Below, piece after piece: positions 1-64,000 of a DNA stretch of 64,000 nucleotides; the first letter of the stretch is position 1, and the number at the start of each line of letters is the position of its first letter. Made by a program: the position numbers and the translations under genes. Below the pieces are notes generated by a model. It saw nothing but the letters and a program-made list of their open reading frames with translations. It was not told the origin of the DNA and searched no databases. Source of the stretch: Methylocystis sp. Sn-Cys (GTDB lineage Bacteria > Pseudomonadota > Alphaproteobacteria > Rhizobiales > Beijerinckiaceae); the NCBI RefSeq assembly GCF_016745395.1, contig NZ_JAERVJ010000006.1:124001-188000 (forward strand). The letters are read 5' to 3'.

Positions 1-1596
1 GTCGCCGGTGTCGCTGTTGCGAGCCTTGATGAAGCCGTCGAGCGTTCCGTAGAAGACGACATTGCCAGCGGTCGCGGCGGTGCCGCCCCAAACCGCGAAG
101 CGCTCCATCTTCTCCCATTTGAACTGGCCGGTGATGGCGTTGTAGGCCTTGATCTGACCCAGGCCCTCGCCCTTCTGGCGGTCGCCCTTCGGACCCGGAA
201 ACATGTTCAGCGTCGCGCCGACGAAGAACTGACCGGCGCGGTACGGAAGCATGAAGGGCTCCCAGTCCATGCAGATATGGTTCACGCCGAGGAAGAACAG
301 CTCCTTGGTCGGGTCGTAGGAGTCGAGCCCCTGATTGTGATAACCCATCGCCGAGGGGCAAACATCCTTGGCGAGATGATCCATGCGGGTGCCATATTCG
401 GGGTCGCGAACCGGCAGGCCGCTCTTCAGATCGACCTTTTTGAAGACATTGACCGTGTCGTCGATTTTGTCCGCCGAGACCAAGGTGCCGTCCGTGCGGT
501 CGAGCGTGTAGACGATGCCGTTGCGGTCCGGATGGGTCAGCAGCTTGCGAAGCTTGCCTTCCTTATCCTTCTGCTCGCTGAGCATCATGAAGTTGATGCC
601 CGCGTAATCCCATTCGTCGTGCGGCGTCTTTTGATAGCCGAATTTCGCCGCGCCGGTTTCGAGATCGCGGCCCCAAATGGTCATCGTCCACTTGTTGTCG
701 CCCGGACGCATCGTCTCGTTCCACGGCGCGGGGTTGCCGCTGCCGTAGTAGACGAGATTCGTGCCCGGATCATAAGCGAACCAGCCCCAATTCGTGCCGC
801 CGCCGATCTTCCAGGCGTCGCCTTCCCAGGTCGACGTGCCAAGGCCCTTCTGGCCATAATGCGGATTCGCCTTGTTGAAGTCGTCGCCGATCAACACGTC
901 GGAATCAGGCCCCGTGGCGTAAGCGCGCCACTTCTGCTCACCGGTACGAACGTCGTAAGCGGTCATATAACCACGCACGCCGAGCTCGGCGCCCGAGCTG
1001 CCGACAAGCACCACATCCTTGTAGACATGCGGCGCAACGGTCAGGGTCGAGCCGACTTTGAAGTCGGAGTTTTCGATCTTCCAGTATTCCTGGCCGGTAA
1101 CCGCGTTCAGGGCGACAACATTGCCGTCGAGAAGCGTCTTGATGATCAACGACGGCGTCTTGCCATCGCCAGGCCAATAGGCAAGGCCGCGATTGACGAT
1201 GTCGCAGCAGGCGACGGCGCGCGCGGCGGCGTTCTGCTTGGGCTTGTGCTGCCAAAGAATGCGCGTCGGATCGCTCAGATCGAGCGCAAAGGTGTTGTTG
1301 GGAAACGACGTATGAACATACATTTTTCCGTCGACGACAATTGGCGCGCCTTCGTGGCCGCTCAGCAGGCCCGTCGAAAAAGACCAGGAAACCTTGAGGT
1401 TCTTGACGTTGTCAGCGTTGATCTGCGTGAGCGTGCTGTAGTGGTTCGCGCTGTAGTTCTTGCCCTGCATCGCCCAGTTGTCTTCGCTCTTCGCGAGCGC
1501 TTCGAGCCGGTCTTCGGCCTGGGCGACCGACGCCATAGTGACGGGCGCCGCGATCAGGACCGACAGCAGGGAAACGGAATTTAAGAATTTCCTCAT
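1..1596 (-). CDS. mxaF: Methanol dehydrogenase large subunit MxaF (partial, C-terminus off the window)
   Basis: This is the large, PQQ-dependent subunit of periplasmic methanol dehydrogenase, which oxidises methanol to formaldehyde and passes electrons to cytochrome cL. The first 532 residues are present and the frame runs off the left edge. Residues 1-28 form a signal peptide ending AQA. The vicinal disulfide Cys130-Cys131 (AVACCD) that contacts PQQ is present. In the segment WDYAG the catalytic Asp is residue 330, which is Asp303 after removing 27 residues. Two positions on is Ala, as in calcium-type MxaF; lanthanide XoxF has Asp there. A strong AGGAGGA ribosome site precedes the ATG. mxaF normally heads mxaFJGI, so the rest should lie to the left. 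Confidence 0.97.
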
Positions 1597-1709
1597 AGAC
1601 GAGTCCTCCTGCGACGTCCTGCAAGACCGTTGGCGGCTTCTTGAAAGGATGACGTCGCCTCGTGAAGACGCTCCAGCATTTCTCCAGAGTCGTCATGTTC
1701 GTTGAAGGT

Positions 1710-1725
1710 CGCTTCCTTGGAAGCG
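1710..1725. promoter_or_regulatory. Perfect palindrome in the mxaF leader
   Basis: CGCTTCC-TT-GGAAGCG is a perfect inverted repeat with 7-bp arms. It lies about 115 bases upstream of the mxaF start, between the candidate promoter and the gene. It could be an operator or a 5' leader hairpin. No known regulator site is recognised. Confidence 0.4.
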
Positions 1726-1759
1726 CTTGCCGCGCTTTATGGGAGAGACGATCCGCGAG

Positions 1760-1789
1760 CATATAAATTTAAGCGTCGCAGCGTGTCTC
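1760..1789 (-). promoter_or_regulatory. Candidate mxaF promoter
   Basis: On the minus strand GAGACA and TATATG are separated by 18 bases. The Methylobacterium mxaF promoter has AAGACA at -35, so the first box matches at five of six positions; the -10 match (TAGAAA) is poor. It lies in the 343-base divergent gap between mxaF and the protease-like gene. Apart from this and the palindrome at 1710-1725, nothing else is recognised in the gap. Confidence 0.25.
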
Positions 1790-1939
1790 TACGATTTATC
1801 GGTAATGTGCCTCGGGAAAGAATGGCATATCGCCTCCCGGTATTTCCTACGCACCGGCGCTAACGCGTCGTCATCTTGACGCGGGTCGACATGCGGTATC
1901 TTCTCCCGCCGAACTGCATGGCTATAAGAAGCATGACGC

Positions 1940-2749
1940 ATGTCTGATCGTATGGTTTTCGGCCTTTTTGGCGCCTATCTGCTGACGCTCGGCGCCGCCG
2001 GTTTCGAGGGCCCGAAGGCGCCGATCGTCGACATCGCGCTGTATCCGCAGGACGGGCGCCGCCTGATGACCGACGCCGACTTGGCGCGCTTTCCTGGGGC
2101 TGGCGTGCTGATGTGCTATTCTGATTTTGGCGCGCTGGAGCGCGGCGCGGCGGCATGGCTGATCGGCGCGCATGATCTCGTCGTGGTAAACGCGCATAAT
2201 TTTGTCGACAGCAAGCTGGTTCCGACGCACCCCGTGACGAACTGCTTTTTTCGTATCGCGGGCGGCGATTATTACTTCGACGGCGACAATGTGCTGTTCG
2301 GCGCGGCGGTGGAGTCCAAAGGCCTGCACATCACCGACGACTGGGCGCTCCTACGGCTGCTGCAACCGACGCCTGACAATGTGAAGCCGCAGCCCATCCC
2401 GGATGCGAGCAACATAATGACCGGACCGGGGATGAAGGTGACGATGGTGGCGCCCGCGGGACATTCCAATACGCGCCTCCCCGCCACGATCGAATTATGC
2501 GAGATCCATCGCATCGACGAACCGAGCGAGGGCCATGTGCGGCGTGCGCGGCACGACTGTAATGACGGCTACGGCGGCTCCGGGTCGGGATTATTCTCGG
2601 AAGACGGTCGGCTGATCGCCATGCACAGCGCCTCGTTGGATATGAACCTTCAGAGGCCCTTCGACATCGAGACGCATTATGGCTCCGCCATGCTTTTCGA
2701 GGGCGACCTCGCGAAAGCCATTCGAGCGGCCGTCGAGACCCCGCGCTGA
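1940..2749 (+). CDS. Secreted trypsin-like (S1 family) serine protease-like protein
   Basis: A 269-residue protein with a hydrophobic N-terminus (residues 5-20) consistent with export. A chymotrypsin-fold triad can be traced: His86 in VVNAHNF, Asp133 or Asp134 in DDWALLRL, and Ser214 in GYGGSGSGLF, in the place of GDSGGP. Cysteines at 59, 102, 187 and 207 could form disulfides. The gene is divergent from mxaF and ends directly against the convergent cytochrome gene with no spacing. Substrate and any role in methanol oxidation are unknown. The Asp to Gly change before the catalytic Ser leaves activity uncertain. An alternative start is Met5. Confidence 0.7.
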   Translation: MSDRMVFGLFGAYLLTLGAAGFEGPKAPIVDIALYPQDGRRLMTDADLARFPGAGVLMCYSDFGALERGAAAWLIGAHDLVVVNAHNFVDSKLVPTHPVTNCFFRIAGGDYYFDGDNVLFGAAVESKGLHITDDWALLRLLQPTPDNVKPQPIPDASNIMTGPGMKVTMVAPAGHSNTRLPATIELCEIHRIDEPSEGHVRRARHDCNDGYGGSGSGLFSEDGRLIAMHSASLDMNLQRPFDIETHYGSAMLFEGDLAKAIRAAVETPR

Positions 2750-3613
2750 TTATTCTTTCGGGGGGATGGTTCGTAGATAGGCGACAAGCGCGTCTAGATC
2801 CTCTCTCGACATCTTTGCGAAATGCGCCTTGGCGAGCGTCGACATGGGCGGCTTGAGCGGATCGCCGTTACGCGAGACCCCTTGCGTGATGGCGCGCGCG
2901 ATCTCCTCGCTCGACCAGGCGCCGAGACCTTTCTCCTGATGCGCGCTGATATTCGATGCGACAGCGACTCCGCCGGGGGTGCGGAAGATTTTTCCACCCG
3001 CGCCGAGTCGGTTTACGTGATCGGGCGCATCGTCTTTTTCGCCACTGTGGCAGGACAGGCAGCGGGCGATCGAGGCGACATAGAGCCCGCGCTTGATTTT
3101 GTTGGAAAGCGCCGCGTCATCGAAAGGGGCCTCGGCGCCGGGTAGCGGATGCGGCGCCCATTCGCCATGTCGCTGTGGCGGTTGCGCAGGTTGGGTTCGA
3201 ACGGGAGCTGCGGCGCGAAGAAAGGAGATGATCGCGTCGAGATCGTCTTTGGTCAACGCACGGTAGGAGTCGGAAGGCATCACAGGCGCGAGCTGCCCGT
3301 CCCGGCCGACGCCGGCGACAATGGCGGCGCCCAGCGCCTCGTCGCTCCAGCCGCCCACGCCCGTCTCTTTGTCGGGTGAGATATTCGAACCGCGTACGGC
3401 ATAGCCATTGCCGGAGAACGTCTGAGACCCGCCGGAGAAGCGCGCGGCGTAATCATAGCCCCCGGGGCCCCGCGGCGTGTGGCAATTATCGCAGGCGCCG
3501 AGGGCCTCCACCAGATATTGCCCGCGCGCTCTGTCGGCTGCGGCGGAGTCACGGATGCTCAGGGCGGCAGCCCCCATGCAGAAGGCAGCAAGGAGAAATA
3601 CGCGACTGATCAT
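2750..3613 (-). CDS. Periplasmic di-haem cytochrome c
   Basis: A 287-residue protein starting at a Met followed by a signal peptide (about residues 1-26, ending SAAA). It has two class I-type haem-binding motifs, CDNCH at 41-45 and CLSCH at 185-189, each followed by a Met-bearing segment that could supply the axial ligand (VMP near 111 and PPMS near the C-terminus). This resembles the di-haem cytochrome subunits of membrane-bound dehydrogenases. The frame stays open upstream to 3688, but that extension lacks signal-peptide character. Closeness to mxaF suggests a periplasmic electron carrier; its partner dehydrogenase is not in the window. Confidence 0.85.
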   Translation of the reverse strand: MISRVFLLAAFCMGAAALSIRDSAAADRARGQYLVEALGACDNCHTPRGPGGYDYAARFSGGSQTFSGNGYAVRGSNISPDKETGVGGWSDEALGAAIVAGVGRDGQLAPVMPSDSYRALTKDDLDAIISFLRAAAPVRTQPAQPPQRHGEWAPHPLPGAEAPFDDAALSNKIKRGLYVASIARCLSCHSGEKDDAPDHVNRLGAGGKIFRTPGGVAVASNISAHQEKGLGAWSSEEIARAITQGVSRNGDPLKPPMSTLAKAHFAKMSREDLDALVAYLRTIPPKE

Positions 3614-3951
3614 ACGAACGACCCAAAACGCCGCGGTTGAATCGACATCGACGTTCCTACAACAGCGCCATTGTGACGTCTTCTTCATTATTTCCCGGAG
3701 ACTACAGGAAGAATCAGCACTTCGCAGCAGACCCCCGCCTCGCCCGACAGATGGACGTCGAAGCAGCCTGCGTTAAGGAAATTGCAATGGTCGGAACATT
3801 ATGGCGACGAGAAGCATCGACGGCGGAGCGACTCTCGATCGGGATGCTTTCACGGAAGCAAGGGAAAAATCGGAAGGCGCCTTTACGGCGACGACTAGAA
3901 ATGATTATGGCCGCACATCGGACCCTGAACGCTCAACGCTCTGCGGGAACA
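3614..3951. other. Divergent intergenic region, nothing specific seen
   Basis: A gap of 338 bases between the divergent cytochrome c and DUF3617-like genes. Open frames continue upstream of both chosen starts, but the predicted peptides look non-coding. No clear promoter or RNA element was recognised. Confidence 0.4.
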
Positions 3952-4380
3952 ATGTTGAAAAGCCCCCTGCTTTCTCCCAGCCTGTTCGCGTTGGTCATGA
4001 GCCTCTCCGGTTCGGTGGGAGAGGCGCAGCCGACGGGCGCGGCGCAAACCGAGCTGCCAACAAGAGCTCCGGGTTTGTGGCGGATCACAACGGTTTCTCC
4101 CGAGATCGGGATGCAGACCAATGACGTCTGCATTGCCGAGGGCGACAGCATCATCGGCCCTCGCGCGAGTGGCTGTACGCAACCATCCGTCTCGCGTGCA
4201 GGCGACCAAGTGATCGTCACGGTCGAATGTGTCGCGGGCGGCAGGCGCGAGGTTGAGAGCTTTCTCTTCACGGGCGATTTCAAATCCTGGTATCGCGCCC
4301 AATCCAAAATGAGCTCGGGAGCGAAACGTTCCGGCTTCACGATCGACGCGAAATTACTGCGAAAGAGCTGCGAGCCTTGA
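3952..4380 (+). CDS. Small secreted DUF3617-like protein
   Basis: A 142-residue protein starting at the ATG directly before a signal peptide (about residues 1-27, ending GEAQ). The mature part has the plan of the DUF3617 family: a GLWRITT strand at the N-terminus, conserved cysteines (DVCIAEGD, SGCTQP, VECVAGG, RKSCEP) and a final sheet region. The family is common in proteobacteria and of unknown function, probably periplasmic. Longer starts at 3901 and 3907 exist but add basic, non-signal sequence. No operon partner is visible. The 214 bases that follow, up to the tolC-like gene, hold nothing recognisable. Confidence 0.6.
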   Translation: MLKSPLLSPSLFALVMSLSGSVGEAQPTGAAQTELPTRAPGLWRITTVSPEIGMQTNDVCIAEGDSIIGPRASGCTQPSVSRAGDQVIVTVECVAGGRREVESFLFTGDFKSWYRAQSKMSSGAKRSGFTIDAKLLRKSCEP

Positions 4381-4594
4381 GGCCTGCGGCGTGTTCCGCC
4401 GCGCCCGGCGTCGAGCGTATGCCGTTTCACTATATGAAAGACGCGGGGGCGAATTACATCCAGCCCGTCTCCGGAATTCAGTCTCCCGCTCTGTCCGACA
4501 TGAAGTTGCAGCTCGAGGTCGTTATCAACGGACGTCCTGCCAATCTGCTGATACTCTGTGACGTTTGCCTCGAAAGGTTACGAAAGATCATGCC

Positions 4595-6052
4595 CTACTC
4601 TGCTTGCTTGACGGCTGGCGGGTTCCACGCTTCCAGCCCAAACCATTGATCCTTGATTTGCTCGTAATGCGTCGTCGCGTCATAGACGGGGACATCGAGC
4701 GCCAGTTTTTCCGCTGAAAGCTGCCCCATCGACGCCAGAAGCCCGAACCCGGAGAGAATGCGGTTGCGCTGAGCGTCCACCAGAGCAATCCTCGCGCTCA
4801 ACAGCGTCAGTTGGGCGTTCAAAATATCCCATGTGGTTCGCAGGCTGATTTTGGCTTCCTGCCGAATGCCGGCAAGAGCGGACTCGGCGCTTCTGGCTTG
4901 CTCCCTTGCCGAGGCCGCGAGCTTGCTCGATTCGTTCCAGGCGGCCCAGGCGGCCTCGACCGACTGCTTAATCTCGTTGATTTGCTGGTGGTAAAGGAAC
5001 TTTGCTTCCCCGAGCCTCTCCTTGGCCTGCCGGGCCCGGGCATAGACAATGCCGCCTTCATAAACGGGCACATTCACTTGAACCCCGACCATACCTTGAA
5101 AAAGCCGCTCGTTCGGCGCGCCGACATATCCAACGTAATTGAAGTTCTGATTTACCGAACCGACAAGGTTCACTGTCGGCGCGAGCTCTCCTTCGGCAAT
5201 TTTCACAGCAAGCTCGATGATATCGACGTTGTATCGAGCCGCGAGCGCAGCCGGATGGTCGGTAAGGGCGAGCTGAACGGCGGCGCCAACATTCTGTGGC
5301 AGCATCCGATCCGGCGACCCGACAGCCGTCAACCTGTTCGGCGATCGTCCGATCAACTGGCTGTAGGCGGAAATGCTCGACTGAAGATTCACCGTCGACG
5401 TCGAGCGATCCAACTTGCCGCGAGCCAGATAGGATTCCGCCTGGAAGATATCCGTCTTGGTGACTTCCCCGCCGAGAAACCGTCCTTTGGTCGTCACGAC
5501 CTGATTGGCGACGGCGCGGACAAAATTATCCCGAAGCTTGTAGACCGCAGCGTCGTGCAAAACATTCAGATAAGCCGCTGCGGCGTTTGCCAGAACGATA
5601 TTCTCGGCATTGCGCAAAATCTGGCGAGATTGGAAAATCTGAGCCTTCGCTTGGTCGATTCCGTTAAGCCCTCGAAAGCCGTTGAAGATATTGAGATTGA
5701 CCAGCAAGCCTGCGCCGGCCGGCTGAGTCAATGTGTAGGACTTGAACGCGCTCGTCAGCAGGTTCTGCTGGAGGACGGCATAATTGCCGAGAAGATTCAC
5801 CGTGGGAAGAAGGGTTCCGCGCGCCATCGGCAGGTTCTCGTCAACGCTGCGTGTGCTGGCTCGCTGTGCGTTCAGTTGCGGATTCGTGAGATAGGCTTCG
5901 GACAATGCGTCTGTCAGCGTTTCGGCGTGCGCGTGCCGAGCAAGCAAGGGCCACGAGCAGGCAGCTAAAATAAAGAGCAGCGTGTGACCGCCGATTGAGG
6001 GAACTCTCCTTGCCGGTTTCCCGAAGGGAAATACTCTCGCCTGTCCCATCAC
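4595..6052 (-). CDS. TolC-family outer-membrane efflux channel
   Basis: A 485-residue outer-membrane factor with a signal peptide ending HAHA near residue 43. It shows the duplicated TolC plan of long alpha-helical barrel segments (residues 50-250 and 270-460). Typical strings include LTDALSEAYLTNPQLNAQR at the start of the mature protein and, in the second repeat, PVYEGGIVYARARQAKE. It closes the TackOD1, GT2, HlyD, glycosidase and TolC gene set, so it most likely provides the outer-membrane exit for that module. It is shorter and differently built from the NodT-type channel at 13198. Confidence 0.9.
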   Translation of the reverse strand: MMGQARVFPFGKPARRVPSIGGHTLLFILAACSWPLLARHAHAETLTDALSEAYLTNPQLNAQRASTRSVDENLPMARGTLLPTVNLLGNYAVLQQNLLTSAFKSYTLTQPAGAGLLVNLNIFNGFRGLNGIDQAKAQIFQSRQILRNAENIVLANAAAAYLNVLHDAAVYKLRDNFVRAVANQVVTTKGRFLGGEVTKTDIFQAESYLARGKLDRSTSTVNLQSSISAYSQLIGRSPNRLTAVGSPDRMLPQNVGAAVQLALTDHPAALAARYNVDIIELAVKIAEGELAPTVNLVGSVNQNFNYVGYVGAPNERLFQGMVGVQVNVPVYEGGIVYARARQAKERLGEAKFLYHQQINEIKQSVEAAWAAWNESSKLAASAREQARSAESALAGIRQEAKISLRTTWDILNAQLTLLSARIALVDAQRNRILSGFGLLASMGQLSAEKLALDVPVYDATTHYEQIKDQWFGLEAWNPPAVKQAE

Positions 6053-6163
6053 AGTTTTCCCCTAACGATCCTTCGAGCTCCCCGAGAGAGGAGTGCGTTC
6101 AGCATGAGCGGGAAAAGAAATTTGCAACGATCGCCTCGCAGAAACCTCCATTATCGTTCGTTT

Positions 6164-7033
6164 TCAGCCGTCGACTTCTCCATACATTTGCGCGAGTGAA
6201 TCGTAGTCGTGCAACGCCAGGCCCTCGTAACGGGGGGACCGGAATCGACCCGTGATCAGATTGTCGAAATCGACCATAGCGGAAGAAAAACGATCCGGCG
6301 GCGTTCCGCGCCAAGTGACGCCGGGCTCGGCGTCGCCGACCTCCGCCCCCATCCTCCAACGCCGGCCAGCCCCCTCGATCTGTGCGATTGCTGGAGCGGC
6401 CCACTCGAGCGCGCGTTTGGGATCGGATCGATAGGACATGATCGACAGCGAGTCAGCCCGTCTTGCAAGCTCGCGCATGAAGTTGGAGCCGCCTGTCGTA
6501 AGCGTCGCAAAAACCGGATTAACGGCGATGTCGATCTTTTGATAAGGCGCGGCGGCTCGCAAAAGGTCATAAAACTTCACCGAACCCTTCATAAGAGCAG
6601 GTCGCGTCGGTTTGTCGTTCCAATCCGGCACTGCATTGGGCTCGACATCGAAATGGAGCCCGTCGAACAATTTCGTTTCCACCGCCAACCTGACAAGTAA
6701 GGCGGCATGCTCCGGCAGTTGCGCTGGTCCCCACGCCCAGTCGGGCTCGCCGGCCACTGCATAAACGCGCCGTCCGTTTGAACGCATCGCGCGCAACGTC
6801 GCGCAAGCGTCTCTGCGTCTGGTGAGAAGCGCCTCGGCAGCCGTCGGGCTGACGTAAACGAATAGTGTCGATATCCCGCGCTTCTCTGCAAAAGTCAGCA
6901 TAGCGCCGGGGGACAAAACGCGATCCTTCCACACCCACATCGCCATGCGCGGCGGCGCGTTTCGCGCTTTCGCGAAAACGCTCGCCAAAGGCGTTACTGC
7001 ACAGGCCGACAAGAATGAGCGGCGAGACGTCAT
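6164..7033 (-). CDS. Exported TIM-barrel protein, glycoside hydrolase-like
   Basis: A 289-residue protein that begins with a Tat-like signal (TSRRSFLSACAVTPLASVFA). The body resembles GH18/GH114-type barrels: FDGLHFDVEPNAVPDW carries a DxE pair at the end of a strand, followed by IDIAVNPVF and SLSIMSYRSD. It lies between the HlyD and TolC genes of the polysaccharide-type cluster, which suggests trimming or release of the exported polymer. Substrate is unknown. An alternative ATG at 7048 would add five residues. The call rests on motif resemblance only. Confidence 0.55.
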   Translation of the reverse strand: MTSRRSFLSACAVTPLASVFAKARNAPPRMAMWVWKDRVLSPGAMLTFAEKRGISTLFVYVSPTAAEALLTRRRDACATLRAMRSNGRRVYAVAGEPDWAWGPAQLPEHAALLVRLAVETKLFDGLHFDVEPNAVPDWNDKPTRPALMKGSVKFYDLLRAAAPYQKIDIAVNPVFATLTTGGSNFMRELARRADSLSIMSYRSDPKRALEWAAPAIAQIEGAGRRWRMGAEVGDAEPGVTWRGTPPDRFSSAMVDFDNLITGRFRSPRYEGLALHDYDSLAQMYGEVDG

Positions 7034-7124
7034 AACTGCTCTGATCATGTGAAGCGGCGCCTTTCGAGAAATGAGCGGCCGAGCAAGCGGCGGCGAGCGA
7101 CTTTGCAAAAGGCGCTGGGGTTGC

Positions 7125-8306
7125 TCACTTGCGCTGCGCCTTTTCCCGAGGCTCGAGCGGCGTCTCGCGCGCGGCCAAGCGAATCCCTAACATTCCATAT
7201 TCAGGCGCTGGATTCCTATCGCGAGCAAAAGCGGCGATCAGCCATTTGGAGCTGGAGACAACGGCGCTTACAATTGCCTCGGGCGCCGATGTAATGACAT
7301 TCGAAGGCGCAAGCGGCGTCGTCACTCTGATTTTCGCCAAAAGCGGAAAAGCGCCGCCGTCTTCGATAGAGATTCGCGCGAGTTGCTGACGCTCTATCGT
7401 GCGGAAAGCCGATTGAAACTCGGCTGGTAGTTGGTCGGTGATGTTCCCAACGGCCTCGATGCGCCCGACCTGGCGCTTGAACCCATCCGTGATGACAACG
7501 GTTTGGCCCGGATCGGCTGCATAGATGCGGTTTGTCGGGAGATAGGCCAGAATGAACTGCTTTCCGTGGTAAATCTCCGCAATCTTGCCCGCTGCCCCCG
7601 GCGAGAGCACGGTCCCAGGGGTCGCGACATGCGCGCCGAGCGTTCCCGCGACCGGACTGATAATTGCGCCATCGCGGTACGAACGCTGCGCCGCGTCAAC
7701 GGCTTCCTGAAGACGGACGAGATTGCTGAGAACCGAAGCGCGCTCGCTCGTCAGGCCCGCCTGCTCCGCCCGTAACGACGCGACTTCGCGTTCGGCCTCG
7801 AAACGATCTCTCGTTGCTTCCAGCAGACGCGTCGTCGTGCTGTAGCCGCGCGCCATCGCTTGGTCCACGACGGCATAGGCGGCGCCGGAATGTTTTATGC
7901 GCTGCTGCGCGACTGGAAGCATAGCGTCGATCGCCGATAGCCGCGCGTCGATCTGGGCCTTGCGGACGTCGAATTGACCTTTGCGCGAGGTGAGATCGGA
8001 AATCAGATCGATCATCTGTGTCGACAGGACTTTGCCGATCTGATCGCCCGCCGCGACTTTGTCGCCCGGCCGAACCGAAATCGTCAGCAGTTGCGCGCTG
8101 AAGGAAGGCGACACGACTTCCTCGTCCTCGAGGACCATGCCGTTGGCCTCCATGAAGATCATCGGGCCGAAAACGAGAAACAAAACCCAGCATCCCGCGC
8201 CAACGAGCGCGGCCAGATAAATCTTGCGTGCAAGAGACTGGGCGGCGCGGGCTTGATTCTTCAGGTTGTCGGGCCGCGAAAGCGGACGCAATGAATGGAG
8301 CGTCAT
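7125..8306 (-). CDS. HlyD/EmrA-type membrane fusion protein
   Basis: A 393-residue periplasmic adaptor. It has one N-terminal membrane helix (about residues 28-50, LAALVGAGCWVLFLVFGP), a lipoyl-like half motif (LLTISVRPGDKVAAGDQIG), a long coiled coil (about 95-220) and the second half motif (ISPVAGTLGAHVATPGTVL). The start at 8306 is chosen because AAGGAGACAGG sits just upstream. The frame is open further upstream, but that part overlaps the GT2 gene. The gene is 23 bases downstream of the glycosyltransferase, an arrangement like Alg44-type polysaccharide exporters in which the adaptor couples an inner-membrane synthase to TolC. Confidence 0.88.
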   Translation of the reverse strand: MTLHSLRPLSRPDNLKNQARAAQSLARKIYLAALVGAGCWVLFLVFGPMIFMEANGMVLEDEEVVSPSFSAQLLTISVRPGDKVAAGDQIGKVLSTQMIDLISDLTSRKGQFDVRKAQIDARLSAIDAMLPVAQQRIKHSGAAYAVVDQAMARGYSTTTRLLEATRDRFEAEREVASLRAEQAGLTSERASVLSNLVRLQEAVDAAQRSYRDGAIISPVAGTLGAHVATPGTVLSPGAAGKIAEIYHGKQFILAYLPTNRIYAADPGQTVVITDGFKRQVGRIEAVGNITDQLPAEFQSAFRTIERQQLARISIEDGGAFPLLAKIRVTTPLAPSNVITSAPEAIVSAVVSSSKWLIAAFARDRNPAPEYGMLGIRLAARETPLEPREKAQRK

Positions 8307-8329
8307 GGATCCCTGTCTCCTTTTTCGTC

Positions 8330-9607
8330 TTAGCGCCAGATCATGAGATCGCGTGACTTTTGCGGGACGTAGTTGTCTCGGAGCGAAGATGAAAAAATGA
8401 TCTCCGTGACGTAGGCATATAACCGGTTCATGCGCATGACGTAGGACTGGAACAAGCCAAACAACGGAACGAATGGCGCCAATCGCCAGAAAATGGGTTT
8501 GCCTGTGATGAGCACAGCCGCAAAAAACGTCACGACATCGAAGGTAAAGAGCAGCATCGCAACCGCGATCAGCAAAAGAACTCCAAATTGACCGTAATTG
8601 ACCAGGAGCCAGACGACATAAAATGGAGAGGCAAGCGTCGGCAGCATGTTGAAGATGATGAAATCCCACTGATGGAACGCTTCACGCCAGTTGAAGGCGG
8701 AGCTGAACGGGTTCATAAGCCGGGGATATTTGCGGTAGCGAACCCAGATGGCGTCACGCTCCCAGCGATTGCGCTGGCGCCAGAGATTGTAAAAGGAGTC
8801 GGGGACGTCCGTGTAGCAAACCGAATGTCTGGTGAAGACAACTCTGTAACCGCAGGAACGTAGGCGAAGCGTAAAGTCCAAATCTTCGCCGCCGCCCACA
8901 TCCATGCCGCTGACACGCTCCCACGCGTCGCGCCGAAATGCGCCAAAAGCGCCAGAGACGCAGACAACTTGGTCGAGAACGTCCGAAAAGGCCTTTCCCA
9001 GCGAAATCGAAAGCAAATATTCGATTGCCTGCAGCGATGTGATGATCGACGCCTGCCAGTTGCGCACCAAGATATTTCCGCTCGAACCTGCGATTTCTGA
9101 ATCGCTAGCAAATGGTCGCAGCAGCTCCTCGATTGCATCCGGCTCGAAGGAGCAATCGCAGTCGATGACGACAAAGATGTCGCCCTTTGCAATTCGCGCT
9201 GCGAGATTGAGCGCGGCAGCTTTACCGCCGCGTAATTCGAGTCGGGCGACTGAGCTCACAAGATTTTCGCGCCTGGCTCGGGTCATGATTTCGTAGGTCC
9301 GGTCGTTTGAACCGTCATCGACACAGACGATCTCGAAGTTTTTGAAGGTTTGAGCGTGAAGCGAGCGGATGCACTTCTCGATCGACGCTTCTTCATTGTG
9401 CCCGGCGAGAAGGATCGAGACGGCAGGAAGGGGCCCTATCGGACCGGTGTGGCGGCGCTCGCCAAACAGCAATGCTGCGGCGGTGGCTTGCACGCCAAGG
9501 AAATAGCGAGGCGCCTCTGCAAGAATTGTGAGCCAAAGAAGCGCGAAGTAAGCCGATCCCGGCAGCGCTAGGAGAAAGTGCCAGGCGGAAATGACAGCGT
9601 CGATCAT
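8330..9607 (-). CDS. Processive family-2 glycosyltransferase (membrane polysaccharide synthase)
   Basis: A 425-residue inner-membrane synthase. The cytoplasmic GT-A domain shows all processive signatures: VDDGS (Asp97/98) and DCD (149-151) for UDP-sugar and metal binding, GGGED (238-242) for the acceptor, and QRNRW (278-282) as the QxxRW motif. Membrane segments lie at about 8-30 and in four or more helices after 310. The overlap at 9604-9607 couples it to the TackOD1 gene. Sugar specificity cannot be read from sequence; cellulose, hyaluronan and PNAG synthases share these motifs. With the HlyD and TolC genes it forms a plausible exopolysaccharide exporter. Confidence 0.9.
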   Translation of the reverse strand: MIDAVISAWHFLLALPGSAYFALLWLTILAEAPRYFLGVQATAAALLFGERRHTGPIGPLPAVSILLAGHNEEASIEKCIRSLHAQTFKNFEIVCVDDGSNDRTYEIMTRARRENLVSSVARLELRGGKAAALNLAARIAKGDIFVVIDCDCSFEPDAIEELLRPFASDSEIAGSSGNILVRNWQASIITSLQAIEYLLSISLGKAFSDVLDQVVCVSGAFGAFRRDAWERVSGMDVGGGEDLDFTLRLRSCGYRVVFTRHSVCYTDVPDSFYNLWRQRNRWERDAIWVRYRKYPRLMNPFSSAFNWREAFHQWDFIIFNMLPTLASPFYVVWLLVNYGQFGVLLLIAVAMLLFTFDVVTFFAAVLITGKPIFWRLAPFVPLFGLFQSYVMRMNRLYAYVTEIIFSSSLRDNYVPQKSRDLMIWR

Positions 9608-10986
9608 CGTGGCGCCTGCGCGTTGGAGTTGGCGGCGGCGAGCGCCAGAAACTCAGCGCATGTCAGGACGGCATATTCGACCGACGGAGCGAGCGAGAGA
9701 TGCCGCTCGAGGCGCGAGCTAATCTCGGGAAGAGCCCGTTCAACTTCCCGCTTCGCATCGCTCTCGATCATCACGAGGAACACAGGAAGCTCCTCGACGA
9801 TCTCCGTGTCTTGCACGAAACACTCTCGAAGCAAGGAGCGGAAGAACGACCATGTTTGCTGCCAACTACGGCCCGCGGGCGGCGTTCCGGGCGGCTCATG
9901 GAGCCGCACTTTCAAAATACAGCCGACGGCGCCTCGCGAGGATAAACGGTCGGCGAAAGCGCGCACCGCGCCAATCATTCCCTCGTTGGGCGAAGAAGGC
10001 GGCAGTTTCGGCGCGGGCGAAATGACGAGGGCTCTCGCGGCGTCGGTGAGACTGTATCGATAAAAATCCCGCCTGCTCATATCGCCGGCTGCGATCGAGG
10101 CGCCGCAATTCAGGCAGAGTAACTCGGTCCGAATGTCGCCCGACGAATGGCCGCATGCGTGACAGATGTACAGAGAGCCTGGACGGTCGTAGTCGAGACT
10201 AAAAAAGGTTAGGGCCTGACGACATTTGGGGCAAATAAGCCCGCCGGTTTCTTGTCGGAAATCTGACTCTGGACCCTGATACGCGCAGCTCAGATGATGC
10301 AGAACAGCCTGTTCAGTGACGTGCGGACTGCCACAGGAAGCGCAGAGTTCTCGAACGACGAGCCGGGCGGAACACGCACAATGGGGACAAGCCGCCACGG
10401 CGTCAAAAAACCGTCGCTCCAGCAGGCCACTCCCAACGAGGTCTTCCGCGGTAGTTACCGCTCCATCGACAGCGGCCTCGTCACGATAAACAAAAGCGTC
10501 TTTCGCAGCAGGGTCGATCGAAGGAAGCAAATCGCTGTCTCGCACAAACAACCGCGCAAGAAGCAGAAGGCGTGGATCCGCCGCCTGAAAAATTGCAGGA
10601 GAAAGCTGCCTAATTCTCGCAATCATCGGAGACAGTGTGATCAGCGCCTCCGAGAGGGCGCGCGGAGAAGCCATGCCGATGCTGAGATCGCTACGGCGCT
10701 TGACGCGATTGTCTGCCGAGATTCCGGTCGCATCCACGACAGGCACGATCGCGGCTGCGGCTGGAGATAAGGCCGATGCAAGGAGAGAAACCGAAGCGGC
10801 GTCGTTGATGATTACGAAATCGGGGGCCTCATCGCGCCCGCAGGCGGCAATGCTGTGCGGCAGGAGACTTTCGTCGAGCGGAAACGGCAAGCTTAGAGCG
10901 CGCCACTTTGAGCCAGACGCCAAGCGCGTCTCGTTCGATCTCTCGGCAGGCGCATCGAAAGAGGCTTTTCGCAAGGTCACTGACAT
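9604..10986 (-). CDS. TackOD1-type zinc-ribbon protein, likely regulator of the polysaccharide cluster
   Basis: A 460-residue protein with a response-regulator-like N-terminal half (DFVIINDAASVSLLASAL, VPVVDATGI) and a cysteine-rich centre. That centre contains CPHC, CASC, an HHLSC motif, CPKC, a conserved SLDYDRPGS segment, CHACG and CLNCG. The pattern matches the TackOD1 output domain (described in Thaumarchaeota, also bacterial), a zinc-binding module usually tied to signalling. The C-terminal 130 residues resemble a degenerate GGDEF-like fold, though no GGDEF string is present. As first gene of the operon it may control synthase activity; that is inference. Confidence 0.65.
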   Translation of the reverse strand: MSVTLRKASFDAPAERSNETRLASGSKWRALSLPFPLDESLLPHSIAACGRDEAPDFVIINDAASVSLLASALSPAAAAIVPVVDATGISADNRVKRRSDLSIGMASPRALSEALITLSPMIARIRQLSPAIFQAADPRLLLLARLFVRDSDLLPSIDPAAKDAFVYRDEAAVDGAVTTAEDLVGSGLLERRFFDAVAACPHCACSARLVVRELCASCGSPHVTEQAVLHHLSCAYQGPESDFRQETGGLICPKCRQALTFFSLDYDRPGSLYICHACGHSSGDIRTELLCLNCGASIAAGDMSRRDFYRYSLTDAARALVISPAPKLPPSSPNEGMIGAVRAFADRLSSRGAVGCILKVRLHEPPGTPPAGRSWQQTWSFFRSLLRECFVQDTEIVEELPVFLVMIESDAKREVERALPEISSRLERHLSLAPSVEYAVLTCAEFLALAAANSNAQAPR

Positions 10987-11393
10987 CGCTCTCTACTCGA
11001 TCATGCAAGCATTTTTGCGTCCGCCGCCAATGGAATGGAGTTCTCCACTTGGCTGAGAAAGCGCACCTTCTTAACCGGGGAGTATTTCCGACGTAAGCAT
11101 ACAGATTGGTCGATAAACGAAAGGCGATGCTACGTAATTGCCGTGCAGATGGGAGAAGGTTGCACACGTCGTGACTACCCCCGATGCGCTGCGGCGCCGG
11201 GACGCCATATGAATGTGCGTGAAGGGTAGCGAGTCGCTTGCTTATCCCCCTGCGGCGGCGAGTGCTTGGCGCTTTGGCCGGGCGAGGCGCCATAAAGACT
11301 GTGCTCGAGAAGGACGGGGCCAGCGCCGCTCCCCTCGGGGAGACGTAATCGCAAGCGCCCCTGCCCGCCCTCGCGGCGCGGAAAGCCAAGCGG
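10987..11393. other. Divergent intergenic region
   Basis: About 400 bases between the TackOD1 gene and the promoter of the efflux operon. It contains one perfect hairpin, CTCCCC-TC-GGGGAG, at 11329-11342. No gene is supported: the open frame on the minus strand runs straight through the riboswitch and has no protein-like features. Confidence 0.4.
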
Positions 11394-11424
11394 TTGACAG
11401 GGATACGTCCCTTCGGCTTATAAA
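11394..11424 (+). promoter_or_regulatory. Sigma70-type promoter of the fluoride-riboswitch operon
   Basis: TTGACA at 11394-11399 is followed by a TTATAAA box at 11418-11424 with about 18 bases between. Transcription would begin near 11430, exactly where the riboswitch aptamer starts, which supports both calls. Confidence 0.7.
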
Positions 11425-11429
11425 TGGCG

Positions 11430-11501
11430 TAGGCGATGGAGTTCGCCTTATAACCGCCCTTGGGGCTGATGACTCCTGCTTGCGCACGCACGCTAGGAGT
11501 C
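11430..11501 (+). ncRNA. Fluoride riboswitch (crcB motif) with expression-platform stem
   Basis: The aptamer occupies about 11430-11479. It has stem GGCG/CGCC around the loop GATGGAGTT, the joining segment TATAACC, stem GCCC/GGGC, the conserved GGCTGATGACTCCT tail, and a pseudoknot between loop GGAGT and tail ACTCC. All are hallmarks of the fluoride aptamer. The tail GACTCCT (11471-11477) can instead pair with AGGAGTC (11495-11501), giving a mutually exclusive stem; a short stem GCTTT/AAAGC and a T-rich stretch follow. Fluoride binding should therefore permit expression of the downstream pump operon, whose start codon is at 11577. Assigned by eye from the published consensus. Confidence 0.88.
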
Positions 11502-11576
11502 CGCTTTGAAAAAGCCGTTGTTTTCTCTGCGCTTACAGCCGAGCCCGCGTCGGTCTAGCTTCGCAAGGGCGGCAAT

Positions 11577-13166
11577 ATGACCGCCTTCGACGACGATGAT
11601 CGGCTGACGGGTTGGCGATTCCTCCTTTTTAATGCTGCGCTGGCCGTGGGCAACGTCATCGCTCTCTCCAACGTGCCCGGATATACAGTGCTGGCCCCCT
11701 ATGCGGCTGGCAGCCTCCAGGGCGTCACGCCCAGTTTCGGCACCTGGGCGACGACGGACCACATGATGGGCATCGTGCTCGGCCTGCCTTTCGCCCGCTG
11801 GCTGTCGGCGCGCTATGGCGACTACCGGGTCTATGTCGCCGCTTTCGTCGCCTATGCGGTTTTTTCCCTCGCATGCGCTTTGAGCGAAACCATCTGGTTC
11901 TTCGTGCCGGCGCGCTTCCTGCTCGGACTTGCCGGCGGCATATTGCTGCCGATCGGCCAGGGGCTCGTCCTGAATGAACTCCCCGAAAAATACCGCCCCT
12001 ATGGGGTCGCCTGGTGGGGCGTGCTCAGTATGGCGCCTTTCACCCTGGGCGTTTTCATGGGCGGATTCTGGGCCGAATATTTCAACTGGCGCGTGCTTTT
12101 CTATTCGAACATTTTCCTCGGCTTACCAATCGCCGGGGTTGTGGGCGCTCTGCTCTATGGCCGTCCATTCGCCCGGCGGATCACGCGTTTCGACGCCATA
12201 GGGGTGTTGTTGATCTCCGTTACTCTGGTCGGGTTCCAAACAGTGCTCAACCAAGGCAATGACTTCGATTGGCTTGGATCATCCTTCCTCACGATCGTCA
12301 TGGTCGTGGTCGCCATCTCCCTCCCGATCTTTATCATCTGGGAGCTCGGCGAACGCCGCCCGGTCCTGGACCTACGGCTCTTTGGCCACCGCAACTATGC
12401 GGTCGCGACTTTTTGCTCGGTCTTCGGCTTTCTCTTTATCCAAGGCATGCTGTCGGTCTTTATCGGGCAGCTTCAGTTGCTGCTGGGGTACACCTCCTCG
12501 GGCGCGGGGACGGTATACCTTACGATGGCGCTGCTGGCTGTGCCTGTCGTCTCAGTGGTGCACCTTCTCGTCAGGCACATTGATTTGCGCCTTTTTGCGA
12601 GCCTGAACTTCCTTGGCTTCTCGGTGACCATGACGTGGCTGGGCCTGTTCGATAAGCCTGCTTCCTTCGATCAGATCACCGTGCCGATGATTTTCTTCGG
12701 CTTCTTCCTCGCGACGTTCTTCGCGCCGCCCGCCGCCATTGCAGTCCAAGGCCTTGGGGGCTCTCAACTCATCCGCGCCGCCGAAGAGCTTGCGATGCTG
12801 CGGACAGCGGCCGGCGCTTTTGGCATCACCCTGCAAGGCGTCGTGCAATTCCGGCGAACGCCTTTCCACCAACTCGACCTCGCGGATCAGCTTGGCGGCC
12901 GGCGCTTTCCCTCGCTCGACCTGCTCCCCCAGCTTCTCGATAAGCTGCAGGGGCTCGGGTTGAGCGAATCCGTGGCGCGGGCGCAGGTCTCGCGCCTTAT
13001 TCGCCAGCAAGCATTGCTTATGGGGCTCAACGACGCTTTCCTCACCGGCGCGCTCGCCTTTTTTGGTCTTGCTATTTTTGTCTGGTTGGCCAAACCGGCT
13101 AGGAAGCCCGCGCCGAAGCAAAGGTTGGAGCTCCTCCGCGCCAAGGAACTTATGGAAGAGCCCTAA
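11577..13166 (+). CDS. EmrB-type MFS drug/anion:proton antiporter (14 helices)
   Basis: A 529-residue DHA2-family transporter, the inner-membrane part of an EmrAB-TolC-type pump. About 14 hydrophobic helices can be traced. The second helix pair carries the MFS loop motif (GLPFARWLSARYGDYRV), and LPIGQGLVLNELPEKYRPYGVA is the typical DHA2 motif after helix 4. The C-terminal tail is basic. It is the first gene after the fluoride riboswitch and is followed at 31 bases by the NodT gene and then by the EmrA gene, so all three components of a tripartite pump are encoded together. The substrate is unknown. Confidence 0.9.
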   Translation: MTAFDDDDRLTGWRFLLFNAALAVGNVIALSNVPGYTVLAPYAAGSLQGVTPSFGTWATTDHMMGIVLGLPFARWLSARYGDYRVYVAAFVAYAVFSLACALSETIWFFVPARFLLGLAGGILLPIGQGLVLNELPEKYRPYGVAWWGVLSMAPFTLGVFMGGFWAEYFNWRVLFYSNIFLGLPIAGVVGALLYGRPFARRITRFDAIGVLLISVTLVGFQTVLNQGNDFDWLGSSFLTIVMVVVAISLPIFIIWELGERRPVLDLRLFGHRNYAVATFCSVFGFLFIQGMLSVFIGQLQLLLGYTSSGAGTVYLTMALLAVPVVSVVHLLVRHIDLRLFASLNFLGFSVTMTWLGLFDKPASFDQITVPMIFFGFFLATFFAPPAAIAVQGLGGSQLIRAAEELAMLRTAAGAFGITLQGVVQFRRTPFHQLDLADQLGGRRFPSLDLLPQLLDKLQGLGLSESVARAQVSRLIRQQALLMGLNDAFLTGALAFFGLAIFVWLAKPARKPAPKQRLELLRAKELMEEP

Positions 13167-13197
13167 TGCCTTGCCTCAACCTAGATGGACTGACCGA

Positions 13198-14751
13198 ATG
13201 ATCCGGCGCTTGCAGAGGTCCATCCCTGTCGCGGCGGCCTTCGCGTCTTTAGGCGGCTGCATGCCCACAGCGCCGCAGCAACGCGCCGAGTTCATGGAGC
13301 CGCCGTCGATGAGCCGCACAATCGCGGCTTCCGGCGTCAAGAGCGTCAGCACGGAAAACGGCTGGCCAAGCACGCAGTGGTGGAGAGCCTTTCGCAGCGC
13401 GGAACTCGACGCCGTCATCGGAAAATCGCTGCTCGGCAATCAAGGCTTGAGAAAAGCCGCCGACACCCTGAAAGACGCCGAGGCGGCGGTCGACATCGCA
13501 GGCTCGCGTCTTACCCCCTATGTGGAGGCCGACCTCTCCTACAAGCAGTATCGCTACGCCGAGCATGGCGTCGCGGCGGGGCTCAATCCGCTGCAGGGAG
13601 GCAAACAAAAATCCGCCGCCTTCCTCAACCCGATTTCCGCCAAATGGGAGCTGGACTTCTGGGGCAAGAACCGCGCCTTGCTCGACGCCGCGATAGGCGA
13701 CGCGCTGGCGCAGGCGGGCGAGCTCGAACAAACGCGCTTATTGCTGACGACAAGCGTCGCCCGCGCCTATCTGCGCGGCTATATTCTGGCGGAGCAACTC
13801 AAGCTCGCCAAGGAATTGACAGGCTTGCGCCGCGAGCTGCGTCAGCTCGCCGAAACGCGTTACCAAACCGGCATCGAAATCCTCGACATCGTCCAACTGG
13901 CGCGGAGCAATGAAGAGGCGGCCGTCCGCCGCGAGGCCGCATTGACGGCGGCGATCGAGATTCAGGAGAACGCGCTCGCGCGCCTGATGGGCGAGGGGCC
14001 GGACGTTGCGCGCGGTCTATTCGCTCGGAGAAAAAGCGTTGCGCCGGCGCAGCCCGCACTGCCGAGTAAACTCCCGATCGAATTGCTGGCCCACCGCCCC
14101 GATCTCATGGCGGCGCTACGTCGCGCGGAAGCCTGGGCCGAACGCATTCACGCCGCCAAAGCCATGTTTTTGCCCTCGATCGATCTGTCGGTTTCGGCGG
14201 GGCTCGAAGCCTCGGTCACCTCGACGCAATTCGCAAAGCTTGGCGGCTATTTGTTCAACCCGGGCGCCATGGTCTACAGCGTCACGCCCGGACTGCATCT
14301 GCCGATCTTCCAGGGCGGCAAGCTCACCGGCAATCTCGAATCCCAGCGCGCCGATTACGACCAGGCGGTCGACGCCTACAATGAGACGCTGCTCACCGCC
14401 GCGCAGCAGGTCGCCGACGCGCTCGCCACGCTGAAGCGCGCAAGGGCGGAGCACGAGTCGCAGGGGCGCTTTATCCGGGCGCGACGCGCCGAGGTCGAGC
14501 TTGCGCGCATCCGGCTGCGCGGCGGCCTGCAGGATCGGCGTGAATTCATCCAGCAACACGCCGACACGCTGGACGCCGTCTTTATCCAGCGTGGCATTGA
14601 AGGCGACAGACTCGTCGCGACTGTGGATTTGTTTCAGGCTCTCGGCGGCGGCTATGACGCCGGCCCGCAAGCCCATGAGCCGAGGCCGGCGCCGGAGAGC
14701 GACCCGATCACGCCGGTCGTCGACGTCGTCCAATCGCTTGGAGGAGGCTGA
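13198..14751 (+). CDS. NodT-family outer-membrane factor lipoprotein
   Basis: A 517-residue outer-membrane channel of the RND/MFS efflux NodT family. A lipobox (SLGGC, Cys21) follows a short signal sequence and marks a lipoprotein, as in OprM. Typical family strings are WWRAF near residue 60, the paired barrel helices, and LPIELLAHRPDLMAALRRAE at the start of the second repeat. The start at 13198 is chosen because it precedes the signal peptide. Its stop overlaps the region just before the TTG start of the adaptor gene, so translation is probably coupled. Confidence 0.9.
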   Translation: MIRRLQRSIPVAAAFASLGGCMPTAPQQRAEFMEPPSMSRTIAASGVKSVSTENGWPSTQWWRAFRSAELDAVIGKSLLGNQGLRKAADTLKDAEAAVDIAGSRLTPYVEADLSYKQYRYAEHGVAAGLNPLQGGKQKSAAFLNPISAKWELDFWGKNRALLDAAIGDALAQAGELEQTRLLLTTSVARAYLRGYILAEQLKLAKELTGLRRELRQLAETRYQTGIEILDIVQLARSNEEAAVRREAALTAAIEIQENALARLMGEGPDVARGLFARRKSVAPAQPALPSKLPIELLAHRPDLMAALRRAEAWAERIHAAKAMFLPSIDLSVSAGLEASVTSTQFAKLGGYLFNPGAMVYSVTPGLHLPIFQGGKLTGNLESQRADYDQAVDAYNETLLTAAQQVADALATLKRARAEHESQGRFIRARRAEVELARIRLRGGLQDRREFIQQHADTLDAVFIQRGIEGDRLVATVDLFQALGGGYDAGPQAHEPRPAPESDPITPVVDVVQSLGGG

Positions 14752-14753
14752 TT

Positions 14754-15983
14754 TTGAACGCGGAACAGATAGACGCCCCGCTCTCCCGCAAAAGCATACG
14801 CGCGCGCCGCAATTTCTTGCTGAAGGCGGTGGCGATCGGCGTCGTCGTTGGCATGTTGGCCGTCGCCTATCGCTATCTGACCTACGACCGGGACTGGGTG
14901 ACGACCGACAATGCTTTTGTCAGCGGTAACATACTTCCGGTGCAGGCCGACGCGACCGGCGTCGTCGCAAAGGTCCTCGCCGAAGAAACCCAACTCGTGA
15001 AGGAAGGCGACGTGCTCGTTCAGCTCGACGAGCAGCGGGCGCGCGCTGCGCTGGCCCAGGCTGAAGCAGAGCTTGGTCGCGCCGTGCGAAATGTTGGGGC
15101 GTTGTTCGCCAACCGCCGGCAGATCTGCCAGAAGGTCACGGCGCGCGCCGCCGTTCGCGAGCGAACGATCCATGATCTTGCGCGCTATAAGCAGGCGGCG
15201 GCGAGCGGCGCCGCCTCCCGTCAGATTTTGCAGAATACCGAAGATACGCTGGCCGCGCAGGACGCTGATCTGCGGGAAGCCCGTGCGGAATATCAGGCGA
15301 TGGAGTCGCGGCTTGGCGGTGTGACGCCAACGACGCACCCCGATGTCGAGCTTGCCAAGGCGCGCTTCAACGACGCTTATATCGAGTTCCTGCGCCAGAG
15401 CATTCGAGCGCCAACGACTGGCTATGTCGCCAAGCGGCGGGTTCAAGTCGGGCAGCGTGTGCGGCCCGGCGACCAGATTCTCAACATTGTCCCCCTCGAC
15501 CATCTTTGGGTCGAGGCCAATTTGTGGGAAAACCGCATGGCGCGGGTACGCCCCGGCCAGGAAGCCGTAATTAAAGTCGATCTCTACGGGTCGAGCGCGA
15601 TTTTCCACGGGACGGTCGAGGGCCTCGTGCCGGGCTCTGGCAGCGTTTTCGCCACCTTGCCGCCCGATAACGCAACCGGCAACTTCATCCGCATTGTCCA
15701 GCGTGTGCCCGTCCGCATTGCGATCGATCCCGATGAACTAAAGAAGACCCCATTGCGTCCGGGCCTTTCCACAGTCACATCGATCAACGTCGGCGCAGAG
15801 CCCACGCCACTCGCCGCCTCCACCGTCAAAACCTCGACGAGCGAATATACGACCGGGATATTCAATAAGGATCTTGCTGAAGCGAAGACTCGCGCGGATG
15901 AAATCGTCAAGAAGAATATCGTGCGCGACGTAAACGAAGGGGACGGCCGGTGCGTCATGGAAAGGGAGGCCAGCGCACACTGA
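14754..15983 (+). CDS. EmrA-type membrane fusion protein (TTG start)
   Basis: A 409-residue periplasmic adaptor with an N-terminal helix (about residues 22-41), the EmrA hallmark DWVTTDNAFVSGNILPVQA, lipoyl-like halves (EDVLVQLDEQ region and IRAPTTGYVAKRRVQVGQRV) and a coiled coil between. The start codon is TTG, supported by GGAGGAGG ending nine bases upstream, and the NodT stop codon lies two bases before it. It links the EmrB-like transporter to the NodT channel. A C-terminal extension after residue 350 is charged and unusual for the family. It is controlled with the rest of the fluoride-riboswitch operon. Confidence 0.9.
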   Translation: MNAEQIDAPLSRKSIRARRNFLLKAVAIGVVVGMLAVAYRYLTYDRDWVTTDNAFVSGNILPVQADATGVVAKVLAEETQLVKEGDVLVQLDEQRARAALAQAEAELGRAVRNVGALFANRRQICQKVTARAAVRERTIHDLARYKQAAASGAASRQILQNTEDTLAAQDADLREARAEYQAMESRLGGVTPTTHPDVELAKARFNDAYIEFLRQSIRAPTTGYVAKRRVQVGQRVRPGDQILNIVPLDHLWVEANLWENRMARVRPGQEAVIKVDLYGSSAIFHGTVEGLVPGSGSVFATLPPDNATGNFIRIVQRVPVRIAIDPDELKKTPLRPGLSTVTSINVGAEPTPLAASTVKTSTSEYTTGIFNKDLAEAKTRADEIVKKNIVRDVNEGDGRCVMEREASAH

Positions 15984-16157
15984 GCTGAGCTTTCTAAATT
16001 ACCAGGCAGGCTTCGGTATTGGCGCATTTGCGCGCAAGCGGTGCTTCCAATGATTTTATTTGGCGCAGCGGCAGGGACCGACCTCGGGTTTGCCGCGGCT
16101 CTGCAATCCAAGAAAACCAAGCGCTTTGCCGCGCGATAAAACACCACGGGGGACGTT

Positions 16158-17384
16158 ATGGCAGGGATTTGGGCTCAAGTCGCATTGGTTTTCGCTTTAG
16201 CGCTTGTCGCAAGCGTCATCGCGCACCGTTATCGCTTCTCGACGGCGCTTGTGGAAATTGTCGTGGGCATGGTTGCCGGCTCCGCGCTCGGCGCCCTCGG
16301 CTATTACGGCGCCTTCTCGGTCCAGGAGCCATGGGTCAAGGCGTTCGCCGGCATCGGCGCTATATTGCTGACGTTTCTTGCCGGGGCGGAACTCGACCCC
16401 GACGTCTTCAAAATGAAGTGGCGGGAGGCGGCGGCCATCGGCGCGGCGAGCTTTTTGCTGCCAGCAATAGGGTGTTGGGCGGCCGCCCATTATCTCCTTG
16501 ATTGGGAAAGCGCGCCCGCGCTTCTCGCCGGCATCGCCCTGGCGGCGACCTCCGTCGCCGTCGTTTATACGGTCATGATGGAATACGGCTTCAACCGGGT
16601 CGAATATGGCAAGACGATCCTTGCCGCTTGTTTCATCACCGACCTTGGAACCGTCATCACCCTCGGGCTCGTCTTCGCCCCCTTCACCTGGAAGACGCTG
16701 GCGTTCGTTCTTGCCCTCGGCGGCGCCTTCGTCGGCCTGCCAAAAATAACGCCGCGCGCTTATGCGATTTTTGGCGGCAAGCCGTCGGAATTCGAAGCCA
16801 AATTCTTGCTCTTTTGCCTGATGGGCCTTGGCGCGCTCGCCGTCTGGGCAGGCAGCGAAGCGGTGCTCCCCGCCTATCTGATCGGGATGGCGCTTGCGGG
16901 GAGCGTTGGGCGCGATGCCGCCTTGGTCAAGCGTCTTCGTGCGATCACCATCGGATTATTGACGCCGTTTTATTTCGTCCGCGCCGGCTACTTCGTGTCC
17001 ATCCCGACGGTGCTCATGGCGCCCTTCGGCGTCGTCGCGCTTCTTATCGTCGAGATCGGCGCCAAGATCGTCAGCGTCTACCCTGTAGCGAGAGCATTCA
17101 ACGCGCCGCACAAGGACGCTATGTACACGACCTTGCTGATGGCGTCAGGACTGACTTTCGGGACGATATCGGCGCTCTTTGGCCTTTCCAACAAGATTAT
17201 CGATGACGCGCAATATTCAACCCTGGTTGCCGCGATCATAGGAACCGCTTTGCTTCCAACACTCATCGCAAACAAGTTTTATTTGCCCCGCCATCTTCTA
17301 CCTAAGGACGAGGCGGCCTTGCACACGCCCGCTCACCAGGCGGAGGTTGAAGAGGCCCTGGAAGACTCCGAAATACGATCCTGA
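16158..17384 (+). CDS. CPA2-type cation:proton antiporter
   Basis: A 408-residue integral membrane protein of the NapA/KefB-like (CPA2) superfamily with about 12-13 helices. Conserved features include FLAGAELDPDVFK, ALAATSVAVVYTVM, the FITDLGTVITLGL segment with the ion-binding Asp of the unwound helix, and LLMASGLTFGTISALFG. It has no NAD-binding RCK domain; the tail is short and acidic. It lies 174 bases after the EmrA gene in the same direction, so it may still be under the riboswitch. Sodium/proton antiporters are known members of fluoride-riboswitch regulons, which fits. Confidence 0.85.
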   Translation: MAGIWAQVALVFALALVASVIAHRYRFSTALVEIVVGMVAGSALGALGYYGAFSVQEPWVKAFAGIGAILLTFLAGAELDPDVFKMKWREAAAIGAASFLLPAIGCWAAAHYLLDWESAPALLAGIALAATSVAVVYTVMMEYGFNRVEYGKTILAACFITDLGTVITLGLVFAPFTWKTLAFVLALGGAFVGLPKITPRAYAIFGGKPSEFEAKFLLFCLMGLGALAVWAGSEAVLPAYLIGMALAGSVGRDAALVKRLRAITIGLLTPFYFVRAGYFVSIPTVLMAPFGVVALLIVEIGAKIVSVYPVARAFNAPHKDAMYTTLLMASGLTFGTISALFGLSNKIIDDAQYSTLVAAIIGTALLPTLIANKFYLPRHLLPKDEAALHTPAHQAEVEEALEDSEIRS

Positions 17385-17392
17385 TCACCACC

Positions 17393-17456
17393 GGGAATCC
17401 AGAGCCGCAAAAACGCAGGCTTGCTCTGGATTCCCGACGCTCGCGACGCGAGCGTC
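17393..17456. repeat. Two tandem perfect hairpins between convergent genes
   Basis: First hairpin: GGGAATCCAGAGC (17393-17405) pairs perfectly with GCTCTGGATTCCC (17423-17435). Second: GACGCTCGC (17436-17444) pairs with GCGAGCGTC (17448-17456) around GAC. The unit lies in the 125-base gap between the antiporter and porin stop codons. It could act as a bidirectional terminator, and its form also resembles dispersed palindromic elements of alphaproteobacteria. Confidence 0.65.
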
Positions 17457-17509
17457 GAGAGTGGCGACGAATCCGCATTACAGAGAACGGGCCCGAAACG
17501 GCCGCACTT

Positions 17510-19288
17510 TTACCAATAAACCTGGGCGCGCGCTTCAAAGAGGTTCGGGTGCGCCCCATTCATATATGGTCCCTGACGGGCGGGCACACCCGATGTGAAG
17601 AAGGCGTAATCGTTCAAGGGCGCGGACGCATGCAGGACGTGAACCCAGTTGAACTGGAAATGAAGGCCATTATCAGGATACCAGTTGAGCCCCAAGGTCA
17701 CATTCTCCTGGCGCCCGCCTGCCACACCCGCGTTGGCGATGGCTGCGGTCGCCGTGGGATTAGGCGCAATTGACGTCGTGTAAGCCAGCATATTGTAGAG
17801 GCCAGACCCAGAGAATGGCCCGCTGTTCAAATTGACCTCGCTGTAGCGCGCCGCGACGCCAATCGCGCCGAAGCCGCCTTCGCTCAGCGGGTGCTTGATC
17901 TTTATCTGGGTGAAATTCGCGCCGAGTTTGTCACTGACGTTATACGCGGCCGCGCGCTCCTCGCCGGTGAGATACCATTGGCCGTAAACATAGTAGCCGC
18001 TAAAATACTGCGAAGCGCCTCCCGGGGCGAAGGCGCCCGCCAGACGCGAGAGGAGGATATTGGTCGCGTTGCGATTGACGAACTGGCCGAAATACTCCGC
18101 CTGCAACGAAAAAGGCCCATGAGCCGCGGACAGCTCGACCCCGAATGTCTCGATGTTTTTAACGCAGTGTCCGGAAACGGCCGTCGCGCCGAACGGGAAG
18201 GCGACCGAGCCGCAGGAGAGATCCGGGGTCCCCAGCAGCCCTTGATTGAGCATATAGGCCTCCGATCGAATTCGATTGCCGACTCTGAGCGCACGATCAT
18301 CCGAAAGCCCCGTCGCATTGTTCGGTTGGTGATAACGCCCCGATATCCCGACGTGCAGAAGATCATGCTCGGTCATGATCGGCGCATAAGTCATGCGGCC
18401 GGAGAGTTCGAAATATTGTCCCCCTCCCGTTGGGACCCACCCCGCCTTGGCTGGAACGCCGATCACAGCGGGGGTTCCAACCGCAGGATTGGTATTGAGG
18501 TCTTCGAAGCTCGTGGTGAAGATGCCTCCCTTCGCCGACCAATTGCCGCCATATGCGCCGATCGCCGCGCCAAGATGACGACTGGGCGCGAATGTTTCGA
18601 CCGGCATGGCCCGTTCGATGAAGTCACGGAATCGAGATGAAGATGTAAACTCGAGACTGAAGGGTTCGAAGTAGCTTCCCACATGGATAAACGCCGGGTC
18701 TTTTGTGAACGGCAAGCTGAGCATCGGATGTTGGAACGCGATATAGAAGTCGCGAATGCCCCCTTGGACCGGCGCGTTGAATGGCGTGCCGTATTGGGAG
18801 CCGGCGAAATCGTACTGCAGCTTATAAAACCAGAATTTCGCCGCCTTTCCTTCGATTTCGAGACGCACCTGCCGCACGCCTGCCTGGCTATCCCAACCGT
18901 TGAGCGGCTGCGTCGCCCCGCCGCCGTCGAACTGCATTCGGCCGCCAATCTTGAAGCTATAAGCCTTGTCCTCGGTCTCGGCGTAGAGACCATTTCGGAA
19001 GGATACAAAGACGGGAGGCGGAGGCGGACCGGGCGGCCCTTTGACCGTTCCGGCGTTGGCGACATTGCCTGCTTGGCTTGCGGCCTGCCGAGCCTGTTCC
19101 TTCGCTTCGCGCGCCTCACGACGCAATTTCGCGATCTCCGCCTCGAGCGGCCGTAGCTTGGCGACGCGCGCTTCGAGCGCATGCAGGCGTGCTTCGATGT
19201 CGTTTGGGCTTTGTGCAGCGCTTCCACTCGTGGCTGTGAGAAAGCCACCAATCGCTACACCGACCGCGGTCTTATTCCGTAGCTTCAT
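17510..19288 (-). CDS. OprO/OprP-type phosphate-selective porin
   Basis: A 592-residue outer-membrane porin. Residues 1-25 form a signal peptide (SGSAA). Residues 30-72 form a coiled coil (IEARLHALEARVAKL repeats), followed by a proline stretch (KGPPGPPPPP). The rest is a beta-barrel with alternating strands ending in the aromatic residue typical of BamA substrates (ARAQVYW). The opening strand region, YSFKIGGRMQFDG and VRQVRLEIEGK, is characteristic of the OprP family. It takes up anions such as phosphate or polyphosphate; specificity cannot be assigned. It is convergent with the fluoride operon. Confidence 0.85.
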   Translation of the reverse strand: MKLRNKTAVGVAIGGFLTATSGSAAQSPNDIEARLHALEARVAKLRPLEAEIAKLRREAREAKEQARQAASQAGNVANAGTVKGPPGPPPPPVFVSFRNGLYAETEDKAYSFKIGGRMQFDGGGATQPLNGWDSQAGVRQVRLEIEGKAAKFWFYKLQYDFAGSQYGTPFNAPVQGGIRDFYIAFQHPMLSLPFTKDPAFIHVGSYFEPFSLEFTSSSRFRDFIERAMPVETFAPSRHLGAAIGAYGGNWSAKGGIFTTSFEDLNTNPAVGTPAVIGVPAKAGWVPTGGGQYFELSGRMTYAPIMTEHDLLHVGISGRYHQPNNATGLSDDRALRVGNRIRSEAYMLNQGLLGTPDLSCGSVAFPFGATAVSGHCVKNIETFGVELSAAHGPFSLQAEYFGQFVNRNATNILLSRLAGAFAPGGASQYFSGYYVYGQWYLTGEERAAAYNVSDKLGANFTQIKIKHPLSEGGFGAIGVAARYSEVNLNSGPFSGSGLYNMLAYTTSIAPNPTATAAIANAGVAGGRQENVTLGLNWYPDNGLHFQFNWVHVLHASAPLNDYAFFTSGVPARQGPYMNGAHPNLFEARAQVYW

Positions 19289-19599
19289 AATTGCGTCTCG
19301 CGTCGGACAGATTCAGTCAGGCATGTTTTCGTAGAGATTGCGGCGTGAATGTGTCTTCACCAGACGCATGTCAGTGTGCGAAGCATTTGCCGAATAATGC
19401 AGAAACAACGGAAACAATTATACGCTTTGCTTAGACTATGAACAGCCTGCCTGGGCGCAACCGGTCCCATCGTCGCGCGAGGAGAGTCGCAAACCGCTCG
19501 AACGGGAAGAAGCGCAAGCGACCGGCGAACGGCTCATGGCGCAACAAGCGCGTGAAGACGTTTTTGGAATCGAATGCCCGCTTGCGCTCTACATTCTGC

Positions 19600-19732
19600 G
19601 CAGGCGGGGCCTTATGAATATTGCGTGCTTTCGTCACACGACATCTGCGACAAGGCGGGCGAAACCTCGGTATATTTCGACGCTTACACAGGCAACTTGC
19701 TTTCATTGACTCTGCCTACCGGTCTACGTGCC
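19600..19732 (+). pseudogene. PepSY-TM protein fragment
   Basis: In the 536-base gap between the porin and the ATPase a short plus-strand stretch encodes GETSVYFDAYTGNLLSL. This resembles the vyvDPyTGevL motif of PepSY-associated membrane proteins. It has no plausible start and runs directly into sequence antisense to the ATPase gene. It is probably a decayed remnant. The rest of the gap (19289-19599) shows nothing recognisable. Confidence 0.35.
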
Positions 19733-19824
19733 GGCGGGAAGAGCCAGTTGCTCGAAGGCCGGCGGGCGTCTTTGGTCGGGACAAAGCGGAGCGCCGCCCA
19801 ACGCGCCAAGGCGCGTGGCGCGGC

Positions 19825-22800
19825 TTATCTGGCAGGCACGATTTGGAGCAACGCCTCTCCAGCCTGTACCTGTTTGCCATACTCGAGACGGCTGTCGCGG
19901 ACGGTGCCGGCGCTGGGCGCCGTCAGTGGCGCGCCCCTCTCGAGCGTCGCACGCAGCGCCTCCTCGCGCCGGGTGGTCTCCGCCCGGACTCGCGCCAGGC
20001 GGGCTTCCGCGCGCGCCGCCGCGCCGCGGGTCTTGGCTCTGGCTGCGGCGTTTGACGCGCGCCGGCTCGCGGCGCGGTCATACGCCGCCTTGGCGCGTGC
20101 CAGCCCGGTCTCCGCCTTGCCCTGCGCAGCCTGGGCGACTGTCAGCGCCTTCCGCGCACGCGCGAGTTCTTCCTCGAGCTCGGGCGGAATGATCCGGGCG
20201 CAGACGCTTCCAGCCTCGACCAGAGCGCCGTCGTGGCATGCGACCGCCTCAATTCTCCCCGAGACCGGCGCGGACGCCTCGATCGGCGGCGGAACGGCGA
20301 CGCGCTCCGCATCGGCAGTCCGGTCGCGCCCACTGCGGTCGATTGTCGCCAGCTCGTCGCGCGCGCTCTCGCGCGTGGCCTGCCAATAGAGCGTCCCGCC
20401 GGCCGCGACGACAAGAAGGAGGCCTGCCGCAATGGGCGCATATCGGCGGGCGAGTCCCGCGCCGGCGGCCGCGACCTCGGGTGGCGCCTTGGGGAGCTTG
20501 CGGCGCTCGCCCCACCATTTTTCGAGCTCCATGACCACGAGCAGCGAGGCGCCCAAGGCGAGAAGCGCCCCCCACTCGGCAAGCGTCGGCGGCTCGATCC
20601 GCAGCGTATCGGCGAGGACGGGCGTATGCGCCGCCAGAAGATGGATGACTTGCGCGCCGATCACGCTTGCGACGAGCAGCGGACTCGAAAAGAGGCCCTT
20701 ATAGAAAAGCGAGTGATGTTCCGAGCGCGCGTTCAACGCCTGGAAATTCTCGAAGACGACGAAGAGCAGGAGCAGCAGATTGCGCGCGCTGTCCGTGGCG
20801 TAGCCATGCTCGATGAGCCAGTAGAACAAGGCAAAGCCGCCGCCGGCCATGACGAACGCCGAATAGACGTTACGGATGATCATCACCCGGTCGAAGATCG
20901 GCTCCTGCGGCTTGCGCGGCGGATAGGTCAGTTCGTCGCCTTCGGGCTTTTCGGCGGCCAGCGCGATGTGCTGAACGCCATTGGTGACCAGGTTGAGCCA
21001 CAAGAGCTGCACGGGCAGTAGCGGCATGGGCAGGCCAAAGGGAATGGTCAGCAGAAACAGCAGCAGTTCGGCCGCGCCGGTCGAAACGAGGAGGAAAATG
21101 ACTTTTCGGATGTTGGCGTAGGCGACGCGGCCCTCCAGCACGCCGCGCACGATCGAGGCGAACTTGTCGTCCGCGATAATGATGTCGGCGCTTTCCTTGG
21201 CGACATCGGTGCCTTGCCTGCCCATGGCGACGCCGACATGCGCGTGCTTGAGCGCCGGCGCGTCGTTGACGCCGTCACCCGTCACTGCGACGAAATGGCC
21301 GTTGCGCGCCAGCGACAGGACGATCGCGAGCTTCTGGATCGGCTCGACGCGGGCGTATATGCGGGCGCGGCCGGTCAGGGAATCGAGCGCCGCCTCGCCG
21401 GCTTCCTCGGCGCGCTTCACTTCTTCGCCCGTCACGATCTGATCGTCTGAAAAGACCATGCCCGCGTCCTTGGCGATGGCGGCGGCGGTGCCGGGCGCGT
21501 CGCCCGTGACCATCGCCACCGCAATGCCCGCGTCGCGGCACTCTGCAATAGCTTGCCGCACTTCCGGACGCAGCGGATCCTGCATGCCGACCATGCCGAG
21601 GAAGACGAGATTTTGAAGATGGCTCGCGCCATAGCCGTGCTGCGGCTCCGGCGTCACCTCGCCCTCGGCGAAGGCCAGAACGCGCAGTCCCTTCGCCGAC
21701 ATCTCGTCCTTCTGGCGCCAGAGCGCCTCCCGATCGATCGGAGCGAGCGCGCCGCCGACATCCATGCGGCTGGCCATGGCGATCAGCGTCTCCGGCGCGC
21801 CTTTCGCAAAAGCGAAGACGGCGCGCTTTTCCTCGTGGCGGTGAAACGACGCCGCATATTTGAGGTCCGGTTCGTAGGGAATGCGCTTCACCAGCGGATA
21901 GCGCGCCCTCAGCTCCTCATGCACGACGCCGCTTCGATGCGCGGCGACCAGCAAAGCGACGTCGACCGTGTCGCCCACGCCCCTGATCTCCTCCTTCTCG
22001 CGCCGGATCTCCGCCTCGTTGGGCAGCGCCGCCGCGCGCAGCAGGGCCGCCAGGAGAAGATCGGCTTGTTCGTTGCGCGTCGCGCCGCGAAAAGAGTAGG
22101 AGTCGAGGCCCTCGCCCGACTGCAGGGACAGAGCTGAGCCGTCCGGCAGCGCGATTTGTGTGACGGTGAGTTCGTTGCGCGTCAGCGTGCCAGTCTTATC
22201 CGTGGCGATCATGGTGCAGGAGCCGAGCGACTCCACCGCCGCCATCTTGCGCACGATCACATTGGACTTGGCCATGCGCCGCATGCCGATCGCCAGCGCC
22301 ACGGCGATCGCAACCGGCAGCCCTTCGGGAATGGCTGCGACGGCAAGGCCCACCGCCATCATGAAGAGCTCGACGAACCCCATATGGCGCAAATAGCCGA
22401 CGACCATCAGGACGCCGACGGCCATGGCGACGAGAATGGCGACGAGCTGCGAAAACCGCTCCATGCGGATGACGAGCGGCGGCTGCGAAACCGATGGTCT
22501 GACGAGCTCCCCGGCGATCTTGCCGACCTCTGTCGCGAGCCCTGTCCCTGTCACCTCGCCGGTTCCACGCCCGCGCGTCACCATCGCCCCCGCGAAGGCC
22601 CTGCCCTCGCGTGCGCTCTCCTTGGCGTTCGCCGCCCCGGTTTTCTTGACCGGCGCCGACTCGCCCGTCAGCAGAGATTCATCGCAACGCAAGTCGACGG
22701 CTTCGATCAGCCGCATGTCGGCAGGCACGCGGCGGCCGGCTTCGAGCAACACGACATCGCCCGGCACGAGGTCGCGCGCCTCGATCTCCTGCTGAACGCC

Positions 22801-23106
22801 GTCGCGCAGGACGAGCGCCTGCGGCTGGTCCTGCGCGCGCAACGCAGCCGCAGCCTGGCCGGCAGAGTATTCCTGAACCGCGCCAATGATCCCGTTGATC
22901 AGCAGGACGACGCCGATAAAGACGGCGTCCTTCGCGTCTCCAACCACCATCGCGACAATGGCGGCGGCCACGAGAATGTAAATCAGCGGACTGAGAAACT
23001 GTCTGAGGAAGACCGCCACGAAGGAAGGCGGTCGCGCTTCTGGTAACGTGTTCGGTCCGAATTCAGCGAGGCGGCTCCGCGCCTCGAGGCTCGTCAATCC
23101 CTGCAT
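19825..23106 (-). CDS. P-type cation ATPase fused to a C-terminal HlyD-like adaptor domain
   Basis: A 1093-residue protein. Residues 1-880 are a P2-type ATPase: GLTSLEARSRLAEFGPN at the N-terminus, LLTGES (actuator), IPEGLP near 259, the phosphorylated DKTGT near 303, GDGVNDAP, and a C-terminal cation-ATPase domain (LWLNLVTNGVQHIAL). From about residue 889 (DNA 20442 down to 19825) comes an extra membrane helix, then a lipoyl half motif (APVSGRIEAVACHDGALVEAG), a coiled coil of about 90 residues and a second half motif (PLTAPSAGTVRDSRLEYGKQV), as in HlyD/EmrA adaptors. The start at 23106 has GGGAG five bases upstream; longer starts at 23148 and 23169 exist. Ion specificity is unknown. Confidence 0.85.
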   Translation of the reverse strand: MQGLTSLEARSRLAEFGPNTLPEARPPSFVAVFLRQFLSPLIYILVAAAIVAMVVGDAKDAVFIGVVLLINGIIGAVQEYSAGQAAAALRAQDQPQALVLRDGVQQEIEARDLVPGDVVLLEAGRRVPADMRLIEAVDLRCDESLLTGESAPVKKTGAANAKESAREGRAFAGAMVTRGRGTGEVTGTGLATEVGKIAGELVRPSVSQPPLVIRMERFSQLVAILVAMAVGVLMVVGYLRHMGFVELFMMAVGLAVAAIPEGLPVAIAVALAIGMRRMAKSNVIVRKMAAVESLGSCTMIATDKTGTLTRNELTVTQIALPDGSALSLQSGEGLDSYSFRGATRNEQADLLLAALLRAAALPNEAEIRREKEEIRGVGDTVDVALLVAAHRSGVVHEELRARYPLVKRIPYEPDLKYAASFHRHEEKRAVFAFAKGAPETLIAMASRMDVGGALAPIDREALWRQKDEMSAKGLRVLAFAEGEVTPEPQHGYGASHLQNLVFLGMVGMQDPLRPEVRQAIAECRDAGIAVAMVTGDAPGTAAAIAKDAGMVFSDDQIVTGEEVKRAEEAGEAALDSLTGRARIYARVEPIQKLAIVLSLARNGHFVAVTGDGVNDAPALKHAHVGVAMGRQGTDVAKESADIIIADDKFASIVRGVLEGRVAYANIRKVIFLLVSTGAAELLLFLLTIPFGLPMPLLPVQLLWLNLVTNGVQHIALAAEKPEGDELTYPPRKPQEPIFDRVMIIRNVYSAFVMAGGGFALFYWLIEHGYATDSARNLLLLLFVVFENFQALNARSEHHSLFYKGLFSSPLLVASVIGAQVIHLLAAHTPVLADTLRIEPPTLAEWGALLALGASLLVVMELEKWWGERRKLPKAPPEVAAAGAGLARRYAPIAAGLLLVVAAGGTLYWQATRESARDELATIDRSGRDRTADAERVAVPPPIEASAPVSGRIEAVACHDGALVEAGSVCARIIPPELEEELARARKALTVAQAAQGKAETGLARAKAAYDRAASRRASNAAARAKTRGAAARAEARLARVRAETTRREEALRATLERGAPLTAPSAGTVRDSRLEYGKQVQAGEALLQIVPAR

Positions 23107-23325
23107 GATGCTCCCGGAATATCTGGCCGTCGCCGCGTCGCGGAGCATGGTCTTCCGCAGAGAAAGCATGCTCCGTTCGAGGCGCCTGTGAAAGAATTAG
23201 CGTTGCCGCCGGGAGGGACAAGCAGACGGGTCGCGGGCTCAGCCGTTGTCGAGAGACCGCTGCGCGGAGCTTCGTCCCCAGTAGATGAGGCGGCGGTCGC
23301 GAGCTTGACGGCTGCAAACAAACAT

Positions 23326-23632
23326 AGGATGAGGATCCTCGAGCCGGGCGGCTTGTTCATCAACGGCAATCGCGCCGCGCTGGACGATCACGCCCTTCAG
23401 CCCGCCGCCACCCAGGCGGATATCCGCAACTGGTTCAAAGTCTTCGGCAAGGCGAATCGCGACGATCTCCTCGAGGAATGGATCGATCGTGCATTTGTTC
23501 GGCGACGAATCCGCAGATCGCCTCACGAATTCTTCGGAAACCCTGTCGGCAATGCGCGCTCTCGGCTTCGCGGATGTGCGATCGTTTTATCATGAGGGCG
23601 TCGACATGCTCGTGGCGACGACGAAAGCCTGA
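23326..23632 (+). pseudogene. C-terminal fragment of a SAM methyltransferase, frameshifted
   Basis: One frame reads RILEPGGLFINGN...ADIRNWFKVFG...RDDLLEEW. A second frame continues LFGDESADRLTNSSETL...GFADVRSFYHEGVDMLVAT and ends at TGA 23630-23632. Joined at a frameshift near 23470-23500 they look like the end of a class I methyltransferase (post-motif LxPGG and a final ATK-like strand). There is no N-terminal SAM-binding part. It occupies most of the 563-base divergent gap between the ATPase and MFS genes; nothing else was seen there. Confidence 0.45.
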
Positions 23633-23669
23633 AGCGCTTGGCGCGACATCGACGAATCGGAATAGACCC

Positions 23670-24971
23670 ATGACAGTTCAATTCCGGCCTCTGGCGCCGG
23701 GCCAAATCGAAGCGCAGCGCGGTCTCTCACGCAATGAGGCGAAGACGCTGGCGCTCGCCTCGCTCGGCGGCGCGCTCGAATATTATGATTTTATCGTCGG
23801 CGTCTTTTTCGCCAAAACCCTCGCCGCGGTATTCTTCCCGCTGGACAGCCCGCAATGGCTCTCGCAGCTCCAGATCTTCGGCATATTCGCCGCCGGCTAT
23901 CTCGTGCGCCCAATCGGCGGCGTCGTCTTCGCGCATTTCGGCGACCGCGTCGGCCGCAAGAGAATGTTCGCGCTTGGTCTCTTCCTGATGGCCTTTCCCA
24001 CGCTGCTCGTCGGGCTGACGCCCGATTACAAGACGATTGGCCTCGCCGCTCCGCTTGTTTTTCTCTTCTGCCGGCTGCTGCAAGGGCTGTCGGTGGGTGG
24101 AGAAGTGCCCGGCGCATGGATTTTCTGCGCCGAGCATGTCCACAAAACCCGCGTGGGCTTCGCCTGCGGGCTGCTGATGGCCGGGCTCTGCTGCGGCATA
24201 TTGATGGGCGCGCTCACCGCCAAAATACTGACGTCGAGCCTCGGCGCTGACGATCTCGTCGCCTGGGGCTGGCGCATTCCGTTCATCCTCGGCGGCGTCT
24301 TCGGCCTGATCTCCGTCTATCTGAGGAAATATTTGCAGGAGACGCCGGTCTTCGAGGCGCTTCGCGAGCGGCGTGTCGCCGACGCCCGACTGCCGATCTC
24401 GCTCGTTTTCGCGCGCTGCAAAAGCGAGGTTCTCCTCTCCATGGCCGCGACCTGGGTTTTCGCCGGCGTCTTCGTGACCTATTTTCTCTACCTGCCGACC
24501 TATCTGCAGTCGCAATTCGACTATCGGGCGGCGGATGTCTTCACCGCGAACTGCTGGTCCATAACGCTGCTGATCCTCGGCAGCGTCTTCGTGGGCCGGG
24601 TCACGGATGTCATCGGTGGCGGGAAAGCCTATGCGATCGGCGGCGTTGCGATGGCGGCGGTTGTCGCCGCGCTCGGCTTCGCCCTTGCCAACGGCAGCGC
24701 ATGGACGCTGCATCTCTATGCGATCGGCGGTTTCGCGATCGGAACGATCACGCTCACCCCTTATCTGATCATCCGCAGCTTTCCACCCGAACTGCGATTC
24801 ACGGGATTCGCTTTGTCCTACAACACCGCCTACGCCATCGTCGGCGGAACCACGCCGCCGCTAATGACGATCTTGGTCGGAGAGCGCGCCCTTGCCATGG
24901 CGCCCTTCTATTACATGTCGGCGCTCTGCCTTTTGGGCGCGGCGATCGGCTGGCTACGGCGCGAAGGGTGA
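23670..24971 (+). CDS. MHS-family MFS transporter (metabolite:proton symporter)
   Basis: A 433-residue MFS protein of the metabolite:H+ symporter group (ProP, ShiA, KgtP relatives). The N-terminus has the family signature LASLGGALEYYDFIVGVFF. The loop motif FAHFGDRVGRKRMF follows helix 2, and the helix-4/5 region GLSVGGEVPGAWIFCAEH is typical. Twelve helices can be traced. The start at 23670 is chosen because upstream codons belong to the decayed methyltransferase fragment. The likely substrate is an organic acid or osmolyte; nothing in the sequence decides which. Confidence 0.85.
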   Translation: MTVQFRPLAPGQIEAQRGLSRNEAKTLALASLGGALEYYDFIVGVFFAKTLAAVFFPLDSPQWLSQLQIFGIFAAGYLVRPIGGVVFAHFGDRVGRKRMFALGLFLMAFPTLLVGLTPDYKTIGLAAPLVFLFCRLLQGLSVGGEVPGAWIFCAEHVHKTRVGFACGLLMAGLCCGILMGALTAKILTSSLGADDLVAWGWRIPFILGGVFGLISVYLRKYLQETPVFEALRERRVADARLPISLVFARCKSEVLLSMAATWVFAGVFVTYFLYLPTYLQSQFDYRAADVFTANCWSITLLILGSVFVGRVTDVIGGGKAYAIGGVAMAAVVAALGFALANGSAWTLHLYAIGGFAIGTITLTPYLIIRSFPPELRFTGFALSYNTAYAIVGGTTPPLMTILVGERALAMAPFYYMSALCLLGAAIGWLRREG

Positions 24972-25036
24972 GGCGATAGGGCTTTTAATGAATTGCGACA
25001 TCGCGGTCGAGACCCGTCGCAACGGCCTACTATCGG

Positions 25037-25726
25037 TCAACTCGACGGCGCCCGCGTGGGCGTTATTGCGCCATCCTCGAGAGTGATGATCCTGTCTGCG
25101 ATATCGAGAATCCGGTAGTCGTGAGTTACGAGAAGGATCGTTGCGCCATAGTCCTTGGCAAGGCGTTTGAGAATATTGACCGCTTCATGACCGCTCGCCT
25201 TGTCGAGAGAGGCGGTTGGCTCGTCGGCCAGCACGAGCGTTGGTCGCGAAACCAGGGCGCGCGCGATTGCGACACGCTGGCGCTGTCCTCCCGATAATTG
25301 TTTCGGCCGACGGTCGAGATGGTCGGCCAGACCAACCTCGGTCAGCATATCGCCGGCTCGCCGTCGGCGTTCGTCCTCTGAAAGCCGATCGTCCAGCTCG
25401 AGCGCCATGCAGACGTTTTCCATGGCGGTCAGCGGCCAAAATAAATTGTGCTGCTGGAAAATGTAGCCGATTTGTCGCCGCACGCCCATGCGAACATTTT
25501 CGTCGCTGTTCACCAGCTCGCGGCCCAGAACGACGGCGCTTCCCGTCACGGCGAGGCGCAGGCCGCCCAGGATCGTGAGCAAGGTCGTCTTGCCCGAACC
25601 CGAGGGTCCGGTGAGTATGACGATCTCGCCCCGATCGATCGAAAGATCGACATTTTTGAGCACCTGGCGGCGGAATTCGCCGACGCCGTAAGCAAAGCTC
25701 ACTCCTTTCACGTCGACCAGCGCCAT
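25037..25726 (-). CDS. devA: DevA-type ABC exporter ATPase
   Basis: A 229-residue ATP-binding subunit. Walker A is GPSGSGKTT (about 41-49), the Q-loop is IGYIFQQHNLF, the signature is LSGGQRQRVAIARAL, Walker B is VLADEPTASLD, and the switch His is in LVTHDYR. It belongs to the MacB/LolD/DevA class that works with FtsX-fold permeases. Its ATG overlaps the stop of the permease gene (ATGA). With the permease and a HlyD-like adaptor it forms a DevBCA-type tripartite exporter needing a TolC protein. Its place below the pigment genes suggests export of their product; the direct evidence is only gene order. Confidence 0.88.
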   Translation of the reverse strand: MALVDVKGVSFAYGVGEFRRQVLKNVDLSIDRGEIVILTGPSGSGKTTLLTILGGLRLAVTGSAVVLGRELVNSDENVRMGVRRQIGYIFQQHNLFWPLTAMENVCMALELDDRLSEDERRRRAGDMLTEVGLADHLDRRPKQLSGGQRQRVAIARALVSRPTLVLADEPTASLDKASGHEAVNILKRLAKDYGATILLVTHDYRILDIADRIITLEDGAITPTRAPSS

Positions 25727-26895
25727 CAGAACATATCCGCTGGATTTGCCGCTTTTAGGCGACGAATGGCGAGCGCGCCGGCAAGCGAACACATCGTCAG
25801 AATGAATGCGAATACTGTCGCGACTTTGCCGAACGGCATCGGGAAAGGAATGAATATTTCCTGTTCGGCAAGACGATAAAGCGCGAGGGACAAGGCAAGA
25901 CCCGGCACGAATCCAAGAAGCGCGAGATAGATCGCGGACGAGAGAACCACCAGTTGGAGGTAGAAGTGCGAGTATCCCATCGCTTTGAGCGTCGCATATT
26001 GGCTCAAATTGTTGCTCACGTCCGTGAAGAGAATTTGGTAGACGATCACCATGCCGACAACCAATCCCATTACGACGCCGAAGCCGAAGATAAATCCCAT
26101 CGGCGCAGAATTCTCCCAGTAGCCTTTCTCGAACTCGACAAGCTGGTCGTAATTAAACACGCGCATCTCCCGGCCCATCAACGCGAGCAAGTCCGCCTGC
26201 GCCTTGCGAACGTCGGCGCCCGAGCTGAGCAGGACGAAACCGAGATCTATTTTATCCAAACTCCGCTGCGGAAAGATGCGATGGAAATTCAACTCGCTCG
26301 CGACGACGTTTCCGTCGGCGGCGAATGTCGTTCCCATGCGGAACGTCCCGACGATCGTGATCCTGCGCCCGTTGATTTCCGTCACATCCCGCCCTTCAGA
26401 AAGTTGCTCGGACACCGGGCCGAACTCGGGCCTCGAGGCAATGTCGAAGAGCGCGACATCCTGGCGTTTGAGATCGTCGCGGCGCGCGCGAATGTCGGCG
26501 CTATCGATCAGATTGCTGTTGAGATCATATCCATAAACCATCAAAGTTCGCTGTATGCGAGTGTCCATGTTCTTGAATTGTCCAAGCGACATGTACATGG
26601 GATAAACGGCGCGAATGTCTGGATGGCCGAGCGCGCGCATCAACGCGCTACGCTCGAATTGCACGGGCCGCCACAGCGCCTCCGTCTGCTTGTGCAGCAC
26701 GAACAAATCGGCCCGCATCTTGATCGGGGCCGACGCGGCGCTCGCGTAAAGCGAATCGAGAAAACCGAGCTGCATGAACACCAGCACGCTGGCGAACAGG
26801 ACGCCCAGCGTCGCCGCGATGAGCTTCGGTTTGTCGTATATCAATTGCCGCCAGGCCAGACGAGCGGCGAAGAAGAAAATTGGGAACGACGTCAT
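25726..26895 (-). CDS. devC: DevC-type ABC exporter permease
   Basis: A 389-residue FtsX-fold permease: one N-terminal membrane helix (about 20-45), a large periplasmic domain (about 50-260) and three C-terminal helices (about 265-385). Strings such as WRQLIYDKPKLIAATLGVLFA and NLSQYATLKAMGY are typical of DevC proteins. It overlaps both neighbours by 4 bases, so devB-devC-devA are translationally coupled. DevBCA exporters move glycolipids in heterocyst-forming cyanobacteria; the proteobacterial members are poorly characterised. Confidence 0.88.
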   Translation of the reverse strand: MTSFPIFFFAARLAWRQLIYDKPKLIAATLGVLFASVLVFMQLGFLDSLYASAASAPIKMRADLFVLHKQTEALWRPVQFERSALMRALGHPDIRAVYPMYMSLGQFKNMDTRIQRTLMVYGYDLNSNLIDSADIRARRDDLKRQDVALFDIASRPEFGPVSEQLSEGRDVTEINGRRITIVGTFRMGTTFAADGNVVASELNFHRIFPQRSLDKIDLGFVLLSSGADVRKAQADLLALMGREMRVFNYDQLVEFEKGYWENSAPMGFIFGFGVVMGLVVGMVIVYQILFTDVSNNLSQYATLKAMGYSHFYLQLVVLSSAIYLALLGFVPGLALSLALYRLAEQEIFIPFPMPFGKVATVFAFILTMCSLAGALAIRRLKAANPADMF

Positions 26896-27812
26896 GGCGC
26901 GATGTGGACCTGAACCTGCCTGTAAATCTGATGCTGGAAATCTTTTCGCGCGGGGTCGGAGAGGGTCAGTCGAACTTCGACGACCCTGGCGTCGTGGTCC
27001 ACGAGAGGATCCGAGCTGTTCACGAGATTCTTTTCAACGGTGAAACCGAGCGTTCGAACTTTCGCTTCGTAGGCCGCCTCGCTCGGAGGCACCCTCACGA
27101 CGGCCGTCTGACCAGCCTTGACGCGCGCAATGTCGGATTCATACACCTCGGCCACGACGTCCAGCGACGAAAGGTCGGCCATGTCCAAAATCCCTTTGTC
27201 GCCAACGCGTTCGCCCGCCCTTGCACGAATTTTGAGAATCGTGCCGTCTATCGGCGCCATCGTCTGCGCTTGCAATAGCTGGAGCTTCTTGAGGCGAAGA
27301 TTCGCTTCGGACTGTTTGAGGCTCGCGCGCGTCGCTTCGAGGTCCGCCTTCGCCTTGCTGGAGCGTAGTTCCGCCTCGTCGAATGCGAAAGCCGAGACCG
27401 TGCCCGAAAGGCGCAACGAATTCTTGCGGTCGTAATCTCGCTGGGCTTTCTTGAATTGGGCGTCTGCCGCGGTCAGATGCGCCGTCGAGACGGCGAATTC
27501 GGCTTCCGCGAGATCGACCTCCGCCTGGCGGCGCTCATAGTCGCTAAAGACGGCGATAACGTCGCCTTTGGCCACCTCCTGCCCTTCCCGAACCCGTATT
27601 TCCGAAATGACTGTTCCCGCGACTCCCTGGTCGGGCGAGACGCGAATGACGCGCGACATCGGCTCGATGCGCCCAAGCGCGCCTACACCCATAACCGTTT
27701 GGGGAGCAGCGGAATTTGGCGGCGACGTCTCCGCGGCCAGCGGCGCCGGGCGCGCTTGCAAGAGCGCGCCCGCAGCGATCAGCGTCAGTCCGATAAAGTT
27801 TCGCGCTTCCAT
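26892..27812 (-). CDS. devB: DevB-type HlyD-like adaptor
   Basis: A 306-residue membrane fusion protein. A signal/anchor (about residues 1-27) is followed by GRIEPMSRVIRVSPDQG, the DevB-like first half motif, a short coiled coil with two AEFAV/AQFKKAQ helices, and MAPIDGTILKIRARAGERV as the second half. The start at 27812 is chosen for AAGGATATC just upstream; the frame is open to 27887. It is the first gene of the exporter and lies 157 bases below the DUF1295 gene. Confidence 0.87.
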   Translation of the reverse strand: MEARNFIGLTLIAAGALLQARPAPLAAETSPPNSAAPQTVMGVGALGRIEPMSRVIRVSPDQGVAGTVISEIRVREGQEVAKGDVIAVFSDYERRQAEVDLAEAEFAVSTAHLTAADAQFKKAQRDYDRKNSLRLSGTVSAFAFDEAELRSSKAKADLEATRASLKQSEANLRLKKLQLLQAQTMAPIDGTILKIRARAGERVGDKGILDMADLSSLDVVAEVYESDIARVKAGQTAVVRVPPSEAAYEAKVRTLGFTVEKNLVNSSDPLVDHDARVVEVRLTLSDPARKDFQHQIYRQVQVHIAP

Positions 27813-27969
27813 GAGATATCCTTGCGAATGTTTTTTTGAGAACCGTTTTTCGCGTGGCGAAACGCGCCGAAGCCTGGCGTCTCGCATGCTGTCGAAAAAG
27901 ATCGTTTCGGCAAAGCTTCGCTATTTGTGCGTCGCCTCCCATCGACAAGGATCCCCGCGGTCGACGCCT

Positions 27970-28746
27970 TTACGCGGACGGCCCTTTATTCTCGCCGGGA
28001 GAGTCGCCTGCCGACGGCGAGAACCACGGCGCGAAGCAAGGGACGCGATTGCAATATTCCTCCCACGCGGCGCCGTAACGCTCCTTGGACATGGCCTCGC
28101 TCTTGGGGATCGCGTCGAGAAAATATTGCACAGCATTGGCCAGCGGCGCAATTAAACCCCAGGGTGAGGCGGAAAGAAGAGCGAAGGATACGAAAATGAG
28201 AAAATCGCCGAAATAATTCGGATGGCGCGACAGGCCCCACAAGCCCGTGTCCAGAATTTTGCCTCGGCTGCCCGCTTTCCGTTTGAAGCGCCATTTCTGG
28301 TAGTCGCCGCCGATGTGAAAGACGGAGCCGGCGAGATAAACGCCTATTGCCGCGACGTCGAAGACGTCGAACCGCCCGGCCCGATCGGCGGCCCAAAGGA
28401 ACGGCAAGCAATAAAGCCAACCGAAGGTATTCGTCAGAATGACAGGCAAAGCATAGAGCGTCGGCCGATCGATCTGACCCTCGAGCTTGGCGGCGGCGGT
28501 CGCGCGATAGGCCGCCGTCAGCACCCAGTTCATATGGACGAGATAAGCGATCACGAAGACCAATATCGTGATTTGACGCCAGAGCGCGCCGGTTCCGTAT
28601 GCGACGATGATTGCGGCGACGAGAAACAGCGTATTGAAACCGATGATGAATGGCGCTCTTGGCTCTTGGGTGACCTTCGCGGCGATCACGCCGAAAATGG
28701 CCAGCGCCTCGATAACAACCAGAAGAACAATATATTTTTCGTCCAT
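27970..28746 (-). CDS. DUF1295 (steroid-5-alpha-reductase-like) membrane protein, candidate PigN
   Basis: A 258-residue integral membrane protein with about seven helices and the DUF1295 C-terminal signature GLWGLSRHPNYFGDF followed by KERYGAAWEEYC, as in the ICMT/5-alpha-reductase superfamily. It follows pigA by 69 bases in the same direction. In Serratia the last pathway gene is pigN, a membrane protein of similar size acting at the bipyrrole O-methylation step. Position and length fit that role, but I cannot confirm sequence homology. Alternative: a tailoring reductase or methyltransferase of the pigment. The start at 28746 removes a charged, unlikely N-terminal extension. Confidence 0.65.
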   Translation of the reverse strand: MDEKYIVLLVVIEALAIFGVIAAKVTQEPRAPFIIGFNTLFLVAAIIVAYGTGALWRQITILVFVIAYLVHMNWVLTAAYRATAAAKLEGQIDRPTLYALPVILTNTFGWLYCLPFLWAADRAGRFDVFDVAAIGVYLAGSVFHIGGDYQKWRFKRKAGSRGKILDTGLWGLSRHPNYFGDFLIFVSFALLSASPWGLIAPLANAVQYFLDAIPKSEAMSKERYGAAWEEYCNRVPCFAPWFSPSAGDSPGENKGPSA

Positions 28747-28815
28747 CCTCAAATCTCTTTCTTCTTCATTTAGCTTGACCGCGCGAGGCGGCGCAGCCAG
28801 GCGCTTCACAAAAAA

Positions 28816-29964
28816 TCAGCGCAATCCCATGTGGCGCGCGACGATCTCCCTCTGTATCTCCGAACTCCCGGAGAACAGGCGCGACGGGAGGCTGTCGAGC
28901 AACAGGCGGTCGAGCCCGTTGTCGGCGATCGCGGCGGAAGCGCCGAACAGTTGAATGGCGTCGAGACCCGCCTTCACGGCGCTTTCCGATATCCAGAGTT
29001 TGCTGAGCGCGCTCGCCTCCTCATGAGGCAAACCCGCATCGTGCAGCCAGCCAGTGCGGTAAAGCAGCAAACGGGCGGTCTCCAGACGAAGCTTCATGTC
29101 GACCAACTTGTCGGACACGCTCTGATTCCGGCCAATCGGCTTGCCGAACTGTCGCCGGTCGCGCGCGTGTTCGACGCACTGCTTCAGCACTCTCTCCATG
29201 GCGCCGACATAAGCGGCGAACAGGCAGCCGCGCTCCCATATCATGCTGTCGTGGAAGATCGCGGCGCCTGCCCCCTCGGCGCCGAGCAGATTGGCCGCCG
29301 GGATGCGGCACGCGTCGAAATAGACGCTGCCCCAGGGACTGGTGGGCAGCCCACTTTTGCGCGCCTCGGGTTGCACCGTCAGGCCGGGCGCGTCGCGCGG
29401 GACAATAAAGCAGCTTATGCCAAAAAAACCCTGTCTCGGGTTTGTCTTCGCATAGGCGATGAAAACGTCGGCGATCGGCGCGTTTGTGATGAAACATTTC
29501 GAGCCGGTCAGCACATAGTCGTCCCCGTCGCGCTGCGCCGATGCGCGCATCGCAAATGCGTCCGAGCCCGATTCCGCTTCCGTCATTGCATTTGCGGCGA
29601 TAACGCGCCCGCTCGCCATGTCGCGCAGCCATTTCTCGCGAATCTGCAGGGAGCCGTGACGCCAAACCGGCACGACGCAGGCGAACATATGCGCGCACAA
29701 TGAAAATATGAGGCCCAGATCGGCGCATTTGCGACCCAGCGCCTCAATCGCCAGCATGGTGTCGAGCGCGCCGAAGCCCAGGCCGCCCCAATCGGCGTCG
29801 ACCGGCAGTCCGGCCAATCCCATCTCTGCGGCGGCGTCCCACTTGGTCCGGTCGAAACGCGCGTCACGAATGCGCTCGGCCGCGCCCGCGGACAGGATTT
29901 CGGCCGCGAAGCGGCCAAGGTGGTCGTTGCGGGCAATCTGGTCGTCGGTCAATTGAAAATCCAT
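28816..29964 (-). CDS. pigA: Acyl-CoA dehydrogenase-like L-prolyl-PCP oxidase PigA
   Basis: A 382-residue flavoprotein with the acyl-CoA dehydrogenase fold: an N-terminal helical domain, the FAD/substrate segment AMTEAESGSDAFAM (about 127-140) and FITNAP, and a C-terminal FSGSSEIQREIVARHMGL. In prodigiosin synthesis PigA (RedW in Streptomyces) oxidises prolyl-S-PCP to pyrrolyl-2-carboxyl-S-PCP. The general family also covers ordinary acyl-CoA dehydrogenases, so the assignment rests on context: it follows pigM by 39 bases and no other gene in the set could do this step. In Serratia pigA is first in the cluster; here it is near the end. Confidence 0.82.
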   Translation of the reverse strand: MDFQLTDDQIARNDHLGRFAAEILSAGAAERIRDARFDRTKWDAAAEMGLAGLPVDADWGGLGFGALDTMLAIEALGRKCADLGLIFSLCAHMFACVVPVWRHGSLQIREKWLRDMASGRVIAANAMTEAESGSDAFAMRASAQRDGDDYVLTGSKCFITNAPIADVFIAYAKTNPRQGFFGISCFIVPRDAPGLTVQPEARKSGLPTSPWGSVYFDACRIPAANLLGAEGAGAAIFHDSMIWERGCLFAAYVGAMERVLKQCVEHARDRRQFGKPIGRNQSVSDKLVDMKLRLETARLLLYRTGWLHDAGLPHEEASALSKLWISESAVKAGLDAIQLFGASAAIADNGLDRLLLDSLPSRLFSGSSEIQREIVARHMGLR

Positions 29965-30003
29965 CGCGCGCTTCCTTACGAATGCGAAAGTTTTCCTTGA
30001 TCT

Positions 30004-31086
30004 TCAGGTAATGTGAAGGATTGCGTCGACCGCCCGGCGCGGACTTATCGACGGCTTCGGCGAAGCGAGGCCAAATCTGGCGACGAAGACTGGACGACTC
30101 GAGAGGCAGAGCAGTCGCTGTAACTCTCGACGCGGCGCCTCATGCTGCAAAAGAACGCTTACCGGATGAAGAGCGAGGCCGGTCGCCTGTGCGTTCAGCC
30201 AGATCTCGGCCAGCCGGGCGCCGGCCCGGAGCAAATCCTGGCGGCGAGGGCGCTCCTCGGGCAGGCTGCAGCACAGAAGACCGGGGCCGGCGGCGACGAG
30301 GCCCGCCAAAGCGTCGGCCATGCGCGAGGGGACGCCGAAGGGGCGGAGAGCTTGCATGACCAGGGGCGCGAGCGCAAAGCGTAGGAGCTGGCGCTTGAAA
30401 GGCGTCAGCGGCCCGAGCAGGCTGTCGATGAAAATGCCGTCGGTGACATCCTCGTCCCCAGGTTCGCCGAAGCGAAGATGACGATAGGTTTCGGACCAGG
30501 CTCTAAGATGGGTGAAATCGAGGGCGGCATAACGCGCGGTCAATTTCGCAAGGCTCTCCAATGTTTTCGGGTCCGTTTCGGTGCGGATCTCGAGCGCCGC
30601 GCCGGTCAGCGTTTCCGGCCAGCGGCGGGCGGACAACGCGGCAAGGGCTTCCGTCGACGGCGGATCTGGAGCGAAGGGTGTGCGACATGTCCGGCGGCGG
30701 CGCCCAAGATTGACGAATGAGTCCAGGTCAGCGCCGCCAAAAATCTGGGCAGTGGCGCGCCGCACGGTTACGATCGCCAAAATCTCGCCATCCGGCGACG
30801 GATCGTTTGCGTCGCACAAGGCCCACTCACAGGCTAGGCCAAGGCGCTGGAGCGCCGTCACGAGAAGGCCGAGGAACAGGCCGACGCTGAGAGCCATCTC
30901 CAAATCCAGGCTTTCGAGCGCAGTCAGCCGTCGGCCCTGATCAAGCGAGAGACGAAGCAAACGCTCAATTTCGCTGGCGCCCGGAAGGACGGTCACCCGC
31001 CAAGGCTGACAGTTGTGCGACGACGGCGCCCATCGAGCCGACTCGACGGCCTGTCGGAGGAGCAGCTCGAAATCCGGCTCGCTCAT
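30004..31086 (-). CDS. pigM: Nitroreductase-like bipyrrole alcohol oxidase PigM
   Basis: A 360-residue protein with the nitroreductase-type FMN-binding start WAPSSHNCQPWRV (about residues 18-30) and a late GLALHPVSVLLQ strand. PigM (RedV) is thought to oxidise 4-hydroxy-2,2'-bipyrrole-5-methanol to the aldehyde. The start at 31086 has CGGAGC upstream, and its ATG overlaps the pigL stop. Upstream frame extension is rejected because it lies wholly inside pigL. Length and unusual insertions relative to small nitroreductases match the PigM type. Confidence 0.8.
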   Translation of the reverse strand: MSEPDFELLLRQAVESARWAPSSHNCQPWRVTVLPGASEIERLLRLSLDQGRRLTALESLDLEMALSVGLFLGLLVTALQRLGLACEWALCDANDPSPDGEILAIVTVRRATAQIFGGADLDSFVNLGRRRRTCRTPFAPDPPSTEALAALSARRWPETLTGAALEIRTETDPKTLESLAKLTARYAALDFTHLRAWSETYRHLRFGEPGDEDVTDGIFIDSLLGPLTPFKRQLLRFALAPLVMQALRPFGVPSRMADALAGLVAAGPGLLCCSLPEERPRRQDLLRAGARLAEIWLNAQATGLALHPVSVLLQHEAPRRELQRLLCLSSRPVFVARFGLASPKPSISPRRAVDAILHIT

Positions 31087-31820
31087 GCGCGCTCCGATTT
31101 GCGTTTCGGCGAGGCGCCGACGACGACGACGGCGTAGTCGTCGATCAGCCGCCCATGCGCTTGCCAGTTTGCGAAAATGGCGTCCTTTTTTCGCGGCGCG
31201 GCTTCCTGGGGCCAGCGCCACAGCAGCCGGCCATTGTCGTCCCATCCGCGCCATTCCGGTCCCGGCAGGCCGTCTTGAATGCCGATCAACCGGGCCTTGC
31301 AGAACGCCTCCTTGAAAGCCCATCCCAACGTCGGCAACTCCGGCTGCTCAGCCTCCGCACGGCCGAGCCAGGCGCGCTCGGCGTCGTTGAGAAACACCGT
31401 CCGAAGAGAGGCGCTGAACGGCCGCAGCCGTTCGATATCGACGCCCACCGGCGCCGGTCCGGCAACCGCCGCGGCGAGCCCATGGGAGTGGCTAATGCTG
31501 ACGACGCCCGCGATCGGCGAGACGGGCGGACCGCTGGCGCCGTCACGATTCGAAACCCCGATGCGCGCGAGCGGCGGCGCCGTTCCGCCGCTCGCGCGTA
31601 ACCGACGACGCAGGGCCAACTTTGCGGCGAGCCGGCCCGCCAGCCACTCGCGGCGGCGCTTCTCGAAACGCAGCGCGTTATAGGTTTCCGCTTCCTGGGG
31701 CGACAGCACGGCGCGGCGGCGCTTCTCGTCGGCCAGGCTTTTCGCCGTGACGTGAACGTCGACGAGGGTGACCGTCCAGTCGCCGAGCCGCACGTTACGA
31801 GCCCATCGCATCTGCGGCAT
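31083..31820 (-). CDS. pigL: 4'-phosphopantetheinyl transferase PigL
   Basis: A 245-residue Sfp/AcpT-superfamily enzyme that transfers phosphopantetheine from CoA to carrier proteins. Motifs: ISHSHG (His and Ser), the metal-binding VGVDIE, and WAFKEAFCK. It would activate the PCP PigG and the carrier domain of PigH. It overlaps pigK upstream and pigM downstream. Several starts are possible: TTG 31850, ATG 31820 and ATG 31811. The middle one is used because GAAGA lies close upstream. Confidence 0.87.
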   Translation of the reverse strand: MPQMRWARNVRLGDWTVTLVDVHVTAKSLADEKRRRAVLSPQEAETYNALRFEKRRREWLAGRLAAKLALRRRLRASGGTAPPLARIGVSNRDGASGPPVSPIAGVVSISHSHGLAAAVAGPAPVGVDIERLRPFSASLRTVFLNDAERAWLGRAEAEQPELPTLGWAFKEAFCKARLIGIQDGLPGPEWRGWDDNGRLLWRWPQEAAPRKKDAIFANWQAHGRLIDDYAVVVVGASPKRKSERA

Positions 31821-32142
31821 TCTTCGAATTCGCACGGTAACCTGCGCCAAGACGCGTTCCGATCGCCTCTTCGGCGATCTCGGCCATGGCGGAGAAGCGA
31901 TCGACGAGCCGGCTGAATGCGGGGACCGCCATGTCGCGTTCGAAGTCGGTCATGGACGTGACGGCGATCAATTCGAAATAATGGAACGCCGCATCGGGAT
32001 CGAGGCTGACGCGCTGAACCGAGAATTGACGCACGCTGGGTAGGTCCGGGCAGGCGGCGTAGTCCTCCGTCGTCACCCACTCCTCGAATGCGGGCGCGCG
32101 TTCGACGTCGAGCAGCCGAATTTTATGTATGACGATGTCCAT
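31795..32142 (-). CDS. pigK: RedY/PigK-family small protein
   Basis: A 115-residue protein of the RedY type found in prodiginine clusters. Characteristic strings are VTTEDYAACPDLPSVRQF, AFHYFELIAVTSM and DFERDMAVPAFSRLVDRF, compatible with a dimeric ferredoxin-like fold. The role of PigK/RedY is unresolved; it has been suggested to assist other pathway proteins. AGGAAACGG precedes the start. Its presence between the ketosynthase and the phosphopantetheinyl transferase reproduces the Serratia order J-K-L. Confidence 0.82.
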   Translation of the reverse strand: MDIVIHKIRLLDVERAPAFEEWVTTEDYAACPDLPSVRQFSVQRVSLDPDAAFHYFELIAVTSMTDFERDMAVPAFSRLVDRFSAMAEIAEEAIGTRLGAGYRANSKNAADAMGS

Positions 32143-32173
32143 CGGTCAGGTCCGTTTCCTCGCAACTACGAAA

Positions 32174-34786
32174 TCAGGGCGCTTCCACCAGCAGGTGGAA
32201 ATTGACGCCGCCAGTGCCGAAAGAGTTGATCGCCGCCCGCCGCGGCCCGTCAGAAGCGGGCCAGGGTCGAGGCTTCGAGACGATGGCGCCCGGGATCGCC
32301 GCAAGCGCCAGATCGGGGTTGAGTTCTCGCCGCAGCAGCGTCGGCGGCACCGTTTCGCTGTTTAGAGCGAGCAGCGTCTTCATGAGGCCGGCGGCGCCCG
32401 CAGCGGCGAAAGCATGGCCGATGTTGGATTTTACCGAACCGATCAACAGCGGCTCGCGGCGTGCGCCGCCTCCATAAACGTCGCGCAACGCCGAAATTTC
32501 GACCCCGTCCCCGATGCGCGTTCCGGTTCCATGGGCTTCGACATAAGCGATGCTATCGGGCGAGGCGCGGCCATCGGCAAAAGCGCGCCGAATGGCCAGG
32601 GCCTGCCCCTGGGGATCGGGCGCCGTCATCGACGCGGCGTCGCTCGACGCGCCGACGCCGATGATGCAGCCATAGATCGGGTCATTGTCACGACGGGCGT
32701 CGCTCAGCCGGCGCAGCACGAACATGCCGGCGCCGTCGCCTGGCGAAAAGCCGTCGGCGTTCGCCGCGAATGGCGCAATCTTGTCCCTGGACAGCATGAG
32801 CTGGGTCGAGCACAAGATGAGATCCCGCATGTTGACAGGCAGTTCGACGCCGCCGGCGACGACAAAATCGGCATAGCCGAGCCGCAGCGCCTGCATCCCG
32901 ACATGCACCGCGGCGAGCGACGACGCGCAGGCGGCTTCGATCGCCATCGTTTCCGCGGAAAGTTGGAAGCAGCTTGAAATCAGCGCGGCGATATTGCCAG
33001 CAAGAAGCCCATCGAGCGTGAATGAATCGATCTCCTCGGCGGCGCGCTCGGCGTCGGCCAGTCGCGACTCGTCGGGGCCGAGCACAGAGCCAAGCTCCGG
33101 CGAATGCAGGCGATTCGAAAGCTCGCGCTCTCTCGCGAGACAGAGGGGGGAGGCGCACACGACCATCGCCTTGCCCAGATCGGCCCGCCGCGCGGCGTCG
33201 AGGCCGAAATCATCGAGCGCTTCGGCTGCAACGCTCAAGGCGATCCTGTGGGCGACGTCGAGCGCCGCGACGCGCTTGGGGAACAACCGCAAACGCTTCG
33301 CGTCGAAACGGTGGATCTCCCAATCGGCGTTCAGCTCTCCGCCATTCTCGGCGTAACTGGTCAGGGCGCGGGCGGCGCCGCCGCTGAACGCCGCGCCGCG
33401 CGGCAAAACCCTGTCGCTGATCCGGCCGATCCCGTCGGCGCCGGTGCAGAGCGCCTCCCAATAGGCCGAGCGGCCAAGGCTCGGGCCAAAGCAGCCGCCG
33501 AGGCCGACGACGGCGATAGGCTCGGGCGCGCTCGCCGGTTCCGCAAACGGCCCGCCGGCGGCGGCGCGCGACTTGTCGCGCCGATCGAGAATGACCGTCC
33601 AGGTCAGGCCGCCGAGGCCGACGCCGAACACAGCGAGAGGCTTTTTCGGCGCATCTTCGTCGTCGAGCGAAAGGGTCGCCGCGACGATCCCGGTCAGTCC
33701 CGCGTTCGCGAACCCATGGCCCAGCGCGCTTGTCGCGCAGGTCAGCGGTTTTTCGGGAAAGGCCGCCGCGGCGGTCGCCGCACCGGCGTGGCGGAGGCCC
33801 GGAACAACACACTCGACCGACGCCACGTCAGCGATGTCCAGCCCCGCCTGAAAGCAAGCCTCCCGAGCGCATTGGCGCGCCGCATCGTCGCTCCCGGCGT
33901 AGCGAAATTCGAGCGCATCCGTTCGCCGGGCCGCGACTCCCGCGATGACTGCGCGGATGCGGTCGCCGTCGCGTCGCGCGTCCTCCAATCTCTTCAAGAG
34001 CAACGCAACCGCGCCTTCGCACAACGGCGCGCCGGCGCCGGCCGGGTCGCCGTCAAAGCCTTTCGCCGCCAGCACGAGCGGCGTCAGAACGCTCTCGAAG
34101 CGCTGGCCGGTCGCAACGAGCGCGGCGTCGCTCTGGCGCTCGGCGAGCGACAGGATGGCGGTCCTCAAGGCGGCGTAACCGGTGGAGTCGCCGTCCTCCA
34201 TGGCCATGATGCGGCCACGCCAGCCATACATTGCGCCAATGCGGCTCGCGATGCTGCTCGACATCTCGCCGAGCCGGTCGTGCGACGAGGATCCAAAGCG
34301 CGCGCGCAAGGCCTCGCGACCGGCTTCGACGGCCGCTGGATCGCCGTCGGCAAGCCACGTAAGGCCGTGTATTTTGAGCGCGTTGGTCAAGGCGCTGTCG
34401 AGCCCGAAGCAGGTCCCCACGATCACGTCGACGGTTTCCTTGGGCAGGCCGCTCCCGTCGTCGCCATAGCCCGCATCACGTACGCAATCGCGCGCCGCCT
34501 GCATCAGCATGGGCGTGATGGTCGACACCGCGCGGTCGTAAACTTTCGGAATTCGGAACTGACGCAGGTCGACGCCGAGCTCGCCGAAAAAAGCGCCGCG
34601 GCGTCGACTCAGCCGCGCGCGAACGGCCGGCGGCGCCCGCCAAAACCGGTCGACCGGATAAGGCGCGAATTCGCCACGCTCGTCGGCGAGCAAGCGGCGA
34701 AACGCGTCGATCCCGGCGCCCCAAGGATGAAGGCAGCCGACGCCGACGATAGCCACTGGCTCGATAGTGAAAGGCTCTCGTTGCAC
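32174..34786 (-). CDS. pigJ: Double ketosynthase PigJ (bipyrrole chain extension), GTG start
   Basis: An 870-residue protein of two ketosynthase domains. The C-terminal one (about 420-870) is intact: Cys620 in IEAACASSL, His752 in VEAHGTGT, His791 in KSNIGH. The N-terminal one (about 8-405) has Asp200 (MEDGDSTGYAAL) where the active Cys belongs and CVVPGLRH in place of the AHGTGT motif, so it is chain-length-factor-like. PigJ (RedX) condenses pyrrolyl-PCP with the malonyl unit on PigH. The GTG start at 34786 is three bases after the pigI stop. Confidence 0.9.
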   Translation of the reverse strand: MQREPFTIEPVAIVGVGCLHPWGAGIDAFRRLLADERGEFAPYPVDRFWRAPPAVRARLSRRRGAFFGELGVDLRQFRIPKVYDRAVSTITPMLMQAARDCVRDAGYGDDGSGLPKETVDVIVGTCFGLDSALTNALKIHGLTWLADGDPAAVEAGREALRARFGSSSHDRLGEMSSSIASRIGAMYGWRGRIMAMEDGDSTGYAALRTAILSLAERQSDAALVATGQRFESVLTPLVLAAKGFDGDPAGAGAPLCEGAVALLLKRLEDARRDGDRIRAVIAGVAARRTDALEFRYAGSDDAARQCAREACFQAGLDIADVASVECVVPGLRHAGAATAAAAFPEKPLTCATSALGHGFANAGLTGIVAATLSLDDEDAPKKPLAVFGVGLGGLTWTVILDRRDKSRAAAGGPFAEPASAPEPIAVVGLGGCFGPSLGRSAYWEALCTGADGIGRISDRVLPRGAAFSGGAARALTSYAENGGELNADWEIHRFDAKRLRLFPKRVAALDVAHRIALSVAAEALDDFGLDAARRADLGKAMVVCASPLCLARERELSNRLHSPELGSVLGPDESRLADAERAAEEIDSFTLDGLLAGNIAALISSCFQLSAETMAIEAACASSLAAVHVGMQALRLGYADFVVAGGVELPVNMRDLILCSTQLMLSRDKIAPFAANADGFSPGDGAGMFVLRRLSDARRDNDPIYGCIIGVGASSDAASMTAPDPQGQALAIRRAFADGRASPDSIAYVEAHGTGTRIGDGVEISALRDVYGGGARREPLLIGSVKSNIGHAFAAAGAAGLMKTLLALNSETVPPTLLRRELNPDLALAAIPGAIVSKPRPWPASDGPRRAAINSFGTGGVNFHLLVEAP

Positions 34787-34789
34787 GGT

Positions 34790-36421
34790 TCAGCTCGCCA
34801 TAGCGGGCGCCGTTCGATGCAAGCCCGGCCCTGCGATGGCGTGCTCGGCGACCTGGCGCAATGCGAGATAATCGATCTTCCCGTTGGCGTTCTTCGGCAA
34901 AGCGTCCAAATGGCGCGCAAGATGCGGGATCATGTATCGCGGCAGCCATGCGCCGCAGTGGCGCTTGATCTCGATTGCGCCGGGCGGCGCGGCGCCTGGG
35001 CGCACCGAATAGAAGGCCGCCAATGTCTGGCCGGTCTCCGTGACGACGCCGATGGCGGCAGCTTCGATAATCGCGGGATGCCGTGACAAGGCCGCCTCGA
35101 TCTCGCCAAGCTCGACCCTGTTGCCGTTGATTTTCAGCATCCGGTCCTTGCGCCCGCAATAATAGAGCAGCCCGTTCTCCCGCGTGACCAGATCGCCCGT
35201 CGCGTGACGGCCTGTCCGATGGTTGTCGTGATTGGCCGGATCGATGCGATTGAAATAACCCGCGGTGACGCAGTCACCGGCGACGATCAACTCGCCGATC
35301 TCGCCGTCTTTTTCCACGGGTAGGCCCTCGCCATCGATCACCATGGCGATTTGCTCTGGCAGCGGCAGGCCGATGGGAATCGGTCTCTCCTGCTCGAGGT
35401 CGCTCGGGCGCACTTTGTGAAAAGTGCAGACGTTCGTTTCCGTCGGACCGTAGAGATTATAAAGCGCGCATGTTGGCGGAAGCTGCTTTGCGAGCGTTCT
35501 GAGATGCTTGATCGGGAACGGCTCGCCGGCGAACAGCACGCGCTCGAGCCTTGCTGAGACTGCAGGGGTCAGCGCGCCGCTGCTCGCCAGCATCGTCAAA
35601 AGCGAGGGCACGCAATACAGCGTCGTCGCGCGGTGCTGGGAAAGACCGTTGGCCAGCGCACAAATGTCGCGCTGCTCGTTCTCACGAACAATCCAGACCG
35701 CTGCGCCGACGGTTGCCGCCGCGAATAGATCGAACGTGCTCAGATCGAAGTGGAATCCGGCATGATTGACAAAAACGTCGCTGGCCGTCAGCTCGAACTC
35801 CTCGACCGCCCAGCCGATGAAGCGATTCAGATTCTTGTAGCTGATCTGCACGCCTTTCGGCATTCCAGTGGAGCCGGAAGTGAACAAAATCGCCGCTATG
35901 TCGTCGGGGCCTACCCTGGCCGGTTCGGGCAAAGACGCCGCGCGCGCCGGGGTTTCATGCAGGGGCGCGACGACGTCCGTCTCCACGCCCGCCGTCAGGA
36001 CTGGCCAATCCCCGCCCTCGCCGTCGAGAAGCAGGACGAGGCGCAACGACGCCGGCAGATCGCCGGCAAGCGCGTCAAATCTTTCGCGGTCGGTCACGAG
36101 TATGGCTGGCTCGGCGCTCGCGACGATCTTGCGCCCGCGTTCGGCGGGCTGCGCGCCGTCGAGCGGAACATAAGCGGCGCCCGCCTCCATCGTCGCATAA
36201 ATGGCCGTGACAAAGAGGTCGCTTTTTGGCGCCCAGATCGCGACGCGTTCGCCCCGGGCGAGGCCCGCGCGGGCGAAACGCTGCGCCCAGTGTCGAACCC
36301 GTCGATAAAAATCGCCATAAGCGATGGCGTCGCCTCCGACAAAGGCCGCGCGGTCGCCGTGAACGAGAGCGGCGGCGCGCAGCGCGTCGATGACCGTCGT
36401 GAAATTTCGTACAGGCCGCAT
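34790..36421 (-). CDS. pigI: L-prolyl-AMP ligase PigI (adenylation enzyme)
   Basis: A 543-residue stand-alone adenylation enzyme. Core motifs: ILFTSGSTGMPKGV (A3), NHAGFHFDLSTFDLF (A4), YGPTETNVC (A5), TGDLV (A7) and KNANGKIDYLAL with the catalytic Lys (A10). PigI (RedM) activates L-proline and loads the PCP PigG. The start at 36421 has AAGGAATTTCC upstream and lies 11 bases after the pigH stop; the frame continues upstream but overlaps pigH. Proline specificity is inferred from the cluster, not from the pocket code. Confidence 0.88.
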   Translation of the reverse strand: MRPVRNFTTVIDALRAAALVHGDRAAFVGGDAIAYGDFYRRVRHWAQRFARAGLARGERVAIWAPKSDLFVTAIYATMEAGAAYVPLDGAQPAERGRKIVASAEPAILVTDRERFDALAGDLPASLRLVLLLDGEGGDWPVLTAGVETDVVAPLHETPARAASLPEPARVGPDDIAAILFTSGSTGMPKGVQISYKNLNRFIGWAVEEFELTASDVFVNHAGFHFDLSTFDLFAAATVGAAVWIVRENEQRDICALANGLSQHRATTLYCVPSLLTMLASSGALTPAVSARLERVLFAGEPFPIKHLRTLAKQLPPTCALYNLYGPTETNVCTFHKVRPSDLEQERPIPIGLPLPEQIAMVIDGEGLPVEKDGEIGELIVAGDCVTAGYFNRIDPANHDNHRTGRHATGDLVTRENGLLYYCGRKDRMLKINGNRVELGEIEAALSRHPAIIEAAAIGVVTETGQTLAAFYSVRPGAAPPGAIEIKRHCGAWLPRYMIPHLARHLDALPKNANGKIDYLALRQVAEHAIAGPGLHRTAPAMAS

Positions 36422-36432
36422 ATGGAAATTCC

Positions 36433-38562
36433 TTAGAGCGACGCGCCGGAAAATGCAGGCGCGCCCTGCGGTTCGCAACGAAGGCCAACATCCGTCGCGC
36501 TGTCGATTAGAATCTCGGCTGCGAGATCGAGATCCTCGAGCGTGTGTTCCGAGGTCACGCTGATGCGGAGTCTCGCGTCGCCAAGCGCCACCCCCGGATA
36601 AACGACAGTCTGGCAGAACATTCCCCGCGCGCGGACAAGGCGGCCAAATTCCAGAGTCTTCGTCTCGTCGCCGATCACGACTGGTATGATCGCGCTCGCC
36701 GACTGACCAAGATCGAAGCCAGCGCTCAACAGCAAACCGCGCAGGCGATGGATGTTGCTCCACAATCTTTCCAGCCGCTGCGGCTCTCTTTCCATAACGT
36801 CGATCGAAGCGATCAGCCCCGCGGCCACGGAGGCCGGAATCGTCGCCGCGAACACATAAGAATTCGAATAGAAGCGCAGATATTCGACGACTTCGCCTTT
36901 GGCCGCAACGAAGCCGCCGACGCCCGAGAGCGTCTTGCTAAAGGTTCCGAGCTCGAGATCAACCTCGCCTTTCATACCGAAATGTTCGCTCGTGCCGGCG
37001 CCTGTTTTTCCCAGGACGCCGGTCGCGTGGGCGTCGTCCACAAGCACTTTCGCGCCGTATTTGCGCGCCAGCGCAACGACCTTCGGCAAATCGACGATAT
37101 CGCCATGCATGCTGAACACGCCGTCGGTGACGATCAGCTTGCCGCCCGGATGGTCGGCCCATTTTTCCAGCGTGCGTTCGAGCGCATCGACGGCGTGCGG
37201 ATATATTTTCTTGGATGCCACCGACAGCTTGCAGCCATCCTGGATGCTCATGTGATTAATGGCGTCGGTGAAGATGAGATCGTCATGTCCTGCCAACGCC
37301 GATATGCAGCCGAGATTAGCCGAGTAGCCGGACGGGTACACGATTGCGTCATCGGCGCGTTTCAGCCGGGCGAGACGGCGTTCGAGCTCCTTGTGGAGAA
37401 CATTGGAGCCGCCGATCAGCCGACAGCCGGTGTTTGTCGCGCCGTAACGCCGGGCCGCGTCCGCGATGGCGTCGATCACTTCGGGGTGATTGGCGAGGCC
37501 CAAATAATTGTTGGACGCGAACATGAGGAACTCGCGCCGCCTGCCGGTGATTTCATCGAAAATCACCGCGCGGTTGCGGCATTTGCTTTCGAGCGGCATA
37601 CCATACCAATATAGTTGTTCCGCCTGTTTGCCGCGATAGAAGGTGTTGAACTCGTACGCCTTGTGGAAGAGGTCGCGATGGGGCAGCCCGATGAAGTCCT
37701 TCATCGTGCGGTTGTCGCCGCTGGGTGCGGCGAAACGATCGCGCGCGCTCGCAACACGCTCGCGCGTTTCGACGAGCGTTTCGATCTTATGGGCGTCGGA
37801 CGCGCGCAAGAAGGCGTGAAGTTTTTCCATCGTGTCGCAGTCGGAGAGACGGACAACCTCCGGCACGCCACGCTCATCGCGCAGTCTATTGCGCAGCGAT
37901 TCGACGGCGCCTTCTCGCAGCCCCATCGCCGAAAAGCTCGGAAGCTCGACGGATTCGAAACTCGCGGGTTTCGCCTCGCTCCCGCTTAACCCAGCGCTTC
38001 TGGCGTCCGCGCGAGCGAAGATGGCGATCATGTCGCCGATCGTTACGAGTTCCGCGGTAACGTCGCGCCGGGCGACGTCGAGGGTCGCCGCCGTCTCCGC
38101 GAGCACGTCGATCAGCTTCGCCGCGTCGAGACCCAGATCCTCGCACAGTCTGGCGTCTTCGATCAATCGAAGCCGCGAGTGGCCTGTATGCCTCTCGAGC
38201 GTCGCGATCACCGCCTCGAAGATGGGGTCGCGATCTGTGCCGTTTTCGTCGACCGCTTTATCGGGAGCAGGCATCGGTCTGCACGCGCCGTCATTATCCA
38301 GGCGGGAGCGAACGAGCTGGACGAGATCGTCAACCGTTCGCAGACCGCGACCCGTCGATTGCAAGCTCACGCCATAGGCGTTTCCGATGTCGGCGAGGAT
38401 GGAAACCAGCACGATGCTGTCAACTCCGAGATCGCCCTCGAATTCGGCGTCGGCCGTGATGTCGTCGCGCGCGTATCCGGTGTGACGTTGAATGACGTCG
38501 ACGGTCGTCTCCCATGGCGAGGATTCGACGCGCCGCGCATTTTCCGCGATCATGGCAGTCAT
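36433..38562 (-). CDS. pigH: PigH: two carrier domains fused to an alpha-oxoamine synthase
   Basis: A 709-residue protein. Residues 15-90 form a carrier domain with LGVDSIVL (Ser49). Residues 115-185 form a second carrier-like domain with LGLDAAKL, where Ala147 replaces the phosphopantetheine Ser. Residues 290-709 are an alpha-oxoamine synthase (KAPA-synthase fold): FASNNYLGLANH, DDAHATGVLG and the PLP Lys in TFSKTLSGVGG. PigH (RedN) carries the malonyl unit and joins the extended chain with serine to close the second pyrrole. AGGAG lies seven bases before the ATG. Two carrier domains are normal for the family; the lost Ser is notable. Confidence 0.9.
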   Translation of the reverse strand: MTAMIAENARRVESSPWETTVDVIQRHTGYARDDITADAEFEGDLGVDSIVLVSILADIGNAYGVSLQSTGRGLRTVDDLVQLVRSRLDNDGACRPMPAPDKAVDENGTDRDPIFEAVIATLERHTGHSRLRLIEDARLCEDLGLDAAKLIDVLAETAATLDVARRDVTAELVTIGDMIAIFARADARSAGLSGSEAKPASFESVELPSFSAMGLREGAVESLRNRLRDERGVPEVVRLSDCDTMEKLHAFLRASDAHKIETLVETRERVASARDRFAAPSGDNRTMKDFIGLPHRDLFHKAYEFNTFYRGKQAEQLYWYGMPLESKCRNRAVIFDEITGRRREFLMFASNNYLGLANHPEVIDAIADAARRYGATNTGCRLIGGSNVLHKELERRLARLKRADDAIVYPSGYSANLGCISALAGHDDLIFTDAINHMSIQDGCKLSVASKKIYPHAVDALERTLEKWADHPGGKLIVTDGVFSMHGDIVDLPKVVALARKYGAKVLVDDAHATGVLGKTGAGTSEHFGMKGEVDLELGTFSKTLSGVGGFVAAKGEVVEYLRFYSNSYVFAATIPASVAAGLIASIDVMEREPQRLERLWSNIHRLRGLLLSAGFDLGQSASAIIPVVIGDETKTLEFGRLVRARGMFCQTVVYPGVALGDARLRISVTSEHTLEDLDLAAEILIDSATDVGLRCEPQGAPAFSGASL

Positions 38563-38598
38563 TACTGACTCCTAATGCCTAGAATGATGAAAAATCGC

Positions 38599-38859
38599 TC
38601 ACGCTTGCGCGGCGAAAGCGTCTGACTGCAATCGCTCGACCAAATCGATTATCGCTCGCACAGAGGCGAAGTTATCCGGCGTGACCTCTCGTAGCGGGAT
38701 GGCGACGCCAGCTTCGCGATTAAGCAGATCGACCAAATCAAAAAGCGCGCTCGAGTCGAGGAAGTTGAGTTCCAGAAGGGGGGTATCCAGCTCGATCTGA
38801 TCCGACTCGCAACCCGCACACGTTTCGGCGATAAGCAGCAGAATCTTATTTGCCAGCAT
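38599..38859 (-). CDS. pigG: Peptidyl carrier protein PigG
   Basis: An 86-residue free-standing carrier protein with a four-helix pattern and the attachment site LDSSALFDL (Ser36). It would hold the prolyl, then pyrrolyl, group between PigI, PigA and PigJ. The ATG at 38859 is preferred over a TTG four codons upstream because TTGGAGGAAAT lies directly before it. It sits 22 bases after pigF and 36 before pigH. Confidence 0.88.
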   Translation of the reverse strand: MLANKILLLIAETCAGCESDQIELDTPLLELNFLDSSALFDLVDLLNREAGVAIPLREVTPDNFASVRAIIDLVERLQSDAFAAQA

Positions 38860-38881
38860 TATTTCCTCCAAATGCTCTCAG

Positions 38882-39895
38882 TCAGGCTTTTTCGCCGATC
38901 AACAGTTTGCGTGGCCCGGGGATTGTCTGGGCTCGTGTGTTGACGAACCCAGCATCACGGAAACGTCCGAGGTATTCCTCTGTCGTGGATTCGACGCCCC
39001 CGTCGGTGGATAAAAGCATGTTGATCGAAAGAAGCGATGTGAAGAGCGGCCCGCTCTCGTCGTCGTTGAGCGGCGTTTCACTTGCAACAAAAGTTGCGCC
39101 AGACGGCATGGCCGCCAATATGTTTTCGAGAATTGTCCTTTGGCTTTCGATGGCGTAGTCGTGCAGCATCCAGCCGAGGTGAACGAGATCGAAGCCGCGA
39201 GGAAGGTCGCCTTCTAAGACATTGCCTTCGAAGACGGCAATGTGATCCTTGAAGCCTCGCGCGTCGAGCTTCTCGCGCGTGAAGGCCGCGGCCTGCGGAA
39301 GTTCGCAAACCGCAACTTCTAGCTTAGGATGGCTTCTGGCGACCGACATCGGCAATGAGCCGCATCCGGAGCCGATATCGATGAACCGCCGGTAGGGCGA
39401 GAAATCGAAGGATTCGATCATGCCGTCGACGAAAGGCTGCGCGAGGACGCCCAGAAATTCCTGGAAATCCGCAACGTCTCTCGGATTCTGATAAAGAATG
39501 TCGAACCAACTACGATTGTCTCCAAACACGGCCGTGCGCCGATCCTCGTCTTGGCGAATCGCCTCCGCACATTGGCCCCACAGCGGGTAAAGAAAAACGT
39601 CGCAGTGGCGCGCCATCCACCCCATCCATTGCGGCGACGTGCTGACCAGGCAGCGTTTGGCGGCATCGGAGAGGCGATATTCATCGTTTTCACGAGAAAT
39701 AAGCTTCATGGCTTCGAGCGCGATCAAAAGTCGCTTTCCGGAGGCAAGCGGGACGCCCGCCCTACGGCACACCACCTCGGCGCGCGCTGGCGTATCAATG
39801 GCGTCGAATATCCGCAACTCCAACGCGGCGGCGACTGTTTTCGACTGGAAAAATCCCGTCAAAATGCCGGCGATTTCCTTTACTGCTGACTCCAA
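38882..39895 (-). CDS. pigF: O-methyltransferase PigF
   Basis: A 337-residue class I methyltransferase of the small-molecule O-methyltransferase type. It has an N-terminal winged-helix dimerisation domain (about residues 1-100), SAM motif I RFIDIGSGCGSLPMSVA, and a C-terminal LGWMLHDYAIESQRTIL segment carrying the catalytic His region. PigF (RedI) methylates the hydroxyl of the bipyrrole to give 4-methoxy-2,2'-bipyrrole-5-carbaldehyde. It lies 12 bases from pigE and 22 from pigG. Confidence 0.88.
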   Translation of the reverse strand: MESAVKEIAGILTGFFQSKTVAAALELRIFDAIDTPARAEVVCRRAGVPLASGKRLLIALEAMKLISRENDEYRLSDAAKRCLVSTSPQWMGWMARHCDVFLYPLWGQCAEAIRQDEDRRTAVFGDNRSWFDILYQNPRDVADFQEFLGVLAQPFVDGMIESFDFSPYRRFIDIGSGCGSLPMSVARSHPKLEVAVCELPQAAAFTREKLDARGFKDHIAVFEGNVLEGDLPRGFDLVHLGWMLHDYAIESQRTILENILAAMPSGATFVASETPLNDDESGPLFTSLLSINMLLSTDGGVESTTEEYLGRFRDAGFVNTRAQTIPGPRKLLIGEKA

Positions 39896-39907
39896 GGCTC
39901 AGTCTCC

Positions 39908-44934
<5,027 letters not shown>

Positions 44935-45022
44935 GGTCGGCTTCCAGCGTTTGTGAAAAATTACGAAGTAAACCTCCCGCCGGGCGCGATGCCCGAAGGG
45001 CCACGAATTTTGTGTGATTCTG

Positions 45023-47740
45023 TCAGGCGGCGGCTTGCCGCTCGGCGCGTTCTTCGATGCGAACGACGCCCGCGTCTCCGTCGAGATAAAGGAAGTCGCC
45101 AGTTCGGATTTTCAGCGTCCCCGATCGAGTGTTGACGACCGCAGGGATGCCGAATTCCCTCGACACGATGGAGCTGTGGGACAACGGCGAACCGATGTCG
45201 GCCACAACGCCCGCGGCCAGAACAAAAAGCGGAGTCCAAGAGGCGTCCGTGAATTTGGCCACGAGGATTTCACCCGGCTGAAACTCCTCGGCCTGACGCT
45301 GCAAATCGGTGATGACGCGGGCGCGCGCGACGACGACGCCGGGGCTCGCGGCGAGTCCCACAAGGGCGTCGCTATCATCCGCGAGTCGCGCCGCTGCGTT
45401 TGACCGTTTCGGCTTGTAGCCCCCGACAATGCTCATGGGAGGCTCCTCGGCGCGCAGATTGATGAGATGCTCGCGCCGATTTTTCTCAATGAACTCGCGC
45501 GAGAACGCTTGCGCCGCGGTTTTTTGGCCCGCGACGTAAGCGCGCAGCTCGTTGAAATCGAGAAAAGGCAGGTCGGAGAGATTCGCCACGCCCTCTTCGC
45601 TCAACCGCCGTATGATCTCCAGCGCAATTTTGCGATAGAACCAGGTTTCGGCGACGAAAACGGGCCGGACGCGCTCGCGCAGGTCGGCCATTTTCGCATA
45701 GGCGGAGATCACGAAGCGCAGCTTCAACCGCGCCTTCAGCGGAAGGGTCGAAAGCAGACGCGTGGTATCTTCGCGCCGCTTCGCGTCGCTCTCGCGCATT
45801 TTGTCGTAAAGATCGAATTCGTTCAGTAGATACAGACGGATGACTTTTAGCAAATAAAGCGGCTCGTCGTTCCAGCGCGCAATGCTCAAATCGAATTCCT
45901 GACGCCCACGCGTTCCGAACTGGCGCAGAAACGCTGCGAACGGACCGTCCCAAAACGTCTTGCCGGAGCTACTGAGTTGCAGCCGCTCGACCAGCTCGTC
46001 CGGCGAGCCGTTCAAAAAGAGAACGCGCAGCTCTGGTTGGGCCTTCACCGTGTCGGCGAGCGCGACGACGCCTTTGGTGACGTCGATCGTCCGCAGATTA
46101 TTGAGCGACGCCTTGATGCGATTATGCAGGCCTTCCCCTCTCCCGCCGAGCCATGTCTCGCATAGCTCCGCTAAAGCGTCGTAAAGCGCGAAGGATTGCA
46201 GAAAGAACGGCATATAGGCCGAACAGCTCGCTAAAAAGTTGCGGTCGATCAGTTCGAGCTCGGCGTTGAGCTCCTCGAGACTCATTTTCGTCAGATCGAG
46301 CGCGAGAAACCTGTCGATGCGGTCTTTGCCCAACGCCTCCATGCGCCGCGCTGTCTTTTCAGCAGTCGCGACATTGATGAGTTGCTGGCGCAGCCAGTAA
46401 AAGGCGCTGCGCAGATAGGCCAGCCCCTTCACCGGTTCGCCGTAAGGATTGCGGTAGTTGGAGAGATCGACCTCGTCGGTGGCGTATCTCTTGGTGAATT
46501 TCATGTGATCGCGGGTCGGCGGACACTGGGTCAGCATGTGGGCCGAGGCCGAGATGTTTAGGTAGACGTATCCGCGGATGTAGCCCATGAAATGCCGCGA
46601 CGACGACATATTCAGCAGCCCCATCGTCTTGACCGCCGGGCCGTGAATGTTGTTTTGGTAGAACCGGCAGAATGACAGACCGAACGGCGTCATCAGCCCG
46701 GTGACGATCTCTCCTGTGTCCATGCGCGAGAACATCGTATTGTCTCGCAGCGAGCTTTCCGCTTCCTCTGGATCGGCGAAAACAGCGTGGGCGGCGCGCG
46801 GGTCGCTCACGGTGATGGGCCGCGCTTGCAAAATGGCGATCTTCCCGTCCTTGATCGCCCATTCGACGTCGAGCTCCTTGTCGGCGAAGGCCGGACCGCA
46901 CGACTGCCTGATAGTCATCGCGTGTCGCGCGAGCTGTGCGGCCTGATCGTCCGTCAGCGTGGCCGCGTCGGCGAGCGTGGCCGGCGTTTTTTCCAGCGCC
47001 ACGCCGCCGTCGCGGTTGCATACCGTGCGCATCGGCTTGTGGCGGATTGTCCTCGCGACGGCGAAGTCCGTGCGATCGACGAGATAGCTGTCGGTGACGA
47101 CCTGGCTCGACACGACTCCCTCGCCGACGCCCCAGGCGGCCTCGATGACCATGCGGTTGGCGTCTCCGCCGATCGGGTCTGTCGTGAAGAGTACTCCCGC
47201 GGCGTCGGCGTTCACCATCTGCTGAACGACTACAGCAATGGATTTTTCTATGTCGCCGCTTTGCGCGACCGCCTCACGCTGACGGCCGTAGGCCGCGACA
47301 TGGTCGGCCCATAATGACGCCCAACAGCGCTTTACGCAGTCGATGACGGCACGCTCGCCCTCGACATTGAGGAATGTCTTGTATTGGCCGGCAAACGAGC
47401 TTTCCGCCAAATCCTCGCTTACGGCAGACGAGCGCACGGCGACCCGCCCGCCTCCGAGCGTCGCATAGGCGACGATGATTTCGCGTTGCAGGTCTTGCGG
47501 TAGCGTAGCCGCCTCCAAGACGTCTCGTAGGCGCGCCGGATCGTTTTTGGTCGCATCTTCTGTAAGGCCGAAGCGTTCGACGAAAGCGCGATAGGCTTCT
47601 GTCGTAACGCAATAGGCCTCTGGCGCGGGCAAGCCGGCTCGGGCAAGCGCATTCAGCGACATGGCCTTTCCACCCAGGATCAGGCGGTCCTCCTCGAACG
47701 TCCCATCGAGCGCTCGGACGTATTTCATCGCTTCGGCCAT
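45023..47740 (-). CDS. pigC: Terminal condensing enzyme PigC (PEP synthase-like)
   Basis: A 905-residue enzyme related to PEP synthase and pyruvate phosphate dikinase. The N-terminal third is an ATP-grasp domain (LGGKAMSLNALARAGLPAP, RVAVRSSAVSEDLAESSFAGQY, IAILQARPITV). The C-terminus is a PEP-utilising swivelling domain with the phosphorylatable His855 in GSPLSHSSIVSREFG. Between lies a long substrate domain specific to the PigC/RedH group. PigC uses ATP to join methoxy-bipyrrole aldehyde and methyl-alkylpyrrole into the tripyrrole. A possible second start is Met5. Confidence 0.9.
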   Translation of the reverse strand: MAEAMKYVRALDGTFEEDRLILGGKAMSLNALARAGLPAPEAYCVTTEAYRAFVERFGLTEDATKNDPARLRDVLEAATLPQDLQREIIVAYATLGGGRVAVRSSAVSEDLAESSFAGQYKTFLNVEGERAVIDCVKRCWASLWADHVAAYGRQREAVAQSGDIEKSIAVVVQQMVNADAAGVLFTTDPIGGDANRMVIEAAWGVGEGVVSSQVVTDSYLVDRTDFAVARTIRHKPMRTVCNRDGGVALEKTPATLADAATLTDDQAAQLARHAMTIRQSCGPAFADKELDVEWAIKDGKIAILQARPITVSDPRAAHAVFADPEEAESSLRDNTMFSRMDTGEIVTGLMTPFGLSFCRFYQNNIHGPAVKTMGLLNMSSSRHFMGYIRGYVYLNISASAHMLTQCPPTRDHMKFTKRYATDEVDLSNYRNPYGEPVKGLAYLRSAFYWLRQQLINVATAEKTARRMEALGKDRIDRFLALDLTKMSLEELNAELELIDRNFLASCSAYMPFFLQSFALYDALAELCETWLGGRGEGLHNRIKASLNNLRTIDVTKGVVALADTVKAQPELRVLFLNGSPDELVERLQLSSSGKTFWDGPFAAFLRQFGTRGRQEFDLSIARWNDEPLYLLKVIRLYLLNEFDLYDKMRESDAKRREDTTRLLSTLPLKARLKLRFVISAYAKMADLRERVRPVFVAETWFYRKIALEIIRRLSEEGVANLSDLPFLDFNELRAYVAGQKTAAQAFSREFIEKNRREHLINLRAEEPPMSIVGGYKPKRSNAAARLADDSDALVGLAASPGVVVARARVITDLQRQAEEFQPGEILVAKFTDASWTPLFVLAAGVVADIGSPLSHSSIVSREFGIPAVVNTRSGTLKIRTGDFLYLDGDAGVVRIEERAERQAAA

Positions 47741-47791
47741 TGTTATCTCTTCGTATGTGGAAATTGCGCGAATTGAATGGTTAGGTAACAG

Positions 47792-49510
47792 TTAGACCAT
47801 CGAGAACTCTGCACCGAGCGGCACGCTTGTTGCGCCCAGCGCCATCGTCAGACGTTCGGCCGCATCGAGTCCCGCGCCAACGGCCGACTCGAAATTGCCG
47901 ACGCCATAGGTGTCCTGATTAGCGAAAACCATGCGACCAAAGGGCGCCGACGCTCTGCGGAAGAGGTCGCTTTTCATTTGTCCTGGACGAGGCGATACGA
48001 GCCCTTTGGGCCATAGCCACAGGCGAATGTCCTCGACGGCTTGCGGGGGAACGCCAGCGCAGGCCAATATGTCCGAAACCTCGGCTCGCGCCGTCTCTTG
48101 AAGATCCCGGAACGCCACTTTGGCGAGCCGACCCATGTTGTCGCGACGAGAAACCGGCTTAAGGAGCGTGAGGACGCCCCCTGGATGGCTTTGCGTCGGA
48201 TCGAGCCAGTTTGCGGAGATGCAGCCCCCGATCCGGCACCATCCCATAGGGGCGGCCTCGTCTTTTCCGGCAATGATATATGCGCCGAAGCGGTCGCCCC
48301 AGACCGGCTGCTTCAAAATGACGTTCGCGACAATGTAGTCGCCATATTCGATCTCGGCCATCGCAGCCCGCTGGGCGGAGGGAAGATCGTGTATCGCTTC
48401 GAGCGCCGCGTGTTTCGACGCCGCCCATACGACCGCACGCGCCTCGACAAGATGCTCCCGTCCGTCGCGTTGAAAGGTCACGCGATAGCGATCGGCGCCG
48501 TGGCTGCATATGGATGTGACTTTCGCCCCATTGACGCAGCGAAAGCTCTCGCGCAGTTCCAGACGCTCGCGCAACCGCTCCGTGACGAAGCCGTTGCCCC
48601 CCGGAAACGCGACAAGCTCGCCATACAGGTAGCCAATAAGGAAATGAAGCCCGACGTAGCCCGATACATCGTCGAGCGTCAGGCTTTCGACCTGCAACGT
48701 CGTGACGATGGCGTCACGAACCAGATTATCGAGGTTTTTGGGGGGACGCAGGTCTGGCGGCAGCGTCTCGCGCAGGCGAGCGTCGGACAGCAACTGCTCC
48801 AGAGTGACGCTGTCGAATTGCTCCATTTCGGCGCGGCTCCAGCCGTCGGCGGAATTCCATGGAATGGAGGGATAGTGGCCCATTCCGGGCGCAAGGCGAC
48901 CCAGATAAGCGTTCAGATGCGCGAAGATCGGGTCGCCAAGCCGCTTTTCTGCGGCGACATAGGCTTGACCCGACAACGCGGCGCCGATGAGCGATCCGGT
49001 CAGGCGATAGACTTTCGGGTTCATCAGTGACGCTGGATGGGAAAGGAAAGCGTGCGACACGACGCCGAGATTTCTAATCAATTCGCTGGTCTTGAAAAGC
49101 ACCAGCAAATCGTCCGACGTCGAGCGCCACGAACCCCACAGGCCAAGATCTTTCAAGAGTTCTGCGATTCTTCCGTCGGGCGCCGGCGATTGCAGGCAGG
49201 AAGCTGCAGTGGGAAATCGCAATTCGCCATGGCGTTCGAAACGGGCGGCGCCGCCGACATTGCGACCGTCTTCGAGGAGAGTCACATCAAATCCTTCCAT
49301 GCGCCAAGCGGCGGTCAGTCCCGCCAGTCCGCCGCCGACGACGATGACGTCCGCGAAATCTGGCGCGTCAAACGCACGGGTATCCCCAAAGTGGTCGAAC
49401 TCTTGCGAGTTCGGTCTGTCGAATTCTCGCGTAAGCATCGCAATCTCCCAAGCTTCGAGGCGCGCGGGATCAATCGGCCGCGGCGCGGCCGCAATATCAT
49501 CGATGTTCAA
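47792..49510 (-). CDS. pigB: FAD-dependent pyrroline oxidase PigB
   Basis: A 572-residue flavin amine-oxidase-type protein. The dinucleotide-binding motif DVIVVGGGLAGLTAAWRM (about 53-70) is followed by LLEDGRNVGGAARFERHG. A C-terminal KGLVSPRPGQ/GNFESAVGAGLDAAERL segment closes the FAD site. PigB dehydrogenates the pyrroline from PigE to the pyrrole. An N-terminal stretch of about 50 residues precedes the FAD domain. It lies 51 bases from pigC and 12 from the DoxX-like gene, heading the conserved B-C-D-E-F-G-H-I-J-K-L-M series. Confidence 0.87.
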   Translation of the reverse strand: MNIDDIAAAPRPIDPARLEAWEIAMLTREFDRPNSQEFDHFGDTRAFDAPDFADVIVVGGGLAGLTAAWRMEGFDVTLLEDGRNVGGAARFERHGELRFPTAASCLQSPAPDGRIAELLKDLGLWGSWRSTSDDLLVLFKTSELIRNLGVVSHAFLSHPASLMNPKVYRLTGSLIGAALSGQAYVAAEKRLGDPIFAHLNAYLGRLAPGMGHYPSIPWNSADGWSRAEMEQFDSVTLEQLLSDARLRETLPPDLRPPKNLDNLVRDAIVTTLQVESLTLDDVSGYVGLHFLIGYLYGELVAFPGGNGFVTERLRERLELRESFRCVNGAKVTSICSHGADRYRVTFQRDGREHLVEARAVVWAASKHAALEAIHDLPSAQRAAMAEIEYGDYIVANVILKQPVWGDRFGAYIIAGKDEAAPMGWCRIGGCISANWLDPTQSHPGGVLTLLKPVSRRDNMGRLAKVAFRDLQETARAEVSDILACAGVPPQAVEDIRLWLWPKGLVSPRPGQMKSDLFRRASAPFGRMVFANQDTYGVGNFESAVGAGLDAAERLTMALGATSVPLGAEFSMV

Positions 49511-49522
49511 CGCCGGCTTGGT

Positions 49523-49975
49523 CTATCGGTTCTGCGTCACAGCCGATGCGCGCTGTCGTAGATCATCTTGCTTCGCTGTCGGTGGCGTTGCAGGAGCGCG
49601 CCGCTTTTGCAGTTTGTCGCGGATCAGTAAAATTGCGACGATCGCAAAAGGCAGGTCGATAGCGACGATCTCCGGAGTCGTCTTTGCGAGGATGGCAATG
49701 AAACAGGCGATCATCGCCAATTGGCCGACCGCCGCCGCCATTACGAGGCGATCGAAAAGATAGCTGACGCCCGACGCGAACAGCGCGACGCCAACGATGA
49801 CCGTCACGACTCCGCCGTGGTCTGCGAGCCATCTGCTGATCGGTTCGAGAATCGTCCCGGCGTTGTTGAACGCCGCTGCGCGCAGTGTTTGCGGCACGTT
49901 CTCAATGTCGGGGAAGGCCTTCGCCAGGCCCGCAAGGACATAAAGCAGACCAAATATGTAACGTGCGTAGCGCAT
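49523..49975 (-). CDS. DoxX-like four-helix membrane protein
   Basis: A 150-residue protein with four membrane helices; the DoxX-type first helix is RYIFGLLYVLAGLAKAFP. The tail is charged (KLQKRRAPATPPTAKQDD). It is the first gene of the pigment operon, 12 bases upstream of pigB. It has no equivalent among pigA to pigN of Serratia, so its part in pigment synthesis, oxygen handling or membrane placement is unknown. The start at 49975 precedes the first helix; a longer start at 50032 would add a hydrophilic leader. Confidence 0.7.
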   Translation of the reverse strand: MRYARYIFGLLYVLAGLAKAFPDIENVPQTLRAAAFNNAGTILEPISRWLADHGGVVTVIVGVALFASGVSYLFDRLVMAAAVGQLAMIACFIAILAKTTPEIVAIDLPFAIVAILLIRDKLQKRRAPATPPTAKQDDLRQRASAVTQNR

Positions 49976-50100
49976 GAATTCCCACCAATAATGTTTACGT
50001 TGAATTGGGCCACCTAACAATGCCTGAGCCAATACTGTGCAAAAGCGTGTGACGATAAAACGGGGTCAACTATTTGATGGCTCAGTCGCTATTTAGCTAT

Positions 50101-50146
50101 ACATCTGAACTTTGACAGGCTCATGACTAAGTGCACATCTGCACTT
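50101..50146. promoter_or_regulatory. 18-bp palindrome and related half-site in the pigment promoter region
   Basis: AAGTGCA-CATC-TGCACTT at 50129-50146 is a perfect inverted repeat. The string ACATCTGAACTT at 50101-50112 repeats its right half (ACATCTGCACTT) 34 bases away in direct orientation. Both lie 125-170 bases upstream of the first gene of the pigment operon in an AT-richer gap (49976-50241). Size and symmetry fit a dimeric regulator such as a LuxR-type protein. No regulator gene is adjacent. Confidence 0.5.
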
Positions 50147-50241
50147 CATCACCCGTTTCTGTTTCTAATAAACACGGCCATGCTCGGAGGGCCATCGATC
50201 CAGCGTCGATCACGTTTTTTGAATTATTGCTCCCTAAAGCA

Positions 50242-50516
50242 TCATTGATGGGCGGAGCATTCCGAAACTACGATGCGCTCTGGCTTTGAACTGACTAGCG
50301 CTATCTTGAACGTAGCGCCGCAACCCGACGTTTCCTCGATCCAATTTTCCCCCCAAGCTTGCCAATAATTTCTCTTGCAATGGAGAGCCCGAGTCCTGTG
50401 CCAGTAGTCGTATTTTCTTTTCGCCAGAATGGTTCGAAAATGGCGCGTAAGGCATTCGTGATCAAATTGCCGAGCACGCTTTCCAAAGCCAGCCGCTGCG
50501 CAAATATGACCTGGGG
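50242..50516 (-). pseudogene. Remnant of a sensor histidine kinase ATPase domain
   Basis: On the minus strand the N-box LGNLITNALRA runs directly into IFEPFWRKENTTTGTGLGLSIAREIIGKLGG (F and G2 boxes). The usual 40 or so residues with the G1 box are missing, an internal deletion. The final strand EETSGCGATFKIAL lies in another frame, so there is also a frameshift. No sensor or His-box part is present. Confidence 0.65.
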
Positions 50517-50553
50517 CAGCGCGGCGACCGGTGGCTTTTCGCCTCCCCACAGT

Positions 50554-50710
50554 TGGGATTGGCGCCCGCTCATCGAAGCGCGTCCGCTCTGGGACGTCGT
50601 CATGCTTCTCCTTTGCGGCGGCGGTTTCGCGCTCAGCGTGACTGGCGTCGTGATCGGGTGGCGGCGGCTTGATAAAAAGCTGGCGGCGCGGCCAGATCGC
50701 CAAACAAAGC
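50554..50710 (+). pseudogene. C-terminal fragment of a PepSY-TM protein
   Basis: The plus strand encodes WDWRPLIEARPLWDVVMLLL followed by CGGGFALSVTGVVIGWRRL. This is the last membrane helix and arginine-rich end of PepSY-associated membrane proteins linked to siderophore uptake. It is cut off on the left by the kinase remnant, which is in the opposite direction, so two unrelated gene ends are joined here. Confidence 0.55.
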
Positions 50711-50795
50711 TCAGGCGTCTCCTGCACAAGCGTAACATCAAAGGGCTGCGCAGTGCGCGTTCGAATTCCCGCGACGCCGAGCCATCCGCCCCGCA

Positions 50796-51134
50796 TCATC
50801 GAGCTTTGGCGCCCACATGCACCGCCAGCCACACCGTCGGTTCATTGGCGTCCGTCCATTCGATGCGGTGCCGAGCGTGGGCCGGGATATCCACGTAATC
50901 GCCCGGGCGCAGGATGCGCGGCGCGGCCTCGCCCTCGAACAACAAGCCCGCCGAGCCGCCCAGCAGCACGACCCATTCCGCCTGCTCTTGGTCGTACCAG
51001 AGGCCAGGCTGGCTGGCCTGCCCGGTGGAGACGATCCGCTCGATCCTCGCGCCCGGCAACTCGGCCAAGATCGTGATCTCTTCGTCCATCAAGCGTTCGG
51101 GCACGTTCGCAAACAGGTTCCTGGCGCCGAGCAT
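50796..51134 (-). CDS. Small cupin-domain protein
   Basis: A 112-residue single-domain cupin. WVVLLGGSAGLLFEGEA followed by RILRPGDYVDIPAHARHRIEWT corresponds to the two cupin motifs, with a metal-binding His pair in the second. The start at 51134 has GGAGGAAG upstream; the frame is open to 51239. Function is unknown. Gene remnants lie on its left and about 225 bases without a gene on its right. Confidence 0.75.
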   Translation of the reverse strand: MLGARNLFANVPERLMDEEITILAELPGARIERIVSTGQASQPGLWYDQEQAEWVVLLGGSAGLLFEGEAAPRILRPGDYVDIPAHARHRIEWTDANEPTVWLAVHVGAKAR

Positions 51135-51360
51135 CGGCTTCCTCCATGCGGCTGCAGTCCCCTGCACCCCGTGGCCCGTCAAATGGAAGTAGTCGCTTCT
51201 TCCGGTGAGCATCTGGGCCAGTCCGTCGACGGCGGCCAAGACCGTAGACGACGAGAAATATAGCGGGCCTGAAGCGAGCGTAGCGCACGCGCATGAGGAA
51301 CCATGCCGATCGGCAATCGCGCTGAATTGCGACGTTGGCTCGAAGATTCGTCCCGGGGCG

Positions 51361-51765
51361 TCAATGTCTCACGGAATCATTGATGTCGGTCTGCGAGAAA
51401 TCATTGCCTTTGAACAAGAGGCGCGCGCGGTAGGCGCGAGCACAGGCGTAAGCGAAGCAATCCCCGAAATTCAAAGCGGCGGGATGGCGGCTTCGCCCCT
51501 ATTTCTCGAACGCGCCGAGCGCGACGCTTGTCATGCCTTCAGTGATAGGAACGACGCGCACCGCGGCCTCGTCCAGCAATTCGCGCAGCATGTCCCGCGC
51601 GTCATTGGCGGCGATCTGGCGCGCGTTCATGAGACGCGCGCAGGTTTCATAAACCGCGAGAGGGGACGTATATGGCGCCTTCGCCGAAGCGATACGCTGC
51701 GCCATCTCGGGGCCGTCTGGCTCTTCCAGAAGGATCGCGAGAAACGCGGATGCGTCGATCATCAT
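51361..51765 (-). pseudogene. vapC: VapC-family PIN-domain toxin interrupted by an in-frame amber stop
   Basis: The first 88 residues (MMIDASAFLAILLEEPDGPE, with the first acidic residues of the PIN nuclease) end at TAG 51499-51501 after ALGAFEK. The same frame continues [18 protein letters not shown], the normal C-terminal half of VapC carrying the last catalytic Asp, to a TGA at 51361. A single change, for example TAC or TAT to TAG, would restore a 134-residue protein of ordinary length. As read, the nuclease would lack the acidic GDC motif and be inactive unless the stop is suppressed. ATGA overlap with vapB. Confidence 0.85.
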
Positions 51766-52013
51766 TTCTCATTGTTCCACATATCATCGAAAAAACCCTT
51801 ATGGCTCGCGTGCGTTTGTTCGGGCCGGGCGGGGTGCGACGCGACGCGCGCGCGAAGCGGCTGCAGTCGTTCCCACAAAGGGATTTTCGCCCGCTCGCGC
51901 GCGAGCTCATTCGCGCAGGCTTCCTTGATCGCCTCGACGATGGGCTTGCGCTTCGCTTTTGCGAGCTTGCGGATGAGTTCGTCGGTTTCAGGGTCTTTGA
52001 TGCTATAGGCCAC
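51762..52013 (-). CDS. vapB: VapB-type antitoxin (GTG start)
   Basis: An 83-residue antitoxin with the VapB N-terminus VAYSIKDPETDELIRKLA, a ribbon-helix-helix-like DNA-binding region, and a C-terminal toxin-binding tail ending GFFDDMWNNEK. The GTG start is chosen because GAGGTATCTT precedes it and the family begins with this strand; an in-frame ATG at 52049 lies beyond the operator. It overlaps the toxin gene by four bases. It would repress its own promoter through the palindrome at 52030-52043. Confidence 0.8.
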   Translation of the reverse strand: MAYSIKDPETDELIRKLAKAKRKPIVEAIKEACANELARERAKIPLWERLQPLRARVASHPARPEQTHASHKGFFDDMWNNEK

Positions 52014-52029
52014 AAGATACCTCGTTTTG

Positions 52030-52043
52030 GATATACAGATATC
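52030..52043. promoter_or_regulatory. Candidate VapB operator
   Basis: GATAT-ACAG-ATATC is a perfect inverted repeat 17 bases upstream of the vapB GTG start, where autoregulatory VapBC operators usually sit. Confidence 0.5.
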
Positions 52044-52170
52044 TGACAATAGAAATATAGCATTGGGGAGGCGCTAACAAGCCGGAAGCTTTTGATCTGC
52101 TCCGCTATTCCTTCGATCTGAGGGATGGCGCTGCAAATTCCCAATTTACCGCCGAAAGAGCCCAAGAGAT

Positions 52171-53172
52171 TCATGCTCGATCCGCTCCACCCATCGCCGG
52201 AGATCCAGATCGCGCGTTCAGCCGGCTGGCGCGTCGTAGCGATTGCGGTGGTTGGCCGTAAATCCTCACGAATGCCCTGCGCATTCTTTCTACGTCGCCA
52301 AAGCCGACGCTTCGCGCGACTGATTCGATGGGTTCGGTCCCCTTTTCGATCAGGGGGATTGCAGCCTCGGCGCGCAAGCGCTCGATGGCTTTTGCGGGCG
52401 TTTCTCCTGTCTCGTTGACAAACGCTCGCGCAAATTGACGCGCACCGATGCAGACCGCTCCAGCGAGCCTTTCGACCGTGAGCGGCTCGTGCAAATGTTC
52501 ACGCGCGAAGGAAAGCGCGTCCTTGATCCGACCTGACGCCGGTTCGAGCTCGAGAATGGTAGAGAACTGGGACTGGGCTCCCGGCCTGCGGTGATAGACC
52601 ACCAAGTCTTTCGCGACGGCCTTCGACAGTCCCGCGCCAAAATCCTCTTCGATGAGCGCAAGCGCCAGATCGATGCCGGATGTGATTCCCGCCGCTGTCC
52701 AGATGTTGCCATCCTTGATGAAAATCCGGTCGGCGTCGACGCGAAGTTTTGGAAAGCGCCTTTGAAGCGCAGCGGCATATCGCCAATGTGTCGTAGCCTT
52801 GCGGCCGTCGAGCAGCCCCGCTGCCGCCAGTAGGAATGCGCCTGTGCAGACGCTCGCAACGCGCCGCGTTCTCGGCGCTAGGTTTTCGAGCAGCGCGACC
52901 GTTCGTCGATCGCGTTCGAGCGCCTGGCCTTCGGGACCGCCGACCACCAGGAGCGTGTCGACGCTGCGGTCGTGCGTGGCCTTCGATGAATCTACGGACA
53001 CCCCGGAACAACTGACGACCGAACCACCTCGCGCCGAGATGACCGAGAGCGCGTAAGGCGCCTCATGCATGCACGAGGCGACATTGAAAGTGCACAGCGG
53101 ACCACTGAGATCGAGCAATTCGAAGCCAGGATAAACGACGATCGCTATGGACCGTACGACTTTGTGAGCCAT
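52171..53172 (-). CDS. GlxA-family AraC-type transcriptional regulator
   Basis: A 333-residue regulator. Residues 5-190 form a DJ-1/PfpI-like domain (VVYPGFELLDLSGPLCTF, RRVASVCTGAFLLAAAGLL with the nucleophile-elbow Cys). Residues 215-320 form an AraC double helix-turn-helix (GARQFARAFVNETGETPAKAIERLR, SVARSVGFGDVERMRRAF). The start at 53172 follows AAGG at about ten bases. It is divergent from a DJ-1-fold enzyme gene and probably controls it. Confidence 0.85.
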   Translation of the reverse strand: MAHKVVRSIAIVVYPGFELLDLSGPLCTFNVASCMHEAPYALSVISARGGSVVSCSGVSVDSSKATHDRSVDTLLVVGGPEGQALERDRRTVALLENLAPRTRRVASVCTGAFLLAAAGLLDGRKATTHWRYAAALQRRFPKLRVDADRIFIKDGNIWTAAGITSGIDLALALIEEDFGAGLSKAVAKDLVVYHRRPGAQSQFSTILELEPASGRIKDALSFAREHLHEPLTVERLAGAVCIGARQFARAFVNETGETPAKAIERLRAEAAIPLIEKGTEPIESVARSVGFGDVERMRRAFVRIYGQPPQSLRRASRLNARSGSPAMGGADRA

Positions 53173-53221
53173 GGCTGACCAACCTTGCAGCCATAAGCTG
53201 CCTCCATTTGCTGGCGCCGTC

Positions 53222-53251
53222 AATGACAGATTTTGAGGTTTATATGTCATT
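53222..53251. promoter_or_regulatory. Inverted repeat in the GlxA/isonitrile-hydratase-like divergent promoter
   Basis: AATGACA (53222-53228) and TGTCATT (53245-53251) are perfect inverted arms 16 bases apart, inside the 139-base divergent gap. A candidate operator for the adjacent GlxA-type regulator. Confidence 0.4.
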
Positions 53252-53311
53252 TCTGCCATCGTCTGCGTTGGCTATGGTGTCCTCGATAATCACAGCCGGG
53301 GAGTAACGCGC

Positions 53312-54076
53312 ATGCCCATTTTACCCGAGAAATCCAGCGTGCCTTCGATCGAGAAACTCCGCGCCATGATATCGCCGCAGGGGACCGCGCCATTCCATGT
53401 CGGCATCGTCATCGGGCCCGGCTTCATTCCCATGGACATGGTCGGCGTCCAGACAGTTTTCGGGCTAATGCCGGGCGCCGAAATACATTTGGTCTGGAAA
53501 TCTTTGGACTTGGTCGAAGGTTTCCCCTCCTGGTGGACGAAGCCGACAACGACCTTCGCAGATTGTCCAGATCTTGACGTCATCGCTGTCCCGATGCTGC
53601 CGCCGGAAATCCAGAACGACGCCGAGGCGATTGAATTCGTCGCAGCGCAGGGGCGCAGGGCTGGTTGCGTCATCGGCGTTTGCAATGGCGTTCTTATGCT
53701 CGGCGCCGCAGGTCTTCTCAAGAACAGGCGCGTGACCTCGAGCCATAACGCGCTGCCGATGTTAACCCACCTCGGGGCGGCGGAGGTGGTGCAGGGGGGC
53801 GCTGGCGTTGTCGTCGACGGCAATCTTTACACTGCGGGCCCTGGCGTTGGCAGCTTCGAGGCTGCACTGCTCGCAGTCGAACGCATTTTCGGGCGGGCTA
53901 GCGCTGAATTGGCCGAGTGGATTATCGAATACGATCCCCATCCGCCCTTTGGCAGAGGAACCGCGACACAAGCGCGACCCTTGCATGTCTCGCAGTCCGA
54001 GGCGCTGATGGCCGACATGGCTTCTCAATACTCACGCGGCGCGGTGGAGGCGTTCGCCAAAATGTCGCGGTGTTGA
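53312..54076 (+). CDS. DJ-1/PfpI-family protein, isonitrile hydratase-like
   Basis: A 254-residue DJ-1 superfamily protein. IVIGPGFIPMDMVGVQTVFG is the opening strand and acid loop. IGVCNGVLMLGAAGLL carries the nucleophilic Cys at the elbow, and LDVIAVPMLPPE is the central strand. This arrangement resembles isonitrile (isocyanide) hydratase, which converts isonitriles to N-formamides. The GlxA-type neighbour upstream supports an inducible detoxification or catabolic role. The leading 25 residues are not part of the fold. Substrate is unproven. Confidence 0.75.
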   Translation: MPILPEKSSVPSIEKLRAMISPQGTAPFHVGIVIGPGFIPMDMVGVQTVFGLMPGAEIHLVWKSLDLVEGFPSWWTKPTTTFADCPDLDVIAVPMLPPEIQNDAEAIEFVAAQGRRAGCVIGVCNGVLMLGAAGLLKNRRVTSSHNALPMLTHLGAAEVVQGGAGVVVDGNLYTAGPGVGSFEAALLAVERIFGRASAELAEWIIEYDPHPPFGRGTATQARPLHVSQSEALMADMASQYSRGAVEAFAKMSRC

Positions 54077-54735
54077 CCGAGAATCCGTCTGTTTTGCCTT
54101 CAGCAGGCGCTTCGCCACACGCGACGATCGGAGCACGACCAACATCCACGCAGCCGTCTGCATCGCAGCGGCAAATTTTTTGGGGCGAAACAGCGCCGCG
54201 AAATCTCGCGCCCCTCGAAGCGGCGACGTCAAGCGCGCTTTGGCCACCCGAAATTTCTCGGGTGGCGGAACGTCGATCTCGGGAGCGCCACAGCTATGAG
54301 CATGGGGAGCCGCACGCTCGCGGTCTACTCCCGCCTCAGCGCGTCGATCGGATTCATCGCCGCGGCACGCAGGCACGGAAGATAGCGAAAATTAAGCCGA
54401 ATCCTGCTGCAGCTCACGCCTGCCGGCTACGGAACGACTCTTGTTCCGCAACTCGCCGTAGAAGCATGGCGGGATCGGAAGAATCGCATGACCATTCTGC
54501 CGATAAAGGGGTTTAACGTATCGCGGCGCGTCAGACTGGTTTTTCGCCGTGGCGAGCCGCGGCACAAAGCGATGAACGTCTTGGCGCAAACGCTCCGCGC
54601 GGGTCTCCCGGCTTGCGTGACCGTCGCGCCGTAGATCTTCCGCTTGGTCTTCAAAGAACTTGGTTTCCTTTTCACGAGGGAGCGAAGGCTCGTTGGCTTA
54701 CCAGCCGTTGACGAAGTCTTGACCGACTGGGGGAA
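54077..54735. other. 659-base region without an intact gene
   Basis: Between the DJ-1 gene and the spermidine-synthase-like gene no frame has convincing protein features. A minus-strand stretch at 54328-54394 (RYLPCLRAAAMNPIDALRR) resembles the extreme C-terminus of MacB/FtsX-type permeases (PARRAARLxPIEALR) and may be a remnant. The rest is unassigned. Confidence 0.35.
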
Positions 54736-55425
54736 CTATTGGGCGCCGCGACCGACGCGCGTCGCGATCCAGACGACGTGCCGGGCCCCGCCTCGTCCGC
54801 CATTGGCGCGAACCTTGATCTCCTCGACGCCGAACCCCGCCTTGTGGAGTCGCTGTGTGAAGCTGCGATCCGGGGCGCAAGACCAGACGGCCAGGACGCC
54901 GCCGGGACGCAAGGCTTTGCGGGCCGCCGTCAATCCCGCGCTGTGATAAAGCCCGTCATTGGCTTCGCGCGTCAGCCCCTCGGGGCCGTTATCCACGTCT
55001 AGGAGGATTGCGTCATAGGACCCCCGCCCCGAATGAATGAGGCGGCCCACATCCGTTTCCTGGATCGAGACGCGCGGATCCGTCAGACTCCCCCCGTGTA
55101 ATTCGGCCATTGGGCCGCGCGCCCATGCCACTACGGCTGGGACGAGTTCCGCGATGACGACTCGCGCCTTCGGATCGAGGACCGCAAGCACGGCGCGCAA
55201 AGTAAAACCCATCCCAAGCCCGCCGATGAGGATGCTCGGCCCTGGGCAAGAGCGAATTCTCTCATATGAGAGTGTGGCGAGCGCCTGCTCGGATCCACTC
55301 AAACGGCTGTTCATCAGTTCATTATTGCCGAGCATGATCGAAAATTCGGCTCCCCGGCGCATGAGTCGCAGCGCGCCCTCGCCGCCAGGTATTTGCGCCG
55401 TGTCGATCAAAGACCAGGGAATCAC
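54736..55425 (-). CDS. Spermidine synthase-like SAM-fold protein (GTG start)
   Basis: A 229-residue Rossmann protein of the polyamine synthase/methyltransferase type. SILIGGLGMGFTLRAVL is the glycine-rich motif I, VVIAELVPAVVAWARG the acidic end of strand 2, and YDAILLDVDNGPEGL the D-rich active-site loop. It lacks the N-terminal beta domain of true spermidine synthases. The GTG start has GAAGAGG upstream. It follows the DUF938 gene by 18 bases, so the two are likely cotranscribed. Reaction unknown. Confidence 0.75.
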   Translation of the reverse strand: MIPWSLIDTAQIPGGEGALRLMRRGAEFSIMLGNNELMNSRLSGSEQALATLSYERIRSCPGPSILIGGLGMGFTLRAVLAVLDPKARVVIAELVPAVVAWARGPMAELHGGSLTDPRVSIQETDVGRLIHSGRGSYDAILLDVDNGPEGLTREANDGLYHSAGLTAARKALRPGGVLAVWSCAPDRSFTQRLHKAGFGVEEIKVRANGGRGGARHVVWIATRVGRGAQ

Positions 55426-55443
55426 GCTCGCCTCTTCAGTTCG

Positions 55444-56088
55444 TCAGAGATGCTCTTTCAACGCCGGCGTCGGCTGTCTCATCACGGCGCTGCGGCGAAA
55501 AGTCAAACTTAGATTATTCGCCGGCATTTCCACAATGTCGGGTCTTTCGAAGCCTGCCTGGCGGCCAAGATCGGCCACTGTTTCGAGATCACGCACGCCC
55601 CAGCAGGGATTCTGCGCGCGAAGGCCCGCGTCGAATTCAGCGTTGCCCGGCGCGGTATGAGCGCCGTCCCGTTTGTAGGGGCCATAAAGATAGAGCGGCG
55701 CGCCGGCCGGCAGAATCGCGCCTGCATTGTCGAACAAGCCCACCGTCGCCGCCCATGGCGAAATATGGATCATGTTGATGCAGATGACGGCGTCGGCCCG
55801 CTCGATTGGCCAGGGCGCGTTCGCCGCATCGAGAGCGAGCGGCGCCCGCACATTCTGGGCGCCAGAGCACGCGATCCACGCCGCGACGCTCGCGCGGGCC
55901 TTTGCGCTGGGGTCCGATGGCGCGAACGTCAGGTTTTTCAGGTGGGCCGCGAAATGCACTACGTGTTCGCCGGAACCACTCGCGATCTCCAACACAAGCC
56001 CCTGTTTGGGCAGAACCGCCCGCAACACATCCAGGATGGGCCCTCGGTTGCGGGCCGCTGCGGTCGAGAAAAGGCGATCGTCGTTCAT
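55444..56088 (-). CDS. DUF938-family SAM-dependent methyltransferase
   Basis: A 214-residue DUF938 protein. It opens with RLFSTAAARNRGPILDVLR, motif I is VLEIASGSGEHVVHFA, and INMIHISPWAATVGLF and LYLYGPYKRDG are family hallmarks. The substrate of this widespread family is not established. The start at 56088 is the first Met of the conserved core; the frame is open upstream to 56208. Confidence 0.82.
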   Translation of the reverse strand: MNDDRLFSTAAARNRGPILDVLRAVLPKQGLVLEIASGSGEHVVHFAAHLKNLTFAPSDPSAKARASVAAWIACSGAQNVRAPLALDAANAPWPIERADAVICINMIHISPWAATVGLFDNAGAILPAGAPLYLYGPYKRDGAHTAPGNAEFDAGLRAQNPCWGVRDLETVADLGRQAGFERPDIVEMPANNLSLTFRRSAVMRQPTPALKEHL

Positions 56089-56263
56089 GCGTTTATCCAG
56101 ATTCCGCGGCTTGAAGGAAACGGGACCGCTGGTCGTCCCGCCCCATCGAGCGGAGATGCCCGACGAGAGAACGCTATGCGAGAGCCAAGCCAATCGAATG
56201 CGCTGCAAAGGAACGCCATCAAAGAGCAGTCAGGCCCCTTTCTCAAGCTTCAATAACGCACGC

Positions 56264-57184
56264 TCATGCAGCCTTGACCCTGTTCTGGTAAATACAGAGA
56301 TGAGCGTAGGCTGCGGAGAGGAGAGGCGCTTTGATCCCCACTTTTTTCCCTCGACGCACCATGTCGCCGATAATCTCTTCCACCTCAATAGAGCGGCCAC
56401 GCTCAATATCCCGATACATCGAAGAGGCCACCGACGAACCTTTGGCGATAATCTGTTGCCGTGTTGCCGTGAGGAAATTATCCGAGGGAGCTTCACCCAC
56501 CGCTCTGACAATCGCGACGATCTCATCTAGAATCTGGAGCGCGAAGGCTTTGCCCTCCGGGCAAGCTTCTACCTCGCCTATTAGCCCGCGCATTAGGCAA
56601 GTGACCGCTCCCAGGGCAGAAAGCAAAATCCATTTTTCCCACATTTCGCAACGGACGCAGCTCGAAAGCCGGGCTCCTATCTGAGCGCTTCGGAGGAACG
56701 CGTCCAGCTCCTGAATCCGCGGAGTCAGGCTGCCGTCGAGTTCGCCATAGGCCAACTCCTGCAGGAGCGAAAGCTGTATAATGCGGCCGTCCTCTTCGAG
56801 AACGGTCATAACTCTCAGAGCGCCGCCAATTACGTTGTGCGGAAATCGCTCCGACAAGATGTCCATATGACGCATTCCGTTGAGGACCGGCAGGATCATC
56901 GTGTTGCGGCCGACCGCCAGTGAAAACGCGTCAAGAGCGGCATCGAGCTGAAAGGCCTTTACGGTTACCAGGATGATATCGTAGGGCTTGGTAATCCTTT
57001 CCGCCGTAATGAATGTCGGGTGGAATATTGTATCGCCAAAGGGGCTGATAATCCGGAGCCCACTCTCTCTTATCTGTGCGGCACGTTCAGGTCGCACAAG
57101 GAAGGTAACGTCACGCCCCGCCTGCGCCAACCGCGTTCCAAGATAGCCCCCCGTTGAACCGGCTCCGATGACAAGCAGCCGCAT
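56264..57184 (-). CDS. Ketopantoate reductase-like NAD(P)H oxidoreductase
   Basis: A 306-residue protein of the ApbA/PanE family. It has an N-terminal Rossmann motif LVIGAGSTGGYLGTRLAQAG, the conserved VTVKAFQLDAAL segment with the family Lys, MILPVLNGMRHMD, and a C-terminal helical domain with the SSMYRDIERGRSIEVEEIIG signature. AGGAGGAGAG precedes the ATG. True PanE makes pantoate, but its position 52 bases below the fumarase-superfamily lyase in the coenzyme M-type operon suggests a pathway-specific reduction. That is inference; it could be an unrelated cotranscribed gene. Confidence 0.75.
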   Translation of the reverse strand: MRLLVIGAGSTGGYLGTRLAQAGRDVTFLVRPERAAQIRESGLRIISPFGDTIFHPTFITAERITKPYDIILVTVKAFQLDAALDAFSLAVGRNTMILPVLNGMRHMDILSERFPHNVIGGALRVMTVLEEDGRIIQLSLLQELAYGELDGSLTPRIQELDAFLRSAQIGARLSSCVRCEMWEKWILLSALGAVTCLMRGLIGEVEACPEGKAFALQILDEIVAIVRAVGEAPSDNFLTATRQQIIAKGSSVASSMYRDIERGRSIEVEEIIGDMVRRGKKVGIKAPLLSAAYAHLCIYQNRVKAA

Positions 57185-57236
57185 GATTCTCTCCTCCTCT
57201 CCTGCGCATGTCGGTGCGTTTGCTGTGCCTTCACGG

Positions 57237-58751
57237 TCAGCAGCCAGCGACAAGCTTTTCGACTCGGCAAAGGAGATCCTTCTCTACTTGCGTGAATTTT
57301 GCCAAATCCGCGCTCGCTTGCGCGCTCAATCGGCGCGCAGACGCCCCATATTCTGCAGCCATCGTTTCGACGACCCTGGGCGCGGCCCCACCGGCCGAGG
57401 ACCGGCTGGCGACGATCTGTTTAGGATCGAGGATCGCCGCCAGCCTATCGGGATCGAGAGAAAGCTCCACGCCCGCCACACGCCGCGCGGACAGATGAAT
57501 CATTTCTACATCAATATCTATCCCCCGCCGTCCGCCTCTGCTCGCCGCGCTGACCACATCGCCAACGATTCGGTACGCTGTCCTGTAGTCGACGCCACAT
57601 TCGAGCATGACGTGCTCGGCTAGGTCGGTCGCTTGGCTGAAACCATTTTCTAGCGCCTTCCATAGACGAGCCTCGTTGACCATCAGAGTGGAGACGACGC
57701 CTCTCGTTAGATCGCTCACCTTGCGCGCATACTCTAAGGCCCGCGGAATTTCACCGTAGGCAAAGATCAGGTTGTCGCTCCGAGCAGATGGGCTTTTAAC
57801 GACCGCAAGGAAGCCAGCAAGACGCCCGATCAACATGCCACTTCCACCGCGTATGATCGATAGCGCGTAGGGGTTGCGCTTCTGTGGCATCAGCACTGAC
57901 GAGCGCGTGTAGGGCCCGGCGAGATCGACATAGTCGAATTCCTGGCTTGACCAGATTTCCAGGTCTTCGGCGAGCTTTGATTGGTTGGATAGTAGACTCA
58001 CGCCCGTCCCCAAGAGATCGATAAACGTATCTGTCTGCCACATCGCGTCTCGCGTATGCTCGATCACCCTGTCGAAACCGAGAAGGTCTGCGACAAACGC
58101 GCGATCCCCAAGCAGGCGGCTCCCGTTGACGCACCCAGCTCCCCCTGGGCTTTCATTGATTTGGCTAAGCGCCGTGCGCAACCGCTCGGCGTCACGCAGC
58201 GCCGGTGGAACGAAGCTTAGAAGATAATGGCCAAAGGTCGATGGCTGGGCCTGCTGCAGATACGTCTGATCGGCCATGAAGGTTTCGGCATGCCGCGCAG
58301 CGATATTGCTTGCAGTTTCAGCGAAATCGGCTGCGGATTTCAACAACTCCGCGGTCAGGCGACGCAATGAAATGCGTAGAGCAACGCGCGCCGCCTCGCG
58401 GCGGGGTCTGCCCGCGTGGAGCCAGCCGGCGACATCTCCAAGCGAAGCTACTACGTATTGTTCGCGTGAATTATATGCTTCGCCAAGCTGCGGATCGTAA
58501 GGAAACTCTGCAGCGTCCGTGTGATAGATTTTCAGCAGCACACCCAAAACCTGGCGCGCGACGCTGTCCGAGATGATTCCGCGATGATGCAGATCGATTA
58601 CATGCCCGAAGTCCGCCATGTTGAGCCCGTGATGCAGAACTGCTGCATCTGCGATCTCCCAGGCGAAGCCAGCTTCGATCAGCTCCTGCGCCGGTCGATC
58701 AGAAGAAGGGCCTTCAATGCGGGCGTGGTAGTCGCGGGTCGGTGAGATCAT
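57237..58751 (-). CDS. Argininosuccinate lyase-like enzyme of the aspartase/fumarase superfamily (candidate XcbD1)
   Basis: A 504-residue lyase-fold protein. The superfamily signature loop is RSSVLMPQKRNPYAL, and the other two conserved regions are recognisable as QPSTFGHYLLSF and the SPGGAGCVNGSRL segment. Length and order match the ArgH type, yet the genes around it are not those of arginine synthesis. In Xanthobacter autotrophicus Py2 two members of this superfamily act in coenzyme M synthesis, and this gene is one of the two here. Which one matches XcbC1 or XcbD1 cannot be settled by reading. Its ATG overlaps the stop of the PLP enzyme gene. Confidence 0.75.
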   Translation of the reverse strand: MISPTRDYHARIEGPSSDRPAQELIEAGFAWEIADAAVLHHGLNMADFGHVIDLHHRGIISDSVARQVLGVLLKIYHTDAAEFPYDPQLGEAYNSREQYVVASLGDVAGWLHAGRPRREAARVALRISLRRLTAELLKSAADFAETASNIAARHAETFMADQTYLQQAQPSTFGHYLLSFVPPALRDAERLRTALSQINESPGGAGCVNGSRLLGDRAFVADLLGFDRVIEHTRDAMWQTDTFIDLLGTGVSLLSNQSKLAEDLEIWSSQEFDYVDLAGPYTRSSVLMPQKRNPYALSIIRGGSGMLIGRLAGFLAVVKSPSARSDNLIFAYGEIPRALEYARKVSDLTRGVVSTLMVNEARLWKALENGFSQATDLAEHVMLECGVDYRTAYRIVGDVVSAASRGGRRGIDIDVEMIHLSARRVAGVELSLDPDRLAAILDPKQIVASRSSAGGAAPRVVETMAAEYGASARRLSAQASADLAKFTQVEKDLLCRVEKLVAGC

Positions 58752-59779
58752 GTCATTCCATCTCGAGATTTGGCGGGCGGTTGTGTGATTCGATTTGCGG
58801 CCCGGTCGGCGACAGCGAGAAATCCCCCCGTATGCCAGTAGACGACAGAGCCTGCCGGCCGGCTTAATGAATCTCCGAGCCAGATCATCGCCTTGCCGTT
58901 GTATGTCGTGTCGACCAGTAACCGGCTACGGCGCGTGATCTCGTCAATGAACATTTCCTCGTGCCTGTCGCAGACTCCGAATCCCGCGCCGCGGCCGTCG
59001 ACGAGTCGCCACTTGCAGTGAACGGATCGCAGTGCGCTTCGTCCACCTCCGCAAGCGGTCGCCATCGCGTTGATCACGGGCGACAACTCCTCAGGCGGTC
59101 GAGACACACAGACGCCGACGACTTCGATATTGAAAGCTCCAGCGTCATTTTCGTTTTCAAAATCGTGTTTGAATCCGGAGACAAGACCAGCAATCGTTCC
59201 GCCCGATCCCACCGGGATAACGACGGTAACGTCGCGCATTCCGACGTCCGCAAGTTGCTGTCTGAACTCTCCGGCCGCGTGAGCGTATCCCAACGCGCCG
59301 ACGACGGTTGCGCCGCCACGAGGGACGAGATAAGGACGACGCCCTTTAGCCCTGAGATCATTGACGCATTGTTTCGCGGCGTCATCCATGCTCGCACGGT
59401 TGGCCGATCCCGTGAACATCACTGTCGCGCCCGCGGCCAGGGAGAAAGCGAGCGCAATCGGTTCACGATGTGAAACCTCTCCGTAACACACTTGGTAGAC
59501 CGCAATTCCATGCCTCGCGCATGCGGCCGCCATCAGCGCCGCAAAGTTGGATGTCGGTCCTCCACAAACCACCATGCAGTCTGATTCCTGGGCAATGGCG
59601 TCTCCCAGGATGAACTCGATCGTCCTTACCTTGTTGCCGCCCCACGAGTAGCCCGTGAGATCGTCTCTCTTAATCCACAAATCGTCGACGCCAAGCACTT
59701 CGCCAAGATCCGAACCTCTCTCGAGCGGTGTCGGAAAGGCGCCGAGCTCGACCCGTGCAACTGGCCTCATTGCCAGCAT
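58748..59779 (-). CDS. D-cysteine desulfhydrase/ACC deaminase-like PLP enzyme (candidate XcbE1)
   Basis: A 343-residue fold-type II PLP enzyme. The N-terminus FPTPLERGSDLGEVLGV and IKRDDLTGYSWGGNKVR with the PLP Lys are typical of D-cysteine desulfhydrase and ACC deaminase. VIPVGSGGTIAGLVSG binds the phosphate and VYWHTGG is near the C-terminus. In bacterial coenzyme M synthesis a PLP enzyme performs the thiolation step. It overlaps both flanking lyase genes, showing a tight operon. D-cysteine breakdown is the alternative role. Confidence 0.75.
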   Translation of the reverse strand: MLAMRPVARVELGAFPTPLERGSDLGEVLGVDDLWIKRDDLTGYSWGGNKVRTIEFILGDAIAQESDCMVVCGGPTSNFAALMAAACARHGIAVYQVCYGEVSHREPIALAFSLAAGATVMFTGSANRASMDDAAKQCVNDLRAKGRRPYLVPRGGATVVGALGYAHAAGEFRQQLADVGMRDVTVVIPVGSGGTIAGLVSGFKHDFENENDAGAFNIEVVGVCVSRPPEELSPVINAMATACGGGRSALRSVHCKWRLVDGRGAGFGVCDRHEEMFIDEITRRSRLLVDTTYNGKAMIWLGDSLSRPAGSVVYWHTGGFLAVADRAANRITQPPAKSRDGMT

Positions 59780-61110
59780 TCCGATTCCAACGCCCTGCGG
59801 CGTCCCGCCGCCTCAACCACGCGATCGACCATCAACGCGCATGACCCAAAGTCTACCCTCGCAAGCTCCGAGAGTTCGTGTTGCGTTGCAAAGCCTTGCA
59901 GCAGGCTCGTGAGAGAAACTTTTTCCTCGGCACCCGCACGATAAGCCTCTTGAAGCAGCATTTGCGCACGGTGCTTGCCAAGACGAGCGGACATCACGCT
60001 CAGCAAATGCTCGGACGCGGGTACGTTGGACAGATTGCGCCGCATCGCGGCCATATCAATCTCGAGCCCGCAGAGCAGCTCTCTGGACATGGCGGCTGCA
60101 GCCAAAACGGAATGACATAACGTCGGAAAGACATGCCACTCGATTTTCCAGTGCCGCCCATCTCGCTCATGTTCATGGACGAGCGAGTCGGTAAGAATAT
60201 TGGACTGGGCGCGCGCCAGTTGCGCGAGCGTCACGATCTGCTCGCTGCGTTCGGGATTACGCTTGTGCGGCATAGTGATACTCCCCACGGTCGCGTTTTC
60301 CGATCGTTCACGAAGCTCGCCGATTTCGCTACGCTGCAAGACGTAAACCTCATTGGCGATGCGAGCGAAACTTGTCGCGGCCATGGCAAATACATGGGCG
60401 AATTCGGCAACGCGATCTCGACAAGATAGCCAGGAGATCGCCGGCTCGCGCAATGAGAGCCGACGGCAAAATGCAGCGCGCAGGTCGAGCCCAGAATCTC
60501 CGAAGAAGGCCAATGCTCCGACCGCGCCGCCGAGCTGTCCAACGAGCCACCGTTCCTGAGCGCCGCGCATGCGTTCGAGATGACGACCGATTTCATCCGC
60601 CCACGAAGCGAGTTTGAAACCGAAGGAAATCGGCGCCCCTAACTGCCCGTGCGTCCGCCCCGCCATGGCCGTCACGCGATGTTGGCGCGCGAGCTCGAGC
60701 AACGCGCCCTCCAGCATCCACAAGTCTCGCCAGAGCAACGCGCCGGCAGCTTTCATCTCCAGCACTTGCGCTGTGTCGGACACATCCTGCACTGTCGCGC
60801 CAAAATAGACATATTCAGACGACGTAGCGGGCAACAGCTTTCGCAGCGTTTGTATCATGCCAAGCGTAGAGTGACCCGTTGACCGCGTTCGCTCGGCGAT
60901 GCGATCGAGTGGCAGCTCGGCGCCGCGAAGGGCGCCGATGTCTTCAGCCGCTGCAACCGGGATAATGCCGCATTCAGCCTGAGCCTCGGCAAGAGTCACG
61001 ATCACTTCCAGCCATCGCGCTACCCGCGCGGTTTCACCGAAAATCTTATGACTCTCGGGCGTGGACCACTGGTGGCCGAAGATCTTGGAGTCGATCATGT
61101 GCGCGTCCAT
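59767..61110 (-). CDS. Adenylosuccinate lyase-like enzyme of the aspartase/fumarase superfamily (candidate XcbC1)
   Basis: A 447-residue protein of the adenylosuccinate lyase/carboxymuconate cycloisomerase branch. GRTHGQLGAPISFGFKLASW is conserved region 2 with the catalytic His, and VGSITMPHKRNPERSE is the mobile signature loop with the catalytic Ser. GGTAGGAG precedes the ATG. XcbC1 of Xanthobacter belongs to this superfamily and eliminates phosphate from phosphosulfolactate to give sulfoacrylate. This gene lies nearest to the phosphosulfolactate synthase gene and best fits that step. purB function is unlikely in this context. Confidence 0.75.
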   Translation of the reverse strand: MDAHMIDSKIFGHQWSTPESHKIFGETARVARWLEVIVTLAEAQAECGIIPVAAAEDIGALRGAELPLDRIAERTRSTGHSTLGMIQTLRKLLPATSSEYVYFGATVQDVSDTAQVLEMKAAGALLWRDLWMLEGALLELARQHRVTAMAGRTHGQLGAPISFGFKLASWADEIGRHLERMRGAQERWLVGQLGGAVGALAFFGDSGLDLRAAFCRRLSLREPAISWLSCRDRVAEFAHVFAMAATSFARIANEVYVLQRSEIGELRERSENATVGSITMPHKRNPERSEQIVTLAQLARAQSNILTDSLVHEHERDGRHWKIEWHVFPTLCHSVLAAAAMSRELLCGLEIDMAAMRRNLSNVPASEHLLSVMSARLGKHRAQMLLQEAYRAGAEEKVSLTSLLQGFATQHELSELARVDFGSCALMVDRVVEAAGRRRALESECWQ

Positions 61111-62009
61111 GGGACTCCTACCTTTCGGACGATCCGATCGATCGCTTCCCGAACTTCCGCAAGAGACGCGCCCCACGGCACATATGTCGCTCGCGAACGC
61201 TCCTCGACGCCTTCTTGGATGAGGCAACATCGTGCGATTGTCTGCGCACCGCCGAGTCGCCCATCCAAAAAGCGGTTCGGGCATATATCGACAATGGGCG
61301 CCGTGGAGCCATAAAACCAGCGATGGATCTGTTGGGAACGCTCGCAGCCGAGCAGTATCCAGTCTCGTTTGGAAGGCCTCTCATCGAGGAAGGAAACATT
61401 TGCGCCGGTGATGTCGACGCCGGCCCCTCGGCAGGGCGCCAGCACTTCGGCGGGAAGCGGATCGTAGGCTCTCTCCAGCTCCTCTCGGCTGTCGACGAAA
61501 CTCGGAACCGCGACGATGGGAGGTAAATCCTCCGCCATGTCCAGAACACGCTGCACCTGATCTAGCAACTTCGAGGGAAAGGGAGGCACAACGTCGAAGA
61601 CATTCAACATTAGAGGCGCCGGATTCAGGAGGAAACTCACGTGCGAATAGCGCCCCTCGACTACAATGCAGGATGCTCGGGGATGCGCCATCGCTATGCG
61701 CGCGAGCTGGGAAGGAACCGCCGTGTCGATCGCCGGCGCGACGACGTAACGGCAGGCGTTGGCAGGCGCGAGCACTCGCACCTGCGTAATTCTTGAGAAA
61801 AGCCCAGAATCCGCGGGACGCGCAACCTCGAGGACAGCCGAGTCGCCGCCACATCGCGCGACGATGAAACGCGTCCGCATATATGCTTCTCGGCCCGAAA
61901 AGTGTTTTATGAGCCAATCCGCGTCAAGGTTATCGACATTCGTGCTGAGCGCGACTTGGCGGTACCGCGTCGGCGTGACGTTGGGAGCAGACGGCTCAAA
62001 CGCGAACAT
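61095..62009 (-). CDS. Uncharacterised 304-residue protein inside the coenzyme M-type operon
   Basis: No family could be named with confidence. The protein is soluble, with no signal peptide or membrane helix. Notable strings are ALSTNVDNLDADWLIKHFSG and REAYMRTRFIVARC near the N-terminus, VDVVPPFP-type strands in the middle (VFDVVPPFPSKLLDQVQRVL), a cysteine-containing APCRGAGVDITG segment, and VPWGASLAEVREAIDRI at the end. The start at 62009 is chosen because GAGGCAAAG lies directly upstream; it overlaps the synthase gene by 14 bases and the lyase gene by 16. Such overlap implies that it acts with them. Confidence 0.7.
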   Translation of the reverse strand: MFAFEPSAPNVTPTRYRQVALSTNVDNLDADWLIKHFSGREAYMRTRFIVARCGGDSAVLEVARPADSGLFSRITQVRVLAPANACRYVVAPAIDTAVPSQLARIAMAHPRASCIVVEGRYSHVSFLLNPAPLMLNVFDVVPPFPSKLLDQVQRVLDMAEDLPPIVAVPSFVDSREELERAYDPLPAEVLAPCRGAGVDITGANVSFLDERPSKRDWILLGCERSQQIHRWFYGSTAPIVDICPNRFLDGRLGGAQTIARCCLIQEGVEERSRATYVPWGASLAEVREAIDRIVRKVGVPWTRT

Positions 62010-62811
62010 CTTTGCCTCTTTCCCCCTCGATTGCATAAGAGTTTGGGAGGATTCCCAGCGTGTCGGCGCGTAACCCTCGCCGAAGCGCCTCGAGGCTGAT
62101 CAGCTCATCGACGAGAATATTGCCGAGATTGACGTCTGATCCGAACTGCCGAATAAGAAATGCCTGCTGTGCACGTTGCGGCGCCTCATAGATAAGGCGG
62201 TCCGCCCGGCGGCTTCGCGCGAGCGCGTGGAGCACATTATGCCGGACCTTGCCGCAATCATCGTAGAGGCCGACTGTTCCGCTCTCTCGTCCTTCCACGA
62301 CGATCCAGTCGGAACCGGCCATCAAGTCAGTTTCAATCTGGGAGATCCAGTCGACCGCCGATAGGATCTTACTTGGATCCTTGCTTCCAATCTCCGACAT
62401 CACTTCGAACCCGAAAGACCGGGCGCGGGCGATAAGCATCTGCTTATCGCAGTACGGCATATCTGTCGCGCCGTCCGAGATTTCCACGCAATCGAAACCG
62501 ACCTCTTTTGCGAACGCGAAGAAGCTTTCAGTTCGCCCCTGAAGCCAAGCTGCTTCCAACAGTGTGCCACCGGTGCAAGTCTTGACTTGAGCAGCGCGCA
62601 GAACGGCGACTTTCGCTCGGGCGGTCGGATCGACGTAGGATGTGCCGAAGCCAAACTTCCAGACGTCGATGATCCGAGCCGCCGAAGAAAGGATGCTCTC
62701 CGTCGCCAGCAGCGTACAGCCTTTGTCGAGAACGTGCGTGATCCCTTTACAACGCGGTTTCGCCGAACGTGGGGGAAGATCAAGGAAGGTTGGAAGCTCA
62801 CTACCAGGCAT
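61996..62811 (-). CDS. Phosphosulfolactate synthase (ComA/XcbB1 family)
   Basis: A 271-residue TIM-barrel protein of the ComA family, which adds sulfite to phosphoenolpyruvate to form phosphosulfolactate, the first step to coenzyme M. Conserved strings: THVLDKG, VWKFGFGTSY, CTGGTLLEAAWLQG, FDCVEISDGA, VMSEIGSKDPS, IVVEGRESGTVGLYDD, YEAPQRAQQAFLI, SDVNLGNI and LRADTLG. These cover the whole family length. It is the first gene of the six-gene operon. Distant ComA homologues with other roles exist, but the downstream lyases and PLP enzyme support coenzyme M synthesis. Confidence 0.88.
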   Translation of the reverse strand: MPGSELPTFLDLPPRSAKPRCKGITHVLDKGCTLLATESILSSAARIIDVWKFGFGTSYVDPTARAKVAVLRAAQVKTCTGGTLLEAAWLQGRTESFFAFAKEVGFDCVEISDGATDMPYCDKQMLIARARSFGFEVMSEIGSKDPSKILSAVDWISQIETDLMAGSDWIVVEGRESGTVGLYDDCGKVRHNVLHALARSRRADRLIYEAPQRAQQAFLIRQFGSDVNLGNILVDELISLEALRRGLRADTLGILPNSYAIEGERGKDVRV

Positions 62812-62844
62812 GACGCCGATCTCCCTGTGGCGACGCGTAGTATT

Positions 62845-62860
62845 ATAGTATATACGCTAT
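62845..62860. promoter_or_regulatory. Palindromic element upstream of the coenzyme M-type operon
   Basis: ATAG-TATATACG-CTAT contains the inner perfect palindrome GTATATAC (62848-62855). It lies 34-49 bases upstream of the synthase start, in the 96-base gap below osmC. It fits an operator or AT-rich promoter core; no regulator is identified. Confidence 0.35.
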
Positions 62861-62907
62861 GTCGCATCCGATAGCACGTCAAGGACGTGCGTGATCTCCC
62901 GCGCGAT

Positions 62908-63357
62908 TCAGGGCGCCCCCGCAATGTTGGGCTCGCCTGCCGCCTCGACAGAAATTTCAACATCGGAGCGAAGAGTGTTGGTTACGTAGCACAGGCTCTC
63001 CGCACGACTGATTAGGGCATCGATCATCGAGGGGTCACATCCCATGCGAGCCGATATATGAATCGCGCGAAAGCGAGGGCCGTCGTAAGTCCCCGTTGCC
63101 GTCACCGCCAAGTGCTGCAACTCGACCGATAGCCTTTTGGCGCTAAAAGCGATTGCTAGCGTAAAGCAGGACGCCACAGCCGAAAGCAGAAGCTCCGTGG
63201 GTTGAGGCCCACTGTCATCTCCTCCGACGCTTTTCGGCTCATCCGCGACGAGAACGAAATTTCCTGCGCGTATGTCGCAGCGCAGCCCTCCGCGCCACGA
63301 ACTCTCCACCGATCGTTTGAAACGCCCTGATGCCATACTAAAGACCCCATATTGCAT
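62908..63357 (-). CDS. OsmC-family thiol peroxidase-like protein
   Basis: A 149-residue OsmC/Ohr superfamily protein. GPQPTELLLSAVASCFTLAIAF carries the first redox Cys with the ADEL-type helix, and SLCYVTNTLR supplies the second Cys. The family reduces organic hydroperoxides with a pair of cysteines. The start at 63357 has CAGGAATTC upstream; a second start lies at 63336. It shares direction with the coenzyme M-type operon and is divergent from the nitrilase gene. Confidence 0.85.
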   Translation of the reverse strand: MQYGVFSMASGRFKRSVESSWRGGLRCDIRAGNFVLVADEPKSVGGDDSGPQPTELLLSAVASCFTLAIAFSAKRLSVELQHLAVTATGTYDGPRFRAIHISARMGCDPSMIDALISRAESLCYVTNTLRSDVEISVEAAGEPNIAGAP

Positions 63358-63509
63358 GAATTCCTGAAGCGCATTGTCTCAGACAAACCCGACCCACAAC
63401 GACAGATGCGTAGCAAGGGCCCCGAGGAGTGCTCTAAGGACGCATTCTCAAGCGTGGAGAAGCCCACTCTTTAGCAGATGCTGCCTTATCGCGGGCCGTT
63501 TTGCAAGAT

Positions 63510-63522
63510 TTGTATCATACAA
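63510..63522. promoter_or_regulatory. GntR-type palindrome in the osmC/nitrilase divergent region
   Basis: TTGTAT-C-ATACAA is a perfect inverted repeat of the spacing and sequence seen for FadR-type GntR regulators. It lies in the 322-base gap (63358-63679) between osmC and the nitrilase gene. No GntR gene is in the window. Confidence 0.4.
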
Positions 63523-63575
63523 TTTTTTATCTTGACTGCCAATTGAATGCATGATTGCATAGCCACTGTAACCAC

Positions 63576-63600
63576 ATTGACTGGCATGATTAGAGTCAAT
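63576..63600. promoter_or_regulatory. Second inverted repeat upstream of the nitrilase gene
   Basis: ATTGACT (63576-63582) and AGTCAAT (63594-63600) are perfect inverted arms 11 bases apart, about 80 bases before the nitrilase start. It could be a regulator site. Its left arm also resembles a -35 box. Confidence 0.35.
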
Positions 63601-63679
63601 CGAGGCCCGGCAACGAGTTGTAGCGCCGAAAATAAACCCGCGGGGAAGCGACGCCTCTCGGCTAGGGAAGGAAAAGCGA

Positions 63680-64000
63680 ATGGCTGAAAAACGAATTGTC
63701 AAAGTCGCCGCCGTGCAGATCGCTCCAGATCTGGACACCTCTGAAGGCACTCTAGATCGCGTGCTCGCGGCAATCGCGGAAGCTGCCCAAAAGGGCGTAC
63801 AGTTCGCAGTGTTTCCAGAGACATTCGTTCCCTGGTACCCGTATTTCTCTTTCGTCCGCCCACCCGTTCTTAGCGGCGCGGACCACATGCGCCTCTATGA
63901 GGAGGCTGTGGTTGTTCCAGGGCCGGTGACCGAGGCGGTAGCGCAGGCCGCGCGGCGGCACAAAATGGTGATCGTTCTCGGCGTCAACGAGCGCGATCAC
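63680..64000 (+). CDS. Nitrilase, N-terminal part (gene continues beyond the window)
   Basis: The first 107 residues of a carbon-nitrogen hydrolase. VKVAAVQIAPDLDTSEGTLD opens the fold, FAVFPETFVPWYPYF carries the catalytic Glu, and MVIVLGVNERD is the strand before the catalytic Lys. The FVPWYPYF pattern points to true nitrilases (nitrile or cyanide substrates) rather than amidases. GGGAAGGA precedes the ATG. The catalytic Lys and Cys lie off the right edge. It may be the first gene of a Nit1C-type cluster; that needs the next genes. Confidence 0.85.
   Translation, partial: MAEKRIVKVAAVQIAPDLDTSEGTLDRVLAAIAEAAQKGVQFAVFPETFVPWYPYFSFVRPPVLSGADHMRLYEEAVVVPGPVTEAVAQAARRHKMVIVLGVNERDH

What the first reader, a model, noticed from the sequence alone, without database searches (positions are those of the whole stretch)
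56264..62811. Six-gene operon matching bacterial coenzyme M biosynthesis in a methanol-dehydrogenase-bearing alphaproteobacterium
Seen: a ComA-family phosphosulfolactate synthase, two aspartase/fumarase-superfamily lyases and a D-cysteine-desulfhydrase-like PLP enzyme in one run of overlapping genes. Known: Xanthobacter autotrophicus Py2 makes CoM from PEP with XcbB1, XcbC1, XcbD1 and XcbE1, which belong to exactly these families (sulfite addition, phosphate elimination, decarboxylation, thiolation, reduction). CoM in bacteria is known mainly from alkene/epoxide users. Methane monooxygenases turn alkenes into epoxides, so CoM would be useful in a methanotroph. To my knowledge this is not a standard methylotroph trait.
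Basis: partly seen in the sequence, partly recalled or inferred. Interest (0 to 1): 0.9.

Follow-up and report, generated by a model that had tools for sequence, protein, structure and literature searches.

The report
Coenzyme-M-type genes in cyanide-nitrogen cluster
A methane-eating bacterium carries, besides its ordinary coenzyme M genes, a second and very different set that sits inside a cluster resembling cyanide-nitrogen-use genes, and the same pairing recurs in dozens of bacteria in which no alkene-epoxide enzyme was detected, which suggests a new use for a coenzyme-M-like thiol.

Summary
In detail: window 62811-57237 (minus strand) encodes ComA, DUF7714 (XcbA family), XcbD-like, XcbE-like and XcbC-like proteins in overlapping frames. 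A ketopantoate-reductase-like gene follows after about 52 bp and is not part of the conserved set. The genome is a Methylocystis with pMMO; the tested parts of the window are collinear with M. iwaonis plasmids. The epoxide reading fits another locus better: contig C19 of the same genome carries a standard xcb set (over the curated cut-offs) with an epoxyalkane:CoM-transferase-like gene.

The window operon belongs to a separate clade found in 67 further loci, mostly Actinomycetota plus Nitrobacter, Sphingobium, Paraburkholderia and Ruegeria. It lies among nit1C-like or nitrile-hydratase genes (nit1C is tied to cyanide assimilation in Pseudomonas) in 40 of 40 loci with full flanks, against 0 of 8 epoxide xcb loci; 0 of 9 ordinary nit1C loci carry xcb. 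Recurrent partners are OsmC, a CoA-disulfide-reductase-like flavoenzyme, cobalt nitrile hydratase or nitrilase, AllF/G/H-type transcarbamoylase and carbamate kinase. No epoxyalkane:CoM transferase was found in 39 such genomes. I infer that a CoM-type thiol carries cyanide-derived nitrogen: CoM-SCN, then S-carbamoyl-CoM, then carbamoyl phosphate. Linkage is shown; product and chemistry are not.

The parts
61996..62811 (-). ComA/XcbB-like phosphosulfolactate synthase, 271 aa
   Evidence: PF02679 264 bits; TIGR03849 267 bits, cut-off 280; keeps 51 of 54 residues invariant in both epoxide-type groups
61095..62036 (-). DUF7714 / XcbA-family protein (start probably ATG at 62009, where listed homologues begin), role unknown
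   Evidence: PF24830 283 bits; NF052538 318 bits, cut-off 150; 96% to Methylocystis iwaonis and 51-75% to the other 119 listed hits, 42-65% to 66 of the 67 genome loci, 47% over a 94-residue piece in the other, 38-42% to epoxide-type XcbA
59767..61098 (-). XcbD-like aspartase/fumarase-superfamily lyase (ORF opens at 61284; homology and the M. iwaonis annotation place the start at 61098)
   Evidence: NF052536 509 bits, cut-off 600; 91 of 109 shared invariant residues kept; start
58748..59779 (-). XcbE-like PLP enzyme of the D-cysteine-desulfhydrase/CuyA group; GGNK stretch (PLP lysine motif, recalled) present in the translation
   Evidence: NF052537 210 bits, cut-off 450; CuyA 180; 56 of 81 shared invariant residues kept
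57237..58751 (-). XcbC-like lyase, argininosuccinate-lyase branch
   Evidence: NF052535 422 bits, cut-off 575, against 234 bits for another lyase (ArgH-like) of the same genome; 73 of 86 shared invariant residues kept
56264..57184 (-). PanE/ApbA-family reductase, seen only in the Methylocystis versions; probably an accessory
   Evidence: PF02558 and PF08546; 98% in L021 and no match in the other 67 loci at E 1e-8; start
62908..63357 (-). OsmC-family protein with two conserved cysteines, first gene of the run
   Evidence: PF02566 65 bits; OsmC in 53 of 69 loci; both cysteines in 53 of 53
63680..64000 (+). start of a Nit6803-family nitrilase (337 aa, runs on past the window to contig position 188693); first gene of the divergent nit1C-like run (radical SAM, GNAT, AIR-synthase-like, AllF, GT, AllG, MSMEG_0572-like, FAD disulfide reductase at contig C17 188689-201169)
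   Evidence: family name from the annotation of the M. iwaonis homologue

Best explanation
This is a second, divergent CoM-type biosynthesis operon, plasmid-borne, that belongs to a nit1C-like cyanide/nitrile-nitrogen assimilation module and not to epoxide metabolism. SHOWN: all five Xcb-related families, the separate clade, the recurrent company of nit1C-like, nitrile-hydratase or nitrilase, AllF/AllG(/AllH), carbamate kinase, OsmC and flavin disulfide-reductase genes in several phyla, and no EaCoMT found in 39 such genomes. INFERRED: the product is CoM or a close mercaptosulfonate. Proposed mechanism: OsmC oxidises the thiol (disulfide or sulfenic acid); cyanide attacks it to give CoM-SCN; nitrile hydratase (nitrilase in Methylocystis, Nitrobacter and Sphingobium) hydrates it to S-carbamoyl-CoM; the AllFGH-type transcarbamoylase phosphorolyses that to carbamoyl phosphate plus CoM-SH; carbamate kinase makes ATP, CO2 and NH3; the CoA-disulfide-reductase-like enzyme recycles disulfide. 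This scheme gives the thiol pathway, the hydratase and the transcarbamoylase a role together. My estimates: CoM or close relative as product 0.75; part of a cyanide/nitrile nitrogen module 0.85; this exact S-cyano/S-carbamoyl route about 0.3. In Methylocystis the route must end differently, since AllH and nitrile hydratase were not found.
For: Clade and order: the actinobacterial epoxide clusters (JS614, two of NBB4) share the order ComA-XcbA-XcbD-XcbE-XcbC and lie closer to the window clade than to the proteobacterial Xcb clade. Linkage: a nit1C or nitrile-hydratase gene in 62 of 69 loci and 40 of 40 with at least 8 kb on both sides of XcbA; in 0 of 8 epoxide xcb loci (flanks about 6-12 kb), and xcb in 0 of 9 ordinary alphaproteobacterial nit1C loci. 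Nitrile hydratase in 30 loci, nitrilase in 4, both in 0. Hydratase alpha has the motif VCTLCSC (Co type, recalled) in 24 of 29; one representative is nearest to Co nitrile hydratases (290 bits; thiocyanate hydrolase 165). AllG in 39 of 40 such genomes (own included), 1 of 14 controls; 47 linked AllG form a group apart from 5 unlinked copies. For 10 genomes whose xcb flank showed no AllG, the stretch around AllG holds AllF, GT or carbamate kinase in all 10, nitrile hydratase alpha and beta in 5; in 4 of the 10 it adjoins the xcb flank, in the rest it lies elsewhere or on another contig. EaCoMT: best full-length match 34%, 105 bits in 39 genomes; cross-phylum control 49%, 332 bits. [quoted passage not shown]
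Against: XcbE is missing, with no room for it between XcbD and XcbC, in 13 of 63 loci that have both, so the last step differs there or is encoded elsewhere. XcbC, D and E lie under the NCBIfam cut-offs, although JS614 also misses those for ComA, XcbC and XcbE. Methylocystis itself lacks AllH (E. coli control rings) and showed no nitrile hydratase alpha (where no control rang), so the full route is not encoded there as drawn. Its genome already has the C19 set, so why a second is needed is unexplained. In Pseudonocardia dioxanivorans the AllG/AllF/kinase genes lie megabases from xcb, and in Paraburkholderia elongata no AllG was found. Relatives of the flavoenzyme also occur in 6 of 8 epoxide loci (62-257 bits). 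The functions of the radical SAM, GNAT, AIR-synthase-like, GT and MSMEG_0572-like proteins are not accounted for. Loci are not independent: most are Actinomycetota. No enzyme was assayed.
Confidence: 0.5

Rival explanations
1. One reading: it is a (redundant) CoM supply for detoxifying epoxides made by methane monooxygenase.
For: The host has a pMMO-type and a soluble di-iron monooxygenase gene and an epoxide/CoM-type locus; epoxide-type CoM clusters occur in methanotrophs (PMC11507031 passages).
Against: No EaCoMT, CoA-transferase or SDR homologue of the epoxide loci appears in the M. iwaonis counterpart of this region (L021, 37 kb), which is collinear with the window; no EaCoMT found in 39 genomes with this clade; 40 of 40 full-flank loci have nit1C or nitrile-hydratase genes.
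Confidence: 0.1
2. Same nitrogen module, but the thiol is not CoM: for example 2-mercapto-3-sulfopropionate, the cysteine adduct that precedes it, or a glycosylated/acylated CoM conjugate made with the cluster's GT and GNAT, used as the cyanide carrier.
For: XcbE absent in 13 of 63 loci; XcbE keeps the smallest share of shared invariant residues in the window (56 of 81); a GT and a GNAT are recurrent neighbours (24 and 42 of 69).
Against: All five Xcb-related families are kept in 49 of 69 loci, several of the others being cut short; the actinobacterial epoxide clusters, which presumably make CoM, are the nearest relatives; GNAT occurs in 9 of 9 and GT in 4 of 9 nit1C loci without xcb.
Confidence: 0.22
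3. The thiol is a general redox buffer (OsmC plus disulfide reductase as a peroxide-reducing couple) that protects nit1C metabolism; it never carries cyanide.
For: OsmC cysteines are conserved in 53 of 53 and a CoA-disulfide-reductase-like enzyme is in 40 of 69 loci.
Against: Does not explain the recurrent company of a transcarbamoylase subfamily and carbamate kinase; Actinomycetota normally have mycothiol (recalled).
Confidence: 0.1
4. The module runs in reverse: carbamoyl phosphate is put on a thiol and dehydrated by the AIR-synthase-like protein (as HypF/HypE do, recalled) to make a cyano donor for a metal cofactor or natural product.
For: AIR-synthase-like protein in 49 of 69 loci; HypE is of the same superfamily (recalled).
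Against: Nitrile hydratase, nitrilase and carbamate kinase point to breakdown; nit1C is described as essential for growth on cyanide (PMC11049912 passages).
Confidence: 0.06

Closest known systems
Xcb pathway of Xanthobacter autotrophicus Py2 (plasmid pXAUT01) and the C19 locus of this genome
   Same: Same five protein families: ComA/XcbB, XcbA, XcbC, XcbD, XcbE
   Different: 31-46% identity over all epoxide-type sets, different gene order, separate clade, no EaCoMT/2-KPCC/CoA-transferase partners seen; XcbC, D and E below the NCBIfam cut-offs
Actinobacterial alkene/vinyl-chloride CoM clusters (Nocardioides JS614 pNOCA01, Mycolicibacterium chubuense NBB4 plasmids)
   Same: Same gene order ComA-XcbA-XcbD-XcbE-XcbC; nearest clade; a pyridine-nucleotide-disulfide family gene alongside
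   Different: Those lie beside CoA-transferases, SDRs and FAD-dependent (2-KPCC-like) oxidoreductases; the window clade lies beside nit1C, nitrile hydratase and AllFGH genes
nit1C cluster (Pseudomonas CECT 5344, NCIMB 11764; Synechocystis sll0783-0787)
   Same: Nitrilase, MSMEG_0568 radical SAM, MSMEG_0567 GNAT, sll0787 AIR-synthase-like and MSMEG_0572 proteins are all present in this genome
   Different: Ordinary nit1C loci have no xcb, OsmC, AllF, AllG or CoA-disulfide-reductase-like gene (0 of 9, one of them on a 6.7-kb contig); the window-type MSMEG_0572 is a divergent subfamily (214 against 281-289 bits); 30 of 69 loci have nitrile hydratase, only 4 a nitrilase
Oxamic transcarbamylase AllFGH and carbamate kinase of E. 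coli (PMC11326118, start of abstract seen in the listings)
   Same: AllF/AllG/AllH and carbamate kinase homologues together
   Different: Linked AllG forms a group apart from 5 unlinked copies (no E. coli AllG in that tree); allantoin genes were not searched for; Methylocystis lacks AllH

Membership tests
Bacterial CoM biosynthesis (Xcb) | ComA, XcbA, XcbC, XcbD and XcbE families together | tested here: met
Bacterial CoM biosynthesis (Xcb) | NCBIfam curated cut-offs of XcbC, XcbD and XcbE | tested here: not met
   422/575, 509/600, 210/450; JS614, an alkene user (recalled), also misses XcbC 332/575 (its annotated gene is short at the N-terminus) and XcbE 313/450 but passes XcbD 688/600; Py2 passes all three
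Bacterial CoM biosynthesis (Xcb) | XcbA family cut-off | tested here: met
   318 bits, cut-off 150
Bacterial CoM biosynthesis (Xcb) | residues invariant in both epoxide-type groups | tested here: inconclusive
   51/54 ComA, 58/78 XcbA, 73/86 XcbC, 91/109 XcbD, 56/81 XcbE kept in the window
Bacterial CoM biosynthesis (Xcb) | CoM is made | not testable with these tools
   needs assay or LC-MS
CoM-dependent epoxide pathway | EaCoMT beside the operon or, for its relatives, in the genome | tested here: not met
   none in the collinear M. iwaonis region; an EaCoMT-like gene is on C19 of this genome; 0 of 39 other genomes of the clade
nit1C cyanide-assimilation cluster | nitrilase, MSMEG_0568 radical SAM, MSMEG_0567 GNAT, sll0787 AIRS-like, MSMEG_0572 | tested here: met
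   four TIGR models over cut-off; nitrilase by its likeness to L021 and to the nitrilases of 9 ordinary nit1C loci and the annotation of L021
nit1C cyanide-assimilation cluster | growth on cyanide depends on it | not testable with these tools
   mutant test needed
AllFGH transcarbamoylase | three subunits AllF, AllG, AllH | tested here: not met
   Methylocystis: AllF-like 385 bits (cut-off 433), AllG on C17, AllH not found. AllH is seen in 41 of 69 loci

The most novel reading that the evidence does not exclude
A previously unknown pathway in which coenzyme M (or a close mercaptosulfonate) is a one-carbon/nitrogen carrier for cyanide: S-cyanation, hydration by nitrile hydratase to a thiocarbamate, phosphorolysis to carbamoyl phosphate with ATP gain, and thiol recycling. 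CoM would then have a third biological role, outside methanogenesis and alkene metabolism, in Actinomycetota and some Pseudomonadota.
Probability: 0.3. Interest if true: 0.95.

Novelty: new variant of a known kind. Interest (0 to 1): 0.8.

Why it matters
[quoted passage not shown] If this clade makes CoM, the cofactor is more widespread and has a use in nitrogen or cyanide metabolism. It also offers a testable role for transcarbamoylase and nitrile-hydratase genes beside nit1C-like genes, several of which still lack a function.

Tried and rejected

Papers: nothing on the combination was found by the searches (coenzyme M + nitrile hydratase + phosphosulfolactate: 1 hit, a sponge transcriptome by its listing; coenzyme M biosynthesis + cyanide: 3 hits, unrelated by their listings; 0 hits; 3 hits, none with cyanide), in an open-licence library only; the 24 nit1C papers were not read for CoM, save PMC11049912, which does not hold the term. 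The two key Xcb papers (PMC9457059, PMC5892593) are not held; what I say of the Xcb chemistry is recalled or from NCBIfam names.
Full report
What is there. On the minus strand, window 62811-57237, five genes run head to tail with overlaps: ComA, DUF7714 (XcbA family), an XcbD-like lyase, an XcbE-like PLP enzyme and an XcbC-like lyase. An OsmC-family gene (63357-62908) precedes them and a PanE/ApbA-like reductase (57184-56264) follows after about 52 bp. Divergent from OsmC, at 63680, a nitrilase opens a second run that continues beyond the window on the same contig: MSMEG_0568 radical SAM, MSMEG_0567 GNAT, sll0787 AIR-synthase-like, a Pnap_2097 protein, an HTH regulator, AllF (FdrA), GT, AllG, MSMEG_0572-like and a CoA-disulfide-reductase-like flavoenzyme. 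The HTH, AllG, MSMEG_0572-like and flavoenzyme genes are on the opposite strand.

Host. The genome (G000, 4.02 Mb) carries a PF02461 pMMO-type subunit on C14 and two PF02332 di-iron monooxygenase hits on C15. XcbA is 96% identical to Methylocystis iwaonis, and window 1-24000 and 40001-64000 align in full at 97-98% to two M. iwaonis plasmids of 276 and 320 kb (24001-40000 not tested). So contig C17 (267 kb) is plasmid-like.

The ordinary CoM locus is elsewhere. Contig C19 has an EaCoMT-like gene (377 aa, 49% to the methionine-synthase-II-family gene beside the JS614 alkene cluster; that this JS614 gene is EaCoMT is recalled), a CoA-transferase subunit (65% to Xaut_5071) and xcbA-B-C-D-E, with XcbC 792, XcbD 656 and XcbE 519 bits, all over the cut-offs, next to an acetate-CoA-ligase-like gene. 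This kind of locus is already described in methanotrophs: 14 of 150 genomes have EtnE homologues (PMC11507031, passages). Three of 36 other genomes of the genus that were searched have one DUF7714 gene each, and all three are of the epoxide type.

The window operon is another clade. A scan of one genome per species with two DUF7714 peptide patterns gave 67 loci, chosen without regard to context; it will have missed divergent members. A five-protein tree of 72 rows (quick IQ-TREE, unrooted) splits into proteobacterial epoxide clusters (7 rows), actinobacterial epoxide clusters (3 rows: JS614 and two of NBB4) and the window clade (62 rows), each at SH-aLRT 100. The actinobacterial clusters share the window's gene order and are nearer to it than to the proteobacterial ones. 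Hence XcbC, D and E falling under the NCBIfam cut-offs does not exclude CoM as product: JS614 also misses the ComA, XcbC and XcbE cut-offs (its annotated XcbC is shortened at the N-terminus), though it passes XcbD.

Context. Profile HMMs of neighbour families were run over 69 loci (the 67, the window with its continuation, and M. iwaonis). ComA 66, XcbA 69, XcbD 69, XcbC 63, XcbE 50, all five 49, OsmC 53, AIR-synthase-like 49, AllG 48, GNAT 42, AllH 41, flavoenzyme 40, MSMEG_0572-like 36, radical SAM 33, nitrile hydratase beta 30 and alpha 29, AllF 28, carbamate kinase 25, GT 24, nitrilase 4. Of the 40 loci with at least 8 kb on both sides of XcbA, 40 have a nit1C or nitrile-hydratase gene. 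Of 8 epoxide xcb loci (flanks about 6-12 kb) none has one (Fisher p 3e-9, not corrected for relatedness); 6 of the 8 do hold a relative of the flavoenzyme. Of 9 ordinary nit1C loci from Alphaproteobacteria (one only 6.7 kb) none has xcb, OsmC, AllF, AllG or the flavoenzyme. Hydratase and nitrilase never occur together (30 and 4 loci).

Completeness in other genomes. AllG is in 39 of 40 genomes searched (own included; the miss is Paraburkholderia elongata) against 1 of 14 controls. I fetched 12 stretches around AllG: one for each of ten genomes whose xcb flank showed none, a second copy in one of them (L151), and one locus that already showed it (L160). Eleven of 12 carry AllG with AllF, GT or carbamate kinase, and 6 of 12 also nitrile hydratase alpha and beta; L151 showed AllG alone. 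The 47 linked AllG that could be used are separated from 5 unlinked copies by a branch with SH-aLRT 100, which suggests, but does not show, a substrate other than oxalurate.

No epoxide enzyme found. EaCoMT was sought in 40 chosen genomes of the 67, 39 of which were held: best full-length match 34% and 105 bits, higher identities only over part of the length, against 49% and 332 bits for the cross-phylum control. Some are drafts or MAGs, so absence is not certain in each.

Chemistry. The linked nitrile hydratase alpha has VCTLCSC (Co type, recalled) in 24 of 29, VCSLCSC in 1 and no motif in the matched piece in 4; one representative is nearest to Co nitrile hydratases. OsmC keeps both cysteines in 53 of 53; the flavoenzyme has CGIP[YF] in 35 of 47 HMM hits, a set that includes epoxide-locus homologues. 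AllFGH makes carbamoyl phosphate from oxalurate (PMC11326118, start of abstract). A hydratase feeding a transcarbamoylase needs a nitrile on a heteroatom; with a thiol pathway in the same operon, S-CN of that thiol is the simplest candidate. Cyanide cleaving a disulfide to a thiocyanate is textbook chemistry (recalled). This is inference.

Weak points. XcbE is missing in 13 of 63 loci with both XcbD and XcbC (twelve Actinomycetota loci, mostly Acidimicrobiia, and Ruegeria). Methylocystis has no AllH and no nitrile hydratase was seen (where no control rang), so it must use the nitrilase and an incomplete transcarbamoylase, or another route. Carbamate kinase was not sought genome-wide in it. DUF7714 has no recognisable fold relative so far. 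Most loci are Actinomycetota, so the counts overstate independence.

Verdict. Observation right, biochemical family right, biological setting different from the one proposed: a nit-linked CoM-type operon, not an epoxide one. The linkage is solid; product and mechanism are open and directly testable.

Noticed in passing
G000 contig C19 about 198900-211000 (L003): Standard xcb locus with an EaCoMT-like gene, CoA-transferase subunit, a GMC-family oxidoreductase and an acetate-CoA-ligase-like gene: the likely epoxide/CoM locus of this methanotroph.
   Followed up: yes
L051, L054, L058-L060, L062, L066, L073-L075, L077-L079, L081-L085, L087, L090: LarB and LarE in 20 of 69 loci and LarC in 14 (nickel-pincer cofactor synthesis; LarC by Pfam, LarB/LarE names partly recalled) beside the nit-linked xcb operon in Pseudonocardiales; reason unknown.
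   Followed up: no
L035, L036, L038, L040-L042, L048, L067, L071: CbtA-type cobalt transporter gene (f45; one representative by Pfam) near the Co-type nitrile hydratase in Acidimicrobiia.
   Followed up: partly
L005:10881-11414, L031:19943-20431: The MSMEG_0572-like protein of this genome is divergent (214 against 281-289 bits in ordinary nit1C); a member has a weak DsrE match; one Cys-Arg pair is invariant in 43 of 43.
   Followed up: partly
L005:2331-3320: The AIR-synthase-like nit1C protein also scores 251 bits (cut-off 365) with 'methanogenesis marker 2'; a possible link between nit1C and methanogen cofactor genes.
   Followed up: no
window 54736-56208: DUF938 methyltransferase and spermidine-synthase-like genes downstream; a Methylocystis sp. 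MJC1 plasmid has them without a near match to the xcb operon.
   Followed up: partly
L022 (Py2 pXAUT01, Xaut_5067-5070): The second Py2 xcb set shows no XcbE beside XcbD, as in 13 loci of the window clade.
   Followed up: no
L045: A contig of this actinobacterial cluster is filed under Bifidobacterium breve and is nearly identical to an uncultured actinobacterium (L043) in the tree; likely a mislabelled MAG.
   Followed up: no
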